This document shows, piece by piece, positions 1 through 64,000 of a stretch of DNA of 64,000 nt. The notes under the pieces were generated by a model. That model searched no databases. It was not told the DNA's origin and was given only the letters and a program-made list of their open reading frames with translations. Source of the DNA: Mesorhizobium sp. SARCC-RB16n. Its GTDB lineage: Bacteria > Pseudomonadota > Alphaproteobacteria > Rhizobiales > Rhizobiaceae. The translations under genes and the position numbers were made by a program. The stretch covers positions 1 to 64,000 of the forward strand of contig NZ_ML703301.1 of assembly GCF_008520305.1 (NCBI RefSeq), read 5' to 3'. Each line of letters begins with the position of its first letter. Within the stretch, counting starts at the first letter, position 1.

Positions 1-39
1 CTCCGCCCGCTTCTAAAAGCTGACTAGACCTGCGCGGGT

Positions 40-903
40 TCAAGATCTCTCGCGAAAATCCAGCAGCTTCGCATGACGTAGCTTTTCTTCGCCCTTCAGG
101 AACTTCACACGCCCGACAAGCCCGGGCTTTAGCCATTCGGCCCTGTCGCTCTTAATCCCTTTCGGCACCGGCCCTCCTACCTTACCTTGAACCCGATCCC
201 ACAGGCGCTGGCGCTTGTCGGCCTTAAAAGTGACGAAGGCGCCGCCGGCGTATCGGCCCTTGTCGGCCATCAGCACCATGGCCGGCTTTCCGGCCTCGCG
301 CTGGACGCCAATGATGTCCATCTCCTTTTCGGCGTAGCATTTGATTTTGCGCCAGTTCATTGTTGGCCCGCTGCGATAGGTGCTGGTGCGACGCTTGGCG
401 ATCATGCCTTCCAGCCCTGCCCGGTCGACAAGGTGAAAAACGGCATCCCCGGTGCCGGGTAGAGCCTCGCTGAACTGTATGCGCCCGCCGTCGGGAATCA
501 GTTCGTGTAGGATCTCACGACGATCCTCCGCCGGCATGTCTCGCAAGTCGTGGTCGTTGAGGTGCAGAAGGTCAAAGGCGACCAGATACAGATCACCGGA
601 GGGCGGTCGGCTGGTCACCGCCGACTGCAAAGCATGGAAGTCTAAAAGGCCCGCCTGGTCGATCGTGATGGTCTCGCCATCAATGACAAAGTTTGCTGCG
701 TCGATCGCCGCCGCCTCGCCGGCAAGTTGGATATAGCGACCCGTCCAGTCGTGGCCGTTCTTGGTTAGCAGCCGGACGCCATCCTCATCCTTGATGACCT
801 GGGTCCGGTAGCCATCAAACTTGATCTCGAAAATCCACTCGTCGCCTTGCGGTGGCGTATCCACCAGTGCGGGCTCCATAGGCCGGATGAATTTCAGACG
901 CAT
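40..903 (-). CDS. ATP-dependent DNA ligase, LigD/LigC-type stand-alone
   Basis: Seals nicks in duplex DNA using ATP, in the LigD/LigC group linked to non-homologous end joining. The adenylation motif I (EIKFDGYR, with the acceptor lysine) lies about 35 residues from the start. Motif III (AFDLLHLN), motif IV (EGMIAKRR) and motif V (WRKIKC) follow in order, and the last 100 residues look like the OB fold. At about 288 residues it has the length of a minimal ligase with no Ku, polymerase or nuclease domain beside it. I chose the ATG at 903 because homology begins at RLKFIRPMEP; a start at 930 would run through a perfect inverted repeat (910-928). No ku gene is seen in the window, although a LigD-polymerase scrap lies near 43.3 kb. 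Confidence 0.88.
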   Translation of the reverse strand: MRLKFIRPMEPALVDTPPQGDEWIFEIKFDGYRTQVIKDEDGVRLLTKNGHDWTGRYIQLAGEAAAIDAANFVIDGETITIDQAGLLDFHALQSAVTSRPPSGDLYLVAFDLLHLNDHDLRDMPAEDRREILHELIPDGGRIQFSEALPGTGDAVFHLVDRAGLEGMIAKRRTSTYRSGPTMNWRKIKCYAEKEMDIIGVQREAGKPAMVLMADKGRYAGGAFVTFKADKRQRLWDRVQGKVGGPVPKGIKSDRAEWLKPGLVGRVKFLKGEEKLRHAKLLDFRERS

Positions 904-909
904 GCATAG

Positions 910-928
910 GACTCGCAGACTGCGAGTC
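910..928. promoter_or_regulatory. 19-bp inverted repeat upstream of ligase gene
   Basis: Perfect 9-bp arms GACTCGCAG and CTGCGAGTC are separated by one base, ending 7 bases before the chosen ligase start. Position and symmetry fit an operator or a leader hairpin. No Shine-Dalgarno sequence is obvious in this leader. The function is inferred only from placement. Confidence 0.45.
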
Positions 929-1018
929 AATTAGCTTTATCTAAAATTGTTCCGAACCTGCATGCGCCGAACAACAAAGCTGGGCGCACCACCTTGCCAC
1001 CCGTCGGACGAAGCGACG

Positions 1019-1597
1019 ATGACGAAGTACCAGGTGGAAGAGATCCAAGGCGACACGGTGGTGTCATCCGGCGTCGTCGTGGAGGACAATCCCATAAAGG
1101 CCGCCGAAGTGACGGCTGGTCAAAGTGTCTCGCCGAGCACACTACAGGATCATTGGTTCCGCGTGGTCGATGAAGAGCAAGCCGCTGTATACAAGTACAG
1201 CTTGGTCGGACCTGACGAGCGTCCAGACCTCTCGGAACTGACGAACTTGTCCAACTTCGGTCCGCCGATGCCTGGCAAGGTGCACGGACCTGAACCCGCA
1301 AAAGAGCAGGAGCATTTCTACAATTGTCCCGAATGCTTCAACCGGTGGACCAACGAGATTTTCGTCAAGTCTTCTGGCATGAAGTGCCTGGGCATAAGCC
1401 ACTGGCGACAGCCCGCAGCGACCCGAATTCACTCGACAAAAATAGCGAAGCCCGCTGATCGGTCTGCCGATGACGTGTCCACGGCTGCGGGCCGAGCCGG
1501 ACGAGCCAATCAGTTCCGTGCTACCCGCCGCAGAGACCCTCACACCAACACTGATTCGCGCGATCAACACGAAGCCTTCCTCAAACGGTGCATCATC
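1019..1597 (+). CDS. Small hypothetical protein reading through into a K+ channel gene
   Basis: From the ATG at 1019 (an earlier in-frame start lies at 947) the frame encodes about 100 residues of ordered-looking sequence beginning MTKYQVEEIQ. A CPEC pair and a later lone Cys hint at a decayed zinc ribbon, and an Arg/Ser/Thr-rich linker follows. There is no stop codon before the potassium channel at 1598, so the two are formally one 363-codon frame. I do not recognise the N-terminal part. The low-complexity linker suggests that an original stop was lost, or that the frame is open by chance because of high GC. A true fusion protein is possible but less likely. Confidence 0.4.
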
Positions 1598-2038
1598 ATG
1601 AACGTCATCGCAGTCAGTCTCGTATCGCTCGTTCTGGCAATCGCCTGCGTTCTCGTCCACTACGAGGCTTTCAAAATGGTCGCGAGTTCTGCCCGCTCCG
1701 CCGAGGTCGGCGGGTTTCCGAGCCGCGGACGATTGCTGATCGTAATCTTCGGAGCGCTTGCCGCTCACACTGTCGAGATTACGTTTTACGGTTTCGTCTT
1801 CTGGTGCCTCCATAGCTACGGCCTGTTAGGCGAAATCGTCGGAAAAATCTCCGATGGCTGGATCGACTTCCTGTATTTCTCCATCACCAATTATACGACG
1901 CTCGGAGTCGGTGACATCAGGGCAGAGGGTCCAATGCGACTGATTGCCTCTTCTGAGGCGCTCACCGGCCTGGTGCTGTTAAGCTGGACGGCCTCGTTCA
2001 CCTACCTTTCTATGGAAAATTTCTGGAAGAGGAGGTAG
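1598..2038 (+). CDS. Two-TM potassium channel family protein
   Basis: Predicted small K+-selective channel of the inner membrane. About 146 residues: a first transmembrane helix right after the start (MNVIAVSLVSLVLAI), a second hydrophobic stretch, a pore region ending in the selectivity filter TTLGVGD, and a last helix. This is the usual size for the rhizobial 'ion channel' family, which lacks a cytosolic RCK domain. I chose the ATG at 1598 because the membrane part starts there, although the frame is open upstream to 947. No Shine-Dalgarno sequence is clear. It stands alone between the ligase and the helicase, and its physiological role cannot be read from its neighbours. Confidence 0.7.
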   Translation: MNVIAVSLVSLVLAIACVLVHYEAFKMVASSARSAEVGGFPSRGRLLIVIFGALAAHTVEITFYGFVFWCLHSYGLLGEIVGKISDGWIDFLYFSITNYTTLGVGDIRAEGPMRLIASSEALTGLVLLSWTASFTYLSMENFWKRR

Positions 2039-2321
2039 AGCAGGCTGCGCCCGCCTGACATAGCCAACTCTTTCGTTCCGTCGGCGAGGAGCGGCTTTGT
2101 GCCCTTTAGCGAACAACGGATCGATCTCGGCGATGGGCAGGCAAGATGGAAAGGCTCGAGGAGTTTTGCGGCCACTACCGAAGCGCCGTCGCTTGAGATA
2201 ACCAGAGGCGTTGAATGCTGCCTCGCCATGCGTCATTCCTCCTGTTTAGGGTGCGGCTGAACCGCATTTGCCAAGCGACCCGATTGCCTCCCTAGGCAAC
2301 AATTTCTTCTCCAAGCACCGC

Positions 2322-4352
2322 TTAGCCGCGCGGATTGAGTAGTTCTGTCGCGACCGCGCCGATCTCTTTCCCAATGTTCGCGCGCGCCTTGGCCCAAAGC
2401 CTTCTCAAAAGCGGCTTAGGGACCATACCGTCGAACCTCGCTGTCTCGAGGTTCTCGACGAACTCCGAAATGGACTCGATATCCGGTGGGCGTTCGGCTA
2501 CCTGGCGAAGGACCGCCTCCGCTTCTTCAGGCGTAGTCTCCAAAACCGTCACGCCGACGTCGTGCACCGCGCATTCAAGGCCTGCCGAAACCAATGTGAA
2601 AGCGAGAACGGCATTGGCTTCGGTGCCTCTCCAGGTTAGGACGTGCGTATCCTTCCCCGCCGGCAGGAATCTGGTCTGCCGCAGTCCGAGCTCCAGATAG
2701 GCCTCCCTCCCCTGGCGCAGGAAGTCGGCGGCGGTCGCATCGAGATAAGCGGGAATGTCGTAGCCTTCCAAGACCGCTCGCATCTCGGCCGAAAGCCTGT
2801 CGTGGACAGGTTCGCTCATCACGTTGTCGAACTGAGGGATCTTTCCGGACCGATGCCGCTCGACCTCGAGCACCTTGCTGCGGTCGTCCACCGATGCGAT
2901 ACGCCAGCGCTGTCCGGCGAACGCGATCACCACTCCAACGGCGACCGGGTTCGAGATCGGGATGGCGCCAAGCGTCCGCCCGCCGCAGACGATCCGCCAC
3001 TCCTCGTCCGTCGAAAACACGGCATAGAAGTCACGGCCAGCCGTAAGCCGCTCACCGATTTCACCGAGCATGACGGTACCATCAGGCGCCTGCTCCAGCA
3101 GCCCATTATCCGCCGAAGCCATGCCGCGCAGCAACTCGACATAGTCGCCCTTTCCCAAAACGGAAAGCGGACCAGCGGAGCAAATCGTCTCGAAAAGGCG
3201 ATCGGCGCGCAGCCCGCCCTCCTGTGCGATCACGGAGAGCGTCTGGTGAAGCGCGACGGTCGCGACGGCATCGACGATGGAAGGCGGTTCGACGAACTTC
3301 GCGACGAGCAGGCGCACGGCGGCAACTGCACGCACCGTCTCCAGCCTCAGGTGAGCGAGTGGGTCGGAATCCTGTCCGAGATTTCGTTCTCTCACATACA
3401 TGCGAAGGATTGCCGGAACGCCGCGCCGCCGGCCACTGCGTCCCAGACGTTGGCGAAGCGAGGCGAGCGACCGCGGCGCGCCGACCTGGGCCACCGACTT
3501 GATAGATCCGATATCGATGCCTAGCTCCAAAGTGGTCGTCGCGACCGCCGTCGTGGGCAGGTTGGCCTGTTTCAACCTTTCTTCGAGTTCCTCCCGCAAT
3601 TCCTTGGAGAGGCTGCCATGATGGGGAAAGAACTCGTTCGGGACACCGCCATTCTCGGATCGCGTCCGCAGCCTGTCCGCCAGGGCTTCCACCCGCCGAC
3701 GCGACCCGGAGAATACAAGGTTGTTCGCTCCGCGAAGCGTGGCGAACATATGGTCGGCGATGAAGTCCAGCGCTACTGGCTTCTCGTCCGCCTCCAGTCC
3801 GTCGATTTCTTCGGCGTCCTCGCCATCCGCGTACGCCCGCAGCTGGAGCCTTAGCTCGGGCGAGTCGGCCGAGGACTCCACGATCGAAACGGACGAAGGC
3901 GAAGCTGCATTCAGCCAGCCGGCGGCAACGGATAGGTCGCCTATCGTAGCGGAAAGCCCGATCCGCCTTGCCGGTTCCACGGACAAGGCATCCAGCCGCC
4001 GAAGCAAGGTAGCCAGATGGAGGCCGCGCGGCCCGCTCAGAAAGGCATGCAGTTCGTCGATGACGATGAACTCCAGCGCGCCGAGCATCCTCCTCGCATC
4101 ACCCGGGCGACGGAGGAGCATCGCCTCGATGGATTCCGGAGTTATCAGGACGACGCCGCGCGGATCGCGTCTAGTCCGCTGCTTGGCGGCTTGAGGCGCA
4201 TCCCCATGCCATCGGACGACGTCGATCTCCATCCGCTCGCAGAGGTCGTCCAGGCGGCGGAACTGGTCGTTGATTAGGGCCTTGAGCGGACCCACATAGA
4301 GGACCGACACGCCCGGCTCCGCCCGCGCCGCCACTTTCGTCAGGATTGGCAA
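2322..4352 (-). CDS. Lhr-like DEAD/DEAH-box helicase without a usable start codon
   Basis: Superfamily 2 helicase of the Lhr type, which unwinds nucleic acid using ATP; relatives often sit in defence or repair islands. Motif II (IDELHAF), motif III (SAT) and motif VI (QRLGRSGRR) are present, followed by a long C-terminal region. The Walker A segment (ATAAGKTEAAF) lies upstream of the TTG at 4352. Family-like sequence (GFDRLHETIRRW) continues to about 4519, but between there and the in-frame TGA at 4572-4574 I find no ATG, GTG or TTG. Starting at 4352 would remove the ATP-binding loop. The gene therefore seems to have lost its start at the joint with the restriction-enzyme gene and is probably inactive, unless a rare start codon is used. 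Confidence 0.75.
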   Translation of the reverse strand: MPILTKVAARAEPGVSVLYVGPLKALINDQFRRLDDLCERMEIDVVRWHGDAPQAAKQRTRRDPRGVVLITPESIEAMLLRRPGDARRMLGALEFIVIDELHAFLSGPRGLHLATLLRRLDALSVEPARRIGLSATIGDLSVAAGWLNAASPSSVSIVESSADSPELRLQLRAYADGEDAEEIDGLEADEKPVALDFIADHMFATLRGANNLVFSGSRRRVEALADRLRTRSENGGVPNEFFPHHGSLSKELREELEERLKQANLPTTAVATTTLELGIDIGSIKSVAQVGAPRSLASLRQRLGRSGRRRGVPAILRMYVRERNLGQDSDPLAHLRLETVRAVAAVRLLVAKFVEPPSIVDAVATVALHQTLSVIAQEGGLRADRLFETICSAGPLSVLGKGDYVELLRGMASADNGLLEQAPDGTVMLGEIGERLTAGRDFYAVFSTDEEWRIVCGGRTLGAIPISNPVAVGVVIAFAGQRWRIASVDDRSKVLEVERHRSGKIPQFDNVMSEPVHDRLSAEMRAVLEGYDIPAYLDATAADFLRQGREAYLELGLRQTRFLPAGKDTHVLTWRGTEANAVLAFTLVSAGLECAVHDVGVTVLETTPEEAEAVLRQVAERPPDIESISEFVENLETARFDGMVPKPLLRRLWAKARANIGKEIGAVATELLNPRG

Positions 4353-4496
4353 GAAGGCGGCTTCCGTTTTTCCGGCCGCGGTGGCGGCCGCAATCAGGAC
4401 GTCGTTCCGGCCGCCCAGGATCGCGGCGACCGCCTTGTCCTGGACATCGCGGAGTTCCTCCCACTTACGCTCCCAGATCCAGCGCCGGATCGTTTC

Positions 4497-5567
4497 ATGA
4501 AGCCTGTCGAATCCGGGGGGCGCCTCAGAGCCTGCCCGTACCGCGCTCTCAACGACGATCTGGTGTCGAACTCAATCCGCCAGCTCTTCGCCCTGCCTGC
4601 GGGTATTCACCCGTTTGTCACTCCGGCCGTCACGCTCAAGCGCACGGATGTTCGGGACGACATTGGCAGGCGTCTGGCCGCTGGGGAGCATGTTTTCATT
4701 TACTTCGACAAGAAGACCAGCGGCGAGCTTTCAATCCCACCAACCGAACGCTCGCCGGAGTTCTCGTTCGATGTGACGGTCGTCGAAGTCACGAACAAGG
4801 ATGGCGTTCCCCATATCGGGCGCCTTGGTATCCTTGAAATCCAGACGATGGATTTCCACGGTTCCTACCGCGATGCCGTACGCAACCTGCGCGAGGGCCT
4901 GCGAATGCATCCGACGCACTTCGGTCTGACCGTGCAGGATAATCAGTGGTGGCTGTCCGAGGGCGTGGAAGGCCCCAACATCGCCAACGTATTCAAGCGC
5001 ACCTTCTACCAGATGATGTTCAAGTTCCAGCTAGGCCAACATGACCGCTGCGCCGGGTGCGTTCTCGCGATTCCGCAATCCGTCTGGGATAGTTGGCAGC
5101 GTCATCTCGGCGCTCCCGATTTGAAAGCGGAGACGGACGGAACGTTCAGCCTGCTCGCGCCCGGACGCGAGCGTCTTGACCCCTGCCCGGCCTGGATTTA
5201 CGTATTCGACCCCGATGCGCGGACCGATGTCACGCCGTCTCCCATCGTGGTCAGAAAAATGATCGGCACGGATGCCCCTTCTATCTCGCACTGGGCGCTT
5301 GAGGTCGCTCCCGCTGCCGCCCTCTCGAACATCGATGCGGAAGTCGGATTACTTTCGGCCCTCTCGGGACGGCTCAAGCTGTTCTGGCCGGAACTCGCCA
5401 AGACCGTCGTCGCCGACGTGCCCGTCGAGGACATGAGGGCAGCCCCCGGCGCCAGACCACGCAAGCCGCGCCGCAAGGATGTTCCAATCGAGAGCCTGGA
5501 AAGCCGGTCCGACTATTCAGGTCCTGGACCGGAAGCCGTGCACGGCGAGGAGCCGGACGAAGGCTGA
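4497..5567 (+). CDS. NotI-family restriction endonuclease-like protein, 5'-truncated
   Basis: Resembles the NotI family of type II restriction endonucleases (rare-cutting, PD-(D/E)XK fold). An acidic residue in FSFDVTVVEV precedes LEIQTMDFHG, which gives the E-x-Q variant of the catalytic motif that I recall for NotI. Family members as I recall them carry about 80 further N-terminal residues with cysteines for an iron-binding Cys4 site. Here homology begins abruptly at CPYRAL, codon 13, directly beside the helicase joint. The first 12 residues are antisense to helicase sequence, so the N-terminus appears lost. The 3' end overlaps the convergent vsr gene by 55 bp. No cognate methyltransferase is present. 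The family call is from memory and should be tested by profile search. Confidence 0.6.
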   Translation: MKPVESGGRLRACPYRALNDDLVSNSIRQLFALPAGIHPFVTPAVTLKRTDVRDDIGRRLAAGEHVFIYFDKKTSGELSIPPTERSPEFSFDVTVVEVTNKDGVPHIGRLGILEIQTMDFHGSYRDAVRNLREGLRMHPTHFGLTVQDNQWWLSEGVEGPNIANVFKRTFYQMMFKFQLGQHDRCAGCVLAIPQSVWDSWQRHLGAPDLKAETDGTFSLLAPGRERLDPCPAWIYVFDPDARTDVTPSPIVVRKMIGTDAPSISHWALEVAPAAALSNIDAEVGLLSALSGRLKLFWPELAKTVVADVPVEDMRAAPGARPRKPRRKDVPIESLESRSDYSGPGPEAVHGEEPDEG

Positions 5568-5962
5568 TCGCGCAATTCCGGGACCAGCCGACCCAGCGCC
5601 GCCTGATCTTTTGTCTGGCATTCCCAGATCACAAACACACGCCACCCGAGGCCTTTCAGCTCCGCACGCACGCGGGTATCACGCGCCTTGTTGCGCTCCA
5701 GCTTCGGCGTCCAGTAGCCGGCGTTGGATTTCACCGTGCGGCGGCCCGTGCGGCAATGTGGACATCCGTGCCAGAAACAGCCGTGAACGAACACCACCGT
5801 ATAACGCGATCGGAAAACCAGATCAGGCTTTCCGGGCAGCCCGCCTGCATGAAGGCGGTAACGGAGGCCCTGCGCATAGAGAAAACGGCGCACCCGCAGT
5901 TCCGGGACCGTGTCCTTGCCGCGGATTGCGGCCATGTTTCGGCTGCGCACACTATCAGTCAT
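5513..5962 (-). CDS. vsr: Very short patch repair endonuclease (Vsr)
   Basis: Nicks DNA 5' of T:G mismatches that arise when 5-methylcytosine deaminates, starting short-patch repair; Vsr genes normally accompany a cytosine methyltransferase. The N-terminus has the typical RSRNMAAIRGKDT block, the centre GKPDLVF with the catalytic Asp, then VFVHGCFWHGCPHC with the zinc-binding Cys/His residues, and FVIWECQ near the end. About 149 residues, full length. I chose the ATG at 5962 (MTDSVRSRNM) over the upstream Met at 6010. The tail overlaps the convergent NotI-like gene. No dcm-like gene is found in the window, so this vsr is orphaned. Confidence 0.92.
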   Translation of the reverse strand: MTDSVRSRNMAAIRGKDTVPELRVRRFLYAQGLRYRLHAGGLPGKPDLVFRSRYTVVFVHGCFWHGCPHCRTGRRTVKSNAGYWTPKLERNKARDTRVRAELKGLGWRVFVIWECQTKDQAALGRLVPELRDQPSSGSSPCTASGPGPE

Positions 5963-6165
5963 GGATACGTCGCCCTTCCGATGGCATACTTTGGCGGTCT
6001 TCGGTCGCATCGTTTGAGCGTGGGAAGTCGGGCGGGCAACCCCCTTCTTCCCACTAATGAAGACGCAGCATCAACATCTGCGGCATAATCAGGTCTACAG
6101 AGTCTCAATGAACCTCGCTGGTTCACCGGCGGTCTCGTGAAGCCATAGCTCGACGAGTTGCAAAA

Positions 6166-6613
6166 CTAGCATGAGAATGCGATCTCCTGCACCTCAATGG
6201 GCAAGCCGCCGGAAAACAGATAGATGGCGCGATCGGACTCCACGCGTCTGCGGAATATGCTAAGATTAGTGAGGTCTTTCAGAATGTCGTCGGGATGCGC
6301 CCCGGCGTGTTTGATTTCAATGATGGCGTGATTGCCGTTCCAGTCTTCAGGATATGTACCAATAGGTCCGGAACGGTGCTCGAAGCCTGCAAATTGCGCA
6401 GCGCCTCGTGACCTCGCTTGTCGACATCGCCATTAAGGGTGAACGGCGATGTACCTGTCCATCGGGTGCGCAACTGGTGATATAGCTCGTAGCAATAAAC
6501 TCTCTCCCGATAGATTGGTGTTCCACCATGATCGACAGCTTCATAAAACGCGATTCAATTGCGGCTGTCGCGCGCTCCAGGAACGTCGTCAATTCCTGGA
6601 TGCGAACCTCCAT
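6166..6613 (-). pseudogene. PD-(D/E)XK nuclease-like gene with two single-base frameshifts
   Basis: Read across three frames this gives a continuous protein of about 149 residues. It starts MEVRIQELTTFLERA (ATG 6613), jumps frame after MVEH to PIYRERVYCYELYHQL, and jumps again after VPDLLVH to WNGNHAIIEIKHAG, ending at the TAG at 6166-6168. VPDLLVH followed by IIEIK is a PD-(D/E)XK nuclease motif. Both joints fit the loss of one base, the first after CACC near 6523 and the second near 6349. The start lies 18 bases after the stop of the ATPase gene, so the two likely formed one operon. The damage could be real or could be sequencing error; the protein family is not one I can name. Confidence 0.72.
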
Positions 6614-6630
6614 GCAATGCTGATCAAGGT

Positions 6631-8748
6631 TTATTGGATGGGCGGCAGCATGCGAACGCATTCATCAATGACGTACTCGGGGATGCTCTCGAACTTATGC
6701 GGGTTGAGCTGCATCACGTACTCATTTTCGATGTGGTACGATTCATTGATAAATTTCCGGATCACGTCATCGTCGTGTTCGATGTTGAAAATCCGGAACA
6801 GCTGGATTTTCTCATAGCCGACGTCCGTGGCCGCGAATTTGGCGCGGATGGCGTTCACGTCGTTCACCTCAGCGACCAGCGCATCGTAGTTGAACCCTGG
6901 CAGGTGTTCTTTTCGAATGCTTTCCTCTGCTGCCTGCTTCTCCTCCGGGGTCATGTTCCGGTTTTCAGTCGCCGTCTGCAGCGTAGGAACGGCGCGGCCT
7001 TTGAACAGGCTTGCCAGCAGATTGTACTCCACGCCGACTTCATCTCGTAGCTCGTAGTCGCGCCGCAGATAAATGGCCTGCAGGATCGGGTCCTGCAGCG
7101 CGGTGATATTCGCCCTGCAGACTCTGGCAAAGGTCTGGATGTCTTCCCTCACGATCGGCACTTCTTTCACAATACCCCCGCGCGAAGAAAGGAAAGACGC
7201 CGATGGTTTTGCCCCCTGAAACACCTCCTTGGTACTTTTGATAACATCGATGGCGGGCTCGATGTCATGGGTCAGCAAAAGGGTGGTCCGCCCTCTCAGG
7301 CTGGCCTTGCCCTGGAACAGCTCGTGCAGAATGGCAAACTTCTTGTTCTTGTCGAACGACGAAATGGGGTCGTCCAGCACTACCAAGTCCGGGCTTTCGC
7401 TCAGCACCTGGTGCATGAAAAGAACCAGGGCAAAGGCGTTCTTTTCGCCGTAGCTCAGGTGCTTGGACGCAGCTTCCAAGTGACCGGCCAGATCCCGGTG
7501 CACCAGCTTCATTTTGTAGGATTGTTCCTCCGGAACGATCTCGACAACGTACTTGTAGCCGGCGGACCTTAGGAACGTGTTGATGCTGACCTGGTTGGCC
7601 TCTATCGCCTTTTTAATCTTGGCCTTGTGCTTGTTGACCCTTCCGGTCAGGTCGCCAACCTTTGTAAGCAGGTCTTCAAGCTGCGCGTTGACAGGATCTG
7701 TGATGCTCCGGGTCTCCGGGGAATCGAGCTTGTCCATGAGCGCCAGGTCGATCTTCAGCGGGGTGATCTTCTCACTGATCTGGTCCACATCGCGCAGGGA
7801 GAAAAAGGAGATAGCCCGGAGACCTTCCAACTGGGTGATCATGCCGTCGATCTCAGCCTTGAGGCTCGTAAGGAAACTTACCTCGGCGGCGGTTAGGTCA
7901 ATCTTGGTTTTCGTTACCTTCCGCAGGTTCTCGCGGCACTTCTCGCTGAAATATTTGCCAAGCCTTTCGATCACCGCTTTGAGTGTGTTGAGGTGACCCA
8001 CCGCCGTGGCGTCGAATTCCTTCTCGACGGCGAGGGCGGTGTCTTTCTGCCCCTCACCAACGAGCGGAGTGGCGCAATAGGGACAATTGTCGCCCAGCTT
8101 CAGATACTCGTTGCCTTTGATCTGCCAGCCGATCCACTTGGACGGTTCCTGGCTCTTAATGAAAGTCTCGAAGGGCTTCAGCGCCTCGGGAATATTCTCG
8201 GTCTTATTGCCGGTGCCGAAAGCCTTATGAATCTTGCTGTTCTTCGGAATGTTGCCGGGCTTCGATTTGCCGAACGCATCGCGCATTTCCTTGAAGTCGG
8301 AAATAGTCTGTTCGATTTCCGCACTGTTGGTGAGCGTCTGCTTCACACCAGATAGCAGGATGTCGATGGAGTCCATCGCTGCGACATAGTCCGGCGTTTT
8401 GATGAAGATGTCGAAGCTGTTCTTAAGGACTTCGTCTTTCTGGAAAACGAACTGCTGGACGTAGTCATCATCGAAGACAAGCGCGGACGCCATACCGTCT
8501 ATCCCGTGCACAGACGGCAGCGGTGCATCCGCCTTGCCTCGGCTCTTGAATGGCATGAGGTCACCGAGAGTGCCATCTCCGCGAATTTGGCTGACAACAG
8601 CTTTTGCCAAAGTACTTTTGCCAAGGCCGTTGGGCCCATATTTGATATTCAGCGTGCCTTTCAGCACGCTGATTTCGGCACGATCCACACTGTTACAGTT
8701 GCTGATGACAACAGTTAGTTGGGGCACACCAACGTCCTCCGCTTCCAA
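6631..8748 (-). CDS. AAA/ABC-type ATPase, PrrC/RecF-like, defence-associated candidate
   Basis: A 705-residue SMC/RecF-like ATPase, probably a nucleic-acid-sensing motor. Walker A (GPNGLGKST) lies near residue 38, a long helical middle contains a CPYCATPLVGEG knuckle, an ABC signature-like SYGEKNAFALVLF appears in the second half, and Walker B is LVVLDDPISSFD. This layout is shared by the AAA_13 family, to which the anticodon nuclease PrrC belongs, but no PrrC nuclease residues are evident. Downstream by 18 bases lies a broken PD-(D/E)XK nuclease, so the pair resembles ATPase-plus-nuclease phage defence systems such as Septu, though the nuclease type differs. The ATPase itself is uninterrupted. 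The exact activity is unknown. Confidence 0.75.
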   Translation of the reverse strand: MEAEDVGVPQLTVVISNCNSVDRAEISVLKGTLNIKYGPNGLGKSTLAKAVVSQIRGDGTLGDLMPFKSRGKADAPLPSVHGIDGMASALVFDDDYVQQFVFQKDEVLKNSFDIFIKTPDYVAAMDSIDILLSGVKQTLTNSAEIEQTISDFKEMRDAFGKSKPGNIPKNSKIHKAFGTGNKTENIPEALKPFETFIKSQEPSKWIGWQIKGNEYLKLGDNCPYCATPLVGEGQKDTALAVEKEFDATAVGHLNTLKAVIERLGKYFSEKCRENLRKVTKTKIDLTAAEVSFLTSLKAEIDGMITQLEGLRAISFFSLRDVDQISEKITPLKIDLALMDKLDSPETRSITDPVNAQLEDLLTKVGDLTGRVNKHKAKIKKAIEANQVSINTFLRSAGYKYVVEIVPEEQSYKMKLVHRDLAGHLEAASKHLSYGEKNAFALVLFMHQVLSESPDLVVLDDPISSFDKNKKFAILHELFQGKASLRGRTTLLLTHDIEPAIDVIKSTKEVFQGAKPSASFLSSRGGIVKEVPIVREDIQTFARVCRANITALQDPILQAIYLRRDYELRDEVGVEYNLLASLFKGRAVPTLQTATENRNMTPEEKQAAEESIRKEHLPGFNYDALVAEVNDVNAIRAKFAATDVGYEKIQLFRIFNIEHDDDVIRKFINESYHIENEYVMQLNPHKFESIPEYVIDECVRMLPPIQ

Positions 8749-9126
8749 GACGGAGAGACTATGAACCTAAAGCTCCGATTTGCGCGCGGTAGGTAAGCTC
8801 AATCCCCAAGAAAACTCAAAGTTATCAGCGGAGTTGGCGGGTCCGGGACGCTTTCGCGGCTTGGGCGGCTGCTCAGCAATTAATTGCTGGGTGTCCGCTT
8901 CGGGATGCAGCTAGGGCCAGGGGTCAAAATCGACCCATCGACCGTAAGCGATTCGAACGTTTCTTAACGCCAAACGCCGCCATTTCTACGCTTTTTCACC
9001 GATGGGCTATCTCCCGTTCTTCGCACGGCGTGGTTTCGGCGGCTAAAGCGTACTGTGGAGGGCAATCGGCGGTTTTGGCGCACCGAGCGTGACTCGAACT
9101 TCATTCCTTATATCCCCGATTTCAGT
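8749..9126. other. Non-coding stretch with a 16-bp palindrome
   Basis: No convincing reading frame lies between the ATPase start and the scpB stop. It holds a perfect AT-rich palindrome, CAGCAATTAATTGCTG, at 8874-8889, about 125 bases upstream of the ATPase start, which could be an operator for it. Nothing else stands out. Confidence 0.4.
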
Positions 9127-9825
9127 TCATGCCTCTATCTCGAAAGTGGCATCGTCGACCTCTCCGTCTGCCAGTCCCACCGGAATATCACCGGCCAGCA
9201 GCTTTTCCTTCGACAGCAGCCCGGCGTCCTCGAGAGCTTCGAAATCCGGCAGCTGGCGCAGCGTGTCGAGCCCGAACTGCGACAGGAAATTTTTTGTCGT
9301 CACATAGGTATAGGGCGCGCCCGGCTGCGGACTGCGCGGCCCCGAGGCGATGAGGTTCTGCCCCCGCAGCACACCGATCAGGTCGCGTGACACCTCCTTG
9401 CCGAAGAAGGAAGACAGCTCGCCACGCGTGATCGGCTGGAAATAGGCAATGCACATCAAGACGAGCGCCTCGGATTGCGACAGCTCTTTTGTCCCTTGCC
9501 CCGAGGGCATGCCGAAGGCCGCCTGGATGGCGTCGCCAAAGACTTTCTTCGTCCGGTGCTGCCAGCCGCCGGCGACCGACACGAGCTCGTAAGGGCGGCC
9601 GACGAGTTCGGCGCGGATGTCGTCGATGATCAGCTCGAGATTGCAATTCTTCCCCACCACCCGCGCGAGGACACTACGTGTCACCGGTTCGCTGGCGGCA
9701 AAGATCACCGCTTCGACGCGGCCCATCCATTCCCGCCAGCGCAGTTCTGGCGGCAGGTGCTCGAGCTCGGTGTCGACCAGCACAGGCTGTTCGTTCGGCT
9801 TGCGGCGGGCGGACGATTCGCTCAT
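9127..9825 (-). CDS. ScpB-like (kite) protein, plasmid orphan
   Basis: Resembles ScpB, the winged-helix 'kite' subunit that works with kleisin ScpA and the SMC ATPase in chromosome condensation. Typical features are EAVIFAASEPV near residue 37, a first winged helix, then LSQSEALVLMCIAYFQPITRGEL marking the second winged helix, and YTYVTTKNFLSQFGLDTLRQLP. Length is 232 residues, with an acidic C-terminal tail. It begins two bases after the stop of the DUF1403 gene and must be translated with it. Neither scpA nor smc occurs in the window, so it either borrows chromosomal partners or works with DUF1403. Confidence 0.85.
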   Translation of the reverse strand: MSESSARRKPNEQPVLVDTELEHLPPELRWREWMGRVEAVIFAASEPVTRSVLARVVGKNCNLELIIDDIRAELVGRPYELVSVAGGWQHRTKKVFGDAIQAAFGMPSGQGTKELSQSEALVLMCIAYFQPITRGELSSFFGKEVSRDLIGVLRGQNLIASGPRSPQPGAPYTYVTTKNFLSQFGLDTLRQLPDFEALEDAGLLSKEKLLAGDIPVGLADGEVDDATFEIEA

Positions 9826-9827
9826 CG

Positions 9828-10781
9828 CTACAACCCAAACAGCCGAAAGGTGGTGCGGCCCGACAGCTCACGCACCGCATCGAGCTGTTGCAGCCGCTCG
9901 AATAGGCGCCGTGCCGCAAACCGCGACAGGTTCTTTGTCACGAGCGAGCCGGAAACGGCATCTTCATTCAGGAGCAAAAAAATCACGTCGCCGGCGCCTT
10001 TCGCGCGCAGTTTCGGCGCCACCGCTAGCAGTCTTTCGGCGCGGCGCGACAACTCGCCGCCCAGCCGGCAGGCTTCCGCCGCCGCTTGAACCAGCGCAAC
10101 GCAGACCGCCCGCTCAAAATTCTTTTCGCCCGGCCGGATTCTTTTGCCTCCACTTTCGGAGCGGAAGGTCGGCGAAAAAACCTGGGTCACCAAGAACGGC
10201 AGCGGCCGCGGCCAGCGCAGGCTTTGCGCCAGCACCAGGTCGGCGAGCCACCAGGCCAAAAGCTCGGAGTCGGGCCGCGTCGCGACGATATGAGCGGCAA
10301 TCGCCGCGGCGGCGAATGGTGCCGAGCGACGCGACGTAGCCAGATGTTCGATTTGCGTGCAGAGGTCGGCGAGCGCCGCGCCGTCCCAGTGGAGACCAAG
10401 CTGGTCGACGATCTTTTCGAGCCTGTCGGCGTGGGCGATGGGCGGATGGGCGGCCAACTGCCGCCAGGCGCCCAAAATGGCGCCGGCGGGGCCGGGATCG
10501 GCGCCGGCCGGGCGCAGCAGCCAGGCATCGCGCAGGGCGGCTTCGTCCTCTGAGCGGCCCACGAGACGCATGCTGGCGGCAGCACTCTTCAGCGCCTGGC
10601 GCTGGCGCCAGGCGCCGGCCCAGCTGGCTTGTGTGCGGGTAAGCGTGTCCAGCGTCGCCAGCGCGGCGCCGGCCTGGAAGGCGGCGTCAGCGTCGCTCGA
10701 CGCGCCGCCGGCCGCAAGCGCCCAGGCCGGCACGGTGGGCGGCGCGGCGGGGTTGGCGGTCGCGGGATCGAGGCGAATCAT
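9828..10781 (-). CDS. DUF1403 family protein
   Basis: A 317-residue, Ala/Arg-rich, probably all-helical protein that I assign to DUF1403, a family seen mostly on rhizobial plasmids. Near residue 60 is the block WRQRQALKSAAASMRLVGR followed by DEAALRDAW, the most recognisable stretch. The last 50 residues (NLSRFAARRLFERLQQL to the end) look like a winged helix. No enzymatic motif is visible. The stop is followed two bases later by the scpB start, which indicates translational coupling. By analogy with kleisin-kite gene pairs it might serve as a kleisin-like partner of ScpB, but that is inference. A long AT-rich inverted repeat lies 75 bases upstream. Confidence 0.75.
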   Translation of the reverse strand: MIRLDPATANPAAPPTVPAWALAAGGASSDADAAFQAGAALATLDTLTRTQASWAGAWRQRQALKSAAASMRLVGRSEDEAALRDAWLLRPAGADPGPAGAILGAWRQLAAHPPIAHADRLEKIVDQLGLHWDGAALADLCTQIEHLATSRRSAPFAAAAIAAHIVATRPDSELLAWWLADLVLAQSLRWPRPLPFLVTQVFSPTFRSESGGKRIRPGEKNFERAVCVALVQAAAEACRLGGELSRRAERLLAVAPKLRAKGAGDVIFLLLNEDAVSGSLVTKNLSRFAARRLFERLQQLDAVRELSGRTTFRLFGL

Positions 10782-10855
10782 GCTTTCGAGGGTAAATCGC
10801 GCGTGCGCTTTTCGCCATCATTTTCGCGTTAAAACGCACAGCCTGTCGCACGTCT

Positions 10856-10890
10856 AAAACGAATGATAATGTTGCATTATCGTTCGTTTT
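10856..10890. repeat. 35-bp AT-rich inverted repeat upstream of DUF1403-scpB
   Basis: Arms AAAACGAATGATAATG and CATTATCGTTCGTTTT are complementary except for one base and are separated by TTG. The element lies 75 bases before the DUF1403 start. Symmetry and size fit an operator or a core site for the nearby tyrosine recombinase. A smaller symmetric element, GCGTT-AA-AACGC, lies at 10826-10837. Confidence 0.6.
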
Positions 10891-11014
10891 GTTCTCTATA
10901 GGAGAAATGGCCGTTTTTATCGAGCAAAAGCCTGAATTTCACCCCCAGCGACCGTCCGGACCATCCCACAGCACAGGATCGGAAGCCGCGGTGTCGGCCG
11001 ATCGGGTGCGCTCG

Positions 11015-11542
11015 TCACAGGTGCCCGCTTGCCCTAAGGGTTGCGGCAAAGGTCGCCAGCGGAGAGACGAGGGTCAGCGGACGATCCTCCAGCGGCTCTG
11101 CTCCATAACCGCCATACCATCGGGCGGCCCGCTCGTTCTTGGCGTCGATGATGATCAGCACGCCGCCAACCGCGTCCGCGACCCGGATGCAGCGCAGCGC
11201 GGCCGCGAGCAGAAGCTGGCCACCAAGCCCCCTGCCCGCGACGGATTTGTCCACGGCCAGACGCGCCAGCAGAAAACTCGGCACATTGTGACGCGCCAGG
11301 CCCTTGATCATCGCGGCAGGAACGGCGGCGTGGTCGACCGAAGCCGGCGCCAGGCTGTAGAAGCCCAGGACCCTGTTCGGCGCATCGTCGGCAACCGCGC
11401 AGAACGTCTTGACGGCGTTCTGCTCATGCCCCTGGCGCGCATAGCGCTGTACGAAGGTATTCATCTGCGCATCGCCGCAGTCGAATGCCTTGCGATCATG
11501 AGCCTTGGCGATCGGCTCTTCGTGCCAGGACGGCAGCGTCAC
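11015..11542 (-). CDS. GNAT acetyltransferase toxin (TacT-like)
   Basis: Predicted toxin that acetylates charged aminoacyl-tRNA, as TacT and AtaT do. It shows the family opening (two halves of a GNAT fold, with FDCGDAQMNTFVQRYARQ near residue 20), the acetyl-CoA loop VAGRGLGGQLL and the end DAKNERAARWYGGYGAEPL. Length is 175 residues. It starts with GTG in a 4-base GTGA overlap with the antitoxin stop, a classical TA arrangement with antitoxin first. The last residues (FAATLRASGHL) may not be family sequence. It sits between DUF1403 and the integrase and is intact by reading frame. Confidence 0.88.
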   Translation of the reverse strand: MTLPSWHEEPIAKAHDRKAFDCGDAQMNTFVQRYARQGHEQNAVKTFCAVADDAPNRVLGFYSLAPASVDHAAVPAAMIKGLARHNVPSFLLARLAVDKSVAGRGLGGQLLLAAALRCIRVADAVGGVLIIIDAKNERAARWYGGYGAEPLEDRPLTLVSPLATFAATLRASGHL

Positions 11543-11817
11543 AGGTTCTTGGGCAGCCCTGCCGCAGCCCTGCGCAATTTCTCATTCGGCTTGGGCGGGT
11601 TGTCGAGGAGTGCGAGAATGCGGCTGAAATCACGCTCCGAAACCTTGATGGTGTCGGCTTCGGCGAGCACGGATTCCGCCTCGCGCAAGGCCGATTGGGT
11701 CACGAAGCTGGTGAGATCGGTATGGCGAAGGGCAGCTGCCCGCAGCAGGCGTGCTTTCACCTCCGGCTTAACCCGGATGTTCATCCGATCGGTATCGTCA
11801 AGGGCAGCGCGGGGCAT
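11539..11817 (-). CDS. DUF1778 ribbon-helix-helix antitoxin
   Basis: A 92-residue antitoxin that would neutralise the GNAT toxin and repress the pair. RMNIRVKPEVKARLLRAAAL is the ribbon and first helix; DLTSFVTQSALREAESVL completes the RHH, and the C-terminal part (SERDFSRILALLDNPPKPNEKL) is the toxin-binding arm of TacA-type antitoxins. I chose the ATG at 11817 because the frame continues upstream to 12027 with no family sequence and would overlap the integrase. It overlaps the toxin by 4 bases. A 12-bp palindrome (11879-11890) upstream may be its operator. Confidence 0.87.
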   Translation of the reverse strand: MPRAALDDTDRMNIRVKPEVKARLLRAAALRHTDLTSFVTQSALREAESVLAEADTIKVSERDFSRILALLDNPPKPNEKLRRAAAGLPKNL

Positions 11818-11878
11818 GGGCTCGGTCTCGATTCTGTGTCCGAGCTCTAGATACAGCTGACGGTCCAGATTTTCAATA

Positions 11879-11890
11879 CAATGCGCATTG
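11879..11890. promoter_or_regulatory. 12-bp palindrome between antitoxin and integrase
   Basis: CAATGCGCATTG is a perfect palindrome in the 97-bp gap between the divergent antitoxin (starts 11817) and integrase (starts 11915). RHH antitoxins bind short palindromes near their own promoter, so it is a candidate operator that might also affect the integrase. It overlaps a possible TTG integrase start at 11888. Confidence 0.4.
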
Positions 11891-11914
11891 AATGCGTACA
11901 GGAATGGCAACAGT

Positions 11915-13030
11915 ATGGAAGCCGACGAAGACGATCTTCCCGACATCATCGATGTGGTGATGGAGATGGGCCGCGTGTCGCAGGAGCGGTCAACCGAAGC
12001 CCCCTCCCCTCTCCCGGCCGTGGCCAATCCGAGGCTGCCGGCGCATCTCGACGCGTTGGCCGGCCGTGCCCGCGACTATGTCGAGGCGGCAAGCTCGGCC
12101 AATACCCGTCGCGCCTACGCTTCCGACTGGAAGCAGTTTGCCAGCTGGTGCCGACGCCAGGGTTTTTCGCTCTTGCCGCCCGATCCACAAACCGTGGGGC
12201 TATACATCACGGCGCTCGCCTCCGGCAGTGCCTTAGGCACGGCCTCAGGGGACAAAAAATCCGTATCGACGATCGAGCGTCGGCTTTCCTCGCTGACCTG
12301 GAATTATGCGCAACGCGGCCAGCCGCTCGACAGGAAGGACCGCCACATCGCCACCGTCATGGCCGGCATCCGCAACAAGCACGCAGCCCCGCCCCGGCAG
12401 AAGGAGGCGGTGTTGCCCGAGGATCTGATCGCCATGCTGGAAACGCTCGACCGCGGCACCCTGCGCGGCCTGCGGGACCGGGCAATGCTGCTCATTGGTT
12501 TTGCCGGCGGCCTGCGCCGCTCGGAGGTCGTCGGCCTCGATGTTTCGCGCGACCAGACCGAGGATTCTTCCGGCTGGATCGAAATCCTCGACAAGGGCAT
12601 GCTGGTGCGGCTGCGCGGCAAGACCGGCTGGCGCGAGGTCGAAGTTGGGCGCGGCTCGTCCGATGCGAGCTGCCCGGTCGTGGCGCTGCAGACCTGGCTC
12701 AAGCTTGCCCGTATCGCCCACGGTCCGCTTTTTCGTCGGGTGACAGGGCAAGGCAAAAAAGTCGGAGCCGACCGGCTCAACGACCAGGAGGTCGCCCGCC
12801 TGGTCAAACGCACCGCGCTGGCGGCCGGCGTGCGTGGAGATCTGCCGGAGGGCGAACGCGGCATGATGTTTGCCGGCCACTCGTTGCGCGCCGGCTTGGC
12901 GTCCTCGGCCGAGGTCGACGAACGCTATGTCCAGAAGCAGCTTGGTCATGCCTCGGCCGAAATGACCCGCAAATACCAGCGCCGCCGCGATCGCTTCCGT
13001 GTCAATCTCACCAAGGCGAGCGGACTGTAG
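11915..13030 (+). CDS. Tyrosine recombinase/integrase
   Basis: Site-specific recombinase of the XerC/D-like tyrosine family, cutting and rejoining DNA through a 3'-phosphotyrosine. The N-terminal core-binding domain includes SSANTRRAYASDWKQFASWC; the catalytic domain shows Arg I in GGLRRSEVVGL, the H-x-x-R box in FAGHSLRAGLASS, then QLGHASAEMTRKYQRR carrying the second His and the nucleophilic Tyr. About 371 residues. The ATG at 11915 is preferred, with a TTG at 11888 as alternative. It diverges from the GNAT-RHH pair and from DUF1403-scpB. Two decayed relatives lie at 13868-13935 and 15050-15972. Its target site is unknown; the inverted repeat at 10856 is a candidate. Confidence 0.9.
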   Translation: MEADEDDLPDIIDVVMEMGRVSQERSTEAPSPLPAVANPRLPAHLDALAGRARDYVEAASSANTRRAYASDWKQFASWCRRQGFSLLPPDPQTVGLYITALASGSALGTASGDKKSVSTIERRLSSLTWNYAQRGQPLDRKDRHIATVMAGIRNKHAAPPRQKEAVLPEDLIAMLETLDRGTLRGLRDRAMLLIGFAGGLRRSEVVGLDVSRDQTEDSSGWIEILDKGMLVRLRGKTGWREVEVGRGSSDASCPVVALQTWLKLARIAHGPLFRRVTGQGKKVGADRLNDQEVARLVKRTALAAGVRGDLPEGERGMMFAGHSLRAGLASSAEVDERYVQKQLGHASAEMTRKYQRRRDRFRVNLTKASGL

Positions 13031-13091
13031 GGACAATTGGCTCCCTCCCCTCCCCTGCCCGACCACAAGACCGTACGTCCGGACCGTTCGC

Positions 13092-13496
13092 TCAGCGGTT
13101 CGGGGTGATCAGTTTCAATGATGGAAAATAGGTGCGATAGCGGCCGATGTCGCGGGTCAACAGCGGCAGCCCGTCGACGGCGGCATGGGCGCCAATGAAG
13201 AAGTCGGGTAGCACGCCGGTGCGCGATCCGCCCGACTTGCGATATTGCGTGAATACCTTTCCAGCAAGAAACAGGGCAGCGCGCGGCATCGGAGCGAGTT
13301 CGAGACCCGCCTCATCGATAACCGCGTCGAGATCCTCAATGCGCTCATATCGAACGGCAAGCTCGGCATAGACTGCGTCGTTGATCAGTAGAGGCCCGTC
13401 GAGGCTCGCCGCCTCAAGCTGACCGATCGACCAATCCGCCCACTTCGGATCATCGGTGACAAGGTCGAGCAGAACGTTGGTGTCGACCAGCGTCAC
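13092..13496 (-). CDS. vapC: PIN-domain ribonuclease toxin VapC
   Basis: Mg-dependent endoribonuclease toxin. The PIN fold starts LVDTNVLLDLVTDD with the first catalytic Asp; an acidic residue in NDAVYAELAVRYE and the Asp pair in VLPDFFIGAHA and LLTRDIGRYRTYFP complete the active site. Length is 134 residues. The start is GTG in a 4-base GTGA overlap with the VapB stop. It is convergent with the integrase, with 61 bases between their ends. Confidence 0.9.
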   Translation of the reverse strand: MTLVDTNVLLDLVTDDPKWADWSIGQLEAASLDGPLLINDAVYAELAVRYERIEDLDAVIDEAGLELAPMPRAALFLAGKVFTQYRKSGGSRTGVLPDFFIGAHAAVDGLPLLTRDIGRYRTYFPSLKLITPNR

Positions 13497-13726
13497 GCTT
13501 CGCCACGCGTCAATGCCATGATCGCGTTTGTGTCGAGCCCCTTGCCGGCATGACCCCGCAATTTCGCGAAGCGGCTCGCCGGCTGCTTTTTGTCAGAGCG
13601 CGCAAGCACCACACTGCCATCGGCCGCACGGCGGAAATCAACCTTGCTGCCGGGAATAATACCGAGAAGATCGCGGACGGGCTTCGGGATGGTCACCTGG
13701 CCCTTGGCTGTGACTGTCGTAGCCAT
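13493..13726 (-). CDS. vapB: AbrB/MazE-type antitoxin VapB
   Basis: Antitoxin of the SpoVT/AbrB swapped-hairpin class that masks VapC and represses the operon. TVTAKGQVTIPKPVRDLLGI is the DNA-binding hairpin; SKVDFRRAADGSVVLAR completes it, and the C-terminal 30 residues (RFAKLRGHAGKGLD) would bind the toxin. Length is 77 residues. The start at 13726 is 11 bases inside a promoter-proximal inverted repeat (13738-13765), which fits autoregulation. Confidence 0.9.
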   Translation of the reverse strand: MATTVTAKGQVTIPKPVRDLLGIIPGSKVDFRRAADGSVVLARSDKKQPASRFAKLRGHAGKGLDTNAIMALTRGEA

Positions 13727-13737
13727 GTTTCACCTTT

Positions 13738-13765
13738 GTAATACCGGACATACAGTAGGTATTAC
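13738..13765. promoter_or_regulatory. Inverted repeat, likely VapB operator
   Basis: Perfect 8-bp arms GTAATACC and GGTATTAC are separated by 12 bases, directly upstream of vapB. VapB/AbrB-type antitoxins bind such inverted repeats at their own promoters. The spacing places one face on each helical turn. Confidence 0.6.
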
Positions 13766-13867
13766 TCCAGGCGTTAAATTTCAATCCCAAGCTAATCGAA
13801 ATCACCAAAGAGCGCAGCGGCCTATACGCGCGGGACTCGCCGCCGCTGGCGAACTGACGAAAGGCGA

Positions 13868-13935
13868 ATGACGCGCGAAGACCAGGGCCGGCACGATCGT
13901 TCCGCGTCAGTTTCATCAAGGCGAACGGATTGTAG
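13868..13935 (+). pseudogene. Integrase C-terminal remnant
   Basis: Sixty-eight bases match the last 22 codons of the integrase at 11915: MTREDQGRHDR, a one-base shift, then FRVSFIKANGL and a stop at 13933-13935. The intact gene ends MTRKYQRRRDRFRVNLTKASGL. The catalytic Tyr is lost. It marks a former third integrase copy. Confidence 0.65.
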
Positions 13936-14021
13936 AAGAAAAGGCTCCTCCCCCTTATTCAGTCAGGCCGGCACCAAATTGGCATGGGCGCCGAAGTCCA
14001 ACAGCTGTTCGCCACCGAGCC

Positions 14022-14540
14022 CTACCGCCAGGACAACTGGTCTTTCGGCAATCGTCCACTCGGGTCGAACACCGTCACCTTATGCGGCGGTGACGGACCC
14101 CAGTCCCAAAGCACGAGGTTGCGATCGTCTGTCTCGGCGCCTGGTGCAAAGCTCGGCACCAGAATGCCCGCAATACCCTGGGATCGCAGCCGGTCGTAGA
14201 CGGACCAGGACGCCGGGCGCTCTCCGTCGCTGAGCGCCGTCGCCCAGGCGCAGGCCATGTCCTCGAGCGCGATAGAAAATTCTCCCCTCGCCTCGTCTGT
14301 TGTCAGATCCACGATGTCATCGCAGTCGATCTCATAGGAACACAGCACGCAAGGATCGATCCGGTGCGCGAACCCCTGGTTGGCTTCCTTGACCGCTGTC
14401 ATGATGGTCAGCGCCAGATAGAGCGCCGGCACGCCTTTGGGATTAAATCGCGCACCTCTGATCGCCGCCCCTTCGCCGGAAGTCGGCTTGAATGCCCAAC
14501 GTGGATCGTGTGCCCGGTAGCAGGTCCCAACGAACCTCAA
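14022..14540 (-). CDS. RES-domain toxin (NAD-degrading/ADP-ribosyl type)
   Basis: RES-domain toxins deplete NAD+ or modify it, as MbcT does. The family pattern is visible: CYRAHDPRWAFKPTSGEGAA, then GARFNPKGVPALYLAL with the Arg of the RES motif, a conserved Glu in TAVKEAN, and VYDRLRSQGIAGILVPSFA with the final Ser. Length is 172 residues. The frame begins with TTG overlapping the antitoxin stop by 4 bases. The gene is intact and lies between two integrase remnants. Confidence 0.85.
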   Translation of the reverse strand: MRFVGTCYRAHDPRWAFKPTSGEGAAIRGARFNPKGVPALYLALTIMTAVKEANQGFAHRIDPCVLCSYEIDCDDIVDLTTDEARGEFSIALEDMACAWATALSDGERPASWSVYDRLRSQGIAGILVPSFAPGAETDDRNLVLWDWGPSPPHKVTVFDPSGRLPKDQLSWR

Positions 14541-14935
14541 GCGAAACCACCAACGGCCATGTGATCGAGATAGTCACGGACCGCAGCGGCCTTGCCGTCC
14601 TTCACCAGCGCTTCAGCAGTGCGTCCGCCAAATGCTGGAAGCGGCTGAGCTCGATACCAAGCCATCGCCTGCTCCTTGCCGCCCGCCCAATCCGTCACAC
14701 GACTGATGATCTCAAGCATTTCCCGCAGACGCCCCTGTGTCTTCACCGTAGCGCTGCGCTCTGAGCGATAGAGGGTCTCGCGAGCAAGACCGGCGGTCTG
14801 GGCCAACTGGCCCTTGGACATGCCAAAACCGTCCGCAACCTGCTCGATCGCAATCTTCCCGTTCCGGTCCATATAGGACAAGATGAGAGGTCCATTCTGC
14901 TCGGGGACCTTGAGTGCATGGGCCACAGAATTCAT
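14537..14935 (-). CDS. Xre/MbcA/ParS-type antitoxin (DUF2384)
   Basis: Antitoxin partner of the RES toxin. An HTH of the Xre class (SKGQLAQTAGLARETLYRS) lies in the middle, and the C-terminal MbcA/ParS domain contains EMLEIISRVTDWAGGKEQAMAWYRAQPLP and GRTAEALVKDGKAAAVRDYLDHMAVGGFA, the part that plugs the toxin site. I chose the ATG at 14935 (MNSVAHALKV); an earlier Met at 14968 is possible. Its stop overlaps the toxin start. Confidence 0.86.
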   Translation of the reverse strand: MNSVAHALKVPEQNGPLILSYMDRNGKIAIEQVADGFGMSKGQLAQTAGLARETLYRSERSATVKTQGRLREMLEIISRVTDWAGGKEQAMAWYRAQPLPAFGGRTAEALVKDGKAAAVRDYLDHMAVGGFA

Positions 14936-15049
14936 CCTACCATACTGAGAGTCATATTTCTTGTGCAAAAGATATGGCAGTTCTCGACACCTTTCAAGTC
15001 CAGGACCGAGCTATTCAAGCTGCTGCCACCGCCCCAGCCCGCACGAGGA

Positions 15050-15972
15050 TCAAGCCGACCGTGCGCGCGCTTATGTCGAAGCAGCGCGTTCCGCAAACAC
15101 CCGTCGCGCCATGCCGCCAACTGCAAGCATTTTTTGAGCCCGTGCCGGCGTCAGCCGTTTGGTTCGCAGCCGCCAGACCCGCAGATCGTCGGCCTCTACA
15201 TCAACGCATAGGCTTCGAGCAGTGGAAGGGACACAAAGGCGGTGGCGACGACAGAGCGCCGCCTGTCATCCCTAACCTGGAACTACACGCAGCGCGGCCC
15301 ATCGCTTGACCGGAAGGACCGTCATATCGCCACCGTGCTCGCCCCGTCAGAAGGAAGCTGTGCTGCGCGACGATCTTGTTGCCATGCAGAAGACGCTCGA
15401 CCGCAGCACGCTGCGCGGCCTGCGTGACCGCGCCATGCTGCTTTGGGCTTCGCAGGCGGCCTGTGCCGCTCCGAAATCGTCGGCCTCGATCTTGGCCGCG
15501 ATCAAACTGAAAATGGCCGCGGGTGGGTCGAGATGCTTGACAAATTGTTCTTGTGACGCTGCGCGGCAAGGCCGGCTGGCGCGAGGTCGAGATCGGCCGC
15601 GGTTCGTCCGCGCCACCTGCCCAGTTGTCGCGCTCGAGATTGGCTGAGGTTTGCCCGCATCGTCGCATGGCCCCTCGTTCCGCCGTGTTACTGGCCAGGG
15701 TAAACGGTCGGCGTCGATCGGCTCAACGATCAGGAGGTGGCCCGGTTGGTCAAGCGCACGGCCTTGGCCGCCGGAGTGCGCGGCGATCACTTCGCGAGCG
15801 AGCGGGGCCAGAAGTTTTCGGCCATTCGCTGCGCAAGCCTCGCTTCCTCCGCGGAGGTTAATCAACCTATGTGCAGAAGCAGCTTGGCCACGTCTCGGCG
15901 GGGATGACACGCAAGTATCAGCGACGGCGCGACCGCTTCCGGGTCAATCTCACCAAGGCGTCCGGGCTCTGA
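15050..15972 (+). pseudogene. Decayed tyrosine integrase, relative of 11915-13030
   Basis: Pieces in several frames follow the intact integrase from near residue 55 to the end. ARAYVEAARSANTRRA occurs at about 15060, ERRLSSLTWNYTQRG at 15254, LDRKDRHIATV at 15305, LRGKAGWREVEIGRGSS at 15557, and the last codons NLTKASGL run into the TGA at 15970-15972. Multiple indels and stops break it, and there is no N-terminal start. It is a degenerate second copy that, with the 13868 remnant, brackets the RES-Xre pair. Confidence 0.88.
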
Positions 15973-16480
15973 AACCCCTCTCTTTTGCTTGGTTGGGGTG
16001 GCTGTGCGACGGGTAGCTTTGCGTATCGGAAGCAGGAAGTAGAAGCGACAGCGGCTTCGCTAGCTGCGAGCGAGCCTCTTCGTCGAGGTGGTCTCACCGA
16101 GACGCGGCTTGGCATCGGTTCGGGAACCATCTTCACGACTCTAGGCAACGAGTGCTGTTCACATTTTCGTCTGGTGAGCGAACTCGATACCATTACTCCA
16201 TCCGCGCACTTGGCGTTTATCGCGAGGCAACTGGCTGATGAGCGCTGCCCCCTCTCCTCCGACGAGCTATCACCTCCTTCGCTTCGCGTCTTCAAGGGAG
16301 GTGAAAGACAACATGGCCGCTTTACAATGTCGGGCCAACACGCGGTCGAGTTTGATCTGCAGATACACGTCACAAGCTCAATGTCGTGATCCCTTGCCAG
16401 GCACCGGTGCGGAGCGCCTAAGGAAGTCGAAGAACTGGGCATGACGCTTGGGTAAGCAGGATTTGTGCTTGGATGGTAGG
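15973..16480. other. Non-coding stretch before the rep region
   Basis: Open frames on both strands here have no recognisable domains and look like GC-driven chance frames. I see no repeats or terminators of note. The rep-associated sites begin at 16482. Confidence 0.35.
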
Positions 16481-16481
16481 C

Positions 16482-16495
16482 TTGTCCGCTGACAA
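16482..16495. promoter_or_regulatory. parS: parS-like site 1, upstream of repA
   Basis: TTGTCCGCTGACAA matches the core TT-NN-C-N-GC-N-G-NN-AA of the palindromic RepB-binding parS consensus of repABC plasmids. The outermost bases of the full consensus (G and C) are C and A here. It lies 187 bp before repA. A near-identical site follows repA. Confidence 0.72.
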
Positions 16496-16586
16496 AATCG
16501 CCGAATTGTGCAGCATATTCAGATGCATGAAACATATTATTGAGCTATGTTCTGCGACCCTTAAGCTTTTGTTAACTTTAAATTTC

Positions 16587-16614
16587 TTGCCCGGGCGAAC
16601 GAATCGGACATAAT
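16587..16614 (+). promoter_or_regulatory. Candidate repABC promoter
   Basis: TTGCCC and CATAAT are separated by 16 bases, about 55 bases before the repA ATG. This fits a sigma-70 type promoter for the operon. A second option is the AT-rich stretch just upstream. Confidence 0.4.
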
Positions 16615-16668
16615 GACGGTTGCTTGGCGCTTTTACGTCAAAAATCGTTTTTAGAGAGTCCCGATCGA

Positions 16669-17877
16669 ATGAACGTGAACTCGCCCGTTCCTACAAAAAT
16701 CCCGCTGCTGTTCGAGAAAAGCATCCTCGATCAGGGCGACCAGATATCGAAGAAGTTGCACCTGCTTTCGATGCAGCGCTTCCCTCCCCACGCGAAGAAA
16801 AATCTTCGTTCGTTCTCTCTGGCGGAGGTTGCCACGTATCTGGGGGTTTCCCAGAGCCATTTGAAGAAACTGCATCTTGAAGGAAAGGGACCGGTGCCTG
16901 AAACCTCGACGTCGGGCAGACGCTCGTACACTGCTGAGCAGATGCTTGAGCTGCGGCAGTATCTGGACCAGTACGGTCGATCTGACGCCCGCATGTATGT
17001 TCCCCATCGGCGGCCGAGCGAGAAGCTTCAGATTTTAGCTGTGGTTAATTTCAAGGGGGGCAGCGGGAAGACCACTACCGCTGCCCACCTCGCCCAATAC
17101 CTTGCGCTTACCGGGCACCGTGTCCTAGCGGTCGATCTCGATCCGCAGGCGTCGCTTTCTTCATTGCATGGGTTCCAGCCTGAACTCGACCAGACGAAAT
17201 CGCTTTACGACGCGATTCGTTATGACGACGAGAGGGTGCCTCTCTCCGAGATCATCAAGCCGACGAATTTCCCGGGCTTAGAGATCGTCCCAGCGAACCT
17301 AGAGCTGCAGGAATTCGAATACGACACGCCTCTGGCAATGACAGACAAGTCTTCCAATGTGGGCAGGGCGTTTTTCACGCGCATCTCGAAGGCATTAATG
17401 GAGGTCGACGATCGCTACGATGTCATAGTTATCGATTGTCCGCCGCAGCTTGGCTACCTGACGATCACCGCACTGACCGCGGCGACTTCAGTGTTGATCA
17501 CGATCCATCCGCAGATGCTCGATGTGATGAGCATGGGCCAGTTTCTGCTGATGCTCGGGAACATCCTGGAGCCGATCAGAGCGGCCGGTGCCGAGGTGAA
17601 TCTGGAGTGGTATCGCTACCTAGTTACTCGATTCGAACCTACGGATCAGCCGCAAGCGCAGATGGTCGCATTCCTGCATACGCTTTTCGGCGAATTCATC
17701 CTCAAGAACCAGATGCTGAAATCAACGGCGATTTCCGATGCGGGGATTACCAAGCAGACACTCTACGAAGTCGAAAAGAATGCGATGACCCGGTCCACAT
17801 ACGAGCGGGCAATGGAAGCCTTGGACGTCGTTAATGGCGAAATCGTAGCTTTGATTCATGAAGCATGGGGGCGCTGA
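16669..17877 (+). CDS. repA: Plasmid partitioning protein RepA (ParA ATPase)
   Basis: Walker-type ATPase that positions plasmid copies together with RepB and represses the repABC operon. An N-terminal HTH (FSLAEVATYLGVSQSHLKKLHLEG) precedes the deviant Walker A loop FKGGSGKTTTAAHLAQYLA, Walker A' VDLDPQASLSS and Walker B VIVIDCPPQLGYLT. About 402 residues from the ATG at 16669, which has an AGAG-containing ribosome site; a TTG start at 16624 is possible. repB follows after 68 bp that contain a parS-like site. It is the first gene of the replicon operon. Confidence 0.96.
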   Translation: MNVNSPVPTKIPLLFEKSILDQGDQISKKLHLLSMQRFPPHAKKNLRSFSLAEVATYLGVSQSHLKKLHLEGKGPVPETSTSGRRSYTAEQMLELRQYLDQYGRSDARMYVPHRRPSEKLQILAVVNFKGGSGKTTTAAHLAQYLALTGHRVLAVDLDPQASLSSLHGFQPELDQTKSLYDAIRYDDERVPLSEIIKPTNFPGLEIVPANLELQEFEYDTPLAMTDKSSNVGRAFFTRISKALMEVDDRYDVIVIDCPPQLGYLTITALTAATSVLITIHPQMLDVMSMGQFLLMLGNILEPIRAAGAEVNLEWYRYLVTRFEPTDQPQAQMVAFLHTLFGEFILKNQMLKSTAISDAGITKQTLYEVEKNAMTRSTYERAMEALDVVNGEIVALIHEAWGR

Positions 17878-17878
17878 C

Positions 17879-17892
17879 TTGTCTGCTGACAA
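17879..17892. promoter_or_regulatory. parS: parS-like site 2, between repA and repB
   Basis: TTGTCTGCTGACAA differs by one base from the site at 16482 and begins one base after the repA stop codon. The repA-repB gap is a known place for parS in repABC plasmids. Two such sites flanking repA suggest that RepB coats this region. Confidence 0.75.
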
Positions 17893-17945
17893 AAGTGCAC
17901 CTTTTCCAAATGTATTCAACGGCCTACGATCCCTGGAGGTAGGAT

Positions 17946-18932
17946 ATGGCACGTAAGAATCTTCTTGCAGGCCTCATAGAAGCGGAAACCGGCGAGCGGG
18001 AGTCATCTGCCGCAGCTGCGGCATATCCGATTCGCGGAGCGTCAAAATCCATGATCCGCTCGGTCAACGAGTTGGCAAAGCAAGCGGATGCTTATCTTGA
18101 GGGCGAGCATGTCGTGGAACTCGACCCAAGCGCAGTCGACGGCTCGTTCGTTTCCGACCGCATGGGCGACGACCAGGAGCAGTACCAAGAGCTGCTGGAA
18201 GCGATTCGGGATAGGGGGCAGGATTCTCCCATACTTGTCCGTCCGCATCCGAACTCCGACGGCCGCTACATGATTGTCTTCGGCCATCGCAGGGTTCGGG
18301 TTGCTCGTGAGCTGGGACGCAAGGTGAGGGCGGTCGTCAAGGAGATCGACGACAGGACCCATGTAATTGCCCAAGGTCAGGAGAATTCCGCTCGGGCAAA
18401 CCTTAGCTTCATCGAGAAGGCGATGTTCGCAAAGCGCCTTGAGGATTTGGGATACGACAGAGATGTTATCTCGTCAGCATTGGCCTCGAACGCCGCAGCG
18501 GTCTCGAAGATGGTGTCAGTTGTCACAAGAATTCCGGCATTTGTGATTGGCAAGATTGGATCAGCTACGTCTGTAGGCCGCGAGCGGTGGGTTGAGCTGT
18601 CTCTGCTCGCCGGCAAGAAAGCCGATATGGTTAATGCGATCTTGTCCGAACCAGAATTTGGTGCGTTGGAGAGCAACGAGCGCTTCGCAAGGTTGCTGGC
18701 AGCCCTGAATGCGAAGGGGAAGCCGGTTCGCAAGGCGGCTGCGAAGTCCCAAGCACAATCTTGGATCCCTGAGGACAAAGCAGTTTGCGTCAGCGTCAAG
18801 AAGGCAGGCAAAGCCATTACGATCGCCGTAAAGGAGACGGACGGCAGTCGCTTTGGGACGTGGATTTCCGATAATCTGGGCAACCTTTATGAGGCGTTCA
18901 GAAAGTCAGAGAAGACAACAACAGGAGACTGA
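17946..18932 (+). CDS. repB: Plasmid partitioning protein RepB (ParB family)
   Basis: Centromere-binding protein acting with RepA. The ParB/Srx nuclease-like domain shows DSPILVRPHPNSDGRYMIVFGHRRVR with the GHRR motif, then VIAQGQENSARANLSFIEKAMFA, and an HTH region rich in small residues (SSALASNAAAVSKMVSVV) that would read parS. Length is 328 residues, normal for the family. A strong ribosome site (GGAGG) stands 8 bases before the ATG. repC follows after a 153-bp gap with an antisense RNA. Confidence 0.96.
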   Translation: MARKNLLAGLIEAETGERESSAAAAAYPIRGASKSMIRSVNELAKQADAYLEGEHVVELDPSAVDGSFVSDRMGDDQEQYQELLEAIRDRGQDSPILVRPHPNSDGRYMIVFGHRRVRVARELGRKVRAVVKEIDDRTHVIAQGQENSARANLSFIEKAMFAKRLEDLGYDRDVISSALASNAAAVSKMVSVVTRIPAFVIGKIGSATSVGRERWVELSLLAGKKADMVNAILSEPEFGALESNERFARLLAALNAKGKPVRKAAAKSQAQSWIPEDKAVCVSVKKAGKAITIAVKETDGSRFGTWISDNLGNLYEAFRKSEKTTTGD

Positions 18933-18940
18933 AACCGCAA

Positions 18941-18992
18941 AAGAAAAAGGCCCCCGAACGTCACCGTCGCGGAAGCCCTTCTCGTCTGTCGC
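18941..18992 (-). ncRNA. Antisense RNA (ctRNA/incA) between repB and repC
   Basis: repABC plasmids carry a small counter-transcribed RNA here that limits RepC synthesis and sets incompatibility. On the minus strand a TTGACA box (19022-19027) and GATTCT (18999-19004), 17 bases apart, precede a short transcript that ends in a hairpin. The stem arms are at 18970-18980 and 18946-18956, 11 pairs with three G-U, followed by a T-rich run. The predicted transcript is about 50 bases, start near 18992. Position, promoter and terminator all agree with known ctRNAs. Confidence 0.8.
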
Positions 18993-18998
18993 AAGCTG

Positions 18999-19027
18999 AG
19001 AATCGCATTTCCCCGAATCACTGTCAA
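18999..19027 (-). promoter_or_regulatory. Promoter of the repABC antisense RNA
   Basis: Consensus -35 TTGACA, a 17-base spacer and the weaker -10 GATTCT on the minus strand. It faces repB and drives the antisense RNA. Confidence 0.72.
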
Positions 19028-19085
19028 GAGTCGTGGCGCCGTTTTGGCGAGCAGATTTCTTTTGCCTAATCGAGGGTGAAAGAAA

Positions 19086-20291
19086 ATGGAGACGGGTATT
19101 GCAACGACGCCCTTTGGGCGGCGGCCGATGTCGCTTGCCATGTTGGCAGCGCAAACCGAGTCACGTGAGATTCCCAAGGGCAGGGTCATCGACAAGTGGC
19201 AGATCTACCGCAACCTCTGCGAAGGCAAGAGCATCGTCGGCATCGGCGATCGTGCTCTGGCCGTCCTGAATGCGTTGCTATCGTTCTATCCTGATAGTGA
19301 GTTGTGTCAGGAAAACGACCTCGTCGTCTTTCCCTCGAACGCTCAGCTGTCCCTCAGGGCACACGGAATGCCTGATGCCACGCTCAGGCGGCACCTGGCG
19401 GCTCTTGTGGACTGCGGGCTGATCATTCGTCGGGATAGCCCGAACGGCAAGCGTTACGCCCGCAAAGGCAGAGGAGGGGAGATCGAGGAAGCATTTGGCT
19501 TCTCCCTGGCACCGCTGCTGGCCCGGACTTACGAGTTCGACGCGGCCGCCGAACGCGTGCGCGCCGACACCAGGGCGCTAAGGCTTATGCGCGAGCGGAT
19601 CACGTTGCACCGCCGTGACATCCACAAGCTGATAGAGGCGGCCCTTGACGAAGATGTCCCAGGCGACTGGGGAGGCCTTTGGAAACGCTTCCGCGACATT
19701 GTGGAGGCAATTCCGCGCCGCGCCTGCATTGCCGAGCTTGAGCCAATCGTCGCGGATCTAGCGGGGCTCCACGACGAAGTGGATAAGCTGCTGGGGATGC
19801 ATATGAAATCCACAAAACCGAGCGGCAATGACCTTCAAAACGAGCGGCAGCAATCTGAATCAAATACCGACTCTATTTTTGAATTTGAACCTGCTTTAGA
19901 GAAAAGCGGGGCGACGGCCGAGCCCAGGACGAGGACCGCAGAGGCGCCGAAAACATACCCGCTGGGGATGGTGCTGAAGGCCTGCCCCGAAATTGCGGAT
20001 TATGCCGTCGACGGGATCGGCAATTGGCGCGATCTCATGATAACGGCCGCCCAGGTGCGGGGATATCTGGGCGTTTCGCCGTCAGCGTATGAGGAGGCTT
20101 GCCATGTGATGGGCCAGGAGATCGCGGCGATCGTGATTGCCTGCATCCTGCAAAGGGCGCAGCACATCAACTCGGCCGGCGGCTATTTGCGGGTACTGAC
20201 CGAAAAGGCGACGGCAGGGCAGTTCTCTGTGGGGCCGATGCTCATGGCGGCGCTCAAGGCGAACGGGGCGACGGTGAGGATGACGGGATGA
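19086..20291 (+). CDS. repC: Replication initiator RepC
   Basis: Initiator protein that binds the origin; in repABC plasmids the origin lies inside repC itself, and I infer the same here. The opening TTPFGRRPMSLAMLAAQ and the winged-helix segment HGMPDATLRRHLAALVDCGLIIRRDSPNGKRYARK are diagnostic, as is the C-terminal block DLMITAAQVRGYLGVSP and GYLRVLTEKA. Length is 401 residues. The ribosome site is GAGGGTGAAAG before the ATG. The leader overlaps the target of the antisense RNA. Intact, so the replicon is probably functional. Confidence 0.96.
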   Translation: METGIATTPFGRRPMSLAMLAAQTESREIPKGRVIDKWQIYRNLCEGKSIVGIGDRALAVLNALLSFYPDSELCQENDLVVFPSNAQLSLRAHGMPDATLRRHLAALVDCGLIIRRDSPNGKRYARKGRGGEIEEAFGFSLAPLLARTYEFDAAAERVRADTRALRLMRERITLHRRDIHKLIEAALDEDVPGDWGGLWKRFRDIVEAIPRRACIAELEPIVADLAGLHDEVDKLLGMHMKSTKPSGNDLQNERQQSESNTDSIFEFEPALEKSGATAEPRTRTAEAPKTYPLGMVLKACPEIADYAVDGIGNWRDLMITAAQVRGYLGVSPSAYEEACHVMGQEIAAIVIACILQRAQHINSAGGYLRVLTEKATAGQFSVGPMLMAALKANGATVRMTG

Positions 20292-20608
20292 CGATCGCCA
20301 ATCCCGCAGCTTGTCGCTTTGCGACTAGCTCAAAGCCAATGCGGCCTTATGGATCTTTGGTTTCGCCGACCGGCAGGAGTCTCGGTGGCTATCCGTCTGA
20401 CCGACGAGACACAAGGGTAGGGGGTTCCGTGAGTCCTGTTCCCGATCATGCGATGCTGGCACTGGTCAGTTATCGAGGTGGCGTCGGCGGTCAGCGCGCC
20501 GCCGCTTGGTGCCAACGGCCCTTAAACAGGCTAAAGACTTGCCATGAAGGCCATTGGCTGCATCTATCTGAAACAGCTGCGGTCAGCCAAGCGGACACGT
20601 AGACACCT
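20292..20608. other. Gap after repC with no gene
   Basis: No supported frame or clear terminator. The last 20 bases hold a GAGGAA ribosome site (20611-20616 just beyond) belonging to the cold-shock gene. Confidence 0.3.
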
Positions 20609-20836
20609 ATGAGGAAACACCTGTATGGCAACTGGAAGGTAAAGTGGTTCAACGCGACCAAGGGCTTTGGCTTCATTCAGCCTGACGGGGTTGGCCAAGA
20701 CGTTTTTGTCCATATTTCCGCTGTGGAACGCGCCGGCCTATCGACGCTCGCGGACGGCCAGAAGATCAACTACGAACTAAAACAGGACCGGCGCACGGGT
20801 AAGTCGTCGGCTAGCAACCTTAACAAGGCTGGCTAA
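20609..20836 (+). pseudogene. CspA-type cold-shock gene with a frameshifted start
   Basis: Cold-shock RNA chaperone domain with RNP1 KGFGFIQP and RNP2 VFVHISAVE, ending TGKSSASNLNKAG. Its twin at 35286 begins [10 protein letters not shown]. Here ATG-GCA-ACT-GGA lies at 20625 with a good GAGGAA site 8 bases before it, but it runs into a stop (AGG TAA) because one base is missing just before GTAAAGTGG. The domain can still be read from an upstream ATG at 20609, which gives MRKHLYGNWKVKWFN but overlaps the old ribosome site. Probably inactive or poorly expressed; alternatively a sequencing slip. Confidence 0.7.
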
Positions 20837-21280
20837 GGCCAAGTATTTTCAGCAAGTTGGGCAGGATAGCAAGGCTTCTGTACACCACGACAATCAAGTC
20901 TGGTGGCCTATTGGCTGTTGCTAAGTGTCATCTTTGTTGGCCTACATCAAGGCATGTAGGGAGAGTCTACTCCCATTTATCTGGGACGCGTTCCCGTACG
21001 AGGTTTTGACCTCTACGACTGGCCGGACACGAGTCCGGCCTTTATCGTAAGCTCGACGCTGTGAACGAGCCTCGGGGTCGGAAGATGCCCCCGCAGGTTG
21101 CCCACAATCAGTCGCTGTGCCGCAAGCGCTTACTTCCAGTGCCCTAAGAGATATGGCCTGACGTGCCCCTCCGGGCAAGGCTTGATGCCAGCTATCGGCT
21201 TCACCAGTCGAGGTGTCGCTGCGACGGCGTCAAGCTCAGTTCACGGTCACGTTGGAAGTCAGGTAGGATTCACGTGGAAC
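20837..21280. other. Non-coding stretch with hairpins
   Basis: No supported gene. It contains a hairpin CCTACAT...ATGTAGG at 20941-20960 and a terminator-like hairpin at 21021-21045. Confidence 0.4.
21021..21045 (+). terminator. Terminator-like hairpin
   Basis: GGCCGGAC-ACGA-GTCCGGCC, a perfect 8-bp stem with a tetraloop followed by TTTAT. It could end transcripts from the cold-shock side. Confidence 0.5.
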
Positions 21281-21523
21281 TCAGTCGCTGCGCAAGATTT
21301 TCGCCTCTAAAGCCGCTGCTACGAAAGCCCGTCTGGCAACTGGTGGCCGAGCTTCACCACGCAGAACCTGAAGGCAGGCATCCATAGCCAGTTTTCGCTT
21401 CTTCGTCTGATCAGGGAAACTGCGCAGCAGGATCGTAGCCGCCTCGTTGACATCGAGTATGACGCGCTCACGGTCATGTCGGCCAACTTGCACCACCACA
21501 GGCCGGACGAACCTGCTTGACAT
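21281..21523 (-). CDS. DUF982 family protein, copy 1
   Basis: An 80-residue protein of the rhizobial DUF982 family, whose function is unknown. Conserved family features are the opening VVVQVGRHDRERVILDVNEAATIL, then KLAMDACLQVLRGEARPPVARRAFVAAALEA. It differs from copy 2 (32425-32667) at only two residues. The gene lies inside a 486-bp segment duplicated at 32424-32922, including 240 bp upstream. No partner genes are obvious. Confidence 0.8.
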   Translation of the reverse strand: MSSRFVRPVVVQVGRHDRERVILDVNEAATILLRSFPDQTKKRKLAMDACLQVLRGEARPPVARRAFVAAALEAKILRSD

Positions 21524-21766
21524 ACGATTACACTTTGAATCCCGCCTCGCTACGGTATTTGCGTATCATGACGTTGGGGTCAATTCATACATCGACTGAA
21601 AGCGGCCCGAACAGGCCTTGCACATTCGTCTCCCTTGGCCCCCACGCGAGAGGCCGAGCGTTCCCTCCTCGCTCCCGCCCTGATGGCGTTGCCGCAGCGC
21701 GTCTAGCGGGGCGCGGACACCAAGAGGTGAGGGCGGGCTTGCGTGGCGGGCGGAGGTCCGGGTCGC
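21281..21766. repeat. About 490-bp direct repeat, copy 1
   Basis: Covers the DUF982 gene and its upstream region and aligns with 32424-32922 with many small indels in the non-coding half. The coding half is much better conserved, which suggests selection on the protein. Confidence 0.8.
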
Positions 21767-21792
21767 TAGGCGCGCTTCAGCTCTTCTGGCCG

Positions 21793-22563
21793 TTAGTGCA
21801 GGCCGAACTCGCGCAGCAGTCCCTCGCGATAGCGCACAAAGTGGCTCTCGCTGCGGTCGCGCGGACGCGGCAGGTCGATGCTGATCAGCCGCGCCGCGCC
21901 GCCTTTCTCTTTGGGCAGTATCAGGACCCTGTCGGCGAGATAGATCGCTTCCTCGAGGTCATGTGTGACCAAGACCATGGTGACGTTTTCCTCGCTCCAG
22001 ATACGCGCCAGTTCCTCCTGCATGGAAATCTTGGTCATGGCGTCGAGAGCTCCGAGCGGCTCGTCGAGCAGCAGGATCCCGGGCTGCACGGTCAAGGCGC
22101 GAGCGATGCCGACGCGCTGCGCCATGCCGCCGGAAAGCTGGCGCGGCCAGGCATCGGCGAATTCGGCAAGGCCGACCAGGGCAATGTAGAAGCGCGCCCG
22201 CTCCTCGGCTTCCGGCTTGGGCACGCCACGGACTTCGAGGCCGAAGGCGACGTTGCCGAGCACGCTCAGCCAGGGCAACAGGCGCGGCTCCTGAAAAATC
22301 ACCGCGCGCTCCGCGCCGACGCCCTCGACCTTTCTGCCGTCGATCGCCACGGTGCCGTTGTCGGCGGCCTCTAGCCCGGCCAGGATGCGCAGCAGCGTCG
22401 TTTTGCCGGAGCCGCTGGCCCCGACGATGACCAGGCATTCGCCGGAACGGATGTCGAGATCGAGCGAGCGCAGCACGGCAAGCTCACGCCCGGCAATCGG
22501 GAACGACTTCGACAGGTCGCGGATCGTGACCTCGCCGCCACGATTGATGCTTGTCACGCTCAT
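21793..22563 (-). CDS. ssuB: ABC transporter ATP-binding protein, SsuB-like
   Basis: ATPase of a nitrate/sulfonate/taurine-type ABC importer. Walker A GASGSGKTTLLRIL, Q-loop FQEPRLLPW, signature LSGGMAQRVGIARAL, Walker B LLLDEPLGALD and switch His VLVTHDLEEA are all intact. Length is 256 residues. It is the last gene of a six-gene minus-strand operon and begins 9 bp after the binding-protein stop. The substrate (sulfonate or alkyl sulfate) is inferred from the oxygenases upstream. Confidence 0.9.
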   Translation of the reverse strand: MSVTSINRGGEVTIRDLSKSFPIAGRELAVLRSLDLDIRSGECLVIVGASGSGKTTLLRILAGLEAADNGTVAIDGRKVEGVGAERAVIFQEPRLLPWLSVLGNVAFGLEVRGVPKPEAEERARFYIALVGLAEFADAWPRQLSGGMAQRVGIARALTVQPGILLLDEPLGALDAMTKISMQEELARIWSEENVTMVLVTHDLEEAIYLADRVLILPKEKGGAARLISIDLPRPRDRSESHFVRYREGLLREFGLH

Positions 22564-22571
22564 CTCCGCCC

Positions 22572-23582
22572 TCAGCTCTTGGTTTGGCTAGGCCGGTATA
22601 GAATATCGGCGGCCCTGAGCCCGCCCTTTTTCAAACGGCCGTCGCGCTCCAAAATGCTCACCCAGAAGTCGACGTCGCGGTCAGTTACGGCAGCCCTTTC
22701 GCGCAGGCCGAAGCCCGTCCAGTAGCGCGCCAGATCGCCGTTCTCGCCACGCCTGTTGAGGATGCCGGCGAGCAGCTTGCGCGCCTCGTCGGGATTTTGC
22801 CTGGACCAGTCCGACGCGCGCGCCGATTGTTCGACGAAGTTGCGTGCGACATCTGGATTGGCGGCGATGAAGTCGCGCCGCAACACGACGAAGCCGCCGG
22901 CGATCTCGCCGAGCACCTCGGTGTCGTTGAACACGCCGCGCACGCCGCCATTGGCAACCAGCGCGCCGGCAAAGGTCGCCTGCCAGTAACCGAGCCCGGC
23001 GATGTCAACCTGGTTGGAGCGCAAGGTCTGCTCGAGCTGCGGTCCCGGCACCACGACCAGCTTTGCCGCATCCGGCGGCAGACCGACGCTGTGCAGCGCC
23101 TCGCGCACCGTATAGTCGAGATGGGCGCCCAGCGTGTTGACCGAGATCGTCTTGCTGGCGATGTCGGCGATCGATTTGATCGGGCTATCCTCAAGTACGT
23201 AGAAGACGCTTTTGACGTCCTTGTTGATACCATTGCTCGGATAGGCGGCGACGAAGTCGTTGCCACCGGTGATCGAGTTGATCACCGCGGGTGTCGCCGC
23301 CGAACCGAGGTCGACGCTGCCGGAGGCGAGCGCAAACAGCGACTCAGGCCCGCCGCCGACATAACCGACATTTTCGAGCTCGATGCCTAGGCCTTTGAAG
23401 TAACCAAGCTCATCGGCAAGCTCGTGCGGGGAGATGCCGCCACGGCTGGCGAGATAGCGGATTTTGATGGAAGCGGCTTGCGACCGCGCAATCGAAGGCA
23501 GTCCGGCAGCGATGATGCCGGCTGCGAGCGGGGCGCGAAGAAGAAGCGTACGGCGGGTGATGGTCATGATCCGGGCTTTCAT
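22572..23582 (-). CDS. ssuA: Sulfonate-type ABC substrate-binding protein, SsuA-like
   Basis: Periplasmic binding protein of the SsuA/TauA group. An N-terminal TRRTLLLRAPLAAGIIAAG segment with twin arginines and a hydrophobic core points to export, possibly by Tat. Then IRYLASRGGISPHELADELGYFKGLGIELE is the typical start of the mature domain, with VGGGPESLFALASGSVDLGSA next. About 336 residues from the Met at 23582; a start at 23630 would overlap the permease stop. The gene lies between permease and ATPase in the operon. Confidence 0.88.
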   Translation of the reverse strand: MKARIMTITRRTLLLRAPLAAGIIAAGLPSIARSQAASIKIRYLASRGGISPHELADELGYFKGLGIELENVGYVGGGPESLFALASGSVDLGSAATPAVINSITGGNDFVAAYPSNGINKDVKSVFYVLEDSPIKSIADIASKTISVNTLGAHLDYTVREALHSVGLPPDAAKLVVVPGPQLEQTLRSNQVDIAGLGYWQATFAGALVANGGVRGVFNDTEVLGEIAGGFVVLRRDFIAANPDVARNFVEQSARASDWSRQNPDEARKLLAGILNRRGENGDLARYWTGFGLRERAAVTDRDVDFWVSILERDGRLKKGGLRAADILYRPSQTKS

Positions 23583-23613
23583 TGTTGAGGAAATGAGGTA
23601 AACGGAAGGCTGT

Positions 23614-24477
23614 TTAGCTGACGGGATCATTCCAGCGGCAGAGCCGCCGCTGTAGGCTGACCAGCACCTGGTTGGCGATCAGGCCCAGCGCCGCCAGAAT
23701 GACGATCGCCGCGAACATCAGCGGGATCTGGAAATTGTACTGCGCGTTCATCACCTGGAAGCCGATGCCCTTGTTGGCGCCGATCATCTCCGAAGCGATC
23801 AAGAGCAACAGCGCCGTGGTGGCCCCTAACCTTAGGCCGACGAAGATCGAAGGGACCGCGCCCGGCAGCACGACGCGGCGAAACACCGTCAGCCGGCGCG
23901 CGCCATAGACACGCGCCATCTCCAGCAGCTTCGGATCGACCTCCTTGACGCCGCTGATCGTGTTGAGCAGCAGCGGAAACAGCGTCGCCCAGAAGATGAC
24001 GAATACTTTGGAGGCCTCGCCCAGCCCCAAAAGCAGGATGAACACCGGATAAAGCGCCAGCGCCGAGGTCTGGCGGAACAACTGCAGGATCGGGTCGAGC
24101 GCCGTTTCGACGGCGCGGACCTGACCCATCACTAGCCCCAGCGGAATGGCGATGATGACCGCCGCGGCGAAGGCGAGACCCGCGCGCTGCAGGCTTATGG
24201 CGATGTCGCCGAGCAAACTGCCGCCGGCGAGACCTTTCCAGAGTGCCGCGACGATCATGTCGACCGGCGGCAGCACGGCGGCATTCACCCAACCGCTGCT
24301 CGCCGCCGCCTGCCACAGCGCCAGGAAGCCAACAAGCACGCCATAGCGCGAGATGATGCGTACCGTGGTCCGGACAGTGAGCCGCTGGAAGTCCATGCCA
24401 AGCCCTCCCGCACCAATCCTCTCCGTGCCCTCATGCGTGCCGATGCCAACCGGCCGCTCCATGTGCTGCAAAGTCAT
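23614..24477 (-). CDS. ssuC: ABC transporter permease, SsuC-like
   Basis: Inner-membrane permease, 287 residues with about six transmembrane helices. The coupling loop EMARVYGARRLTVFRRVVLPGAVPSIFVGLRL with the EAA-type motif is clear. I chose the ATG at 24477 (MTLQHMERPVG), 23 bp after the monooxygenase stop; the frame continues upstream only as antisense shadow of that gene. It works with the adjacent binding protein and ATPase. Confidence 0.9.
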   Translation of the reverse strand: MTLQHMERPVGIGTHEGTERIGAGGLGMDFQRLTVRTTVRIISRYGVLVGFLALWQAAASSGWVNAAVLPPVDMIVAALWKGLAGGSLLGDIAISLQRAGLAFAAAVIIAIPLGLVMGQVRAVETALDPILQLFRQTSALALYPVFILLLGLGEASKVFVIFWATLFPLLLNTISGVKEVDPKLLEMARVYGARRLTVFRRVVLPGAVPSIFVGLRLGATTALLLLIASEMIGANKGIGFQVMNAQYNFQIPLMFAAIVILAALGLIANQVLVSLQRRLCRWNDPVS

Positions 24478-24500
24478 GGCAATGCCTTTCGTTTCAAGGA

Positions 24501-25859
24501 TCACTCGGCGGCGAGCACGGTCGCACGGGCGGCCCGGGCTGCGGTCCAGGGGTTCACCGGCCGCTTGAGCCCGAGGTTTTCGCGCAAGGTCCGGCCTTCG
24601 TAAACCGTGCGGAACAGGCCGCGCCGCTGCAGTTCGGGGATGACGAGATCGACGAAATCGTCGAGCCCGCCGGGCAGCCATGGCGGCAGGATGTTGAAGC
24701 CGTCTGCGGCCTCGTTGGCGAACCATTCCTCCAGCTTGTCGGCGACCTGAGTGGCGCTGCCGACGATTGTGTAGTGGCCGCGCGCCGTCGCCACCCATTG
24801 GTAGAGCTGGCGGATCGTAAAATTGTGCTCGTCCGCGATCTGCCGGATCAGCGCTTGGCGGCTTTTCATGCCTTCGGTTTCCTTGGCTACCGGCAGCGGG
24901 CCGTCGAGTGGATAGCGCCTGATGTCGAGCGTCTGGCCGGCGAGGCCGTTGAGCAGGGCGATACCGTCCTCGGGCAGGATGAGGTCGTTGAGCTGCTGGT
25001 ATTTGGCGCGGGCTTCGTCCTCGGTGCGGCCGACGAAGGGCGCGACACCCGGCATGATTAGCACTTGCGCCGGGTCGCGGCCGACTTCCGCCACGCGCGC
25101 CTTGATGTCGCGGTAGAATTCCTGCGCCGTCTCGAGCTTCTGGTGGGCGGTGAAGATCACCTCGGCCGAGTGCGCGGCGAGCCCGCGCCCGTCCTCTGAC
25201 TGGCCAGCCTGCACCACCACGGGGTGGCCCTGCACCGGGCGTGGCACATTCAGAGGACCTTTGACGCTGAAATGTTCGCCCTTGTGGTTGATGTCGTGCA
25301 ATTTGTCCTTGTCGTAGAAGCGGCCCGACTGTTTGTCGCGAATGAAAGCGTCGTCTTCCCAGCTGTCCCACAGCGCCTTGACTGTCTCGACATGCTCATG
25401 CGCCCTTGCATAGCGGTCGGCGTGATCAGGCTGCGTGTCGCGGTTGAAATTCTGCGCGGTCTCGTCGCCGGCCGAAGTCACGACGTTCCAGCCGGCCCGG
25501 CCGTTGGACAAGAGGTCGAGCGAGGCGAACTTTCGGGCGAGGGTATAGGGCTCCTCATAGGTGGTGGACGCCGTGGCGATAAAGCCGAGATGCGTGGTCA
25601 ATGGCGCCAGTGCCGCAAACAGCGTCACCGGCTCGAAGCCGGCGATCTTGGCGTTGCCGCCTTCGCGGGCACCGAGGCCGACGGTCAGATTGTCGGCAAG
25701 AAAATAGGCGTCGAACAGGCCGCGCTCGGCGGTCAACGCGAGTTGCTTGTGGAACTCGAAATTGGTCGCGCCGTCGGCCGGTGCGTTGGGATGGCGCCAG
25801 GCCGCTATATGCTGTCCTCCGCCAGGCAGGAATGCGCCAAGTCTGATCTTTCTGGACAT
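24501..25859 (-). CDS. FMN-dependent monooxygenase, NtaA/SnaA/SoxA family
   Basis: Flavin-dependent two-component monooxygenase (bacterial luciferase-like) that uses FMNH2 and O2; family members attack nitrilotriacetate, dibenzothiophene and sulfur compounds. Hallmarks are LGAFLPGGGQHIAAWRHP at the start, FDAYFLADN, the RAGWNVVTSAGDETAQNFNRD stretch and QLYQWVATARGHYTIVGSATQVADKLEEW near the end. Length is 452 residues. The FMN reductase that would feed it is in the same operon. Substrate probably an organosulfur compound, inferred from the SsuABC and TauD neighbours. Confidence 0.9.
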   Translation of the reverse strand: MSRKIRLGAFLPGGGQHIAAWRHPNAPADGATNFEFHKQLALTAERGLFDAYFLADNLTVGLGAREGGNAKIAGFEPVTLFAALAPLTTHLGFIATASTTYEEPYTLARKFASLDLLSNGRAGWNVVTSAGDETAQNFNRDTQPDHADRYARAHEHVETVKALWDSWEDDAFIRDKQSGRFYDKDKLHDINHKGEHFSVKGPLNVPRPVQGHPVVVQAGQSEDGRGLAAHSAEVIFTAHQKLETAQEFYRDIKARVAEVGRDPAQVLIMPGVAPFVGRTEDEARAKYQQLNDLILPEDGIALLNGLAGQTLDIRRYPLDGPLPVAKETEGMKSRQALIRQIADEHNFTIRQLYQWVATARGHYTIVGSATQVADKLEEWFANEAADGFNILPPWLPGGLDDFVDLVIPELQRRGLFRTVYEGRTLRENLGLKRPVNPWTAARAARATVLAAE

Positions 25860-25875
25860 CTCGTTCCTCTTATTG

Positions 25876-25929
25876 CTGACTCGAGGGATATGGCTGACCC
25901 GAGGGATCTGGCTGACTGGAGGGAAATGG
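25876..25929. repeat. Three tandem 18-bp repeats
   Basis: Units CTGACTCGAGGGATATGG, CTGACCCGAGGGATCTGG and CTGACTGGAGGGAAATGG follow each other without spacers between the dioxygenase stop and the monooxygenase start. On the coding strand they form C/T-rich leader repeats. They may alter expression of the monooxygenase or be a slippage product. Confidence 0.75.
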
Positions 25930-25936
25930 GCTGGAT

Positions 25937-26869
25937 TCAGGCGGCTTTCGCCGTCGCCGGTTTGGCTACCTTGGTGCGGGTGGCGCTACGACGCCCGTCA
26001 ATGCCAACGGGCACGTCGCCATCCACGGTCGCGCGGCGGACGACCCGGTGGCCGTCGCCATAGTCATTGACAGCATAGTGCTGGGTGGCTCGGTTATCCC
26101 AGATCGCCACATCTCCGGCCCGCCAACGCCAGCGGACGGTGTTTTCCGGTGCGGTCACGTAGGATTGGAAAACCTCGTAAAGTTTTTGAGAATCGTTCGT
26201 CGAAAGGCCGACAAAGCGCTGCACGAAATTGCCGAGAAGCAGCGTGCGTTCGCCAGTTTCGGGATGAACCCGCACGACCGGGTGCTCGGTTTCGTAGATC
26301 GTCGAGGTGAACACCTCTTCGAAATACTTTTTCTCCACATCAGTCGCTCGCGGTCGGGCTGCGGCATAGTCGTATGCGTTGGAGTGCACCGCCCAAAGAT
26401 TGTCGGCGAGAAGTTTTAACGCCGTCGGCAGGCTCTCATAGGCGGCAGTGGTGTTGGCCCAGATCGTGTCGCCACCCGCCGGCGGAATGACGACGCCGCG
26501 CAGAACCGAGAATTTTGGGTAGGCGTCAACGAACGTGACGTCTGTGTGCCACTGATCGGCTCGCCCGCCACCGCGGCTCGAATCGAGTTCGAGGATCGAG
26601 GCCGTCCCGGCGACCGGACCCTGAGTCGGATGTGGCACCAGGTCACCGAGCAGGCGCGCAAAGCGCTCCTGCTCGGCATCGTCGAGGTGGCCTTGGTCGC
26701 GGAAGAACACCACCTTGTGGCGCAGCAGTAGGTCGTTGATGCCGGCCACGACCGCGTGCGGCAGATCGCCGGAGAGGCGGACGTTGCGAATTTCCGCGCC
26801 AACACGCACGGTGAGCGGGGCGACGTCGGCTTGTGGGATGGAAGCGTCAACCAGAACTGGCTTGGTCAT
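25937..26869 (-). CDS. TauD/TfdA-family dioxygenase, AtsK-like
   Basis: Fe(II)/2-oxoglutarate dioxygenase that releases sulfite or sulfate from taurine, sulfonates or alkyl sulfates. The iron ligands are in [13 protein letters not shown] and [11 protein letters not shown]; the oxoglutarate Arg is in [13 protein letters not shown]. It opens with [18 protein letters not shown] and has a conserved YYxx-like VFFRDQGHL block. Length is 310 residues, and the variable C-terminal 20 residues are Ala/Lys/Thr-rich. The sequence is closer in style to the alkylsulfatase AtsK than to TauD, though the substrate cannot be settled by eye. Confidence 0.88.
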
Positions 26870-26938
26870 TATAGTCTCCGTCGTTAAGTGAACTGCTGGA
26901 TGGGAGAGATTCGGGGTTCTCCAATGTCCGAAGGGGCG

Positions 26939-27592
26939 TCAACCATCCCTCACTCCAACCTGGCGAGAGGAACTCGGCGCAAGGAGCGCGCATGCGCTGG
27001 GCTCGCCGCACCGTTCGCTCGGAGCACTTTGGCTTGCGTGGACAACTCGCTTTGAAATTCGCGGTTCGAGATAGGGCGCGAACTGTCCAATGGCGCGGTC
27101 GAGTCGCTCTGCCAGGGCAGGGGAGATGGATATCGGATCGGCAAAATCCCGTTCCGAGGCATAGATTCCGGTCGCAAGCGTTCGCGCCTCGAAGAAGCCG
27201 AAGAGCGGCCGCAACTGATGCTCGATCACCAGCGCGTGGCGATCGCCGCCGCCCGTCGCGGCGAGAAGAACTGGCATGCCACTGAACGCAGTGGGCTCGA
27301 GCAGATCGATCAGGTGTTTGAAGAGCCCGGTGTAGCTGCCTTTGTAGACCGGACTGGCGATAACCAATGCCTCGGCTTCAAGGAGGCGGTCAACGAGCCT
27401 CCTTGCCGTCTGATTGAGATCGGAAAGACGGACTGCGGCACCCAGATGGGGAATGAACTGGCCAACATCGAGGATCTCGGAGGTCTTGTCATATCGGCGT
27501 GCCGCTCGCCCGACGATCTCTTCGATCAGAATGCGGGTGCGGGAGGGAGAGTTATAGCTGCCGGAAAATCCGACGATTGCGGGAGTGGTCAT
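26939..27592 (-). CDS. NADPH-dependent FMN reductase, MsuE/SsuE-like
   Basis: Supplies reduced FMN to the downstream monooxygenase. It starts TTPAIVGFSGSYNSPSRTRILIEEI, a flavodoxin-like phosphate loop, continues with ASPVYKGSYTGLFKHLIDLL and ends the core at LLAATGGGDRHALVIEHQLRPLFGFF. Length is 217 residues, about 20 more than usual; the last 30 look like added non-family sequence. First gene of the operon, so the promoter should lie in 27593-27700. Confidence 0.88.
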   Translation of the reverse strand: MTTPAIVGFSGSYNSPSRTRILIEEIVGRAARRYDKTSEILDVGQFIPHLGAAVRLSDLNQTARRLVDRLLEAEALVIASPVYKGSYTGLFKHLIDLLEPTAFSGMPVLLAATGGGDRHALVIEHQLRPLFGFFEARTLATGIYASERDFADPISISPALAERLDRAIGQFAPYLEPRISKRVVHASQSAPSERCGEPSACALLAPSSSRQVGVRDG

Positions 27593-27981
27593 GGTCCGGC
27601 CCTTCTCCTTTGGAACGCAGACTGCATTCGCGAAGACAGGGAACAGGCTAGGTAATTATACAAATTCTATAGAGAAAGAAGATTGCTTGTTTGCAGCAGT
27701 TCGTAAATTCGTTTTCTCGGTTTCGACGCTGTGTGAGCCGGGGCTTTCGATGAGCCGTGACGGACGTCTTGCCAATCACCGCGCTAGGCTGCTTCGAGCG
27801 GCCTCGAGCTCAACGCTGATAGGAGCGCGAGCGACGGCCCCAATTCGCCCAATGGAAACGATCCGCGCGGCCCCACCTCGCCGTCAATCTATCGAGCCAA
27901 TCTCGCCAGCCTATTGTGTCGTTTCAGGACGCCGCCCTGGCACCCATCTTGCAGGACCTCTTCATCTTGGGAGAAGATGGA
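27593..27981. other. Promoter gap of the desulfurisation operon
   Basis: AT-rich for this window near 27650-27700, consistent with the operon promoter on the minus strand. No gene is supported. Confidence 0.35.
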
Positions 27982-28170
27982 ATGGGTTTATTTAATCGCC
28001 TGCTCGACAAGGATCTGACCCTGCAGTGTCCGAGCTGCAGAGCCAAGCTGGTTAGGAAGGGCTCCTGGGTCAAGTCCGTCGCGATATTCACATGCGAACG
28101 GTGCGGTGAGAAGGTACGGCTTTCTTACAGCGAGAAGCTTGAGATTTTTAGGCGGGGCGCCTCCAACTGA
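27982..28170 (+). CDS. Small zinc-ribbon protein
   Basis: A 62-residue protein with two CxxC knuckles, CPSCRAKL near residue 14 and CERCGEKVRL near residue 39, which make a rubredoxin-like zinc ribbon. I start it at the ATG at 27982 (MGLFNRLLDKD) with GGAGAAGATGGA before it; a Met at 27916 is in frame but adds odd sequence. No named family is recognised. Confidence 0.5.
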   Translation: MGLFNRLLDKDLTLQCPSCRAKLVRKGSWVKSVAIFTCERCGEKVRLSYSEKLEIFRRGASN

Positions 28171-28607
28171 CTGGGCCTAATATGCGCCAGCGGCTTGGTA
28201 GACATGAGCACGCGCGGCGCCAATTTTCGAGACAGGTGGCTAACCAGCAACCTGTCTGGCCTTGCCAGTTCCGACGTAATTCTGCACCGGATTCCCAATC
28301 CCGCCGTGCAATCGCAGCTTCACGCGACCTTCTAAAGCGATTACGCCAGCGCAAGGCGGACGAGGCGCACAGGGAGGCTGAGAAGCACCGAGTGTCCGCG
28401 TTCTATGCAGACATCGTCCGGTCTGTATTTCGAAATTTGGCCTCGGAAACTGACGTGCCCGAGTTGTGAATTGCGAAACCTGGCCAGGAGCCTCATCTTC
28501 GAGCTTACCGGGTGCGAGCGCGTTCTGGATCATCAGGAGGTAACGGACGGAACAATCGCCACGCCGCCTTGTTCGGGGCGCATCATTTTTGTGGTATGAT
28601 TCGTCCT
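28171..28607. other. Gap with no supported gene
   Basis: Frames on both strands are open but have no domain signature, paired start or convincing ribosome site. It may hold eroded coding sequence. Confidence 0.3.
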
Positions 28608-28790
28608 ATGGGCAAGAAGGCCAAGCACAAAGCAAAGAAGGTGATTGATATCCCGATCGAAGGCGAGCTTGAAACGGAAGCCTCCTACTATGCTCGCAAG
28701 TGCGGTATCACGACAGATGAAGCCGCCAAGATCATTCGGGAAGCCCGTGCGCCAAAGCTCACCATCGTCCCTAAAGGACGCCAGCTATAG
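28608..28790 (+). CDS. Small hypothetical protein, lysine-rich N-terminus
   Basis: A 60-residue frame opening MGKKAKHKAKKVIDIPIEG and containing YYARKCGITTDEAAKIIREA, a helix-turn-helix-like stretch reminiscent of the small DUF3606 proteins. An ATG at 28596 adds four residues. A strong terminator follows 11 bases after the stop, which supports a real gene. Function unknown. Confidence 0.5.
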   Translation: MGKKAKHKAKKVIDIPIEGELETEASYYARKCGITTDEAAKIIREARAPKLTIVPKGRQL

Positions 28791-28801
28791 GTCCACAAAG
28801 G

Positions 28802-28837
28802 AAAAGCCCCGGCGCTTTGGTCTGCACCGGGGCTTTT
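28802..28837 (+). terminator. Rho-independent terminator
   Basis: Perfect 11-bp stem AAAAGCCCCGG / CCGGGGCTTTT with a 14-base loop and T-run; it works on both strands. A partial copy of its left half (AAAAGCCCCGGCGCTT) occurs at 32386 after another small gene. Confidence 0.8.
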
Positions 28838-29399
28838 GACATGTACGAGCTACTCAGCATGTCGGCATGTACGTAGTAGAGCCAAGCGGTTGAGGGGGAT
28901 CAACGCCGAGCCTGACTGGCGCGGCTAGAGGGGGATCATCGCCAGCTTACACCACCCTAGCATTGTCGTTGCCAGCGCGGCGTCATTTAAATGAACGAGC
29001 CGTCTTGGCCTGCTCAAGCACACCTACCCTGCCAGACAGTTGTAGTAGGCCCGCCTCACTGGTGGCGAAGCGGGCCCGGCCAGGTCTTGGGGACCTGACC
29101 GGCAGCAGGGGAGCTGCCGGCTTTCGAACCAGCCGAGACATACCAAGTTCCCACATAGCTCACAAAAAGCCTGCCGGCCGGAGCCAGGCGGGCAGCTCAC
29201 AGAGTGCATGCCGCCCGGAGTAGGCGGCTGGCTCCCGAACCTTTGTCTCTGACATATGTTCCAGCACCGGGCCACTTAGGCCCGCGCCTCCCACAGGAGG
29301 GCGCGGGCCGGCCAGCAGCGCGAAAAGCCCCGGACACGCTGCCTTCGCCGGAACTTGCGAATAACGGGGCTGTTCCCGACCGAACACTAAAATACCCGC
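28838..29399. other. Non-coding stretch with a cluster of GC-rich hairpins
   Basis: No gene is supported. Successive perfect or near-perfect stems occur: GGCCCGC..GCGGGCC (29048-29076), CAGGTC..GACCTG (29081-29098), CCGGCAGC..GCTGCCGG (29099-29120), GCCGCC..GGCGGC (29210-29228) and GGCCCGCGCC..GGCGCGGGCC (29279-29309). The string CCGGCCGGAGCCAG occurs at about 29174 and again at about 29400. Two similar GAGGGGGATCA motifs lie near 28892 and 28928. Looks like a REP-like intergenic cluster. Confidence 0.55.
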
Positions 29400-29404
29400 C
29401 GGCC

Positions 29405-29594
29405 GGAGCCAGAGGGGGCTGGCGCAACGGGCAGCGAAAGCCGTTCTGAATCGGGCCTCCGGGAAGAATTGGAAGCCTGCTTCGCGGGCCGCGAGATCAC
29501 TTGGGAATGGGTGCACGGCCACAATGGTGGCCCCCTAAACGAGGAGGTCGATCGGCTGGCAAATGACGCCGCCCGAAAGGCGATATTTGCTTAG
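29405..29594 (+). pseudogene. RNase HI C-terminal remnant
   Basis: Reading with two small frame changes gives GWRNGQRKP, then LREELEACFAGREITWEWVHGHNG and NEEVDRLANDAARKAIFA with a stop at 29592-29594. WVHGHNG and DRLANDAA are the His and last Asp motifs of ribonuclease HI. The first two catalytic acidic residues are missing because the upstream part is replaced by the hairpin cluster. Cannot be active. Confidence 0.75.
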
Positions 29595-29685
29595 ATTGCC
29601 CCGGCAACTTGCCAATAGCGGTTGCCCGCCCATCGCCGGACTCGGCGAACTCTTATATGCTTGACGAAAAAGCAAAGGAGAGTTG

Positions 29686-29880
29686 ATGCCTAAGCTGACA
29701 AACGCTGCTGACATGGCTCGATCCGTCGGCATTGACCCAAAGGCCTTCCGGCAGGCATTACGGGACGCGAAACTCCCTTGGCACAAACGCAACGACGATT
29801 GGACCGTCGAGATTGATGGCGACGAACACTCGTCGATGCGGACTGTTTTGGTGACGCTACTGAAGCGGAAGAAGGCTTGA
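29686..29880 (+). CDS. Small conserved-looking hypothetical protein
   Basis: A 64-residue protein beginning MPKLTNAADMARSVGIDPKA and ending in a basic tail, with an excellent AAGGAGA ribosome site 6 bases before the ATG. The first half resembles a small HTH (AKAFRQALRDAKLPWHKRND), so DNA binding is possible. No family name known to me. Confidence 0.6.
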   Translation: MPKLTNAADMARSVGIDPKAFRQALRDAKLPWHKRNDDWTVEIDGDEHSSMRTVLVTLLKRKKA

Positions 29881-29987
29881 TGCCCAGAGGCGCTTATCCC
29901 TAAACAGGCGCGGGCCATCGACAAAGTTGGGAACCGATCGTGTGCCTTGGGCCTTTCGTTCTTGAACGGACAGGAAGGAGCCTCATC

Positions 29988-30089
29988 ATGTACCGTGCTC
30001 AAAATAGCGTGTTGGAAGCCGGTTGGCTTCTGGCGGTCCCACTCTCGCTCGCGATCGCTGTGCTATTTGCAGGCCTCCTGTTGAGTTGA
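29988..30089 (+). CDS. 33-residue single-span membrane protein
   Basis: ATG 29988 follows AAGGAG by 8 bases. The 33 codons encode a short polar start (MYRAQNSVLEAG) and one hydrophobic helix (WLLAVPLSLAIAVLFAGLLLS), then TGA at 30087-30089. The strong ribosome site and helix support expression of a membrane mini-protein. Function unknown. Confidence 0.5.
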   Translation: MYRAQNSVLEAGWLLAVPLSLAIAVLFAGLLLS

Positions 30090-30364
30090 ACGATGGGACA
30101 CAAAACTCGACCTAACACGCCAAATCTGACAATGCTCGCCGGCCGTCAAAGAAACCAAAGTCGGGCGTGTGCGGCGGCACAGGATCAAGGTGGACGTCAT
30201 CGGCGTGCTTTCCGGCATTCCGCTGAAAGGGCGTCAGGTTCGCTCCAGAATCAGCGCTCGCCGCTGCCGGTGGAAATCGCTCTCCGGTCGTGAGGGTAGA
30301 CTGCGCTGGTGTAGACAATCCGGCGCGGTGCCGGCGAAATGCCGCCGCTGGTCTGGACCTGAAG
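30090..30364. other. Gap with no supported gene
   Basis: No family signature in either strand. It ends at the stop of the decayed diguanylate cyclase gene. Confidence 0.3.
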
Positions 30365-31349
30365 TCAAAGAGCTTTCTGGCGATTTTTTCCCCGGTTCGA
30401 TTCATCAAACTTGTCCGGCCCGTGGAGCAGCACCCGATTGCGGCCGGCTTGCTTGGCAAGATAGAGGGCCGTATCCGCGTGACGCTGCAACTGTTCGGGT
30501 GAGATGGCCTCCTCAGCCGACTGAACCGAAACCCCAATGCTGAGGGTGACGCTGCGACACGCGGGATCCAGGGTTCGTAAAAGCGGCTGCCTCGACGCTC
30601 TTACGAATTCGCTCAGCTACAGAGACCGCCTCTTGCTCGCTCGTCTCGGGCAGGAGCACCAGGAACTCTTCGCCACCGTAGCGGGCAAGGTGATCGCGAT
30701 CGCGCCTGACGTTTTCCTGAATGATCCTGGCGACCTCAACGAGACAGCGATCGCCCTGGGCATGGCCGAGGTGATCGTTCAGCTTCTTGAAGTGATCGAT
30801 GTCGCACATCAGCATCGCGACAGGGTTCTGCAACTGAAAAACAAGATAGAGACCGAGCGCCAAGGCGGCAATGATCGCCGTCCAGGCGAGAGGGATGCCG
30901 AAGATGATGATGGCTGTTATGGCCACGAACAGCATGATGTTCAAATGCCGTTCGTAGAACTCGCCACCCGCGCTGACGCCGACCAACGCGACCGACAACA
31001 AGATGAAGAACATGCTCGCGATCAGCGAAGCCCCTTGAATCCAAGGCGGCCGCGGTCTTCGCCAGACAAAAACAGTGGTCGCGGCGATCGGCGGGATGAT
31101 GGTACCAGGCAAAAGCATGGACAGCGCGATCGGCCTTGGCAGGATCAACATGTTCAGCGCCAGGGTCAGCACGTCCAGCAAAGCCACCCAGATCATCCGA
31201 GCGCGGATAATCTTCGCTGTTTGCGACCAGACACGTGCTCGAAACAGCCGTTTGATCTCGCCTTTGAGGCGAATGTCGCGCCTGCGGCGCGCCAGAAGCC
31301 GGTCAACCTCGGCGGTTAAGGCAGGGTCTTCCTGCCCGTCGATGTGCAT
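30365..31349 (-). pseudogene. GGDEF diguanylate cyclase, deleted and frameshifted
   Basis: Membrane-anchored diguanylate cyclase that would make cyclic di-GMP. An N-terminal MASE-like region with about five hydrophobic helices runs straight into LMCDIDHFKKLNDHLGHAQGD and YGGEEFLVLLPE. The helix with the usual DxLTGLxNRR opening of the GGDEF domain is absent, so about 40 residues were deleted. Near 30555 the frame shifts from SRVSQRHP to RSVTLSIGVSVQSAEE, which continues with the domain end ALYLAKQAGRNRVLLH and stops at 30365. Two lesions make it a pseudogene. Confidence 0.82.
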
Positions 31350-32193
31350 GAGTTCGGGATCCTTAACCGCTTCTCCCGAACATTCGTCGAGCCATCCGGT
31401 CGTCGCAACGGAAAGCTTGCCAAGCTATCCTAAAGATTTGACTACCAACTGATTTGCGGATTTCAGGGCGCCGGCTGCCGGTGGGTCTCTGCTGCGTTGT
31501 GCTCGACTGCAAGCCATTGCTGCTCCAAGAGTCGACGACAAGGTTGCGGGTCGGTGAACTATGGGACACCGGCAAACTGGAGAGGACTATTATCGGCGTC
31601 GCCACCGTCCGCTGGCGTGCCGGCGCGGGACAAGGCCGTTCTTGAGGCGGCCTCGACCTGACTTCTGCGCCTGACAGTGGTCAGTTCGGCTTGCGCGTGA
31701 GGGAAAACAGCCTGTGAGCCGGGCTGCGACACCGAGGCAAATGAGAGCTTCGCTCGGAATAGCCGATGCGGGCAACTCCGGCTGCCCGCACAACATTTTG
31801 CGCCGCCTCGCCTCCGGAACTATTCGGCTACATCCCACTTTCCCAAGAGCCGGTGCTCCGGCCCGTCGCCTGGGCCCCTATCGCCAGCACCGACGCTTGG
31901 GCCGGCCCCTTTTACATTCCGCAAGTCATGATCTGGCAGCTTTGCTGCGCTCCGCCTGCTCCGAGGAAGTTTCAGACGTGTGAGGCACCCCAGGTCAGCC
32001 GGACACGCTGCCGATTGGAAGGCCAATTCCCCCTTCGTTCACGATATTTAGGGCGAATATCCGGTTGACAAACCCAATTGAAATAGGATGCCTGAAAGGG
32101 CGGCATGGGGATTTGACTCGCCAAACCTTCTTTGATTGATATCGTGGCTCGCACGAGGAATGACTTTCGCCCTTCGTGCTGCACGAGGGACCC
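31350..32193. other. Long gap with no supported gene
   Basis: Only chance frames; no domain, no repeat and no RNA gene that I can recognise in about 840 bases. An AT-rich stretch at 31430-31450 may hold the old promoter of the GGDEF gene. Confidence 0.3.
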
Positions 32194-32376
32194 ATGGCGA
32201 AATTCGGATTATCAGCGCTCGATGCCGACATCCTGAGGACGACTTTCAAAAAAGCGGTCTTGGAGGAAAGCATCCCGGAGAGCGGGTGGCGAAAATACGC
32301 TGAGGAACTCATCCAGATATATACGGGCTCTCAGACCGTAGATCCCCGACTGGTGGACTGGATGGTAAGCAAATAG
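32194..32376 (+). CDS. Small hypothetical protein
   Basis: A 60-residue frame starting MAKFGLSALDADILRTTFKKA with GAGGG before the ATG and ending DPRLVDWMVSK. The mixed charged/hydrophobic content is like a real small helical protein. The 3' flank carries half of the terminator found at 28802. No family recognised. Confidence 0.5.
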   Translation: MAKFGLSALDADILRTTFKKAVLEESIPESGWRKYAEELIQIYTGSQTVDPRLVDWMVSK

Positions 32377-32423
32377 CGCAGGGGAAAAGCCCCGGCGCTT
32401 CGCAGCCCTGCTATCGATTTGAC

Positions 32424-32922
32424 CTCAGTCGCTGCGGAGGATTTTCGCTTCTAACGCCGCTACTACGAAAGCTCGTCTGGCAACTGGTGGCCGAGCTTCA
32501 CCACGCAGCACCTGAAGACATGCATCCATAGCCAGTTTTCGCTTCTTCGTCTGATCAGGAAAATTCCGCAGCAGGATCGTAGCCGCCTCGTTGACATCGA
32601 GTATGACGCGTTCCCGGTCATGGCGGCCAACTTGCACCACCACGGGCCGGACGAACCTGCTTGACATGCAATTACACTTTCAATCCGGGTCGCTACGGGA
32701 CTTGCGTATCATGACGTTGGGTCAATTCATACATGGATTGGCAGCGGCCCAAAGAGGCCTTGCACATTCGTCTCCTTGGCCCCACGCGAGCTTTCATGAA
32801 GGCCGAGCGTTCCCTCCTCGGGTGCCGCCCTGATGGGGGCGTTGCCGCGGCGCTTCTAGAGGGGCGCGGACGCCAACAGAGGTAGAGGGCGGGCTTGCGG
32901 GGCGGGCGGAGGTCCGGGTCGC
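32424..32922. repeat. About 500-bp direct repeat, copy 2
   Basis: Second copy of the DUF982 segment (see 21281-21766), same orientation, 11.1 kb away. Its non-coding half is 13 bp longer owing to small insertions and is followed by a terminator at 32971-33002 not shared with copy 1. Confidence 0.8.
32425..32667 (-). CDS. DUF982 family protein, copy 2
   Basis: An 80-residue twin of the protein at 21281-21523; differences are Ser to Asn in LLRNFPDQ and Ala to Val in AFVVAALEA. Same start context (ATG preceded by the conserved duplicated region). The function of the family is unknown. Confidence 0.8.
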   Translation of the reverse strand: MSSRFVRPVVVQVGRHDRERVILDVNEAATILLRNFPDQTKKRKLAMDACLQVLRGEARPPVARRAFVVAALEAKILRSD

Positions 32923-32970
32923 CGACGGTTCGTCCCTCTGAACGGTCCTTGGGTCCACCATCCAACATCT

Positions 32971-33002
32971 GCCCCGTCGGCTCAGGTCGGCGGGGCTTTT
33001 TT
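32971..33002 (+). terminator. Rho-independent terminator
   Basis: GCCCCG and CGGGGC arms with inner CG pairs around TCAGG, followed by six T. No coding gene ends just before it on the plus strand, so it may end a small RNA from the duplicated non-coding segment. Confidence 0.65.
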
Positions 33003-33959
33003 GTTTGTCTGGGAAACCCGGGAAACCGGAGGTCCGAGCAGTCTGTAGGGAATTAGACATGCCCTTGCGAGGCCCTAAGACAGGTTTGATCTACCTCTGT
33101 TGGGAGCCGTCTCAGCTCCCGCCTAGTTCGGAAGTTGTTAGATGGCTTAACGAATGGACGGCGAAATTTCCGCTTTCGAATTTTCGATAATAAAGGACTG
33201 TTTTCGACAGATGGTGCGCGAGGGCTTGCCTGCTTCGTGCAGGATTTCCGGGCAGAGAATTAGGCGCACGCTAATCTCTCAGCGCTGCGACTGCCTATTC
33301 CGCCGCGCCACCGCTGCAATGAAAGCCACGGCTGCTATGTCGCATGCCCGTCTCGATGGTCCGTTCGCGCGAATAATAACCCCAGACGCCTTTGCGGTTA
33401 GGCCGTGTTTCTGGGCGAAGAACTCAACCGGGTAAGGGGAGTTTTCCCCGGCGGGTTTGGAACTAATTCGGGCTTTTCCCATGCGGATAGAATGTAGCGT
33501 GGGCTGGGGAAAACAACGTCACTTCGACGATTGGTTGCAAACGTACAATCGAGCGCATTTCGATGGCCGGCCGATTTGACTCGCTTAATCCAGTCAAAAG
33601 CGTACAAAGCGGTGTCGTCAGTTTAAGCTTCACGCACTGACGCGTGGGAGCGACCATCCCAAGGCGCCCCGCCTTCGGCCCGAAATCTCGAGCGCTCTTG
33701 CGCGTCACTCCGGGGCCACCGATCGCCATTTAAAGGAACAATATCGCGGGTCGACTTTGGTCGTTCCTCGATACCGCGGGAACGCGCCTGCTTCACAAGC
33801 ACCTTTTCCCGCTCGGAAAGGCGGCGACTATTGTCAGTTTCGTACCAAGCCGGACTTCCAGGGTCCCACGGACTAATTTGCGCTGCGTCGTCTGCAGAAG
33901 GCCCCGGGGCGCAGACAGCCGAGGGATCGCGTGCTCTTGCCCTTTTTGATGGAAGAGCC
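33003..33959. other. Long gap, possible gene scraps
   Basis: A frame at 33061-33190 encodes PKTGLIYLCWEPSQLPPSSEVVRWLNEW, in the style of the last 45 residues of LysR-type regulators, but it is isolated and I am not sure. The rest holds no supported gene. Confidence 0.3.
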
Positions 33960-34694
33960 ATGGACCGGCAAATCGAGCCAAATAAGAATGAATTGTTGCG
34001 GCGCCTCCCACCTGCTGATTTGAACCTCCTCGTGCCGCATCTTCGCGATACGTTCCTTGAGTTGCGTAGCCCTCTCGAAACGGCCGGCAAGCCAATCGAT
34101 TATGTCTATTTTCCTCAAAGTGGCCTCGCCTCGGTGGTGGCAAAGAAGCGAGCAAACGTTGATGCTGAGGTCGGCATTATTGGTTTTGAAGGCATGACGG
34201 GCTCAGCCCTCGTCATGGGGGATGACCGTGCCACGCACGACTGCTTCATTCAGATGACCAGCGAAGCGATGATGATAGAGGCGGCGAAATTCAAAAACGC
34301 CTTAGACACAAGCAACACGCTTCGGCCATTTCTGCTTCGATACGTTCATGCCTTTCACATCCAGGCCACATACACCGCGCTGATCAACGCGCGATCCAAG
34401 ATCGAAGAGCGTCTCGCACGGTGGCTGCTCATGTGTGACGACCGTATTCTTGGCAATCGGCTTGGCATCACCCACGAGTTTTTGTCGGTGATGCTTGGTG
34501 TGAGACGGCCAGGCGTGACGATTGCCCTTCAAGGCCTAGAAGGGCGGGGCTTTATACAGTCTAGGCGTGGTGAAGTCGTTATCCGCAACCGCAAAGGCCT
34601 GATCGACCTCGCTGATGGTGGTTACGGGGAATCAGAGGCTGAATACAAGCGGCTTATGGGAGACATCGAGATCCAGCCGCAGATTGTCGCCTAA
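33960..34694 (+). CDS. Crp/Fnr family transcriptional regulator
   Basis: A 244-residue regulator with an N-terminal cyclic-nucleotide-binding-like barrel (PIDYVYFPQSGLASVV, VGIIGFEGMTGSALVMGD) and a C-terminal winged helix (ITHEFLSVMLGVRRPGVTIALQGLEGRGFIQSRRGEVVI). No cysteines for an Fe-S cluster of the Fnr type appear near the N-terminus, so the signal is unknown. The ATG at 33960 (MDRQIEPNKNE) is chosen; the open frame to 33831 has no family content. Similar regulators are numerous in rhizobia. Confidence 0.88.
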   Translation: MDRQIEPNKNELLRRLPPADLNLLVPHLRDTFLELRSPLETAGKPIDYVYFPQSGLASVVAKKRANVDAEVGIIGFEGMTGSALVMGDDRATHDCFIQMTSEAMMIEAAKFKNALDTSNTLRPFLLRYVHAFHIQATYTALINARSKIEERLARWLLMCDDRILGNRLGITHEFLSVMLGVRRPGVTIALQGLEGRGFIQSRRGEVVIRNRKGLIDLADGGYGESEAEYKRLMGDIEIQPQIVA

Positions 34695-34728
34695 TGGGAA
34701 CCAACACGATAGGCGCGAGTTTGGGCAA

Positions 34729-34944
34729 ATGGCCCTCTATTATTTCGATGTCGACGATAACGGCACGTTCTATCCTGATGATGAAGGCACCGAGTGTGAT
34801 ACCTTCGATCAGGTAAAAGAAGAGGCCACGCGCGCCCTTGTTGAAATCATAAAGGATAGCCTGCCGTACGGGGATCGTCATAAGCTGGTGATCAAGGTAC
34901 GTGAAGACGGCGGCGCCATTGTCTTACGGGCCTCAATAATTTGA
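34729..34944 (+). CDS. DUF6894 family small protein
   Basis: A 71-residue protein typical of a rhizobial family: starts ALYYFDVDDNGTFYPDDEGTE, a two-strand opening with acidic turns, then VKEEATRALVEIIKDSLP and a final LVIKVREDGGAIVLRASI. Lies 34 bp after the Crp/Fnr stop and may be co-transcribed. Function not known. Confidence 0.7.
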   Translation: MALYYFDVDDNGTFYPDDEGTECDTFDQVKEEATRALVEIIKDSLPYGDRHKLVIKVREDGGAIVLRASII

Positions 34945-35285
34945 GGTCGAAGCAGAGCACCGTTCCCAGGGCGGCAGCTCGCCGGACTCACACGTCTAGT
35001 AGGTTCAGCGCGACGCAACCTGTTCATTCGAACGCGTACTCTGATACCGCGCGATTTTTCTCGTCGGTGACGCACCCATTGCGGCTCGTCACGGGAGCGT
35101 TGACCGCCTTTTGGCGCAGAAAGGGCACCGTGCGGTTCACCTGCGTTTCGACGCTGCTGAGGCGACGTTTGTCGATATTTTCGGGGTCAGGGTCTTGCGA
35201 TTTGTCGCGTTTGCTGCGTCTATCGCCAAAGAACTGGTCGGGCTTTACAGCCGGGCCACGCTGCGATTGCTAAGGGAGTACGCAT
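34945..35285. other. Leader region of the second cold-shock gene
   Basis: No supported gene. Cold-shock genes usually carry a long structured 5' leader, so part of this stretch may be transcribed. Confidence 0.3.
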
Positions 35286-35498
35286 ATGGCCACGGGAACC
35301 GTGAAGTGGTTCAACGCCACCAAGGGATTTGGATTTATCCAGCCCGACAATGGCGGTCAGGATGTTTTCGTCCACATTTCCGCTGTCGAACGTGCGGGCC
35401 TCTCGACCCTCGCTGATGGCCAGAAGGTCAACTATGAGATCGAGCAGGACCGCCGTACTGGCAAGTCCTCTGCTGGCAATCTCAGCAAAGCTGGCTGA
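35286..35498 (+). CDS. CspA-family cold-shock protein
   Basis: A 70-residue single cold-shock domain binding RNA or single-stranded DNA. Starts [20 protein letters not shown], with RNP1 KGFGF and RNP2 VFVHI, and ends [12 protein letters not shown]. An AGGGAG ribosome site lies before the ATG. Intact, unlike the related copy at 20609. A 10-bp-stem hairpin at 35582-35610 follows. Confidence 0.93.
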
Positions 35499-35581
35499 TT
35501 CTTGCCCTCTCGCCCCGGAACAGCCGACAGGACGTCGCTCAAGCTTTCGGGGCAAGCCATGTGAAAACCAAGCTGTTTCAC

Positions 35582-35610
35582 GGGAAAGGCGGGCCGCTCT
35601 CGCCTTTCCC
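35582..35610. terminator. Hairpin between convergent csp and mucR
   Basis: GGGAAAGGCG and CGCCTTTCCC form a perfect 10-bp stem with a 9-base loop. It lacks a T-run on either strand, so termination would be imperfect. Confidence 0.5.
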
Positions 35611-35647
35611 ATCTTCGCAACGCGCCGGAACCGACCCTAGGGTATGA

Positions 35648-36112
35648 TCAGGCCGCGGCTTTCTTCCGGGGGCGCTTCGCGGGCGTCGGCTTTTCGGGCT
35701 CCTTTGGCTTGCGGCCGAGGCCCATGGTTTTAGCAAGGGCAGAACGCGTTGCGGTATAGATAGGCGCGACCATCGGATAGTCCGCTGGCAGGCCCCATTT
35801 GGCGCGATATTCATCCGGGCTCAGGCCATATTGGGTCGACAGGTGCCGCTTCAGCGACTTGAACTTCTTCCCGTCCTCCAGGCTGATGATGTAGTCGGGC
35901 GTCACCGACTTCCTGATCGGCACGGCAGGCTTGAGAACTTCAGGCCTTTCCGACACCACAGCCCTGGCCGTGCCCTTCAGGGCGGCATGGACCTGTCCGA
36001 TGAGGGCGGGCAGTTCACCGACCGGCACCGGATTGTTTGAAACATAAGCTGAGACTACATCGACCGTCAGTTCGACGAGGTTATCGGTATTGCTCTCGGT
36101 TTCTTCTGTCAC
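35648..36112 (-). CDS. MucR/Ros family regulator lacking zinc ligands
   Basis: Rhizobial MucR/Ros repressor, 154 residues. The core reads [42 protein letters not shown], matching the Ros DNA-binding finger. The two Cys of the usual C-x-E-C pattern are Ser and Asp here, and the last His position is Gln, so zinc should not bind. Zinc-free Ros homologues are known from Mesorhizobium loti. The start is GTG at 36112, with AAGGAG 7 bases before it; longer frames add no family sequence. The C-terminus is Lys/Pro/Arg-rich. Confidence 0.9.
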
Positions 36113-36471
36113 GAAACACTCCTTGCGGATCAAAAGATTGGCGTCGAACAGACATTTCATAGTGACGACGGCTTCCGATAGCAACGAACCTATTGCAGTT
36201 CTATTTCGGCAGTCGCTGAGGCTGGTCGAGCGTGGCTGATCCGCTCCGGCGACAATCTTGCAGCCATTGCCGCGTGCAGTTACGCAAAAACAGGGACCTC
36301 GCTTCGGCACCCCGACAGACGCTCTCTTTGAAGCACGGAATCAATCGAGCCTCGAGGCGCGGCCGCGGCGTTGCGCCTTGGCGGGACGGCAGAGGGAGAG
36401 GATGGACGGGCCGTCGCGACGGGTGGAGTGCTGGAGGAAAGGCTTCCGGCGCCCGTCGCGGAGAAAGTTCC
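36113..36471. other. Divergent promoter region and leader A
   Basis: Contains the mucR promoter on the minus side and, at 36388-36401, the purine-rich motif GGCAGAGGGAGAGG shared with two other plasmid genes (44238, 59465). No gene is supported. Confidence 0.45.
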
Positions 36472-37668
36472 ATGACCCAGTTGCAAGCTCTCGCCCCCGC
36501 GGTGAATCCACGGGGCGGCTATATGGTGGACGTCAACCGCGGCCAGCGCATCGGCCGGGTATCGTCGGAGTGGGCCAACCGCCCGGCGGACGAGCGATAC
36601 CTGTCTCTCACCGATCTCCACAATTCGGTGAAGCGGCGATCTGAACGCAGCAAGACGCGCATCGTCGAAAGTGAGCTAATCCGCGTCGAGGCCAGCCGCG
36701 ACGACCCGGAGCGCCTGAGGCTAATGCTGCCTGATGCCGAGGCACCCGTTGCCCCCACACATTGGAGTTTTGGCCAACTCGCCGGTCTGGTCGGCGCGCC
36801 GGCCACCTACCTGCGTCAGCTTCCGGCTCCGCTCGCGGCGATCAACCTCCAGCACGGTCTCCTCAACCACCGCACAGAACAGGTGAAGACGCTGGAAATC
36901 CAAAACGGTCGCCTAGAGTTGCGAGCGGTGACCGGTCCCGACTACGGCAGGATTTTCGACCATGAGCTGGTCGAGGCCGTGCAGAAGATTGCCGGCAATG
37001 GCACCGGGGATACGCGCTGGAAGGTGCCAGGTGTGCTCGACTGGTCGACGGGGATCTACAATCCGAACGTTGACATCTCCAGCGACACCACCACGCTCTA
37101 CGCGTCTGATCGCGATGTCTTTTTGTTCCTCGTCGATGACTTGAACCCGATCGAGGCCGGGCGGCTGCCAAATGGGGAACCGGATCTCTATTTTCGCGGT
37201 TTCTACTGCTGGAATTCCGAAGTCGGAGCCCGCACCCTCGGGATCGCCAGCTTCTATCTGCGCGCAGTGTGTCAGAACCGAAATCTGTGGGGCGTTGAAG
37301 ATTTCGAGGAAATCATCATCCGCCATTCAAAGTATGCCGCCTCGCGTTTCGCCATGGAAGCCGAGCCGGCGCTGATCCAGTTCGCCGATTCCTCGCCCAT
37401 GCCGTTCGTCAACGGCATCAAAGCGGCCCGGCAACGGATCGTCGCTCGGGACGATGAAGATCGCCAGAGCTTCCTGCGCAAGCGCGGCTTTTCAAAGTCC
37501 GAGACCACGAAGATCATCGATACCGTGCTGCTTGAGGAAGGCCGGCCGCCAGAATCGATTTTCGACTTCGTACAGGGCATCACGCGGATCGCGCGCGACA
37601 AATCGCATCAGGATGTTCGCCTGGACATGGAAGGCAAGGCCAAGAAGCTTCTCGACTTCGCCGCCTGA
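36472..37668 (+). CDS. DUF932 domain protein (phage/plasmid-like)
   Basis: A 398-residue member of DUF932, found on plasmids and phages; function unknown, suspected in DNA metabolism. Recognisable blocks are AGLVGAPATYLRQLPAPLAAINLQ near residue 110, RLELRAVTGPDYGRIFDHELVEAVQ, and YCWNSEVGARTLGIASFYLRAVCQNRNLW. The ATG at 36472 has GGAGAAAG before it. Upstream is a leader motif shared with the ParB-like and strawberry-notch genes, so the three may be co-regulated. Followed closely by an IS110 remnant. Confidence 0.85.
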   Translation: MTQLQALAPAVNPRGGYMVDVNRGQRIGRVSSEWANRPADERYLSLTDLHNSVKRRSERSKTRIVESELIRVEASRDDPERLRLMLPDAEAPVAPTHWSFGQLAGLVGAPATYLRQLPAPLAAINLQHGLLNHRTEQVKTLEIQNGRLELRAVTGPDYGRIFDHELVEAVQKIAGNGTGDTRWKVPGVLDWSTGIYNPNVDISSDTTTLYASDRDVFLFLVDDLNPIEAGRLPNGEPDLYFRGFYCWNSEVGARTLGIASFYLRAVCQNRNLWGVEDFEEIIIRHSKYAASRFAMEAEPALIQFADSSPMPFVNGIKAARQRIVARDDEDRQSFLRKRGFSKSETTKIIDTVLLEEGRPPESIFDFVQGITRIARDKSHQDVRLDMEGKAKKLLDFAA

Positions 37669-37676
37669 TCCTTCCG

Positions 37677-38623
37677 ATGCCGGCGTGGAGGAGATCTCCG
37701 TCAAGCCAGCGTCGTCCTCAAAAGCACGAGGACGGCGCTTTGTTCTTTTTCGGTAAAGCCTGCTCGGTGACAGCCTGGCTTTATGATGGTCTTCGCGCCG
37801 AAGGATTGCCGGCGATTTGCATCGAGACGCGCCAGGTGAACGCGAAAGATGATGCCGAACAAGACGCATCAGAATGTGCCCGCGCCTTGGCGCAGATTAT
37901 GCGCACGGGCCTGGTATCGGCAGGTGCATGTGAAGAGCCAGCAGTGTCGACTCTGGCGGTCCTCCTCGTCGCGCGGCGGACGGTCCTTAATGAACTGCGG
38001 ATGATCGAGAACGTGGTCAGGTCGATTCTGCGGGAGGCCGGCATCAAGCTTGGCACGCGGTCGCGAACTGCCTTCGGCGGTCGCGTGCGCGAGCTGATTG
38101 GCACAGATACGGTCGTCATGACGCTGGTCGAGCCGCTCCTGGCGATCGTGGCCACGATGCTGCGCGAGTTCGGGCGACTGACAAAGCAGGTCCTCAATAT
38201 CGCCCGCCAGGAGCGAGTCTGCCGGCGACTCATGAGCGTTCCAGGTGTGGGACCCATCACCGCGCTCGCTCTCCGCCCTACGATTGATCGGTCGGACCGG
38301 TTCAGGCGATCGAGGGACGTGGGGGCACATCTCGGTTTGACGCCGGCACGCTATCAGTCCGGCGAGACCGACATTCAGGGCAAGATCAACCATGTGGCGC
38401 CGAGCGCGCCCGCACCGCGCTCTATGAAGCGGCCCATTCGCTGCTCGTGCGCAGCAAGAAATGGTCGAGCCTCAGAGCGTGGGGCATGAACGTGGCCAAG
38501 CGGCGCGGTATGGCCCGGGCCCGAGTTGCTGTTGCCCGCAAGCTCGCCGTCATCCTGCATCGCATGTGGAGCGATGCAACAGAATTCCGCTTCGGCAAGG
38601 CGCCGGGCCACGTATCGACATGA
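37677..38623 (+). pseudogene. IS110-family transposase remnant
   Basis: Degenerate transposase. The C-terminal Transposase_20 region is clear: [23 protein letters not shown], then [19 protein letters not shown]. The frame shifts near 38400, after GKINHVAPS, to continue [15 protein letters not shown] and end at 38623. The N-terminal DEDD nuclease half is mostly missing; only a stretch around YDGLRAEGLPAICIETRQV survives. Downstream sequence to about 38890 probably belongs to the same element. No target-site repeats are seen. Confidence 0.85.
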
Positions 38624-39181
38624 CACAAGGATAGCGGACCAAAGGAGTTACAGCCCGAAAGGGCGTGATCCGGATCGTTCCCGTGGGGACGAGTAAGGTC
38701 ATCTCGTTAGCAGGCACGATCCTGGGACGGACTCTCCCAAGGTCGTTCAACAGATTGAGACACCTCGCTCTACTGACCCCATCATGCGGCGGCCTAAGTC
38801 GACCGCGAAGAGAAGCGAGTGACCCGCGGGGCGACATAGTCCGGAAAAATATCGGAGGAGCTTGACCTCAACGACCCCAATCAGAGAAGCCTGCTAGTTC
38901 TTCTTTCAGACGGTCGAAATGCCTTCCGGAGAAGGGTTGACCATGGTTGTCTGAGCGGCGCAACAGGATTTGGACCAGATACATAATAATCGCCGCTGTG
39001 CTGCGGATCTCTGTAGGATCTATTTCTGAGAAGAGTGATCTGCGGACCGGGTCGATTGGCAAAAGGAAACGGGCGACGTTCGCCCGTTGTCACAGTCAGT
39101 GATGTTGAGGTCCAAACACGTCGTCGTTTACGTGCTTGGACCTTTTGGGTCACTGGTATGTAGGCGTCCGGGAGGCGTCTT
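38624..39181. other. IS remnant flank and gap
   Basis: The first 260 bases probably belong to the IS110 element tail. The remainder shows no supported gene. Confidence 0.4.
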
Positions 39182-39646
39182 TTACTCCCTCGCATGAGTT
39201 AAAATGCGGAACACCGGCCAATGGGCAATTGCATCGCGCAATTTGCTGAAAAGTTTGCCTTCTTTCTTGATGGCAGATCGAACTTGAACGGCAGCCCATC
39301 CGGCTTTCATCATCCCGCCTACATGGCAATGGCAGACAATAGCGTGCAACTGCCAATCCGAAAGCTCGAAAAAGCGCTGCGCTTCGCCATACGTATCGTT
39401 TTTCAGCCCTTCAGCGCACAAAGTCGGATCGGCGAAAGCGATGCTGAGCGCGGAGCCTAGGGACTGGGCTTTGTGGCGCACATCCAAGGTCATATATTCC
39501 GTCCCGGGGAATGCGGCGAGGCACCGCTCGGGATTTCGCTCGAGCAGCATGGCCCAATGTTCCAAACGCTGACGCCGCGTCATAGCCGGAAAGGATACTT
39601 CGACTTCCGCGACCTCATGCAGTTCTTCAAGTGTCTGATGTTTCAT
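39182..39646 (-). CDS. Hypothetical protein
   Basis: A 154-residue protein starting MKHQTLEELHEVAEVEVSFPAMTRRQRLEHWAMLLER, helical and charged, with LSDWQLHAIVCHCHVGGMMKAGW later. I chose the ATG at 39646; the frame extends to 39685. Reading quality (sensible amino-acid mix, clear helices) argues for a real gene. Not recognised; no neighbour gives a clue. Confidence 0.55.
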   Translation of the reverse strand: MKHQTLEELHEVAEVEVSFPAMTRRQRLEHWAMLLERNPERCLAAFPGTEYMTLDVRHKAQSLGSALSIAFADPTLCAEGLKNDTYGEAQRFFELSDWQLHAIVCHCHVGGMMKAGWAAVQVRSAIKKEGKLFSKLRDAIAHWPVFRILTHARE

Positions 39647-39818
39647 GGCCGGCCATCTCCTGTTGGCGAGGCGCTCCGCCTGCACCAGGCCGAAGCAGCC
39701 TCAGTCGTCCCTATGCAGGCGAACCTGCAGTCCGTCGGGAAGTTCCACTGCAGAGAAAATTTGACAGTGTGCCTGCCCGATTCCCGCGTCTCGGTGCGTT
39801 AACGTCCCATGCGACAAG

Positions 39819-40346
39819 TTACTTCGATGCTTGGACCAAACGTTGAAGCAATGGGTAATCCTTCAGATCCTTGTAAGGCGTGAGATCTAAATCCATCGGC
39901 ACGCAGCGAAGCTGTTCGTCATCGATCGCTTTCTCATGGCTCTTAATGACGCTTTGGTAATGCCGCCAGGTCAGGCCAGCCCCTCTGACGGCGTCCCTTT
40001 CGATGCGCGAAGCGATTTGATGGGCGTGCAGATAATGGAGGCGCAACTCGTCCAAGAGAGCTTTTTCAACAATTTCGTGGCACACCAGAAACGGTTCGAG
40101 GCGCACGTCCTTGCCTCTCCATCTGATGGTGCGCGGCAGATGTCGGTCGATGTAAATCGTCGTGGCATCCCTGCTGTATCCAGCGATGTAGGGTATATCG
40201 AAGTCGTGACTTACCTTAACTCGTCGATGAAGCGCAGAAACGACATCAGACAGGACGAGGTCGCTGATATCTTCAGAGCTATGACGGACCTCGTCGGCTA
40301 ATTTCAAGTCCGCTCCTGCGTTTGCCAGTCGAAGCGCCCGCCACAC
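39819..40346 (-). CDS. Hypothetical protein with an HE-type motif
   Basis: A 175-residue protein. A beta-rich N-terminal half (DFDIPYIAGYSRDATTIYIDRHLP) is followed by FLVCHEIVEKALLDELRLHYLHAHQIA, where HE and the later His residues hint at a metalloprotease-like or HEPN-like helix pair. I cannot assign a family. The start is uncertain; Met-1 at 40346 is used. Confidence 0.5.
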   Translation of the reverse strand: MWRALRLANAGADLKLADEVRHSSEDISDLVLSDVVSALHRRVKVSHDFDIPYIAGYSRDATTIYIDRHLPRTIRWRGKDVRLEPFLVCHEIVEKALLDELRLHYLHAHQIASRIERDAVRGAGLTWRHYQSVIKSHEKAIDDEQLRCVPMDLDLTPYKDLKDYPLLQRLVQASK

Positions 40347-40369
40347 GGGCGAGCGCTTGGCGACGATCT

Positions 40370-41221
40370 TTACTTGTTGACGATGATGCGCTGCTTGTCC
40401 CGGTTTTGGGCGTAAGTTGCCTTGTCGTAGGCAGTCTGCGCCTCCAACTGGTCCTTGGTGAAGTTAGTATAGAGGTAACGGTTGCCGTTCTTGTCGGTCA
40501 TGAACTTGAGGTTCTCCATACCGACGGCGACCTTCTTTTGGCCAATGCCCAGGAAGCCGCCTACATCAACAACTATCGAATCGACCTTCTTGTCACCCGT
40601 CAGGATAACGTCGCCGATCTCGCCGACCTTCGCATCGTCTGCCCCATAGACCTTGGTTCCGATCAGATTTGCTGCACTGATTTTGTCTGACGGCATTTCG
40701 GTCAAGGTCGTCTTATCGATCGAGGCCGTCGAAGTCGTATCGGTTTTGCCAGCAGCCGCTTGGGTGGTCGCCGTGTTGTTAGTCGGCTGGGTGGGTGCTG
40801 CCGCGGTATCGTAAGCCTTCGTATCGAAACTAGGCTGGGCTTTAAGTTCATCCTTGGTCGTCTTGGCGACTAACCAGCGATCGCCCTTCTTGTTCACCCA
40901 TTCAAGCTTGTTGAAATCATAGGCGACATTTTTTTCGCCCACGCCGAGGAAACCGCCGACGCCAATGACAACGAGTTTGGCGTTCCCGTCCTTGTCCAGG
41001 ACGATATCGTTAACATTGCCGATCTTCGTCGCGTCATCGGCGTTGCTGTCATAGACTGCGGCTCCCATGATCTTGGAGACGAGCTTGCCATCACTGACCG
41101 GGGCGACAACTTCCGTCTGCGCAGCGGGCTTGCTGGAATTTGCGGCGAGTGCACCTGCAGTGCAGAGCGCCGTCGACATGAGAGCGGCCGTCGCCGCCGC
41201 AGCTAGCATCTTCCGGATCAT
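40370..41221 (-). CDS. Exported protein with two PRC-barrel domains
   Basis: A 283-residue protein with a signal peptide (MIRKMLAAAATAALMSTALCTAGALA) and two PRC-barrel repeats: KIMGAAVYDSNADDATKIGNVNDIVLD near residue 50 and LIGTKVYGADDAKVGEIGDVILTG near residue 190. Each repeat is followed by VVIGVGGFLGVGEKNVA or VVDVGGFLGIGQKKVAV. The Ala/Thr-rich linker is unstructured. Probably periplasmic and stress-related, as for similar rhizobial proteins. The ATG at 41221 has a perfect AGGAGG site. Confidence 0.85.
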   Translation of the reverse strand: MIRKMLAAAATAALMSTALCTAGALAANSSKPAAQTEVVAPVSDGKLVSKIMGAAVYDSNADDATKIGNVNDIVLDKDGNAKLVVIGVGGFLGVGEKNVAYDFNKLEWVNKKGDRWLVAKTTKDELKAQPSFDTKAYDTAAAPTQPTNNTATTQAAAGKTDTTSTASIDKTTLTEMPSDKISAANLIGTKVYGADDAKVGEIGDVILTGDKKVDSIVVDVGGFLGIGQKKVAVGMENLKFMTDKNGNRYLYTNFTKDQLEAQTAYDKATYAQNRDKQRIIVNK

Positions 41222-41595
41222 CGTAAATTCCTCCTGTTGCCTGGTTGACTGAGCGTCGCGATCTGCCAACGTCATGTCGACCAACGGAACGAGCTGCCTT
41301 TCGTTCCGAGAGTGGGTCTATGGTCGCTACTGGCGCAAGACTGAAGCTCATGCGGAGCCTGGTGCTAGATTGGCGACACGGGCCGTGCGGCTACTCCGGC
41401 ACTGGCCATCCCCGGCCCGGCCGCCGGCATAGCCGGTCTAAACGCGCAAGCTCTCGGTAAGGGCATGTCGACCGCTACAAAGATGGGTGCATCGTAAGGT
41501 CCCTTGTTCGCGTTGCGGCGCCGGTAGGGAAACCACGCCGGGCAGCGACTCGCCCGAGCACCGTTACCTGTTTACGGGCCCCAGGATCTCGACCC
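41222..41595. other. Gap with no supported gene
   Basis: The 374 bases between the PRC-barrel gene start and the PolX-like stop contain only chance frames. Confidence 0.3.
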
Positions 41596-43362
41596 TCATG
41601 CGACAGCTTCCCGGGCAGGCGAGCGGCGCTTTCCGCCGTTTCTGGAATCGGACTTGCGCTCAGAAAGTTTCGCAAGCAGAGCCGCCAATCCCATCGCATT
41701 GAGAACCCGTGTCCTTGGAACACCTCCCTTGCGGGCCATCTCGACCCCCCAATGCATGTGGTCGAGTTCGCGGATTGAATGAGCGTCCGGATTAATGCTG
41801 AAGATGCAGCCGTAGTCGAGTGCCTTCTGATGCCACCGCCAGTCGAGATCGAGCCGCCACGGATGCGCATTGATTTCGACAGCGACGCCATATTTCGCGC
41901 ACGCTCTGATGACCTTGTCGACGTCGACCTCATAGCCGGGACGACGCAACAACTGGCGGCCGGTCATGTGCCCGATGATTGTCGTGAGGGGATTGGCGAT
42001 TGCCTCAATGATACGGTCCGTCTGCTCTTTCTTGGGCAAGTTGAAGCGGCTGTGCACGCTCGCGACAACGAAATCGAACTGCTTCAAGACGTGGTCCGGA
42101 TAATCAAGCGAGCCATCGACCAGGATGTCTGCCTCGATGCCCTTCAGGATATGGAATTCTCCACCATACTTCTTGTTTAGCCGATCGGCTTCGCGGTGCT
42201 GTTCAGCAATCTCTCGCAACGTGAGCCCGCCCGCGTAGTGGGCCGACTGCGAATGGTCGGTGACACCATAGTACTCGAACCCACGCTTGCGGGTCGCTTC
42301 AGCCATTGCCTCGAGCGTGTCGGTGCCATCGGATGCAGTCGTGTGAGAATGCAGGATGCCACGCAGATCATCGTCCCGGACGAGAGGAGGTAACTGCTGG
42401 CTCGCTGCCCGCTCAATCTCGTCCCTGCCTTCGCGCAGTTCGGGTTCGATGAACTGTAGGTCCAACGCTTCGTAGATTTCCTTCTCTGTCGCTGCCGCGA
42501 TCAGCTTTCTCCCGTGGTAGAGCCCGTCGGGTTTGAGGGCGAACCCTCTCTCGGTCGCATACATCGTCAACTGCTCAAGATGGGCCGCCGATCCGGTTGC
42601 TTCGAGTAGGCTGGCGCCAAAGTGCTTCTTATCCGTGACGACAAGCTGGAGGGTGGACTGCTCGATTTCGGTCGGCTTCTTCCCCAGCGCTACCAGCGCG
42701 AGGTCGGCAACAAGTTCGCAACCGCGCCGGAAATCACCGGCAATTTCCACGCGCGAAAACTCTGGATGCTCTTGCTTCACGGAAATGACCGCATGCTCAA
42801 GGAGAGCCGCGGCCTTGTGCAGGTGTAGCTGTGTTTCGCCGCTTCGAGCGATAGCCAGGTTTTGCAGGATTTTTGTCTGAAGCGAAGCACCGAGGCCTTT
42901 GACTGGCCGGATGCGATCTGCCTTTGCCGAGGCTTCGAGCTCAGCCAACGAGTTCACGCCGAGCGCCTGATAAAGCTTCAGTATCTTGTCGGGCCGAAGC
43001 CCTGGTATGGCAAAAAGCTCCATCACACCCGCCGGGACCTCCTCGCGCAGTTCCTCAAGGCGTGGGTGCGTGCCCGTTTCATAGAGCTTGCGCACAATGT
43101 CTGCGATCGCGTCGCCGATCCCCGGGATTCTGGTGAGGGCGCCGGCGGCGATGATCCGGTCGAGCGGCTGCGACAACGCAGCCAGACTGTCGGCGGCGCG
43201 CAGATATGGGTCGGCTCGACCCCATCGCACCAGAAATTTGCTGGTTGCGCGTCTCTTCAACTTAGGAGCATCGCCGACGTGGAAATGCGATGGCGCATCA
43301 AGCGTCTCCATCTCCGCCCAAGTGATCGGCGCCGCGACCGGAGCGCCGCGCGACCATCTCAT
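41596..43362 (-). CDS. PolX-like protein with PHP domain, degenerate polymerase site
   Basis: Family X DNA polymerase fused to a PHP phosphoesterase. HhH elements TRIPGIGDAIADIV and VKGLGASLQTKIL come first. The nucleotidyltransferase palm follows but reads AGDFRRGCELVADLALV, where GS and the D-x-D catalytic pair of active PolX are GD and D-x-A, so polymerisation is doubtful. The PHP domain is intact (GILHSHTTASDGTDT, YYGVTDHS, VEINAHPWR, FSINPDAHS) and should give 3'-5' exonuclease activity. The first 50 residues (RGAPVAAPITWAEMETL) look like the end of a LigD polymerase domain in place of the usual N-terminus. Confidence 0.82.
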   Translation of the reverse strand: MRWSRGAPVAAPITWAEMETLDAPSHFHVGDAPKLKRRATSKFLVRWGRADPYLRAADSLAALSQPLDRIIAAGALTRIPGIGDAIADIVRKLYETGTHPRLEELREEVPAGVMELFAIPGLRPDKILKLYQALGVNSLAELEASAKADRIRPVKGLGASLQTKILQNLAIARSGETQLHLHKAAALLEHAVISVKQEHPEFSRVEIAGDFRRGCELVADLALVALGKKPTEIEQSTLQLVVTDKKHFGASLLEATGSAAHLEQLTMYATERGFALKPDGLYHGRKLIAAATEKEIYEALDLQFIEPELREGRDEIERAASQQLPPLVRDDDLRGILHSHTTASDGTDTLEAMAEATRKRGFEYYGVTDHSQSAHYAGGLTLREIAEQHREADRLNKKYGGEFHILKGIEADILVDGSLDYPDHVLKQFDFVVASVHSRFNLPKKEQTDRIIEAIANPLTTIIGHMTGRQLLRRPGYEVDVDKVIRACAKYGVAVEINAHPWRLDLDWRWHQKALDYGCIFSINPDAHSIRELDHMHWGVEMARKGGVPRTRVLNAMGLAALLAKLSERKSDSRNGGKRRSPAREAVA

Positions 43363-44011
43363 GGCGTCCAACGCGGGAGACCGCCGCATCATCGACCTCG
43401 CCGAAAGAGGTAGTCGTGCGTGGTTTACGGCTAGCTCCGCCGCCAAAAGCCATTCGAAATCCAAGGCCAATGATGGATAGGCTTGCGATCCGCTGCTGCC
43501 AGAGCCGTACGCGAGGCCGCTTCATTATCCACGCGCCAAGTGTGCCGGACGCCAAGGCGTAAGTTCCTAAGACCAAAACGCCCGTCATCTTCTGGGTCGC
43601 CCCTAGGAGCAAAAGCTGCAACGTTACTAAGTCCCCATGCGGATCGACAAACTGAGGCAGGAACGCGACCATAACGCCGATCGGCCAGGGGTTTACCAGA
43701 TTGGCAATCATGCCCTCCCGCGCGGCGGCGAGCGGTGTCACATCTTCCACCTGCCAGGCCGTCGTAGCGGATGAGGCGAACGCCAGCCGTAGTCCGAGCC
43801 AAACGAGATAGGCGGCTCCCGCCCATTGCAGGATTTTGAATGCGAGGTGGGATGCGCTCACGAGCGAGGAAACCCCCAACGCGATTAGCGGCAGTTGCAC
43901 CATCCCCGCGCCAACTGTCATGCCAAGAACCGTGAACAGCGCGGTCGCGCGCCCCTGTCCAATGACTCGCGCAAGCACCAAGATACTATCTGGCCCCGGT
44001 GGCATCTGCAT
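43298..44011 (-). CDS. LysE/RhtB-family exporter, damaged at both ends
   Basis: Amino-acid/homoserine lactone exporter type. PPGPDSILVLARVIGQG, FKILQWAGAAYLVWLGLRL and ANLVNPWPIGVMVAFLPQFVDPHG identify the family. Sequence for the first transmembrane helix (LIDPALWIAFFGTVIV) continues upstream to 44056 but has no ATG, GTG or TTG before a stop at 44066-44068. The usual end (GLGFRMAF) is followed by about 45 non-family residues that overlap the PolX-like gene in another frame. Likely a pseudogene created by recombination on both sides. Confidence 0.65.
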   Translation of the reverse strand: MQMPPGPDSILVLARVIGQGRATALFTVLGMTVGAGMVQLPLIALGVSSLVSASHLAFKILQWAGAAYLVWLGLRLAFASSATTAWQVEDVTPLAAAREGMIANLVNPWPIGVMVAFLPQFVDPHGDLVTLQLLLLGATQKMTGVLVLGTYALASGTLGAWIMKRPRVRLWQQRIASLSIIGLGFRMAFGGGASRKPRTTTSFGEVDDAAVSRVGRHEMVARRSGRGADHLGGDGDA

Positions 44012-44237
44012 TACGATGACCGTTCCAAAAAATGCTATCCAGAGGGCGGGATCGATGAGCTTTTCCTCTTACAATGCCTGGAGTAATCTCACGCTAGGCA
44101 TGTACGCTCCCTGCCGGGGTCCAAGCATCCTCGGCGGCTCGGTCGCCTTGAAATCCGCGAGCCGAAGTAGAGCAGCGCTCCTTATCCCGACCCATCAATC
44201 GTTGCGGCAGGTGGATGGCGCTGGCGCGAGGCCTGGA

Positions 44238-44252
44238 GGCAGAGGGGGGAGG
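44238..44252 (+). promoter_or_regulatory. Shared purine-rich leader motif (B)
   Basis: GGCAGAGGGGGGAGG lies 83 bases before the ParB-like ATG; equivalents stand 84 bases before DUF932 (36388) and 95 bases before the strawberry-notch gene (59465). The downstream part CCCGTCACGGAGAA also resembles CCCGTCGCGGAGAA before DUF932. Confidence 0.5.
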
Positions 44253-44320
44253 GGAGGGTTGCTGACGGGCTTGGAGGTTCGGGGAGAGGCCCCGGGCCGC
44301 CCGTCACGGAGAACCTGACC

Positions 44321-46462
44321 ATGGCAAAGAACGCCATTCAGAAGATCGCGATGAACGCCGCGGAGAACATTCCCTATGACAAGCTGGTGCTGTCGCAGAA
44401 GAATGTCCGGCGCATCAAGGACGGCTTGTCGATTGAGCAGCTTGCCGAAGACATCGGCCGGCGAAAGCTGATCCAGAGCCTGAACGTCCGCCCCGTACTC
44501 GACGGGGAGGGCGAGGAGACCGGCACGTTCGAAGTGCCCGCCGGCGGTCGGCGTTATCTCGCCCTTGGCATCCTCATCAAGCAGAAGCGACTGGCGAAGA
44601 ACGAGCCGATTCCCTGTGTCGTCAACCGCAGACAGGAGACCTCGGCCGAAGAAGACTCGCTTGCCGAAAACCTGCGCCGCGCCGACCTGCACCCGCTTGA
44701 CCAGTTCCGGGCCTTCAATACGCTCAGCGATCAGGGCCTCGATCCAGACGAGATCGGCGCCCGCTTCTTCGTATCGCCGGCGACGGTGAGGCAGCGCCTG
44801 CGGCTGGCATCGGTCTCCCCAAAACTGCTCGAGCTCTACGAGAAGGATGAAATCCGGCTCGAACAGATCATGGCGTTCTCGATCTCGGACGATCACGCGC
44901 GCCAGGAGCAGGTCTGGGAGCGGATCTCCGGCTCGCACTCGCAGGAAGCCTACTACATCAGGCGCCTGCTGACCGAGACCACGGTCCGGGCTGATGATCG
45001 CCGGGCCGTCTATGTCGGCGCGGAAGCTTATGAGGCGGCTGGCGGCGTCATCCTTCGCGACCTGTTCGAGCAGGATTCCGGCGGCTGGTTCCAGGATGCA
45101 GCACTTCTCGAGCAGCTGGTCTTCGACAGGCTGAAGGTTGATGCCGAGGCGATCCGCGCCGAAGGCTGGAAATGGGTCGAGGCGGCGATCAGCTTTCCCT
45201 ATGGCCACACCTCCGGCATGCGGCGCATTTATGCCGAGGCCCAGGAGCTCAGTGCCGAGGAGATCGAACGCTACGACGCGCTGAAGGCCGAATATGACAA
45301 GCTCGATGCGGACTATGCCGCGGCCGAGGACGCCGACGAGGCAATCGAGGCGAAGCTCGACCAGCTGGGGGCCGAGCTCGATGCGATCGACGATCGTCCT
45401 CAAAGCTACGACCCCGCTCAGAAGGCGATTGCCGGTGCGTTCGTGACGCTCGCTGCCAACGGCGAGCTCCAGGTCGAGGCCGGTTTCGTGCGGTCCGAAG
45501 ACGAGCCTCGCTCCGAGACGGACGACGTCGGTGAGGGCGAGGATGCCGAGGGCCAAGCCCGATCCAATGGTGACGACGATGGCGATACTGTTGTCGTCAA
45601 CGGCAAGCCGGTGAATGACAGTTCCGGCGATGACGGCGAGGAGGATGGCATCAAGCCGCTGCCAGATCGGCTCGTCTTCGACCTGACCGCACAGCGCACG
45701 CTTGCACTGCGCAACGCGCTCGCCGGTGACGTCGACATAGCCTTCCTCGCGGCACTCCACGCCGTTGTGCTGCAGGTATTCTATCGCTTCGCGCCGGACA
45801 CCTGCCTCGAAATCAGCCTGAAGAGCGGCAGCTTCTCCCAGGTCGACGGTCTTGCCGAGACGTCCTGGGCCAAGGAGATCGCCGAGCGCCACGAAACTTG
45901 GGACCGCGATTTGCCCGATGAGGCGGATGGCCTGTGGGACTTCCTTCTCGGCCTCGACGAGGCAAGCCGCAAGGCGCTGTTCGCGCATTGCGTCTCGTTG
46001 ACTCTCAACGCGGTGGTCGAACCCTGGAACAGAAGGGCGAAGGCGCTCGCGCATGCCGACGTGCTCGGCCGCTCGCTCCAGTTCGATATGGTAGACGCCG
46101 GCTGGACCCCCACGGTCGAGTTCCTCGGGCGCCTCACCAAGGCTCGGATCCTGCAGGCTGTCCGGGAAGCCCGTGGCGCGGACTCCGCGCAGCTGATCGA
46201 TAACATGAAGAAGGACATCATGGCCCGTGAAGCCGCCCGACTTCTCGAAGGATCGAACTGGCTGCCGGAGCCGCTTCGCCTCGACGTCGACGAAGTGGCT
46301 AGCGATGCTGGCGACGCCGTCGCCGGCGAGATGCCGGACGAGGCGGCGCTCGATGGCGATGCCGCTGAACTGCCGGCCTTTCTCGCCGACGCTGCGGATC
46401 CGTCCTCCGGCGAGCCGGTGACCGACGGCGACGAGACGGACCACCTCCAGGCCGCCCAATAA
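44321..46462 (+). CDS. ParB-like nuclease/partition domain protein
   Basis: A 713-residue plasmid protein with a ParB/Srx domain: LVLSQKNVRRIKDGLSIEQLAEDIG, then FEVPAGGRRYLAL and EEDSLAENLRRADLHPLDQFRAF, then an HTH (IGARFFVSPATVRQRLRLA). The rest is a family-specific helical region with a highly acidic segment near residue 400 (DDDGDTVVVNG region). It is not the RepB of this replicon, which lies at 17946, so a role in gene regulation or DNA transfer is more likely. Backbone gene of large rhizobial plasmids; followed by two ruined backbone genes. Confidence 0.88.
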   Translation: MAKNAIQKIAMNAAENIPYDKLVLSQKNVRRIKDGLSIEQLAEDIGRRKLIQSLNVRPVLDGEGEETGTFEVPAGGRRYLALGILIKQKRLAKNEPIPCVVNRRQETSAEEDSLAENLRRADLHPLDQFRAFNTLSDQGLDPDEIGARFFVSPATVRQRLRLASVSPKLLELYEKDEIRLEQIMAFSISDDHARQEQVWERISGSHSQEAYYIRRLLTETTVRADDRRAVYVGAEAYEAAGGVILRDLFEQDSGGWFQDAALLEQLVFDRLKVDAEAIRAEGWKWVEAAISFPYGHTSGMRRIYAEAQELSAEEIERYDALKAEYDKLDADYAAAEDADEAIEAKLDQLGAELDAIDDRPQSYDPAQKAIAGAFVTLAANGELQVEAGFVRSEDEPRSETDDVGEGEDAEGQARSNGDDDGDTVVVNGKPVNDSSGDDGEEDGIKPLPDRLVFDLTAQRTLALRNALAGDVDIAFLAALHAVVLQVFYRFAPDTCLEISLKSGSFSQVDGLAETSWAKEIAERHETWDRDLPDEADGLWDFLLGLDEASRKALFAHCVSLTLNAVVEPWNRRAKALAHADVLGRSLQFDMVDAGWTPTVEFLGRLTKARILQAVREARGADSAQLIDNMKKDIMAREAARLLEGSNWLPEPLRLDVDEVASDAGDAVAGEMPDEAALDGDAAELPAFLADAADPSSGEPVTDGDETDHLQAAQ

Positions 46463-46536
46463 TCGGCCCTCCCGTTCCGCTCCGGGCCCGGCACATCAGC
46501 CGGGCTCATTCTGTTTTCCAAGATGGAGAGATTCGC

Positions 46537-47009
46537 ATGTCCGCACATATCCTCTATCGAATCCGCCCCTTTGGGGAGCGTCATTCGCTACTCGGACGGC
46601 GCGGCGAAACCCCCGTCGCGCTTCACCAAAAAGCTCGCCGCCTGGGAGAGCCGCAACGGCGTCGGCCGTCTGGTCAAGAAGGAACCGCCGCGAACGCGCA
46701 CGACCTACTCCTCGCCCGCGTACTTCGCCCTGCATGAGGGTGATTTCGGGCAGGGCGGCATCATCGTCGTCTCGGTCAGACGCACCTGGTCCGCCGGGAG
46801 CGACTTGCGGTTCGAAATCGTCGAGCGCCCCAAAATCGGGTGGTCCGCGTGCTGCAGGCCCTCGGCGACAGCCCGGAGCTTCTGCATCTGTCCGAAAGCT
46901 CCGAGGCGGCCGAGCACTGGCTTGCCGCTCCTACGGCCGCGCCTATCTCAAGGAGGTCTCCGCCGACGAGGTCGGCGCCGACGTCATCGAGGGGCGCGCG
47001 GCCACCTGA
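46537..47009 (+). pseudogene. Frameshifted plasmid backbone hypothetical gene
   Basis: Continuous protein-like sequence is spread over several frames: MSAHI at the ATG 46537, then ESAPLGSVIRYSDGAAKPPSRF and YFALHEGDFGQGGIIVVSVRRTW, then MVRVLQALGDSPELLHL near 46840, then SYGRAYLKEVSADEVGADVIEG to a stop at 47007-47009. At least three indels. No family name known; the gene seems to be a companion of the ParB-like gene. Confidence 0.72.
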
Positions 47010-47090
47010 TCGTTTTACCGCATACACCAACCGAGGACGGGCCAGGGGTCGCGAGCGATCGCCGGGCCTGTTTCGTTTCATGAGATCGAC

Positions 47091-47470
47091 ATGTTCGACT
47101 GGAACAGAAGTTGCTCCTATGACGAGCAGCAGAAGAGACGTTTTCACACGACAGGTCGTTCAAAGCTGAAGAAACTTGCCGCCGAACTTGCGCTTCCACC
47201 GGGCAGCTATGATCTGCGCTCAAACAAGGCGGGCATAGCCGTCTCCGGTGAAATTACGCTGCATATCACGGCTTTTGCGACCTCACGGATCGGCAATTTC
47301 CAGAGCCCGTGGAGCATCACGGCAAGCGCACAGTGCTGGTCGATCGCGGTCGCCCCGGGACGATCCTGAAGCAGCTCGAGGACCTGTCGGACGACGAGAT
47401 CGACAGCGGCTTGCCGACAATACGCGCACGCGCCAAGAGGAGAAGGGGGAACGATAGGGACCCCTCGTAA
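47091..47470 (+). pseudogene. Chimeric remnant of two plasmid genes
   Basis: The first 50 codons (MFDWNRSCSYDEQQ, LPPGSYDLRSNKAGIAVSGEITLH) look like the start of one conserved plasmid gene. Around 47260 another frame takes over with CDLTDRQFPEPVEHHGKRTV, GRPGTILKQLEDLSDDEIDSG and RARAKRRRG, the end of a different gene, stopping at 47468-47470. A deletion joined them out of frame. Confidence 0.6.
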
Positions 47471-47537
47471 CAGCGCACCTGTGAAGAGCGCTCACCTTTG
47501 CCGCCGGCCTGATGAAGATTGACGGCGTAGGTTTTGA

Positions 47538-47870
47538 TTACTTCAGGTGACCGGAATTGCGAAGCTTTGCTAGCAGGATCAGTGCAGTCCCGTGATACTT
47601 CGCTCGCACATGCTCGCTCAACGGAGACGATTCCCAAGTAGCTAAGGTCGCCACAAAAGTTGATGCGTCGCCGTTCACCGAGGCGCATCTTAGGTGGCCG
47701 CTCTTCTCGAGCACGACTATCGCCACATCCGCTTCACCATACCCTATTGCGGCCATTCGCTGAATGTAGGTGTCACCGTCTACGCGGACATCGAACAAGA
47801 CATATCCCGCAGTTTTCTCCGCGGCTGAAGTTCGTCGGTCAGGGGATTGTAACGATGCAGCTAAGTGCAA
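47538..47870 (-). CDS. Hypothetical protein
   Basis: A 110-residue frame with a plausible core, VLFDVRVDGDTYIQRMAAIGYGEADVAIVVLEKSGHLRC, in the style of small rhizobial hypothetical proteins. The N-terminal 20 residues may not belong. No family recognised; could be a remnant. Confidence 0.4.
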   Translation of the reverse strand: MHLAASLQSPDRRTSAAEKTAGYVLFDVRVDGDTYIQRMAAIGYGEADVAIVVLEKSGHLRCASVNGDASTFVATLATWESSPLSEHVRAKYHGTALILLAKLRNSGHLK

Positions 47871-48045
47871 AGGCCGTCGTGCAGACCGATCTGGAAGTGC
47901 CTCGCGGCTAGAGGAGTGATCCCGCTGCTTCTTCCAGGCCTTGATATTTTTCAGAAGTCCAGCCGGCCTCGCGAAGTTGATGTCCGTCGAGAGGGTAACG
48001 AGATCAATCGGTGGGTCTCACCACCTGGACCTAGCGCGCGGAGTG

Positions 48046-48396
48046 TCAGATCGCTGCAGTAAATTGAATTTCGACGCGGATTTCAGGCAGCGCGAACGTC
48101 GCTCCCACCGTGGCACGCGCCGGTGGCTCCGCGCCGTCGAGCCATTTCACCCAAGCCTTGTTCATCGCGTCAAAGTCCTCGACGTCCCGCAACCAGATCT
48201 GCGCGAGCAGCAGCTTCGATCTGTCCGCACCGACGCTGCGCAGAAGAGCATCCGCTTTTTCCAGGATCTGCTGCGTCTGGTCGGCCGTGTCGGTGTTCTT
48301 ATCGTCGGCCGTTAGGCCCGAGAGATAAACCGTTCCGTTGTGAACGACGATCCGGCTAAGCCGCTCGTTTTTCTCGAATCGTTCAATCTTTGCCAT
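48046..48396 (-). CDS. RidA family reactive intermediate deaminase
   Basis: Hydrolyses reactive enamine/imine intermediates released by amino-acid oxidases and PLP enzymes, a cytosolic trimer. Family blocks are VVHNGTVYLSGLTADD, TQQILEKADALLRSVGADRSKLLLAQIWLRD and PPARATVGATFALPEIRVEIQ with the conserved Arg that binds the substrate carboxylate and the Glu of EIQ. Length is 116 residues. Same strand as and 70 bp downstream of the FAD oxidoreductase, so it likely clears its imine product. Confidence 0.92.
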   Translation of the reverse strand: MAKIERFEKNERLSRIVVHNGTVYLSGLTADDKNTDTADQTQQILEKADALLRSVGADRSKLLLAQIWLRDVEDFDAMNKAWVKWLDGAEPPARATVGATFALPEIRVEIQFTAAI

Positions 48397-48466
48397 GGAG
48401 CAGGATCCTAAATGTCATGGATGGAAACGCAGACCGCACGATCGCGCTGACTTGCGTATAGTGAGG

Positions 48467-49603
48467 TCAGGCGTGCGCAACGCCGGAGCGTTGTGCGTTC
48501 GCCTGGAAGAACCGCTGCGGGCGGAACGTCTCCATCTCCTCGTGGATCTTCCCGCGCACGACCTCGTCCGCCACCACCCTGCCCAGCTGCGGGCCGATCG
48601 TCACGCCACTGTGCGTCACCGCCATATAGTGGCCAGGGATGTCAGGCATTGGGCCGGCGCAGGTGTAACCATCCCCCGGGAACGGTCGGACAGTTGTGCG
48701 GATGGCTTCCACGCCTGCGGAATGGAGCGAAGGCAGGACCTTGCTCGCCGCTTCCAATAATGTTGCCGCTTCATCGCCGGTAAGGCTAAGCGTTTCCGGC
48801 TTCTTGAGCGTCAGGTCCACCGAGACCTTGTGGATCATGATACGACCCGCGCCGTCGGGACGAATATCCAGATCGTCCGCATGCAGCTGGCTTCGTAGCG
48901 TCAACGCCACTGGAGGAGTAAAGGCGAGCACGCCGATCGTCGAGGAAAGCGGGATGCCTTGGGCATCACCGAGCTTCTGGCTGGACCAACCGCCCGTGCA
49001 GTTCACTACCGCATCGGCAGCATATCGCTCGCCGTTTGCCGTGCGAACTGCCTTGGCGCGGCCACCCTCGGTTTCGATCTCCGTCACGCGTGAACTGACG
49101 TTTACCTGTGTACCCCAGCGCTCCTTCGCCGCTCGCAAAAGCCAGGCCGAATAAAGGACCGGATCAACCCAGCCTTCTTCCGGGTAATACGAGATAGGTC
49201 CGTCACCCACGGCAGATACGTCAATATCGGGCTCCATCTCGGCGACGAGCTTCTTGTCGATCCACTCCACGCCGTAGCCCCATTCCTTCATCTGTCGGTA
49301 GTTTTCGAAATAGTCGTCCATGGCCTCCGGAGCCGTCCGCCAATCGAAACTGCCGGTCTGGGTGAACCAGGGAGCGGCGCCGAAGTCGCGCTTGAGCTCT
49401 AGGTGGGCGCGCATACCCGCGACGTTCAGATCGAAATACGGCCGCGGCCGTTTGGTCGTCGCATTTGTCCAGGCAAAGCTTACCGCCGAAGTGCCACCCG
49501 CAATCCTTCCGGCCTCCAGCACGACGACATTCGCGCCTGCCTTGGCGCATTCATAAGCGGCAGAGCTGCCGACGATGCCGGAACCGATGACGACGACGCG
49601 CAT
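48467..49603 (-). CDS. FAD-dependent amino-acid oxidoreductase (DAO family)
   Basis: D-amino acid dehydrogenase-like enzyme oxidising an amino acid or opine-like amine to an imine. The FAD-binding Rossmann loop VVVIGSGIVGSSAAYECAKAGANVVVLEAG opens the protein, and the C-terminal FAD block GPMPDIPGHYMAVTHSGVTIGPQLG closes it. Length is 378 residues from the ATG at 49603, preceded by GGAGG. The very long frame to 50845 is antisense to the cyclodeaminase gene and not real. Partner of RidA downstream; divergent from the cyclodeaminase/aminotransferase pair. Confidence 0.9.
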   Translation of the reverse strand: MRVVVIGSGIVGSSAAYECAKAGANVVVLEAGRIAGGTSAVSFAWTNATTKRPRPYFDLNVAGMRAHLELKRDFGAAPWFTQTGSFDWRTAPEAMDDYFENYRQMKEWGYGVEWIDKKLVAEMEPDIDVSAVGDGPISYYPEEGWVDPVLYSAWLLRAAKERWGTQVNVSSRVTEIETEGGRAKAVRTANGERYAADAVVNCTGGWSSQKLGDAQGIPLSSTIGVLAFTPPVALTLRSQLHADDLDIRPDGAGRIMIHKVSVDLTLKKPETLSLTGDEAATLLEAASKVLPSLHSAGVEAIRTTVRPFPGDGYTCAGPMPDIPGHYMAVTHSGVTIGPQLGRVVADEVVRGKIHEEMETFRPQRFFQANAQRSGVAHA

Positions 49604-50020
49604 ATAAAAACCTCCAATGAATTCGTATTGCTCACGCCAATCGCTGTGTTGATATTGGCGAGCTAAAATCCTCCATGCCGCCGTTTGCAGAGCGACAACC
49701 GGGATGGATATGCGTTCTGACACTGCCAGATGCGGCGATAATACTTTTGCGTTGGCGGATACATTACGGCTTTGAACAAGCGCGGCATCCGATGTTGCGT
49801 GAAAACATTGCAACGAGGGGGCAATCGCGGTCAATTGAACTCGCCGCTGCCGTTGATGGCCAAAAGTTATGAACCGCACTCGCTTCGATGCGGTGCATGA
49901 TCGGACGTGGGCAACTTCTCGTCCGAAGTTATGAAATCCGTGGTCATCGGCGTGCTGAGGCAATGCTAGGCTTTTCAACGTCTGGTGCACACGGGGTCGT
50001 CGAATGGAAGAGACTGCAAG
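49604..50020. other. Divergent promoter region of the catabolic island
   Basis: 417 bases between the oxidoreductase and the cyclodeaminase starts. Locally AT-rich near 49600-49690, where promoters in both directions are expected and where the LysR regulator (52253) may bind. No gene is supported. Confidence 0.45.
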
Positions 50021-51022
50021 GTGAATGCCGAGACGAAGTTCCTCCTGATCGACAAGAACGTGATCCGGCAGGCCTTGGCGCTGCCCCAGGCGCTTGAGGC
50101 GACCGAAGCGGCGCTGATCAAGACTTCCAGCGGCGTAGCCCGCCAGCAGATCAGGCGCACGCTCGAGCTTCCGGGGGCGGCGGGAAGCTGCCTGTCTTTG
50201 ATGTACGCGGCCTTGGACGACCGGCCGCTGTTCGGGGCGAAGGTGCTGTCGGTATTTCCTGACAATTTTGCACACGGGTTCGCTTCGCACCGCGGCGGTG
50301 TGTTCCTGTTCAACAAGGATCACGGGCGCCCTGTTGCCCTGATCGACGGAGGAGAACTCACGGCATGGCGGACAGCCGCGGCCAGTGCTGTCGCCACTAG
50401 GACGCTTTCGCGCCCCGACAGCTCCACACTGACCGTGTTCGGCTATGGTGAGCAGGCGCGCCGGCACGTCGAAGCGATCGCTCATGTGCGTCCAGTCCGC
50501 GTGATCCACGTCTGGGGTCGTGATTTTGCAAAGGCACAGCGCTTCGCCGAGGATATTTCGACATCCGGCTTCGAGGCGCAGGCGCATCACGACGCTGCCG
50601 AAGCCGTTCGCGAAGCTGACATCATCTGCACAACGACATCTTCCCAAGAGCCGGTGCTGTTTGGCGAATGGTTGCCGCAAGGCGTCCACATCAATGCCGT
50701 CGGGGCAAGCGTGGCTGCATGCCGCGAGATCGACTTTGAATGCGTGCGCAGATCGCGGATCTGGGTGGACTACCTGCCCATGGCGCTCTCCGCCGCGGGA
50801 GAGTTGATCGAGGCGATCGAGAGCGGCAAGATCGGCCGCGACCATATTCGCGGCGAAATCGGCGAGGTCCTCGCCGGCACACAGCCTGGCCGTACAAGCG
50901 AGGCAGACATCACCCTTTATCGATCTCTTGGCGTTCCCGCCCAGGACATCGAACTCGCCAATCTTGTCTATGCCTTGGCCCGAGATTCGGGGCTCGGAAC
51001 GTCAATCGATTTCAGGTTGTGA
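50021..51022 (+). CDS. Ornithine cyclodeaminase/mu-crystallin family protein
   Basis: NAD(P)-dependent enzyme of the OCD family: ornithine cyclodeaminase, alanine dehydrogenase or a ketimine reductase. A Rossmann region is centred on LTVFGYGEQARRHVEAIAHVRPV, with an active-site-like AWRTAAASAVATRTLSRPDS before it and HINAVGASVAACREID after it. Length is 333 residues from the GTG at 50021, which has GGAAGAG in front. The aminotransferase starts 4 bases after its stop, so both are co-translated. The substrate is uncertain; imines from the adjacent oxidase are candidates. Confidence 0.88.
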   Translation: MNAETKFLLIDKNVIRQALALPQALEATEAALIKTSSGVARQQIRRTLELPGAAGSCLSLMYAALDDRPLFGAKVLSVFPDNFAHGFASHRGGVFLFNKDHGRPVALIDGGELTAWRTAAASAVATRTLSRPDSSTLTVFGYGEQARRHVEAIAHVRPVRVIHVWGRDFAKAQRFAEDISTSGFEAQAHHDAAEAVREADIICTTTSSQEPVLFGEWLPQGVHINAVGASVAACREIDFECVRRSRIWVDYLPMALSAAGELIEAIESGKIGRDHIRGEIGEVLAGTQPGRTSEADITLYRSLGVPAQDIELANLVYALARDSGLGTSIDFRL

Positions 51023-51026
51023 TGCC

Positions 51027-52169
51027 ATGCTGAGCTGCCAGCGCGATCTCTTCTCGCTTAATCGCGAGACGGCTTATCTCGACGCCGCCTACATGTCGCC
51101 GATCCCTATAGCCGCCATTGCGGCTGGAGAGGCTGGGGTCAGGGTGAAGGCCGAGCCCTGGAAAATGACCATCGCATCCTACTATGACGAGGTGGAGCAG
51201 GCGCGGCAGCTTGCCGCCTCGATGGTGGGGGCCAATACAGACGACATCGCCATTGTCGCTGCCACCAGCTACGGCATGGCTGTCGCGGCAGCCAATGTCC
51301 CGGTTCCTGCCGGTTCGGCAATCCTTCTCATGGAGAACGAACACACTTCCCATCGATACGTCTGGTACGATCTTGCTAATCGCAACGGCGCTCACGTAGA
51401 CATCGTTCCGCAACCTGCCGACGGCGACTGGACCGGCGCGATCGTATCGGCAATCCGGAACTCGGGCCGTCCCATTGCGGTTGTCGCTGGCACTCTAGTC
51501 CACTGGTTCGAGGGGATGGCGGTTGACCTCGAAGCAGTTGCGGGCGCCGCACGCAAAGCAGGAGCTGCCCTTGTCGTCGACGGCACCCAGTGGGTTGGTG
51601 CCGTGCCCTTCGATGTCAGTCAGGTGCGACCGGATTTTCTGGTCTTTGCCACCTACAAGTTTCTGCTTGGCCCCTATCGCCTCGCGTTCCTCTACGCCGA
51701 CCCACGCTGGCACGAGAAAGGACGCACTCTCGAGCATCATTCATGGAACCGCATGGGCGGCGACAGGTCTGATTTTTACAAGGTGCCGGTGGCGAAGTTT
51801 CTTCCCGGAGCCCGCCGGTTCGACATGGGGGAGCGTTCCGATTTCGCTGTCCTGCCTATCGCAATCACCGCCATGAAACTCATTCAGCGATGGTCAGTCG
51901 AGCGCGTGTTTGAGCGCCTGCGCTATCTCAATGACTTCGTCTGGGCTGAGGCGAGAAACAGAGGCCTGGAGGTGGTGCGCCCACGAAAGCCCACGCCTCA
52001 TATCTCAATCCTCGATATTGGCGACCGGCTGGCACCGAACGCCGCGCAGGAATTGAAAGAGGCAAATGTTCACGTCACGCTGCGTGGTACGAAGATGCGC
52101 GTGTCGCCACATGTCTACAACGACGAAGAGGATGTTGGTCGCCTGTTTCAGAACCTGCCTCTTCGCTAG
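51027..52169 (+). CDS. Class V aminotransferase (PLP-dependent)
   Basis: PLP enzyme of the class V / IscS-like fold group. It starts LSCQRDLFSLNRETAYLDAAYMSPI, with VDGTQWVGAVPFDV holding the Asp that contacts the PLP nitrogen and FATYKFLLGPYRLAFLY holding the Schiff-base Lys. Length is 380 residues from the ATG at 51027. Sequence style suggests aminotransferase or lyase activity on amino acids rather than cysteine desulfuration, since no active-site Cys loop is seen. In one operon with the OCD gene; convergent with the LysR gene. Confidence 0.87.
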   Translation: MLSCQRDLFSLNRETAYLDAAYMSPIPIAAIAAGEAGVRVKAEPWKMTIASYYDEVEQARQLAASMVGANTDDIAIVAATSYGMAVAAANVPVPAGSAILLMENEHTSHRYVWYDLANRNGAHVDIVPQPADGDWTGAIVSAIRNSGRPIAVVAGTLVHWFEGMAVDLEAVAGAARKAGAALVVDGTQWVGAVPFDVSQVRPDFLVFATYKFLLGPYRLAFLYADPRWHEKGRTLEHHSWNRMGGDRSDFYKVPVAKFLPGARRFDMGERSDFAVLPIAITAMKLIQRWSVERVFERLRYLNDFVWAEARNRGLEVVRPRKPTPHISILDIGDRLAPNAAQELKEANVHVTLRGTKMRVSPHVYNDEEDVGRLFQNLPLR

Positions 52170-52252
52170 CGAAGACATGCGTTCGAAAGTGGCGCAGGCC
52201 AACTCAGCGGCGTTGCACAGGACCATCGCCTCCAGCTATGCGTGGATCGAAT

Positions 52253-53224
52253 CTACATTGATCCCAAGGCGGTTATTCCAGCGTCGACGCCGTTCATGAA
52301 GCTTCGCGTGGTCTGAATGAGATGCTCTGTAAAAGCGTCCGCCGCTGTCGATGCGATGACACCCCAGGGCCGATAGACGCTCAGGTTCAGATCGAGATGC
52401 GGCCGAAAGTCCCTGATCTCGATCGGTAGGCCGCGCGCCATCCAGGCGGAGAGCCGGTCAACGACCGTCACGCCGGCGCCGGAGGCAGCAAGCGCGATGC
52501 AGGCGCCGGACAGGCTGGCCTCCACTTTAAGCAGGCGGCTGATCCCCCGTTTGTCGCAAAGCGCATCGAGTTGCCGCCGCATCGGATCGGCAGAGCCCAT
52601 CGATATGAAGTCGAGACCGTCGAGGTCGTCCGCCTGGATCACTTCAAGCTGAGACAGCGGATGCCCCGCCGGCATGACGCATACTGGCGGCGTCGCGGTC
52701 AGCGCGCGCCTGACGATCGAGGGGTTTTCTTCCGACGCCGTGACGCCGATGCCGATATCGAGCTGATTTCGGCTAGCTCTTTGCACTACGGTCGCGGAGC
52801 TGCGGATATCGAGCGAAATGGACACGGATGGATGCTGTTTTGAGAAGCTCGTTATGATCGACGGCAGGATCGTTGAACCGAAGGCGGGGAGCGCGCAGAT
52901 GTTCAGTCGGCCGCTACGCAGTTCGCGGATCTCCCTTGCAGCCCGCGAGATGCCTCGAGCGGACTCGAATACGCGCTGCACCTCGGCATAGAGCATGTGG
53001 GCTTCAGGCGTAGGGATCAATCGCTGCCGGCTTTTTCGGAATAGCTGGAAATCCGCCTTTTCGGTGAGGTGCTGGAGCATTTTACTGACGGCGGGCTGCG
53101 TGATGTCGAGAGCGTCTGCCGCCTTGGTCGTCGTGCCATGCAGCATCACGGAAGCGAAAACTTCTATCTCGCGAGGCGTAAACTCCGCCTCCTTCCCAAC
53201 TACGTCCCGTTCACCGACCTTCAT
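52253..53224 (-). CDS. LysR family transcriptional regulator
   Basis: A 323-residue LysR regulator, likely of the surrounding catabolic genes. HTH: FTPREIEVFASVMLHGTTTKAADALDITQPAVSKMLQHLTEK. The effector domain follows with LPSIITSFSKQHPSVSISLDIR and ASGAGVTVVDRLSAWMARG. The style is that of regulators of amino-acid or opine catabolism (OccR/NocR-like). It lies between the aminotransferase and the amidase, reading opposite to the former. Confidence 0.92.
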   Translation of the reverse strand: MKVGERDVVGKEAEFTPREIEVFASVMLHGTTTKAADALDITQPAVSKMLQHLTEKADFQLFRKSRQRLIPTPEAHMLYAEVQRVFESARGISRAAREIRELRSGRLNICALPAFGSTILPSIITSFSKQHPSVSISLDIRSSATVVQRASRNQLDIGIGVTASEENPSIVRRALTATPPVCVMPAGHPLSQLEVIQADDLDGLDFISMGSADPMRRQLDALCDKRGISRLLKVEASLSGACIALAASGAGVTVVDRLSAWMARGLPIEIRDFRPHLDLNLSVYRPWGVIASTAADAFTEHLIQTTRSFMNGVDAGITALGSM

Positions 53225-53375
53225 GGGCGCTTGCCTCGCCTCCTCGATTCACCGTGCCGTCAAAACTGGCTACGACGCCGACAATGTTAGCGCCCCGCAC
53301 CCGAGGTTCCAATAAGGTAGGTGAATGAAGTTTATTCCACAGGGTTATTAACTTTGGCAACCTGAGGAGGATGTG

Positions 53376-54698
53376 TCAGCGGCCCGTCAGCATATCGGCG
53401 ACGTCGAGCAAGGCGGCATCCTGGCCGGGGAGAGCGGCAAGCTGTACGGACACCGGGAGGTCGTTGGGAACCTGCAGCGGGATTGCCAAAGCAGGCACGC
53501 CGAGCATATTCGCCCAGCGACGAAATCGACCGCCGGCCATTCCCCATGGCATCATCTCTCCGTTCACCTGCGTGAGTTCGTCGGAAAGCCGGGGCGCCGA
53601 TCCGGGAGCCGTCGGGATGGCCAAGGCATCCAGGCCTGCCATTTTCTCCAGAAATTGCCTTCGAAGATTGTCCCGGATCTCGACAGCATCATTGTAGGCG
53701 TCCGCGCTGATGCGAATGCTGTCCTGCAGAAAGGCGCGAACCGCATCGCCGACCAGATCCGGATTCTGCTCGATAGGATCACGGTACGTTTTTGCAAACT
53801 CGCATTGCAGAATCGTCATGCCGGCGGCAACGAATGCCTCCCCTTCTTTAAAGGCGACTTCTACGGTGCCTACCGTCGGATGACTAAGCATTGCGGCCAA
53901 TGCGGTCTCAACGGTGCTGTCGACCGGAGCGCCAATGAGATCAGGGCAGACCCCGATCGTGATGCTGTCCCGCGACTCCCTGTTCTCTGGCGGACTTAGC
54001 TGCTTTCCGGCCAGCGCCCCGGTGACCAGGCGAACGTCGCCCACCGAGCGCGCGAGAACGCCTACGCAGTCCAGCGACGGTGCGGTGCTCATGACGCCCG
54101 TTGTGGCTATCAGACCGTTCGTTGCCTTATAGCCAAACAATCCCGTGGCAGCTGCCGGAGATCGGTTTGAACCACCAGTGTCAGTGCCAATCGCGGCCGC
54201 GCAAAAGCCGGCTGCGACCGCGGCAGCCGATCCGCTGCTCGTGCCGCCAGTCCCCCGGCTTTCGTCAAGCGGATTGACGACCTTGCCGAACCAGGGGTTG
54301 TCATGCCCGCCGACGCAAAGTTCATGAAGGTTGGTCTTGCCGATGATGATCGCACCTGCCGCCTGAAGGTTGGCCACGCAGGCGGCGGTATTCTGGGCAA
54401 GGCGATTGCCAAACAGACGCGATCCGGCTGTCGTCGGCCAATTCTCGACATCGACGACATCCTTGATGGCGATGGGCACGCCATGCAGCGGTCCGCGCCT
54501 GTGACCTGATCGGATTTCGTCTCTGGCGCGCAGTGCCGCATCGAGTGCCCCAGCCTCGTCAACGTAGATCATCGCCCTGATCTGCCCGTTCAGTTCGTTG
54601 ATGCGTTCAAGGCACCCTTCGACGACCTCGACCGGCGACAGGCCGGCAGCGATCTTGTTGCTTGTCTCCTGGACGGACCCGCAAGCACTGCTTTTCAT
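53376..54698 (-). CDS. Amidase (amidase signature family)
   Basis: Hydrolyses amide bonds with a Ser-cisSer-Lys triad. The Lys is in GVPIAIKDVVDVENWPTTAG, the cis-Ser and flanking loop in SRGTGGTSSGSAAAVAAGFCAAAIGTDTGGSNRSPAAATGLFG (53950-54300 region, with the nucleophile Ser in GGSNRSP). Length is 440 residues. The position after the promoter of the island and beside the LysR gene suggests it frees an amino acid from an amide. The exact substrate is unknown. Confidence 0.92.
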   Translation of the reverse strand: MKSSACGSVQETSNKIAAGLSPVEVVEGCLERINELNGQIRAMIYVDEAGALDAALRARDEIRSGHRRGPLHGVPIAIKDVVDVENWPTTAGSRLFGNRLAQNTAACVANLQAAGAIIIGKTNLHELCVGGHDNPWFGKVVNPLDESRGTGGTSSGSAAAVAAGFCAAAIGTDTGGSNRSPAAATGLFGYKATNGLIATTGVMSTAPSLDCVGVLARSVGDVRLVTGALAGKQLSPPENRESRDSITIGVCPDLIGAPVDSTVETALAAMLSHPTVGTVEVAFKEGEAFVAAGMTILQCEFAKTYRDPIEQNPDLVGDAVRAFLQDSIRISADAYNDAVEIRDNLRRQFLEKMAGLDALAIPTAPGSAPRLSDELTQVNGEMMPWGMAGGRFRRWANMLGVPALAIPLQVPNDLPVSVQLAALPGQDAALLDVADMLTGR

Positions 54699-55084
54699 AA
54701 GGCAACCCCAAGGGACAGTGGACGGTCAAGGATGACACAGCCAGGATTTAGCCGACAGGCCAGAGCCTATTTCTTCGCGGATGGGACTGGCGTGTAAAAC
54801 TCATAGTTTCGATCGATCGGTTTGCGACGGATGTCGATGCATTTAGGCGCTCTTGATGCAAGCCTAGTGCGTTTCGCGGGGTTCGGGCTCTCATAACTAT
54901 TGGTGATGAACCCCATTGGAGAGAGCATTAGATCGGCTCGACTTGAACTGTTAGCGTTTCTGCACCCTGCCCTGGAAGCGTCTCCTGATTGGGACGGACT
55001 ATCGGCTCAAAAAGGTGAGCAACCGAGCGGTCAAGCCATCAATGCGCAACTAAAAGTGCACACGAACAAAAAAGGGGAATAACG
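54699..55084. other. Promoter gap of the amidase and ABC importer
   Basis: 386 bases between divergent genes, without a supported frame. It should carry both promoters. The binding-protein ATG is preceded by AAAAAAGGGGAATAACG. Confidence 0.4.
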
Positions 55085-55870
55085 ATGAAAAAACTTGCAG
55101 TCGTCGTCTCATTGATCGCGGCGGTCTTTGGCGCCGCCGGCCCCGCCTCGGCGGCCAATGACGTCATCCGCTTCGGGGTTGCCGCCGAGCCGTACGCCCC
55201 CTTCTCGGTCAAGGATGCCAGCGGCAAGTGGCGGGGCTGGGAGATCGACATGATGAACGCGGTCTGCACCGAGATGAAGGCGAAGTGCGAGATCGTCGAC
55301 ATCGCCTGGGACGGGATCATTCCAGCGCTGTTGGCGAAAAAGTTCGACGTCATCTGGAGTTCCATGTCGATTACTGACAAGCGCAAGGAGGTGATCGACT
55401 TCACCGACAAGTATTATTACTCGCGCAACGTCCTTGTCGGCGCCAAGGCAGACACGCGGCAATTCGATGTGACCAAGCCGGACACGTTCAAGGGCGTCAC
55501 CGTGGCGGCACAGAGTGCGAGCCTGCAGGCGACGTACATGCAGGAGAAGTTCAACGGCATCGCCGAGGTGAAAGTGTATCCGACACTCGACGACGAGATC
55601 GCCGACATGCAGGCAGGGCGGGTGGACCTCATGGCGGCAGCAGGGATCCAGATCCAGGACTTCCTCAAGAAGCCCGAAGGCCAGGCCTATGAAATCAAGG
55701 TAACGCTGCCGCATGAGAAGATGTTCGGCTATGGCGACGGCGGCGGCGTGCGCAAGGAAGACACTGCTCTCCGGGACCGCCTCAATGCCGCGCTCAAGGC
55801 TGTAAAGGCCAGTGGCGAGTACGACACGATCACCAAGCGGTATTTCGACTTCGATATCTACGGCGATTGA
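55085..55870 (+). CDS. Polar amino acid ABC transporter binding protein
   Basis: Periplasmic binding protein of the HisJ/LAO family. A signal peptide MKKLAVVVSLIAAVFGAAGPASA ends before ANDVIRFG; the mature domain shows VAAEPYAPFSVKDASGKWRGWEIDMMNAV and IIPALLAKKFDVIWSSMSITDKRKEVIDFTDKYY, which are standard family motifs. Length is 261 residues. The permeases follow on the same strand. By context it imports the amine or amino acid that the island degrades, and resembles the octopine/nopaline/basic-amino-acid group. Confidence 0.93.
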   Translation: MKKLAVVVSLIAAVFGAAGPASAANDVIRFGVAAEPYAPFSVKDASGKWRGWEIDMMNAVCTEMKAKCEIVDIAWDGIIPALLAKKFDVIWSSMSITDKRKEVIDFTDKYYYSRNVLVGAKADTRQFDVTKPDTFKGVTVAAQSASLQATYMQEKFNGIAEVKVYPTLDDEIADMQAGRVDLMAAAGIQIQDFLKKPEGQAYEIKVTLPHEKMFGYGDGGGVRKEDTALRDRLNAALKAVKASGEYDTITKRYFDFDIYGD

Positions 55871-55887
55871 TCGTCTGGTTCACGCCT

Positions 55888-55916
55888 GGTGCCGGCCCTC
55901 AATCGCGGCCGGCACC
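55888..55916 (+). terminator. Intercistronic hairpin after the binding-protein gene
   Basis: GGTGCCGGCC and GGCCGGCACC form a perfect 10-bp stem with a 9-base loop and no T-run. Such hairpins usually stabilise binding-protein mRNA and lower permease expression. Confidence 0.65.
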
Positions 55917-55942
55917 ATCGACATTGAACTGGAGCTCGCCTT

Positions 55943-56665
55943 ATGAACCCGACGGTGTCTTGGCTGACCCTGCTCAGCTTCGGAGACAAGGGCTGGGGCG
56001 ACGAATTGCTCTTCGGCGCCTGCCTGAGCCTTGGCATTGCGATAAGCGCCTATCTCGTCGGCCTGGCGCTCGGCCTCATCGGTGCCGTGGCCAAGATCTC
56101 GAAGAGCCGCGTGGGTCGCGCAACCGCTGGTGCATATACGACGATCATCCGGTCCGTCCCTGACATCCTCATCATTTTTCTCATCTACTATAGCGCGACC
56201 GACGCGCTGCGCTGGGTCGTGGGCTTTACGGGACTGACTTCGGAATTTCAGCTTAACGGATTTGTCGCCGCGACGCTGTCGCTCGGCGTCGTGCAGGGCG
56301 GCTACAGCACCGAGGTCCTGCGTGGTGCGATCGTCGCAATCCCAAAAGGACAGATCGAGGCAGCCCATGCACTCGGCCTGACACGTCGCCAGACATTCTT
56401 CCTGGTGACCTTGCCGCAGATGATCCCCCTGGCGCTTCCAGGCCTCGGCAATCTGTGGTTGGTCGTCCTGAAGGAAAGCTCGCTGGTCAGCCTCATCGGT
56501 TTTACAGAGCTTGTTCTGGCGGGCAAAATGGCCGCCGGCGCAACGCACGATTATTTCGTGTTCTATTGCGCGATCGCATTCGTGTTCCTCGTGATGTCAG
56601 GCATGTCGGCGATGCTTTTTCAGGGCTTGGAAGCAGCCACTGCCAATCCAGGGAGGCGAAAATAG
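55943..56665 (+). CDS. Amino acid ABC transporter permease 1 (HisQ-like)
   Basis: Inner-membrane subunit, 240 residues with about five hydrophobic helices. The EAA loop AAHALGLTRRQTFFLVTLPQMIPLALPGLGN couples to an ATPase, and RSVPDILIIFLIYYS is typical of the HisQ/M family. It follows the binding-protein gene and overlaps no other gene. The permease partner starts 1 base after its stop. Confidence 0.92.
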   Translation: MNPTVSWLTLLSFGDKGWGDELLFGACLSLGIAISAYLVGLALGLIGAVAKISKSRVGRATAGAYTTIIRSVPDILIIFLIYYSATDALRWVVGFTGLTSEFQLNGFVAATLSLGVVQGGYSTEVLRGAIVAIPKGQIEAAHALGLTRRQTFFLVTLPQMIPLALPGLGNLWLVVLKESSLVSLIGFTELVLAGKMAAGATHDYFVFYCAIAFVFLVMSGMSAMLFQGLEAATANPGRRK

Positions 56666-56666
56666 C

Positions 56667-57353
56667 GTGACAGAGTTCGAGGACTATCTCGCGAACCAAC
56701 TTCTGGCAGGCATTCAGACAACCATTGTCCTGTTTGTCGGCTGCGCGGTGGTCGGCAATCTGCTTGCGATCCCGATCGCCCTGGCCCGTTTGTCCAGCAG
56801 GCGATGGGTGCGCTATCCAGCGGACGCCTTCGCCCTGGCATTTCGGGGCACTCCGCTCCTCGTCCAGCTTTACCTCTGCTACTACGGCGTAGGCCAGATC
56901 CTCGCCGGCATCCCTACCATACGATACAGCATGATGTGGCCCCTGTTGCGAGGCGCCTCCTGTTACGCGTTTTTCGTCCTGTCCTTGAACACGGCGGCTT
57001 ACTGCAGCGAAATATGGAGAGGCGCGATCCGGTCGATCCCGGAGGGACAGCGCGAGGCCGGCCAGTCGCTTGGCCTGTCGAAAACACGGATCATGATTTC
57101 CGTGCTACTCCCACAGGCTTTCAGGCTGGCGCTGCCGGCGATCGGCGGCCAGAATATCCTGCTGTTGAAGGGTACCGCGCTGGCCTCGACGATCACCGTC
57201 TTCGAATTGATGGGCGCCGCGAACCTCGTTCGCGCCCAGACTTTCAGGGTTTACGAGCCTCTGTTCGCTGCAGCGCTTGGGTATTTCCTGCTTGCCGTTT
57301 TGGTGACGACCGGCTTCGGATACTTCGAGAGGCGGCTTGCTCGGCGCTATTGA
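56667..57353 (+). CDS. Amino acid ABC transporter permease 2 (HisM-like)
   Basis: Second membrane subunit, 228 residues. FRGTPLLVQLYLCYYGVGQIL and EAGQSLGLSKTRIMISVLLPQAFRLALPAIGGQN carry the family motifs. The start is GTG at 56667 with GGGAGG 10 bases before it, directly after permease 1. No ATP-binding gene follows; the next frames are unrelated fragments. The importer thus either borrows an ATPase from elsewhere or was cut by the rearrangement at about 57.4 kb. Confidence 0.92.
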   Translation: MTEFEDYLANQLLAGIQTTIVLFVGCAVVGNLLAIPIALARLSSRRWVRYPADAFALAFRGTPLLVQLYLCYYGVGQILAGIPTIRYSMMWPLLRGASCYAFFVLSLNTAAYCSEIWRGAIRSIPEGQREAGQSLGLSKTRIMISVLLPQAFRLALPAIGGQNILLLKGTALASTITVFELMGAANLVRAQTFRVYEPLFAAALGYFLLAVLVTTGFGYFERRLARRY

Positions 57354-57665
57354 TTGACTCCTCGGTCCGGGACCGCCAGCGCCAGCCGTGGAGCCTTCGC
57401 GGCGCTTGGCTTGGAGCATCGGGCTTGCGCGCTCACACTCTAGCTTTCAGGATGGACCACTGCGGTCGGCTTGGGAAGTCGCCCGTGACGACAAGAACGT
57501 GAAGTACCTGCGCGACTTCTTCACGATCAGAAGCGTGGTCGAGCCAACAGCATCCATGGTATCGGGCAATCAACGTCACCGTGGCGAGTTTGACAAGCGC
57601 GAGGTCGTGTTGCCGGCGTTGGCGCAGCCATCGTTCGGCCTTTCACAGGGGCTAGCCGGATCAAG
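57354..57665. other. Junction stretch with no supported gene
   Basis: A coding-like scrap (LRSAWEVARDDKNVKYLRDFFT) occurs near 57465-57530 without start or context. This stretch marks the right edge of the catabolic island. Confidence 0.35.
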
Positions 57666-57886
57666 ATGCCCTGCAAACAATGGCCAACATCCGCGGCGAT
57701 TGCCGCTGCCCTGATGCTCATCTTCCAGGCGCTGCTTGGCGGTGCCTGGATGGGAGCGCAGGCCGCTGCCGGACCTCGCGATGCGTTCGGCAACGTTCTC
57801 TGCACGACTGACGCCGGCGGCCCCGCCCACGGCTCTTCGCATGAGGGCGGATATAGTTGCGACTGCTGCCTGTACGGATGCGATCT
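57666..57886 (+). pseudogene. DUF2946-like fragment
   Basis: About 74 codons matching the DUF2946 style: a hydrophobic start (AAIAAALMLIFQALLGGAW), AFGNVLCTTDAGG and the Cys cluster CDCCLYGC. The frame then enters sequence antisense to a phosphatase fragment, so the C-terminus is not its own. Truncated by recombination at about 57887. Confidence 0.6.
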
Positions 57887-58183
57887 CGGAATGGCCATCA
57901 TCCCCGAAGCGGACAGCATCGGCGCCGCGCCGAGGACCTGAATGACCGCGGCGCGGATGATGGCTGCGTAGGTCACCGCGATGGTGTGGCCACGCTCGGC
58001 AACCAGCCGCTCCATGAGTCTTGCCGTCCGACGGGCGACGTCGGCGAGTGACTCGCCCCCTTGGGGAGCCGCATCCGGGTCCGAGGACCAGGCGCATATG
58101 CCCTGCGGATCTTCGGCCTGCACCTGTTCAAGCCTTGCCTCCCATTGCCCGAATTGTGCGAATCCGCGATGTCGTCGCCAGCC
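57887..58183 (-). pseudogene. Histidine phosphatase fragment
   Basis: Internal piece of a phosphoglycerate-mutase-like phosphatase: QFGQWEARLEQVQAEDPQG, PQGGESLADVARRTARLMERL and GHTIAVTYAAIIRAAVIQVLG. The N-terminal RHG motif and the C-terminal end are both missing. Flanked by the DUF2946 fragment and by the DUF1173 stop. Confidence 0.65.
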
Positions 58184-59374
58184 CTATGGAAGGGCCGGCA
58201 TCTCCCCGTCACCGACCCGCCAGGTCCAGGCACCGATCTCCGGCCAATCCGCGATCATGTCCTGCAGCGAAACCTCGAACGCTTCGTCCGCTCCAGCCGG
58301 GACGACAAAGAGCGCGACTGGTTCGTTCCTGTTCTGGAGCAATGCGTTGGCGATCGGCTGGTCGGGTTGCAGGTCGTAGCGCAATCCCTTTACGCTCTTC
58401 TCGCGAAGACGGGCAAGCGCGTCGACGAGCCGCTTTTCAGGGACCGTCTCGTAAGGAATCCAGTTCTCAGAAACAACCATCAACGCGATCTCCTCGACAA
58501 TGGCGAGGCCGGCCGAATTCAGTCCGAACGTCGAGATTGCGATAAGATGTGAAGCTGAATCCGCTCCCCACAGCGACAATTCTCTTTCGAAGCGTGCCTG
58601 CAAACGCCGATGTATTGCGTCGTCGACGATGAAGGGAAAACCGGGCAGGTGCCTGATTACAAGCTTCTGACCCGAACGGGCGGGCACGATCTCCTTCACT
58701 TCGCCTACGAGGAGCAGCAATTTCCGCGGTCCGGATTTTGGTGGAAGTGCTGTAGCAAGAACCACGTTGCGACGCTGTTCGATCGCTTCCTTGTTCTCGG
58801 CCCGGAACGGCTCGGGGACGAACAGGATATCCGCGAGCGCTCCGCCTCTCACTGTCATTTGCCCGGCCGCCTCGATGAGGTGCCAGCGGACATTCCACCA
58901 ATGTCGCTTGCCGGCCCATCTGGATGTCCAGACCGTCAATTCAGCCTCGTGCCAGAGATAGTGAAGGAGGCCACGCAGTGACATCCTCCTGGGATCTCCG
59001 ACCACGCTGGCGGAGTTCTGGCCAGCAGGCACGGACGCCGCACGACTTCCAGTCTTCGACAGACTGAAATCCAGCTTCAGCGCCGCCATGCCGTTTTGCG
59101 GATCGACCTGGATCGCGCTGCCCATCAAAGCGCCGAGCCCCGACAGCTCGTAAGGCGATTCATAAGAATCGCAGGAAGAATCGTGCCCGCCGCCGCTGAG
59201 CGGCATGCGCTTGATCAGATGGAGGTCACCGATGCGGGCGACGTACATCGGGCAGCCCGGCTCACGGCACAGGCAGAGTGGACGCTCCCTGCGGGCATAG
59301 GCGTTCGCAAGCGCCGCCTGCAGGTCAGGCGCTCCCTCCTCGTAGACGTCACTTCCAATTCGGAACCGTCGCAT
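58184..59374 (-). CDS. DUF1173 domain protein
   Basis: A 396-residue plasmid protein of DUF1173, unknown function. Recognisable parts are YARRERPLCLCREPGCPMYVARIGDLHLIKRMP near the N-terminus with clustered Cys, SLRGLLHYLWHEAELTVW, and VNENWIPY-like VVSENWIPYETVPEKRLVDAL near the end. The ATG at 59374 (MRRFRIGSDVYE) is chosen; GGAGG lies close in front of it, and a longer frame to 59623 is antisense leader sequence. Divergent from the strawberry-notch gene, a pairing common on large rhizobial plasmids. Confidence 0.85.
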   Translation of the reverse strand: MRRFRIGSDVYEEGAPDLQAALANAYARRERPLCLCREPGCPMYVARIGDLHLIKRMPLSGGGHDSSCDSYESPYELSGLGALMGSAIQVDPQNGMAALKLDFSLSKTGSRAASVPAGQNSASVVGDPRRMSLRGLLHYLWHEAELTVWTSRWAGKRHWWNVRWHLIEAAGQMTVRGGALADILFVPEPFRAENKEAIEQRRNVVLATALPPKSGPRKLLLLVGEVKEIVPARSGQKLVIRHLPGFPFIVDDAIHRRLQARFERELSLWGADSASHLIAISTFGLNSAGLAIVEEIALMVVSENWIPYETVPEKRLVDALARLREKSVKGLRYDLQPDQPIANALLQNRNEPVALFVVPAGADEAFEVSLQDMIADWPEIGAWTWRVGDGEMPALP

Positions 59375-59464
59375 CACCTCCGCAGCTCCAGGTCGCCGCC
59401 GCATCCCTGTGTGCACATTCAAGTCATGGCTTTGCGCTGAGCGCAACCCGTTTGATGGACCGAC

Positions 59465-59478
59465 GCCAGAGGGAGAGG
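59465..59478 (+). promoter_or_regulatory. Shared purine-rich leader motif (C)
   Basis: GCCAGAGGGAGAGG, 95 bases before the strawberry-notch ATG; almost the same as motifs 36388 and 44238. Confidence 0.5.
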
Positions 59479-59559
59479 GGAGCCGGGAGGAGTGCGGCCC
59501 GGCCGGCGCGGAGAGAGTGCCGGCGCGGGGGCCATTCCCCTCTCGCGAAGGACATCTCC

Positions 59560-61182
59560 ATGAACATCGTTTCGACCACATCCGACGTTGCCCGAACGGC
59601 CGCTCCCCTCGGTACGCGGGCACCCGCTGCCAGCGACAGAGTCCAGGTGATCTTTCAGGCGGCGTTGCTGCCAGTCACCACCGCCGCGCTCCGCACCGCC
59701 ATGATGGACAGCTTCGGCGGCACGGACGCACAGGGCTTCTGGGTCTGGAAGGAGGCCTATGAAGCGCTCGAAGCGGTCCAGGTGCTGTTCCTGCGCCGCT
59801 TCGGATCGGCGATCCTGTCGCGGTCGATTACGCCGCAGGCGACCCTGGCGATGATGAAACGGATCGCCAAGCTCATTCCCACCCATACGCGACGGTCGGA
59901 CGAGAGCCAGGCCATGCAGCAACTCTCCACACCGCTGCCGCTTGCCTTCGTTGCCGCGCTTGCCGCTGCAATCAGCTCTTCAGTCCGCGCTCTCGAACCC
60001 TCGGCCGGCACTGGCCTGCTCGCCGTACATGCCGAGATCGGGCGGGCTACGCTCGTGCTCAACGAGCTTGCCGCAACGCGCGCCGATCTGCTCGGCCGGA
60101 TGTTTCCGCGAGTCCCCGTTTCCCCGCACGATGCAGCCCATATCGACGATCATCTCGATGCCGCCATCGAGCCGTCAGTCGTGCTGATGAATCCGCCCTT
60201 CACGGTCGGCGCCTATGTCGACGGCCATGTCGCCGATGCCGCGTGGCGGCATCTCTCGTCCGCATTCGCGCGTCTGCGTCCAGGCGGCCGTCTTGTCGCC
60301 TTCACCGGCACCGGCCTGTCTCCCGAAAACCCCAAATGGCGGGCTGCCTTCGAGCGGCAGCAGCAGCAGGGCACGGTCATCTTCACCGCGGCGATCGACG
60401 GCCGTGTCTACGCCCGCCATGGCACGACCGCAGAAACCCGGCTGACAGTCATCGACAAGATACCGGCCGCCGATCCGTCGCGTTTCGTCGCGTCGCCGGG
60501 CAGGGCGACCGACGTCGAGACGCTGCTCTCCTGCATCATGGATCTGCCGCCCCGGACACCGGGCGGCTTTCCGGACTCGATTGGCGCTCTGTCGAACGGG
60601 ATCCTGCGCAATGCCGCCATGCAGATGGCCGGTCGGCCCACGGCAGTAGCTGCACCCGCCTCCGCAACATCGTTTGCGCCAAAGGCTGTGCGACCGGCTC
60701 GCCCCGTTGCAAGGGCAACGCCCAGCCACGGGGCCCTTGCGAGCAGCGCCTGCTCGATCGCGCCGATCAGCGTCGATTGCCGGGTTTACCGCATGCAGAC
60801 AGACGCCGGCGAGCGCATCATCGGCGGTGATATCGCGCCGACGCTGGTCGCGACCATGTACCGCAATCTCGGTCTCGATGATGTGCCAACGCTCGCGCCG
60901 GAGGAAGCGTGGACCGGCCTGGTCGACGGCCGGATTGGGCTGCAGCTTGCCGATGGCCTGATCCTGCGCCGCGGCCGGGTTATGAGCGACTACCGCGTCG
61001 AACTCATCGGCTTCACCGACGCCATTGTTCCCAGGCTGAGGGCGCTGGGGCTGATTTTAGAGATCACCTCCTGGAAGCTCCGGCTGTTCATCCCGACGGC
61101 CACGCAAGGGCCCGACATCCTCGCCTCGCTCCTCGACCGCCATACGCTGGTCGGCGTCACTGACCCTACCGCAGCGGCTTGA
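59560..61182 (+). CDS. Strawberry-notch-family protein with the helicase core deleted
   Basis: The normal family protein, about 1,400 residues, joins an N-terminal adenine-methylase-like domain to a strawberry-notch helicase. Here 540 residues remain. The methylase half is present (ALEPSAGTGLLAVHAEIG motif I, SVVLMNPPFTVGAY motif IV, RLRPGGRLVAFTG), and the family's C-terminal tail follows directly (RVYRMQTDAGERIIGG, VMSDYRVELIGFTDAIVPRLRALG, ITSWKLRLFIP). Everything between, including the Walker motifs, is missing, joined in frame near 60700-60780. The product could still be made as a methylase-only protein. Confidence 0.82.
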   Translation: MNIVSTTSDVARTAAPLGTRAPAASDRVQVIFQAALLPVTTAALRTAMMDSFGGTDAQGFWVWKEAYEALEAVQVLFLRRFGSAILSRSITPQATLAMMKRIAKLIPTHTRRSDESQAMQQLSTPLPLAFVAALAAAISSSVRALEPSAGTGLLAVHAEIGRATLVLNELAATRADLLGRMFPRVPVSPHDAAHIDDHLDAAIEPSVVLMNPPFTVGAYVDGHVADAAWRHLSSAFARLRPGGRLVAFTGTGLSPENPKWRAAFERQQQQGTVIFTAAIDGRVYARHGTTAETRLTVIDKIPAADPSRFVASPGRATDVETLLSCIMDLPPRTPGGFPDSIGALSNGILRNAAMQMAGRPTAVAAPASATSFAPKAVRPARPVARATPSHGALASSACSIAPISVDCRVYRMQTDAGERIIGGDIAPTLVATMYRNLGLDDVPTLAPEEAWTGLVDGRIGLQLADGLILRRGRVMSDYRVELIGFTDAIVPRLRALGLILEITSWKLRLFIPTATQGPDILASLLDRHTLVGVTDPTAAA

Positions 61183-61194
61183 GGGGAGGCAATC

Positions 61195-62246
61195 ATGACC
61201 GGCTCGGCATCCGAGCTGGCACGCCGCCTCGGCGACCAAGCAGAGGCGGTGTGCCGTGAATATCTCTCCAACGGTCATCGCTCCGGCAATCACTGGATCG
61301 TCGGCGACGTCCGCAACACCCGCGGCCGCTCCATGCATGTCCGCCTGACTGCCAACGCGAAAGGACCAGCAGGAAAGTGGGTCGATGAGCAAAGCGGAGA
61401 ACATGGCGATCTGCTCGACGTGATCGAACACAGCTGCGGCCTCGCCAATTTCCGCGAAGTCGCCGATGAAGCGCGCCGATTCCTCTCCACGCCGCGACCA
61501 CGGTCGCCGACCTCCGGCGGACAGCGCCAACCAGCCGCCGCACGCGGCTCTCCCGACGCTGCGCGTCGCCTGTTCGCCATGTCGCGGCCGATCGCCGGCA
61601 CGCTGGCCGAACGATACCTCGTTGGTCGCGGCATCGTGCTTTCCATCGAGCGCGCCCTGCGCTTCCATCCCGGCTGTTACTACCGGGATCTCGTGACTGG
61701 CGAGACGCAGATGCTGCCAGCGCTGATTGTAGCCGTCACCGGCCTCAACGGGCGCATCACCGGACTGCAGCGCACTTACTGTCCCCTTGGCTCGATCCGA
61801 ACGGCAAGGTCGGCAAGGCGCAACTCGCTGATCCGCGCCGCTCGCTCGGGCATCTTCTTGGCAACGGCATCTGGCTCGGCCTCCAGCCCGGTGTGCCTGT
61901 TCCGGTCATGGCCGCCGGCGAGGGTTTTGAGACGATGGCGTCGCTCAGGACGGTGATGCCGGCGCTGCCGGTGGCCGCCGCGACCTCGGCCAATCATCTC
62001 GCCGGCCTGATCTTTCCGTCCGGCTGTCGCCGCCTTTACATCGCCGCCGATGCGGACGCCGCCGGCCGGCATGGCATCGAGCGTCTCAGCCAGCGAGCCG
62101 GCGCGGCCGGAGTCCTCGCTCTGGAGTTGCGCCCGCGGCTCGGCGATTTCAACGACGATCTACGGCATCTCGGCCCGACCCATCTCGCGGCATGGCTCAG
62201 CGATCAGCTCGTCCCGGAGGATGCCCGTCTCTTCCTGCCGTCCTGA
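61195..62246 (+). pseudogene. Toprim-domain protein (DUF7146 type), one frameshift
   Basis: Plasmid Toprim protein related to DNA primases. The first frame gives MTGSASELARRLGDQAEAVCREYLSNG, then WVDEQSGEHGDLLDVIEHSCG and ITGLQRTYCPL. Near 61790 the protein continues in the next frame: WLDPNGKVGKAQLADPRRSLGHLLGNG, VMAAGEGFETMASL (Toprim Glu) and LYIAADADAAG (Toprim D-x-D), ending at 62244-62246. A single base lost after ACTGTCCCC explains the break. With it restored the protein is about 350 residues. Confidence 0.8.
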
Positions 62247-62493
62247 TGAACGCCTCGAGCCGGTAGGTGGGGCCGGCGTCACCGGAAGGTCTATTGGCGT
62301 GGCGGCGGTCCGCCGGGAGAGCCGCGCCTGCGGCCTGCCCGAGAGGCGACCCCTGCCACGCCCCCGTCACGGCCGCAACGGCTGGCGCCGTCCTCCGCTC
62401 GCGCTCCGGCCTTCGGTGCGGCCGCGCCCGGGCCGCGGCCGGGATGCGCTGTAAGGCCGCGACAGGCGCGGCCACAACCGACGGAGACACGCC
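62247..62493. other. GC-rich leader before the DUF2493 gene
   Basis: 247 bases of very high GC content with many CGGCC-type self-complementary stretches (for example GCCCGGGCCGCGGCCGGG). No gene; likely a structured leader. Confidence 0.4.
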
Positions 62494-63435
62494 ATGACCT
62501 ACGACCTCCCTTTCGACGACGCCTACGAGCCCTACCACACGTCCTCGCCGACCGATCGCGTCATCCTCGAACTGCAGATGTACGGCCATCACCCGCATCA
62601 GGACGAGCCCGATCCTCGGCCACTTCCCGACGACGAGGTGATCCGGGCCGGCCTCGCCGGTATCGTCGAGACCTTCGCCGGCATGCTCGGCGACACCAGG
62701 CTCGAACCCGACCTCGACGACCTTCTCTGGTCTTTCACCAACGTCTTCCACCGCGCCGCCGAGCGCGTCGCCCGCAGCCTCGACCGCAATGAGGAGGCGC
62801 AACGCTCGAGCCAGCAGGAGCAGGACGGCTCCGAGGTGAAGTCCGTCGAGCTGGAACGGCTCACAGCCGAGGGCATAACCTATATCGAGCGGCGCAACGT
62901 GCTCGAAATCATGCGCGACGAGGCCGCCCATCTCTACGAGGCGGAAACCGGCTCTGCTTGGCGGCCGCGCACCGGCTCCAAGATCTCTCACCAGGCGATG
63001 ACCGCGGCGGTGATCGACAGCCGCGACTTCCTCGCGGCACGCCGCCGCGCCGAGACCGAAGTGCTGGTGCCCGCCGGCACCAAGATCGCCTTCGCAGGAG
63101 GCCTCGACTGCAACGATCACGACCGGATCTGGGACGCACTCGACAAGGCGCGCGAGAAGCACTCGGACATGGTCCTGCTCCACGGCGGCAGCCCGCGCGG
63201 CGCCGAACGCATCGCGGCCTGCTGGGCCGAGAACCGCAAGGTCACGCAAATCGCCTTCAAGCCGGACTGGAACCGGCACGCCAAGGCTGCCCCGTTCCGC
63301 CGCAACGACCAGCTTCTGTCGGTCATGCCCTACGGCCTGATCGTTTTTCCCGGTTCCGGCATCACCGAAAATCTCGCTGACAAGGCCCGCCGTCTCGGCA
63401 TCCCGGTCTGGCGGTTCGCAGAGGCTGGCGCGTGA
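62494..63435 (+). CDS. DUF2493 domain protein (SLOG-like)
   Basis: A 313-residue plasmid protein. The C-terminal DUF2493 (YspA/SLOG Rossmann-like) domain shows KIAFAGGLDCNDHDRIWDALDKAREKH, then LLHGGSPRGAERIAACWAENRKV and FPGSGITENLADKARRLGIPVWRF, which form a nucleotide-pocket pattern. The N-terminal 130 residues are family specific. SLOG domains can bind or cleave nucleotides, including defence signals, but this branch is uncharacterised. The gene is intact, with GGAGACACGCC before the ATG. Confidence 0.9.
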   Translation: MTYDLPFDDAYEPYHTSSPTDRVILELQMYGHHPHQDEPDPRPLPDDEVIRAGLAGIVETFAGMLGDTRLEPDLDDLLWSFTNVFHRAAERVARSLDRNEEAQRSSQQEQDGSEVKSVELERLTAEGITYIERRNVLEIMRDEAAHLYEAETGSAWRPRTGSKISHQAMTAAVIDSRDFLAARRRAETEVLVPAGTKIAFAGGLDCNDHDRIWDALDKAREKHSDMVLLHGGSPRGAERIAACWAENRKVTQIAFKPDWNRHAKAAPFRRNDQLLSVMPYGLIVFPGSGITENLADKARRLGIPVWRFAEAGA

Positions 63436-63638
63436 GCGCCGCCTTCCTCCGTGCCCACGCTCGGCTTCCCCTTGCACGTGGATCAACCCGACCGGCTTCC
63501 GATTAGAGGGAGGGCGCACGATTACTGCGCTCAACCATGCCCGACTTGGACGGGCGTGGACCGGCCAACACATCGGTGGGTTGCTGAGTAACGTCACCTC
63601 TTGACGGTCACGGTCATCTAAAATCTCAGATGGTCGAC
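63436..63638. other. Short gap
   Basis: No gene or repeat noted between DUF2493 and the glycoamylase stop. Confidence 0.3.
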
Positions 63639-64000
63639 CTACTCGCCGACAGTCTCGAGCCATCCTCCTCGGAAGTCGGCCCCGCGCAGACCACGCACAA
63701 CATGCCTGCAGCCGCGCATCAGCCGCCAAAGAAAATCGGATCGGTGATTCTCCACCATCAGCACGATCGGCCCCTGGTTGAGCCCGAGATGATCCGGGGC
63801 CACCCAACCGGCCGGATCTCCGTTATCTGACGCAAGCGTCGGGTTGAAACTCGCCTTGAAGCCGTAGGGATTGTCAAGGTGGAGCTTTATATTGTGAAAA
63901 TTGCGCAGCGCTGGCACGACGATTTCCGGAGCGAAAGGCAGTGATGCCGCGACTGCCCAGGGAGACAGAGTGCCATCGTCCGGTCCGAACGGCACTCCCC
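63639..64000 (-). CDS. Glycoamylase-family protein, C-terminal part (runs off window)
   Basis: The last 120 residues of a glycoamylase-like (PF10091 type) protein: VPFGPDDGTLSPWAVAASLPFAPEIVV, YGFKASFNPTLASDNGDPAGWVAPDHLG, GPIVLMVENHRSDFLWRLMR. The start is beyond base 64000. Family members are periplasmic or secreted and act on beta-glucans. Asn-Gly-Asp-rich stretches carry the conserved acid region. The last 15 residues are variable. Confidence 0.85.
   Translation of the reverse strand, partial: GVPFGPDDGTLSPWAVAASLPFAPEIVVPALRNFHNIKLHLDNPYGFKASFNPTLASDNGDPAGWVAPDHLGLNQGPIVLMVENHRSDFLWRLMRGCRHVVRGLRGADFRGGWLETVGE

Follow-up and report, generated by a model that had tools for sequence, protein, structure and literature searches.

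A dif-like palindrome between a tyrosine recombinase gene and a DUF1403-ScpB gene pair: a candidate plasmid-maintenance module

What does an ScpB-type kite protein do on a plasmid when its gene stands without one for ScpA? In the window, which is the whole 64,000-nucleotide stretch of Mesorhizobium sp. SARCC-RB16n DNA that was analysed, such a gene (9127..9825, minus strand, 232 amino acids) is separated by 2 nt from a gene for a DUF1403 protein (9828..10781, minus strand; PF07183, 362.4 bits), and the direct coupling described in the initial annotation is thus real. Its description of the ScpB as lacking ScpA also holds, since five ScpA queries gave no match in the window. A tyrosine recombinase gene (11888..13030, plus strand) was said to lie opposite the pair; it is indeed divergent, but not adjacent here. 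A gene for a TacA1-like antitoxin (11539..11865, minus strand; PF08681, 86.7 bits) and an overlapping gene for a TacT-like GNAT acetyltransferase (11015..11542, minus strand; PF13508, 25.1 bits, below the cutoff of 27) intervene and separate the recombinase gene from the palindrome called site I below. These two genes are not part of the core module, and in several relatives no gene lies between DUF1403 and the divergent recombinase. The repABC replication and partition genes are found near the module (16624..20264, plus strand), as had been noted from the sequence, with RepA (16624) and RepB (17946) matching NCBIfam TIGR03453 and TIGR03454 and RepC-like sequence at 19086-20264 (tblastn, 48%).

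The association of these genes lies far beyond chance. Among 72,556 plasmid records searched with tblastn, DUF1403 was present in 699 and ScpB, including some chromosomal-type genes, in 762. DUF1403 and ScpB form an obligate gene pair: they were found together in 80/80 genome loci, which are the best 80 of 561 relatives listed and are weighted toward Mesorhizobium, and in 95/96 loci when all eligible loci were counted. Starting from the plasmid ScpB, a DUF1403 partner was identified in 17/17 cases, and the frame offset between the two genes was identical in 99 of 112 pairs, some loci being counted twice. On all eligible loci, a recombinase was encoded less than 3 kb upstream of the pair in 47/83, and all 47 were divergent. 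No divergent recombinase was found within 2.6 kb in 39/91 loci, a few of which carry one farther off behind an insertion, and some genomes (G009, G397) have the pair but give no recombinase match at E 1e-40. The linkage of the three genes is conserved, often beside repABC, in Hyphomicrobiales and Rhodobacterales, and carriers of the module include large plasmids in numerous bacteria of soil and sea. In an even draw of 385 genomes of the host's class the DUF1403 family is rare, with four genomes found, three of them above the cutoff, the source genome itself among them.

The ScpB belongs to the SMC_ScpB (kite) family (PF04079, 108.6 bits against a cutoff of 27.4) and scored 69.8 bits with TIGR00281, the equivalog of the SMC-Scp complex, under the cutoff of 89.2. 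PDB chains of ScpB were matched at E 1e-28 by a profile built from the ScpB alignment. In a tree, plasmid ScpB formed a group apart from chromosomal ScpB with a branch support of 100/99; the alignment showed a conserved N-terminal segment, LPxELRWREWM, in the plasmid clade and, by eye, divergence in segments that chromosomal ScpB conserves. No ScpA match was found in the 96 module loci, and exactly one ScpA per genome, adjoining the chromosomal ScpB, was present in 12/12 genomes. In one report, six ScpB homologues from archaea fail to bind ScpA, and a MarR-family DNA-binding protein can be aligned well with one of them (PMC7055376). Because of these homologues, a lone ScpB need not work with SMC.

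DUF1403 had initially been proposed as a kleisin-like partner of ScpB with a winged-helix-like end. Its predicted structure is a Fic fold, with 279 of 317 residues overlaying SoFic-type structures (3eqx, 3zcn) and a C-terminal winged helix at approximately residues 263-317. The winged helix is thus real, but it is part of a Fic-fold protein. The only Pfam matches were PF07183 and a weak HTH_13 (E 0.0094), and the ScpA profile PF02616 was unmatched; on the fold of the model and this absence the kleisin reading of DUF1403 was rejected. That ScpB and DUF1403 as a substitute kleisin build an alternative SMC complex is very improbable, even though the C-terminal winged helix and the partner swap within genomes, with chromosomal ScpB beside ScpA and plasmid ScpB beside DUF1403, would suit it. 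A fused-chain prediction of DUF1403 and ScpB (pTM 0.64; 5 of 105 alignment rows paired) gave no confident arrangement. The Fic motif HxFx(D/E)GN was found in 0/71 DUF1403 proteins, and the looser G[NK][GK]R in 1/71, whereas the full motif is kept in 3/3 annotated Fic proteins of related plasmids. In a profile comparison with real Fic proteins the winged helix alone aligned, at 4% probability. Searches by sequence found no PDB relatives at E 1, none of eight pattern matches in viral contigs encodes DUF1403, and no DUF1403 paper was found in the literature searched.

The recombinase (PF00589, 51.6 bits against a cutoff of 27.1) has the simple, Xer-like build of a SAM-like domain (PF02899, 20.1 bits, under the cutoff of 22.3) followed by a catalytic domain; an arm-binding domain was not matched. 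Tyrosine recombinases use the catalytic residues R, K, HxxR, H and Y, and by eye all are present in the translation, the true start of which may be the ATG at 11915. With 56.0 and 59.3 bits for TIGR02224 and TIGR02225 (cutoffs 335.15 and 329.6), it is not a XerC/XerD equivalog.

Two inverted repeats without strand lie upstream of DUF1403. Site I (10856..10890), with the core GATAAT-N5-ATTATC at 10865-10881, precedes the DUF1403 start by ∼100 bp, a distance fixed across relatives. Taking a dif-like site as two inverted arms around a centre of 6-8 bp beside a recombinase gene, site I has this form, and its arms covary across loci. On all eligible loci it was present in 51/52 with a recombinase near and in 27/39 without one (Fisher p 1e-4), the 27 including weak matches (L022, L058); the pattern occurred in 107 of 1820 random windows. 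For three of the 12 misses in recombinase-less loci (L042, L052, L074) the scan began at an internal match, and the site is in fact present in L052, while the single miss with a recombinase (L142) has by eye a similar palindrome farther upstream. Site I is probably the core site of the tyrosine recombinase. Element II (10803..10839), GTGCGNTTT-N19-AAANCGCAC, is a probable operator and precedes the DUF1403 start by 58 bp, the distance being 55-60 bp in most relatives. With up to 5 mismatches in 18, it was found in 56 of 62 loci picked in groups chosen after inspection, and in 4.8% of 620 control windows. Some loci retain the DUF1403-ScpB pair without site I. Since element II is kept in all locus classes, the two repeats are separable.

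The same observations could be read differently, with DUF1403 and ScpB, both winged-helix proteins, as a self-regulated pair that serves maintenance or regulation on its own, acts on DNA without SMC, has palindrome I as its own second operator and merely travels with recombinases. This is possible, if rather doubtful. It would account for the 39/91 loci without a nearby divergent recombinase and for the fixed position of site I, and it would agree with the archaeal ScpB homologues that do not bind ScpA, one of them MarR-like (PMC7055376). In recombinase-less loci, moreover, the flank beyond the palindrome is lost but its two arms are often retained. Against it, site I is lost mainly where the recombinase is missing (12/39 against 1/52) while element II persists, and palindromes with similar inner bases precede recombinases of Acetobacteraceae that have no DUF1403 nearby.

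In 11 recombinase-less loci, also picked after inspection, identity to the consensus was 0.21 at -60..-21 and 0.52 at -20..-1, and 0.86 at +1..+20 and 0.88 at +21..+60, a break in similarity at the site of the kind expected from a crossover there. A search of recombinase-less loci for a right border and a second site found neither, and no reciprocal junction was present among 30 sites read. In Rhizobium herbae the left similarity to relatives ends just past the neighbouring MFS gene, and no right border was found. The left flank in Mesorhizobium G404 contains a 5S rRNA gene; its matches were mostly the rRNA stretch, from which no empty site was read, and the next 127 kb held neither a repeat of this flank nor a match to the two recombinases tested. 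As neither right border, second site nor empty site was found, the proposal that recombinase-less loci are integrated elements is unproved. tRNA scans identified a tRNA gene in 1/24 loci (L081) and in 0/10 loci. In Devosia the pair is part of an island of ∼21 kb located at tRNA-Arg; the island has imperfect 46-bp repeats (82.6%), a different, arm-type integrase occupies its far end, and site I is not its end.

The Devosia island also bears on the idea that the pair is a counter-defence decoy, a kite protein poisoning SMC-like defence against plasmids (Wadjet, MksBEFG), since evasion of plasmid defence seems less useful there. Plasmid location and the divergence from chromosomal ScpB in conserved segments, seen by eye, would fit such a decoy. 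It leaves the tie to the recombinase and site I unexplained, however, and ScpB, DUF1403 and the recombinase gave no match at E 0.01 to PADLOC models, Jet or Mks included. The decoy is judged highly unlikely.

The gene set probably helps the plasmid to survive cell division. More specifically, and with about even confidence, the module is interpreted as a plasmid-maintenance unit combining recombination at site I, DNA binding by DUF1403 and a link of ScpB to condensin. The Xer-like recombinase would act at palindrome I, between its gene and the divergent DUF1403-ScpB operon; recombination there would most likely resolve plasmid multimers and occasionally fuse or integrate replicons. The segregation or dimer-resolution role suggested initially is plausible because a dif-like palindrome is present; a kleisin role of DUF1403 is not supported. 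DUF1403, a predicted catalytically dead Fic-fold protein, may bind DNA through its winged helix, most likely at element II, and could thereby control the operon and mark the site. ScpB would be delivered there and may connect the host's SMC-ScpA condensin with the plasmid or with the recombination complex, by loading, holding or clearing the condensin, in analogy to the unloading of SMC by XerD in Bacillus subtilis.

Parallel modules occur in Acetobacteraceae, where a related recombinase (29-36% identity, four compared) accompanies an orphan ScpA and the palindromes have inner bases RTAA-N6/7-TTAY. The Gluconobacter family X protein is unrelated to DUF1403, and ScpA matches on one P. aeruginosa plasmid and one Xanthomonas plasmid lie in stretches without an annotated recombinase and do not represent this module. 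Tentatively, plasmids may on more than one occasion have acquired a single condensin subunit and coupled it, at dif-like sites, to an Xer-like recombinase to form SMC stations. In Hyphomicrobiales and Rhodobacterales the acquired subunit would be ScpB, together with DUF1403, and in Acetobacteraceae it would be ScpA, together with family X; the stations would serve recombinase-directed loading, unloading or alignment of SMC on plasmids, of which no description was found in the literature searched. If true, multimer resolution and condensin, needed by plasmids and chromosomes, would be joined in one compact unit, the orphan ScpB on hundreds of plasmids would be explained, and general cross-talk between tyrosine recombinases and SMC would become testable on small replicons. 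DUF1403 can now be assigned a fold and a partner gene, together with a probable DNA target.

XerCD/dif and the plasmid systems cer/psi are multimer resolution systems. The module resembles them in its simple tyrosine recombinase without an arm domain, its plasmid location, an inverted-repeat core site with inner ATAA/TTAT and putative accessory DNA-binding proteins adjoining the core. The inner sequence of dif is CATAA-N6-TTATG, whereas site I has inner GATAA/TTATC around a 7-bp centre; the recombinase falls below the NCBIfam cutoffs for XerC and XerD, and its companions are a Fic-fold and a kite protein. With Smc-ScpAB condensin the module shares a member of the SMC_ScpB family, but its ScpB forms a separate group below the equivalog cutoff and stands without ScpA in the 96 loci. 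XerD is reported to be a sequence-specific SMC unloader in Bacillus subtilis (Karaboja 2021, as cited in PMC12322038). In both cases a tyrosine recombinase is tied to SMC, there functionally and by experiment, here through gene neighbourhood with ScpB or ScpA only. DUF1403, finally, has the same fold as Fic proteins with a C-terminal winged helix (SoFic, 3eqx, 3zcn), from which it differs in the absence of the Fic motif.

In the window, the genes for ScpB (9127-9825, minus strand), DUF1403 (9828-10781, minus strand) and the tyrosine recombinase (11888-13030, plus strand) were all found as described in the initial annotation, including the 2-nt gap between ScpB and DUF1403, and repABC indeed lies nearby, with repA starting at 16624, repB at 17946 and a RepC-like sequence at 19086-20264. 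The recombinase, described as lying opposite DUF1403, is divergent from it, but two genes intervene (11015-11865), one for a TacA-like antitoxin and one of GNAT type. The top-ranked plasmid match of window positions 8900-20400 was Mesorhizobium huakuii pMHa (57% covered, 88% identity), which carries the same set of genes. Several toxin-antitoxin-like genes, including GNAT/TacA, were observed between module and repABC (11015-14968). They also include a PIN-domain gene at 13092-13496 and ORFs at 14022-14968 that by eye resemble RES and Xre genes, with such genes annotated at the matching place on the relative L260. A similar tyrosine recombinase is present a second time, in decayed form (tblastn, 49%), at 14970-15969, just before repA. 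The window also encodes a 705-aa AAA_13 ATPase (6631-8748, minus strand; PADLOC candidate defence model PDC-S06, 951 bits) and a Vsr-type nicking endonuclease (5513-6010, minus strand; PADLOC 91.8 bits), which overlaps the end of a 356-aa ORF (4497-5567).

Of 72,556 plasmid records, 699 gave a tblastn match to DUF1403 and 762 gave one to ScpB. The linkage proved to be conserved beyond one plasmid: ScpB is located immediately 3' of DUF1403 in 80 of 80 genome loci (best 80 of 561 relatives), and the two are adjacent under a strict distance rule in 95 of 96 loci, a set composed of genome loci, plasmid records and the window. As claimed, this ScpB occurs without ScpA, for which no match was obtained in the window or the 96 module loci. 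The 12 genomes examined contain exactly one ScpA apiece, adjoining one high-scoring chromosomal ScpB, and gave 23 further ScpB matches. Eighteen of these were read in a fetched locus; DUF1403 lies just upstream of all 17 over the family cutoff and is absent upstream of the one under it. In a tree, a branch with support 100/99 set 71 plasmid ScpB rows apart from the 13 rows of chromosomal type and a single row from Gluconobacter, a split whose reading is limited by midpoint rooting and long branches. Of 112 fetched pairs, among which some loci occur twice, 99 share one frame offset between DUF1403 and ScpB, as would be consistent with translational coupling. Judged by gene order, the DUF1403-ScpB pair is obligate. 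A 357-aa frame on pTiKerr27 (73200-73352, L015), possibly a member of the DUF1612/HTH_13 family, matched only the C-terminal part of the DUF1403 profile (260-312), under cutoff.

The recombinase often accompanies the pair but is not obligate. In the 83 loci whose upstream sequence spans 3 kb or more, it was found within 3 kb upstream in 47, divergent in all 47; a rep gene was inside the fetched stretch in 42 of the 83, and in 38 of these the recombinase was also there. A three-gene linkage, frequently near repABC, is supported as suggested. The window recombinase consists of a catalytic domain and a SAM-like domain (the latter below the Pfam threshold), with no match to an arm-binding domain; Xer and Cre enzymes share this build. 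A serine recombinase gene often occurs beside the tyrosine recombinase, or upstream of pairs lacking it (L002, L004, L005, L008, L019, L057, L061, L076, L082, L094).

Alignment of the divergent intergenic regions revealed a dif-like palindrome (site I), e.g. CGTCCGATAATGCAAGATTATCGGACG, located at 10856-10890 in the window, ∼100 bp upstream of the DUF1403 start. Its outer arms covary, TCC with GGA and AAC with GTT. With a tolerance of 3 of 12 mismatches, site I was present in 51 of 52 loci with a recombinase near and, where none was near, in 27 of 39 (Fisher p 1e-4). The latter figure is rough, because the scan started from an internal match at some of these loci. Of 1820 random windows drawn from the same loci, 107 passed. 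An exact pattern gave 38 matches in 18 of 20 genomes selected for carrying the pair, and 0 in the reversed control. Of the 30 matches read, 24 lie before DUF1403, 3 have only the recombinase beside them, 1 is close to RepC and 2 have none of the sought genes nearby. Tn402-like tniABQ genes (whole or partial set) repeatedly adjoin the module, either directly past ScpB or on the upstream side of site I (L003, L005, L006, L020, L143, L145, L146; L020 by gene clustering). Such elements are termed res site hunters in published abstracts, and their presence would fit a recombination site at the module.

In 11 hand-picked recombinase-less loci, identity to the consensus was 0.88 and 0.86 right of site I, and left of it 0.52 over the first 20 bases and 0.21, chance level, farther out. 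This break is the pattern expected from a crossover, but retention of an operator could also yield it; a right border and a second site were sought in recombinase-less loci and neither was found, and the site I matches read contain no reciprocal junction. A second inverted repeat, element II (GTGCGGTTT-N19-AAACCGCAC), precedes the DUF1403 start, in most cases by 55-60 bp. With a tolerance of 5 of 18 mismatches (control 4.8% of 620 windows), it was present in three hand-picked groups of loci: in 37 of 42 that have both palindrome and recombinase, in 9 of 10 that keep the palindrome beside a new left flank, and in 10 of 10 that lack the palindrome. Since element II is kept in every class, the two elements can be told apart: element II tracks the DUF1403-ScpB operon and site I mainly the recombinase. 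The pair of Devosia sp. Root436 is located close to the left end of a ∼21-kb tRNA-Arg island with an arm-type integrase at the opposite end; on a circular form, the pair would therefore again stand beside an integrase. The Devosia tRNA-Arg island with the pair (L231, L232) also carries PRTase-CE and an ORC-CDC6-like gene, possibly a conflict system.

A chromosomal ScpA query matched only 90 of 72,556 plasmid records. Nine plasmid loci of Acetobacteraceae were read. Seven carry an annotated tyrosine recombinase immediately in front of a gene of family X (unnamed proteins of 200-260 aa with no Pfam match over cutoff, matched in 50 records), and ScpA follows family X in six of the seven, the exception being Rhodovastum. 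In Komagataeibacter, ScpA is 3' of a gene annotated as transposase, with a recombinase divergent upstream, and family X matches in other Komagataeibacter records bear this label; in Lichenicola, X is followed by an ScpA match spanning two hypothetical genes, with no annotated recombinase. The sets of recombinase, family X and orphan ScpA, which parallel the DUF1403-ScpB module, are located at L007 7965-11178, L253 5284-7783, L254 5253-7798, L258 5227-7777, L261 278-2783 and L262 1815-7282. RepA and toxin-antitoxin genes are often near these sets, and two of the plasmids (Gluconobacter sphaericus, Acetobacter aceti) also carry ScpB. The four Acetobacteraceae recombinases compared are 29-36% identical to the window recombinase. 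Seven of the nine loci have an upstream palindrome whose inner bases are RTAA-N6/7-TTAY or close to it (1.7 kb upstream in Roseomonas L253); three are exact GATAA-N6/7-TTATC (0.04 expected from shuffling), and the other four, which have no separate control, were taken as the best palindrome within 900 bp. Orphan ScpB and orphan ScpA thus both lie next to related recombinases and similar palindromes.

Within a literature search that left most subscription journals outside, no paper was found on DUF1403, on ScpB with repABC, or joining condensin, plasmid, Wadjet and dimer resolution; searches on ScpB/plasmid/integrase, repABC/multimer resolution, ScpA/plasmid/tyrosine recombinase and orphan or plasmid ScpB gave no title or abstract on the module. 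Sequence or model shows the obligate pairing of DUF1403 with ScpB, the divergent orientation of the recombinase, both DNA elements, the ScpA parallel and the predicted Fic fold of DUF1403. In the proposed mechanism, the recombinase would act at site I, DUF1403 would bind element II and ScpB would engage the host SMC-ScpA. The streptococcal cluster of an xerD-like gene, scpA and scpB is a precedent. A role of ScpB outside SMC is a serious rival, since archaeal ScpB homologues fail to bind ScpA according to PMC7055376. The engagement of SMC-ScpA by ScpB leans on the analogy with XerD, which PMC12322038, with reference to Karaboja 2021, describes as unloading SMC in a sequence-specific manner.
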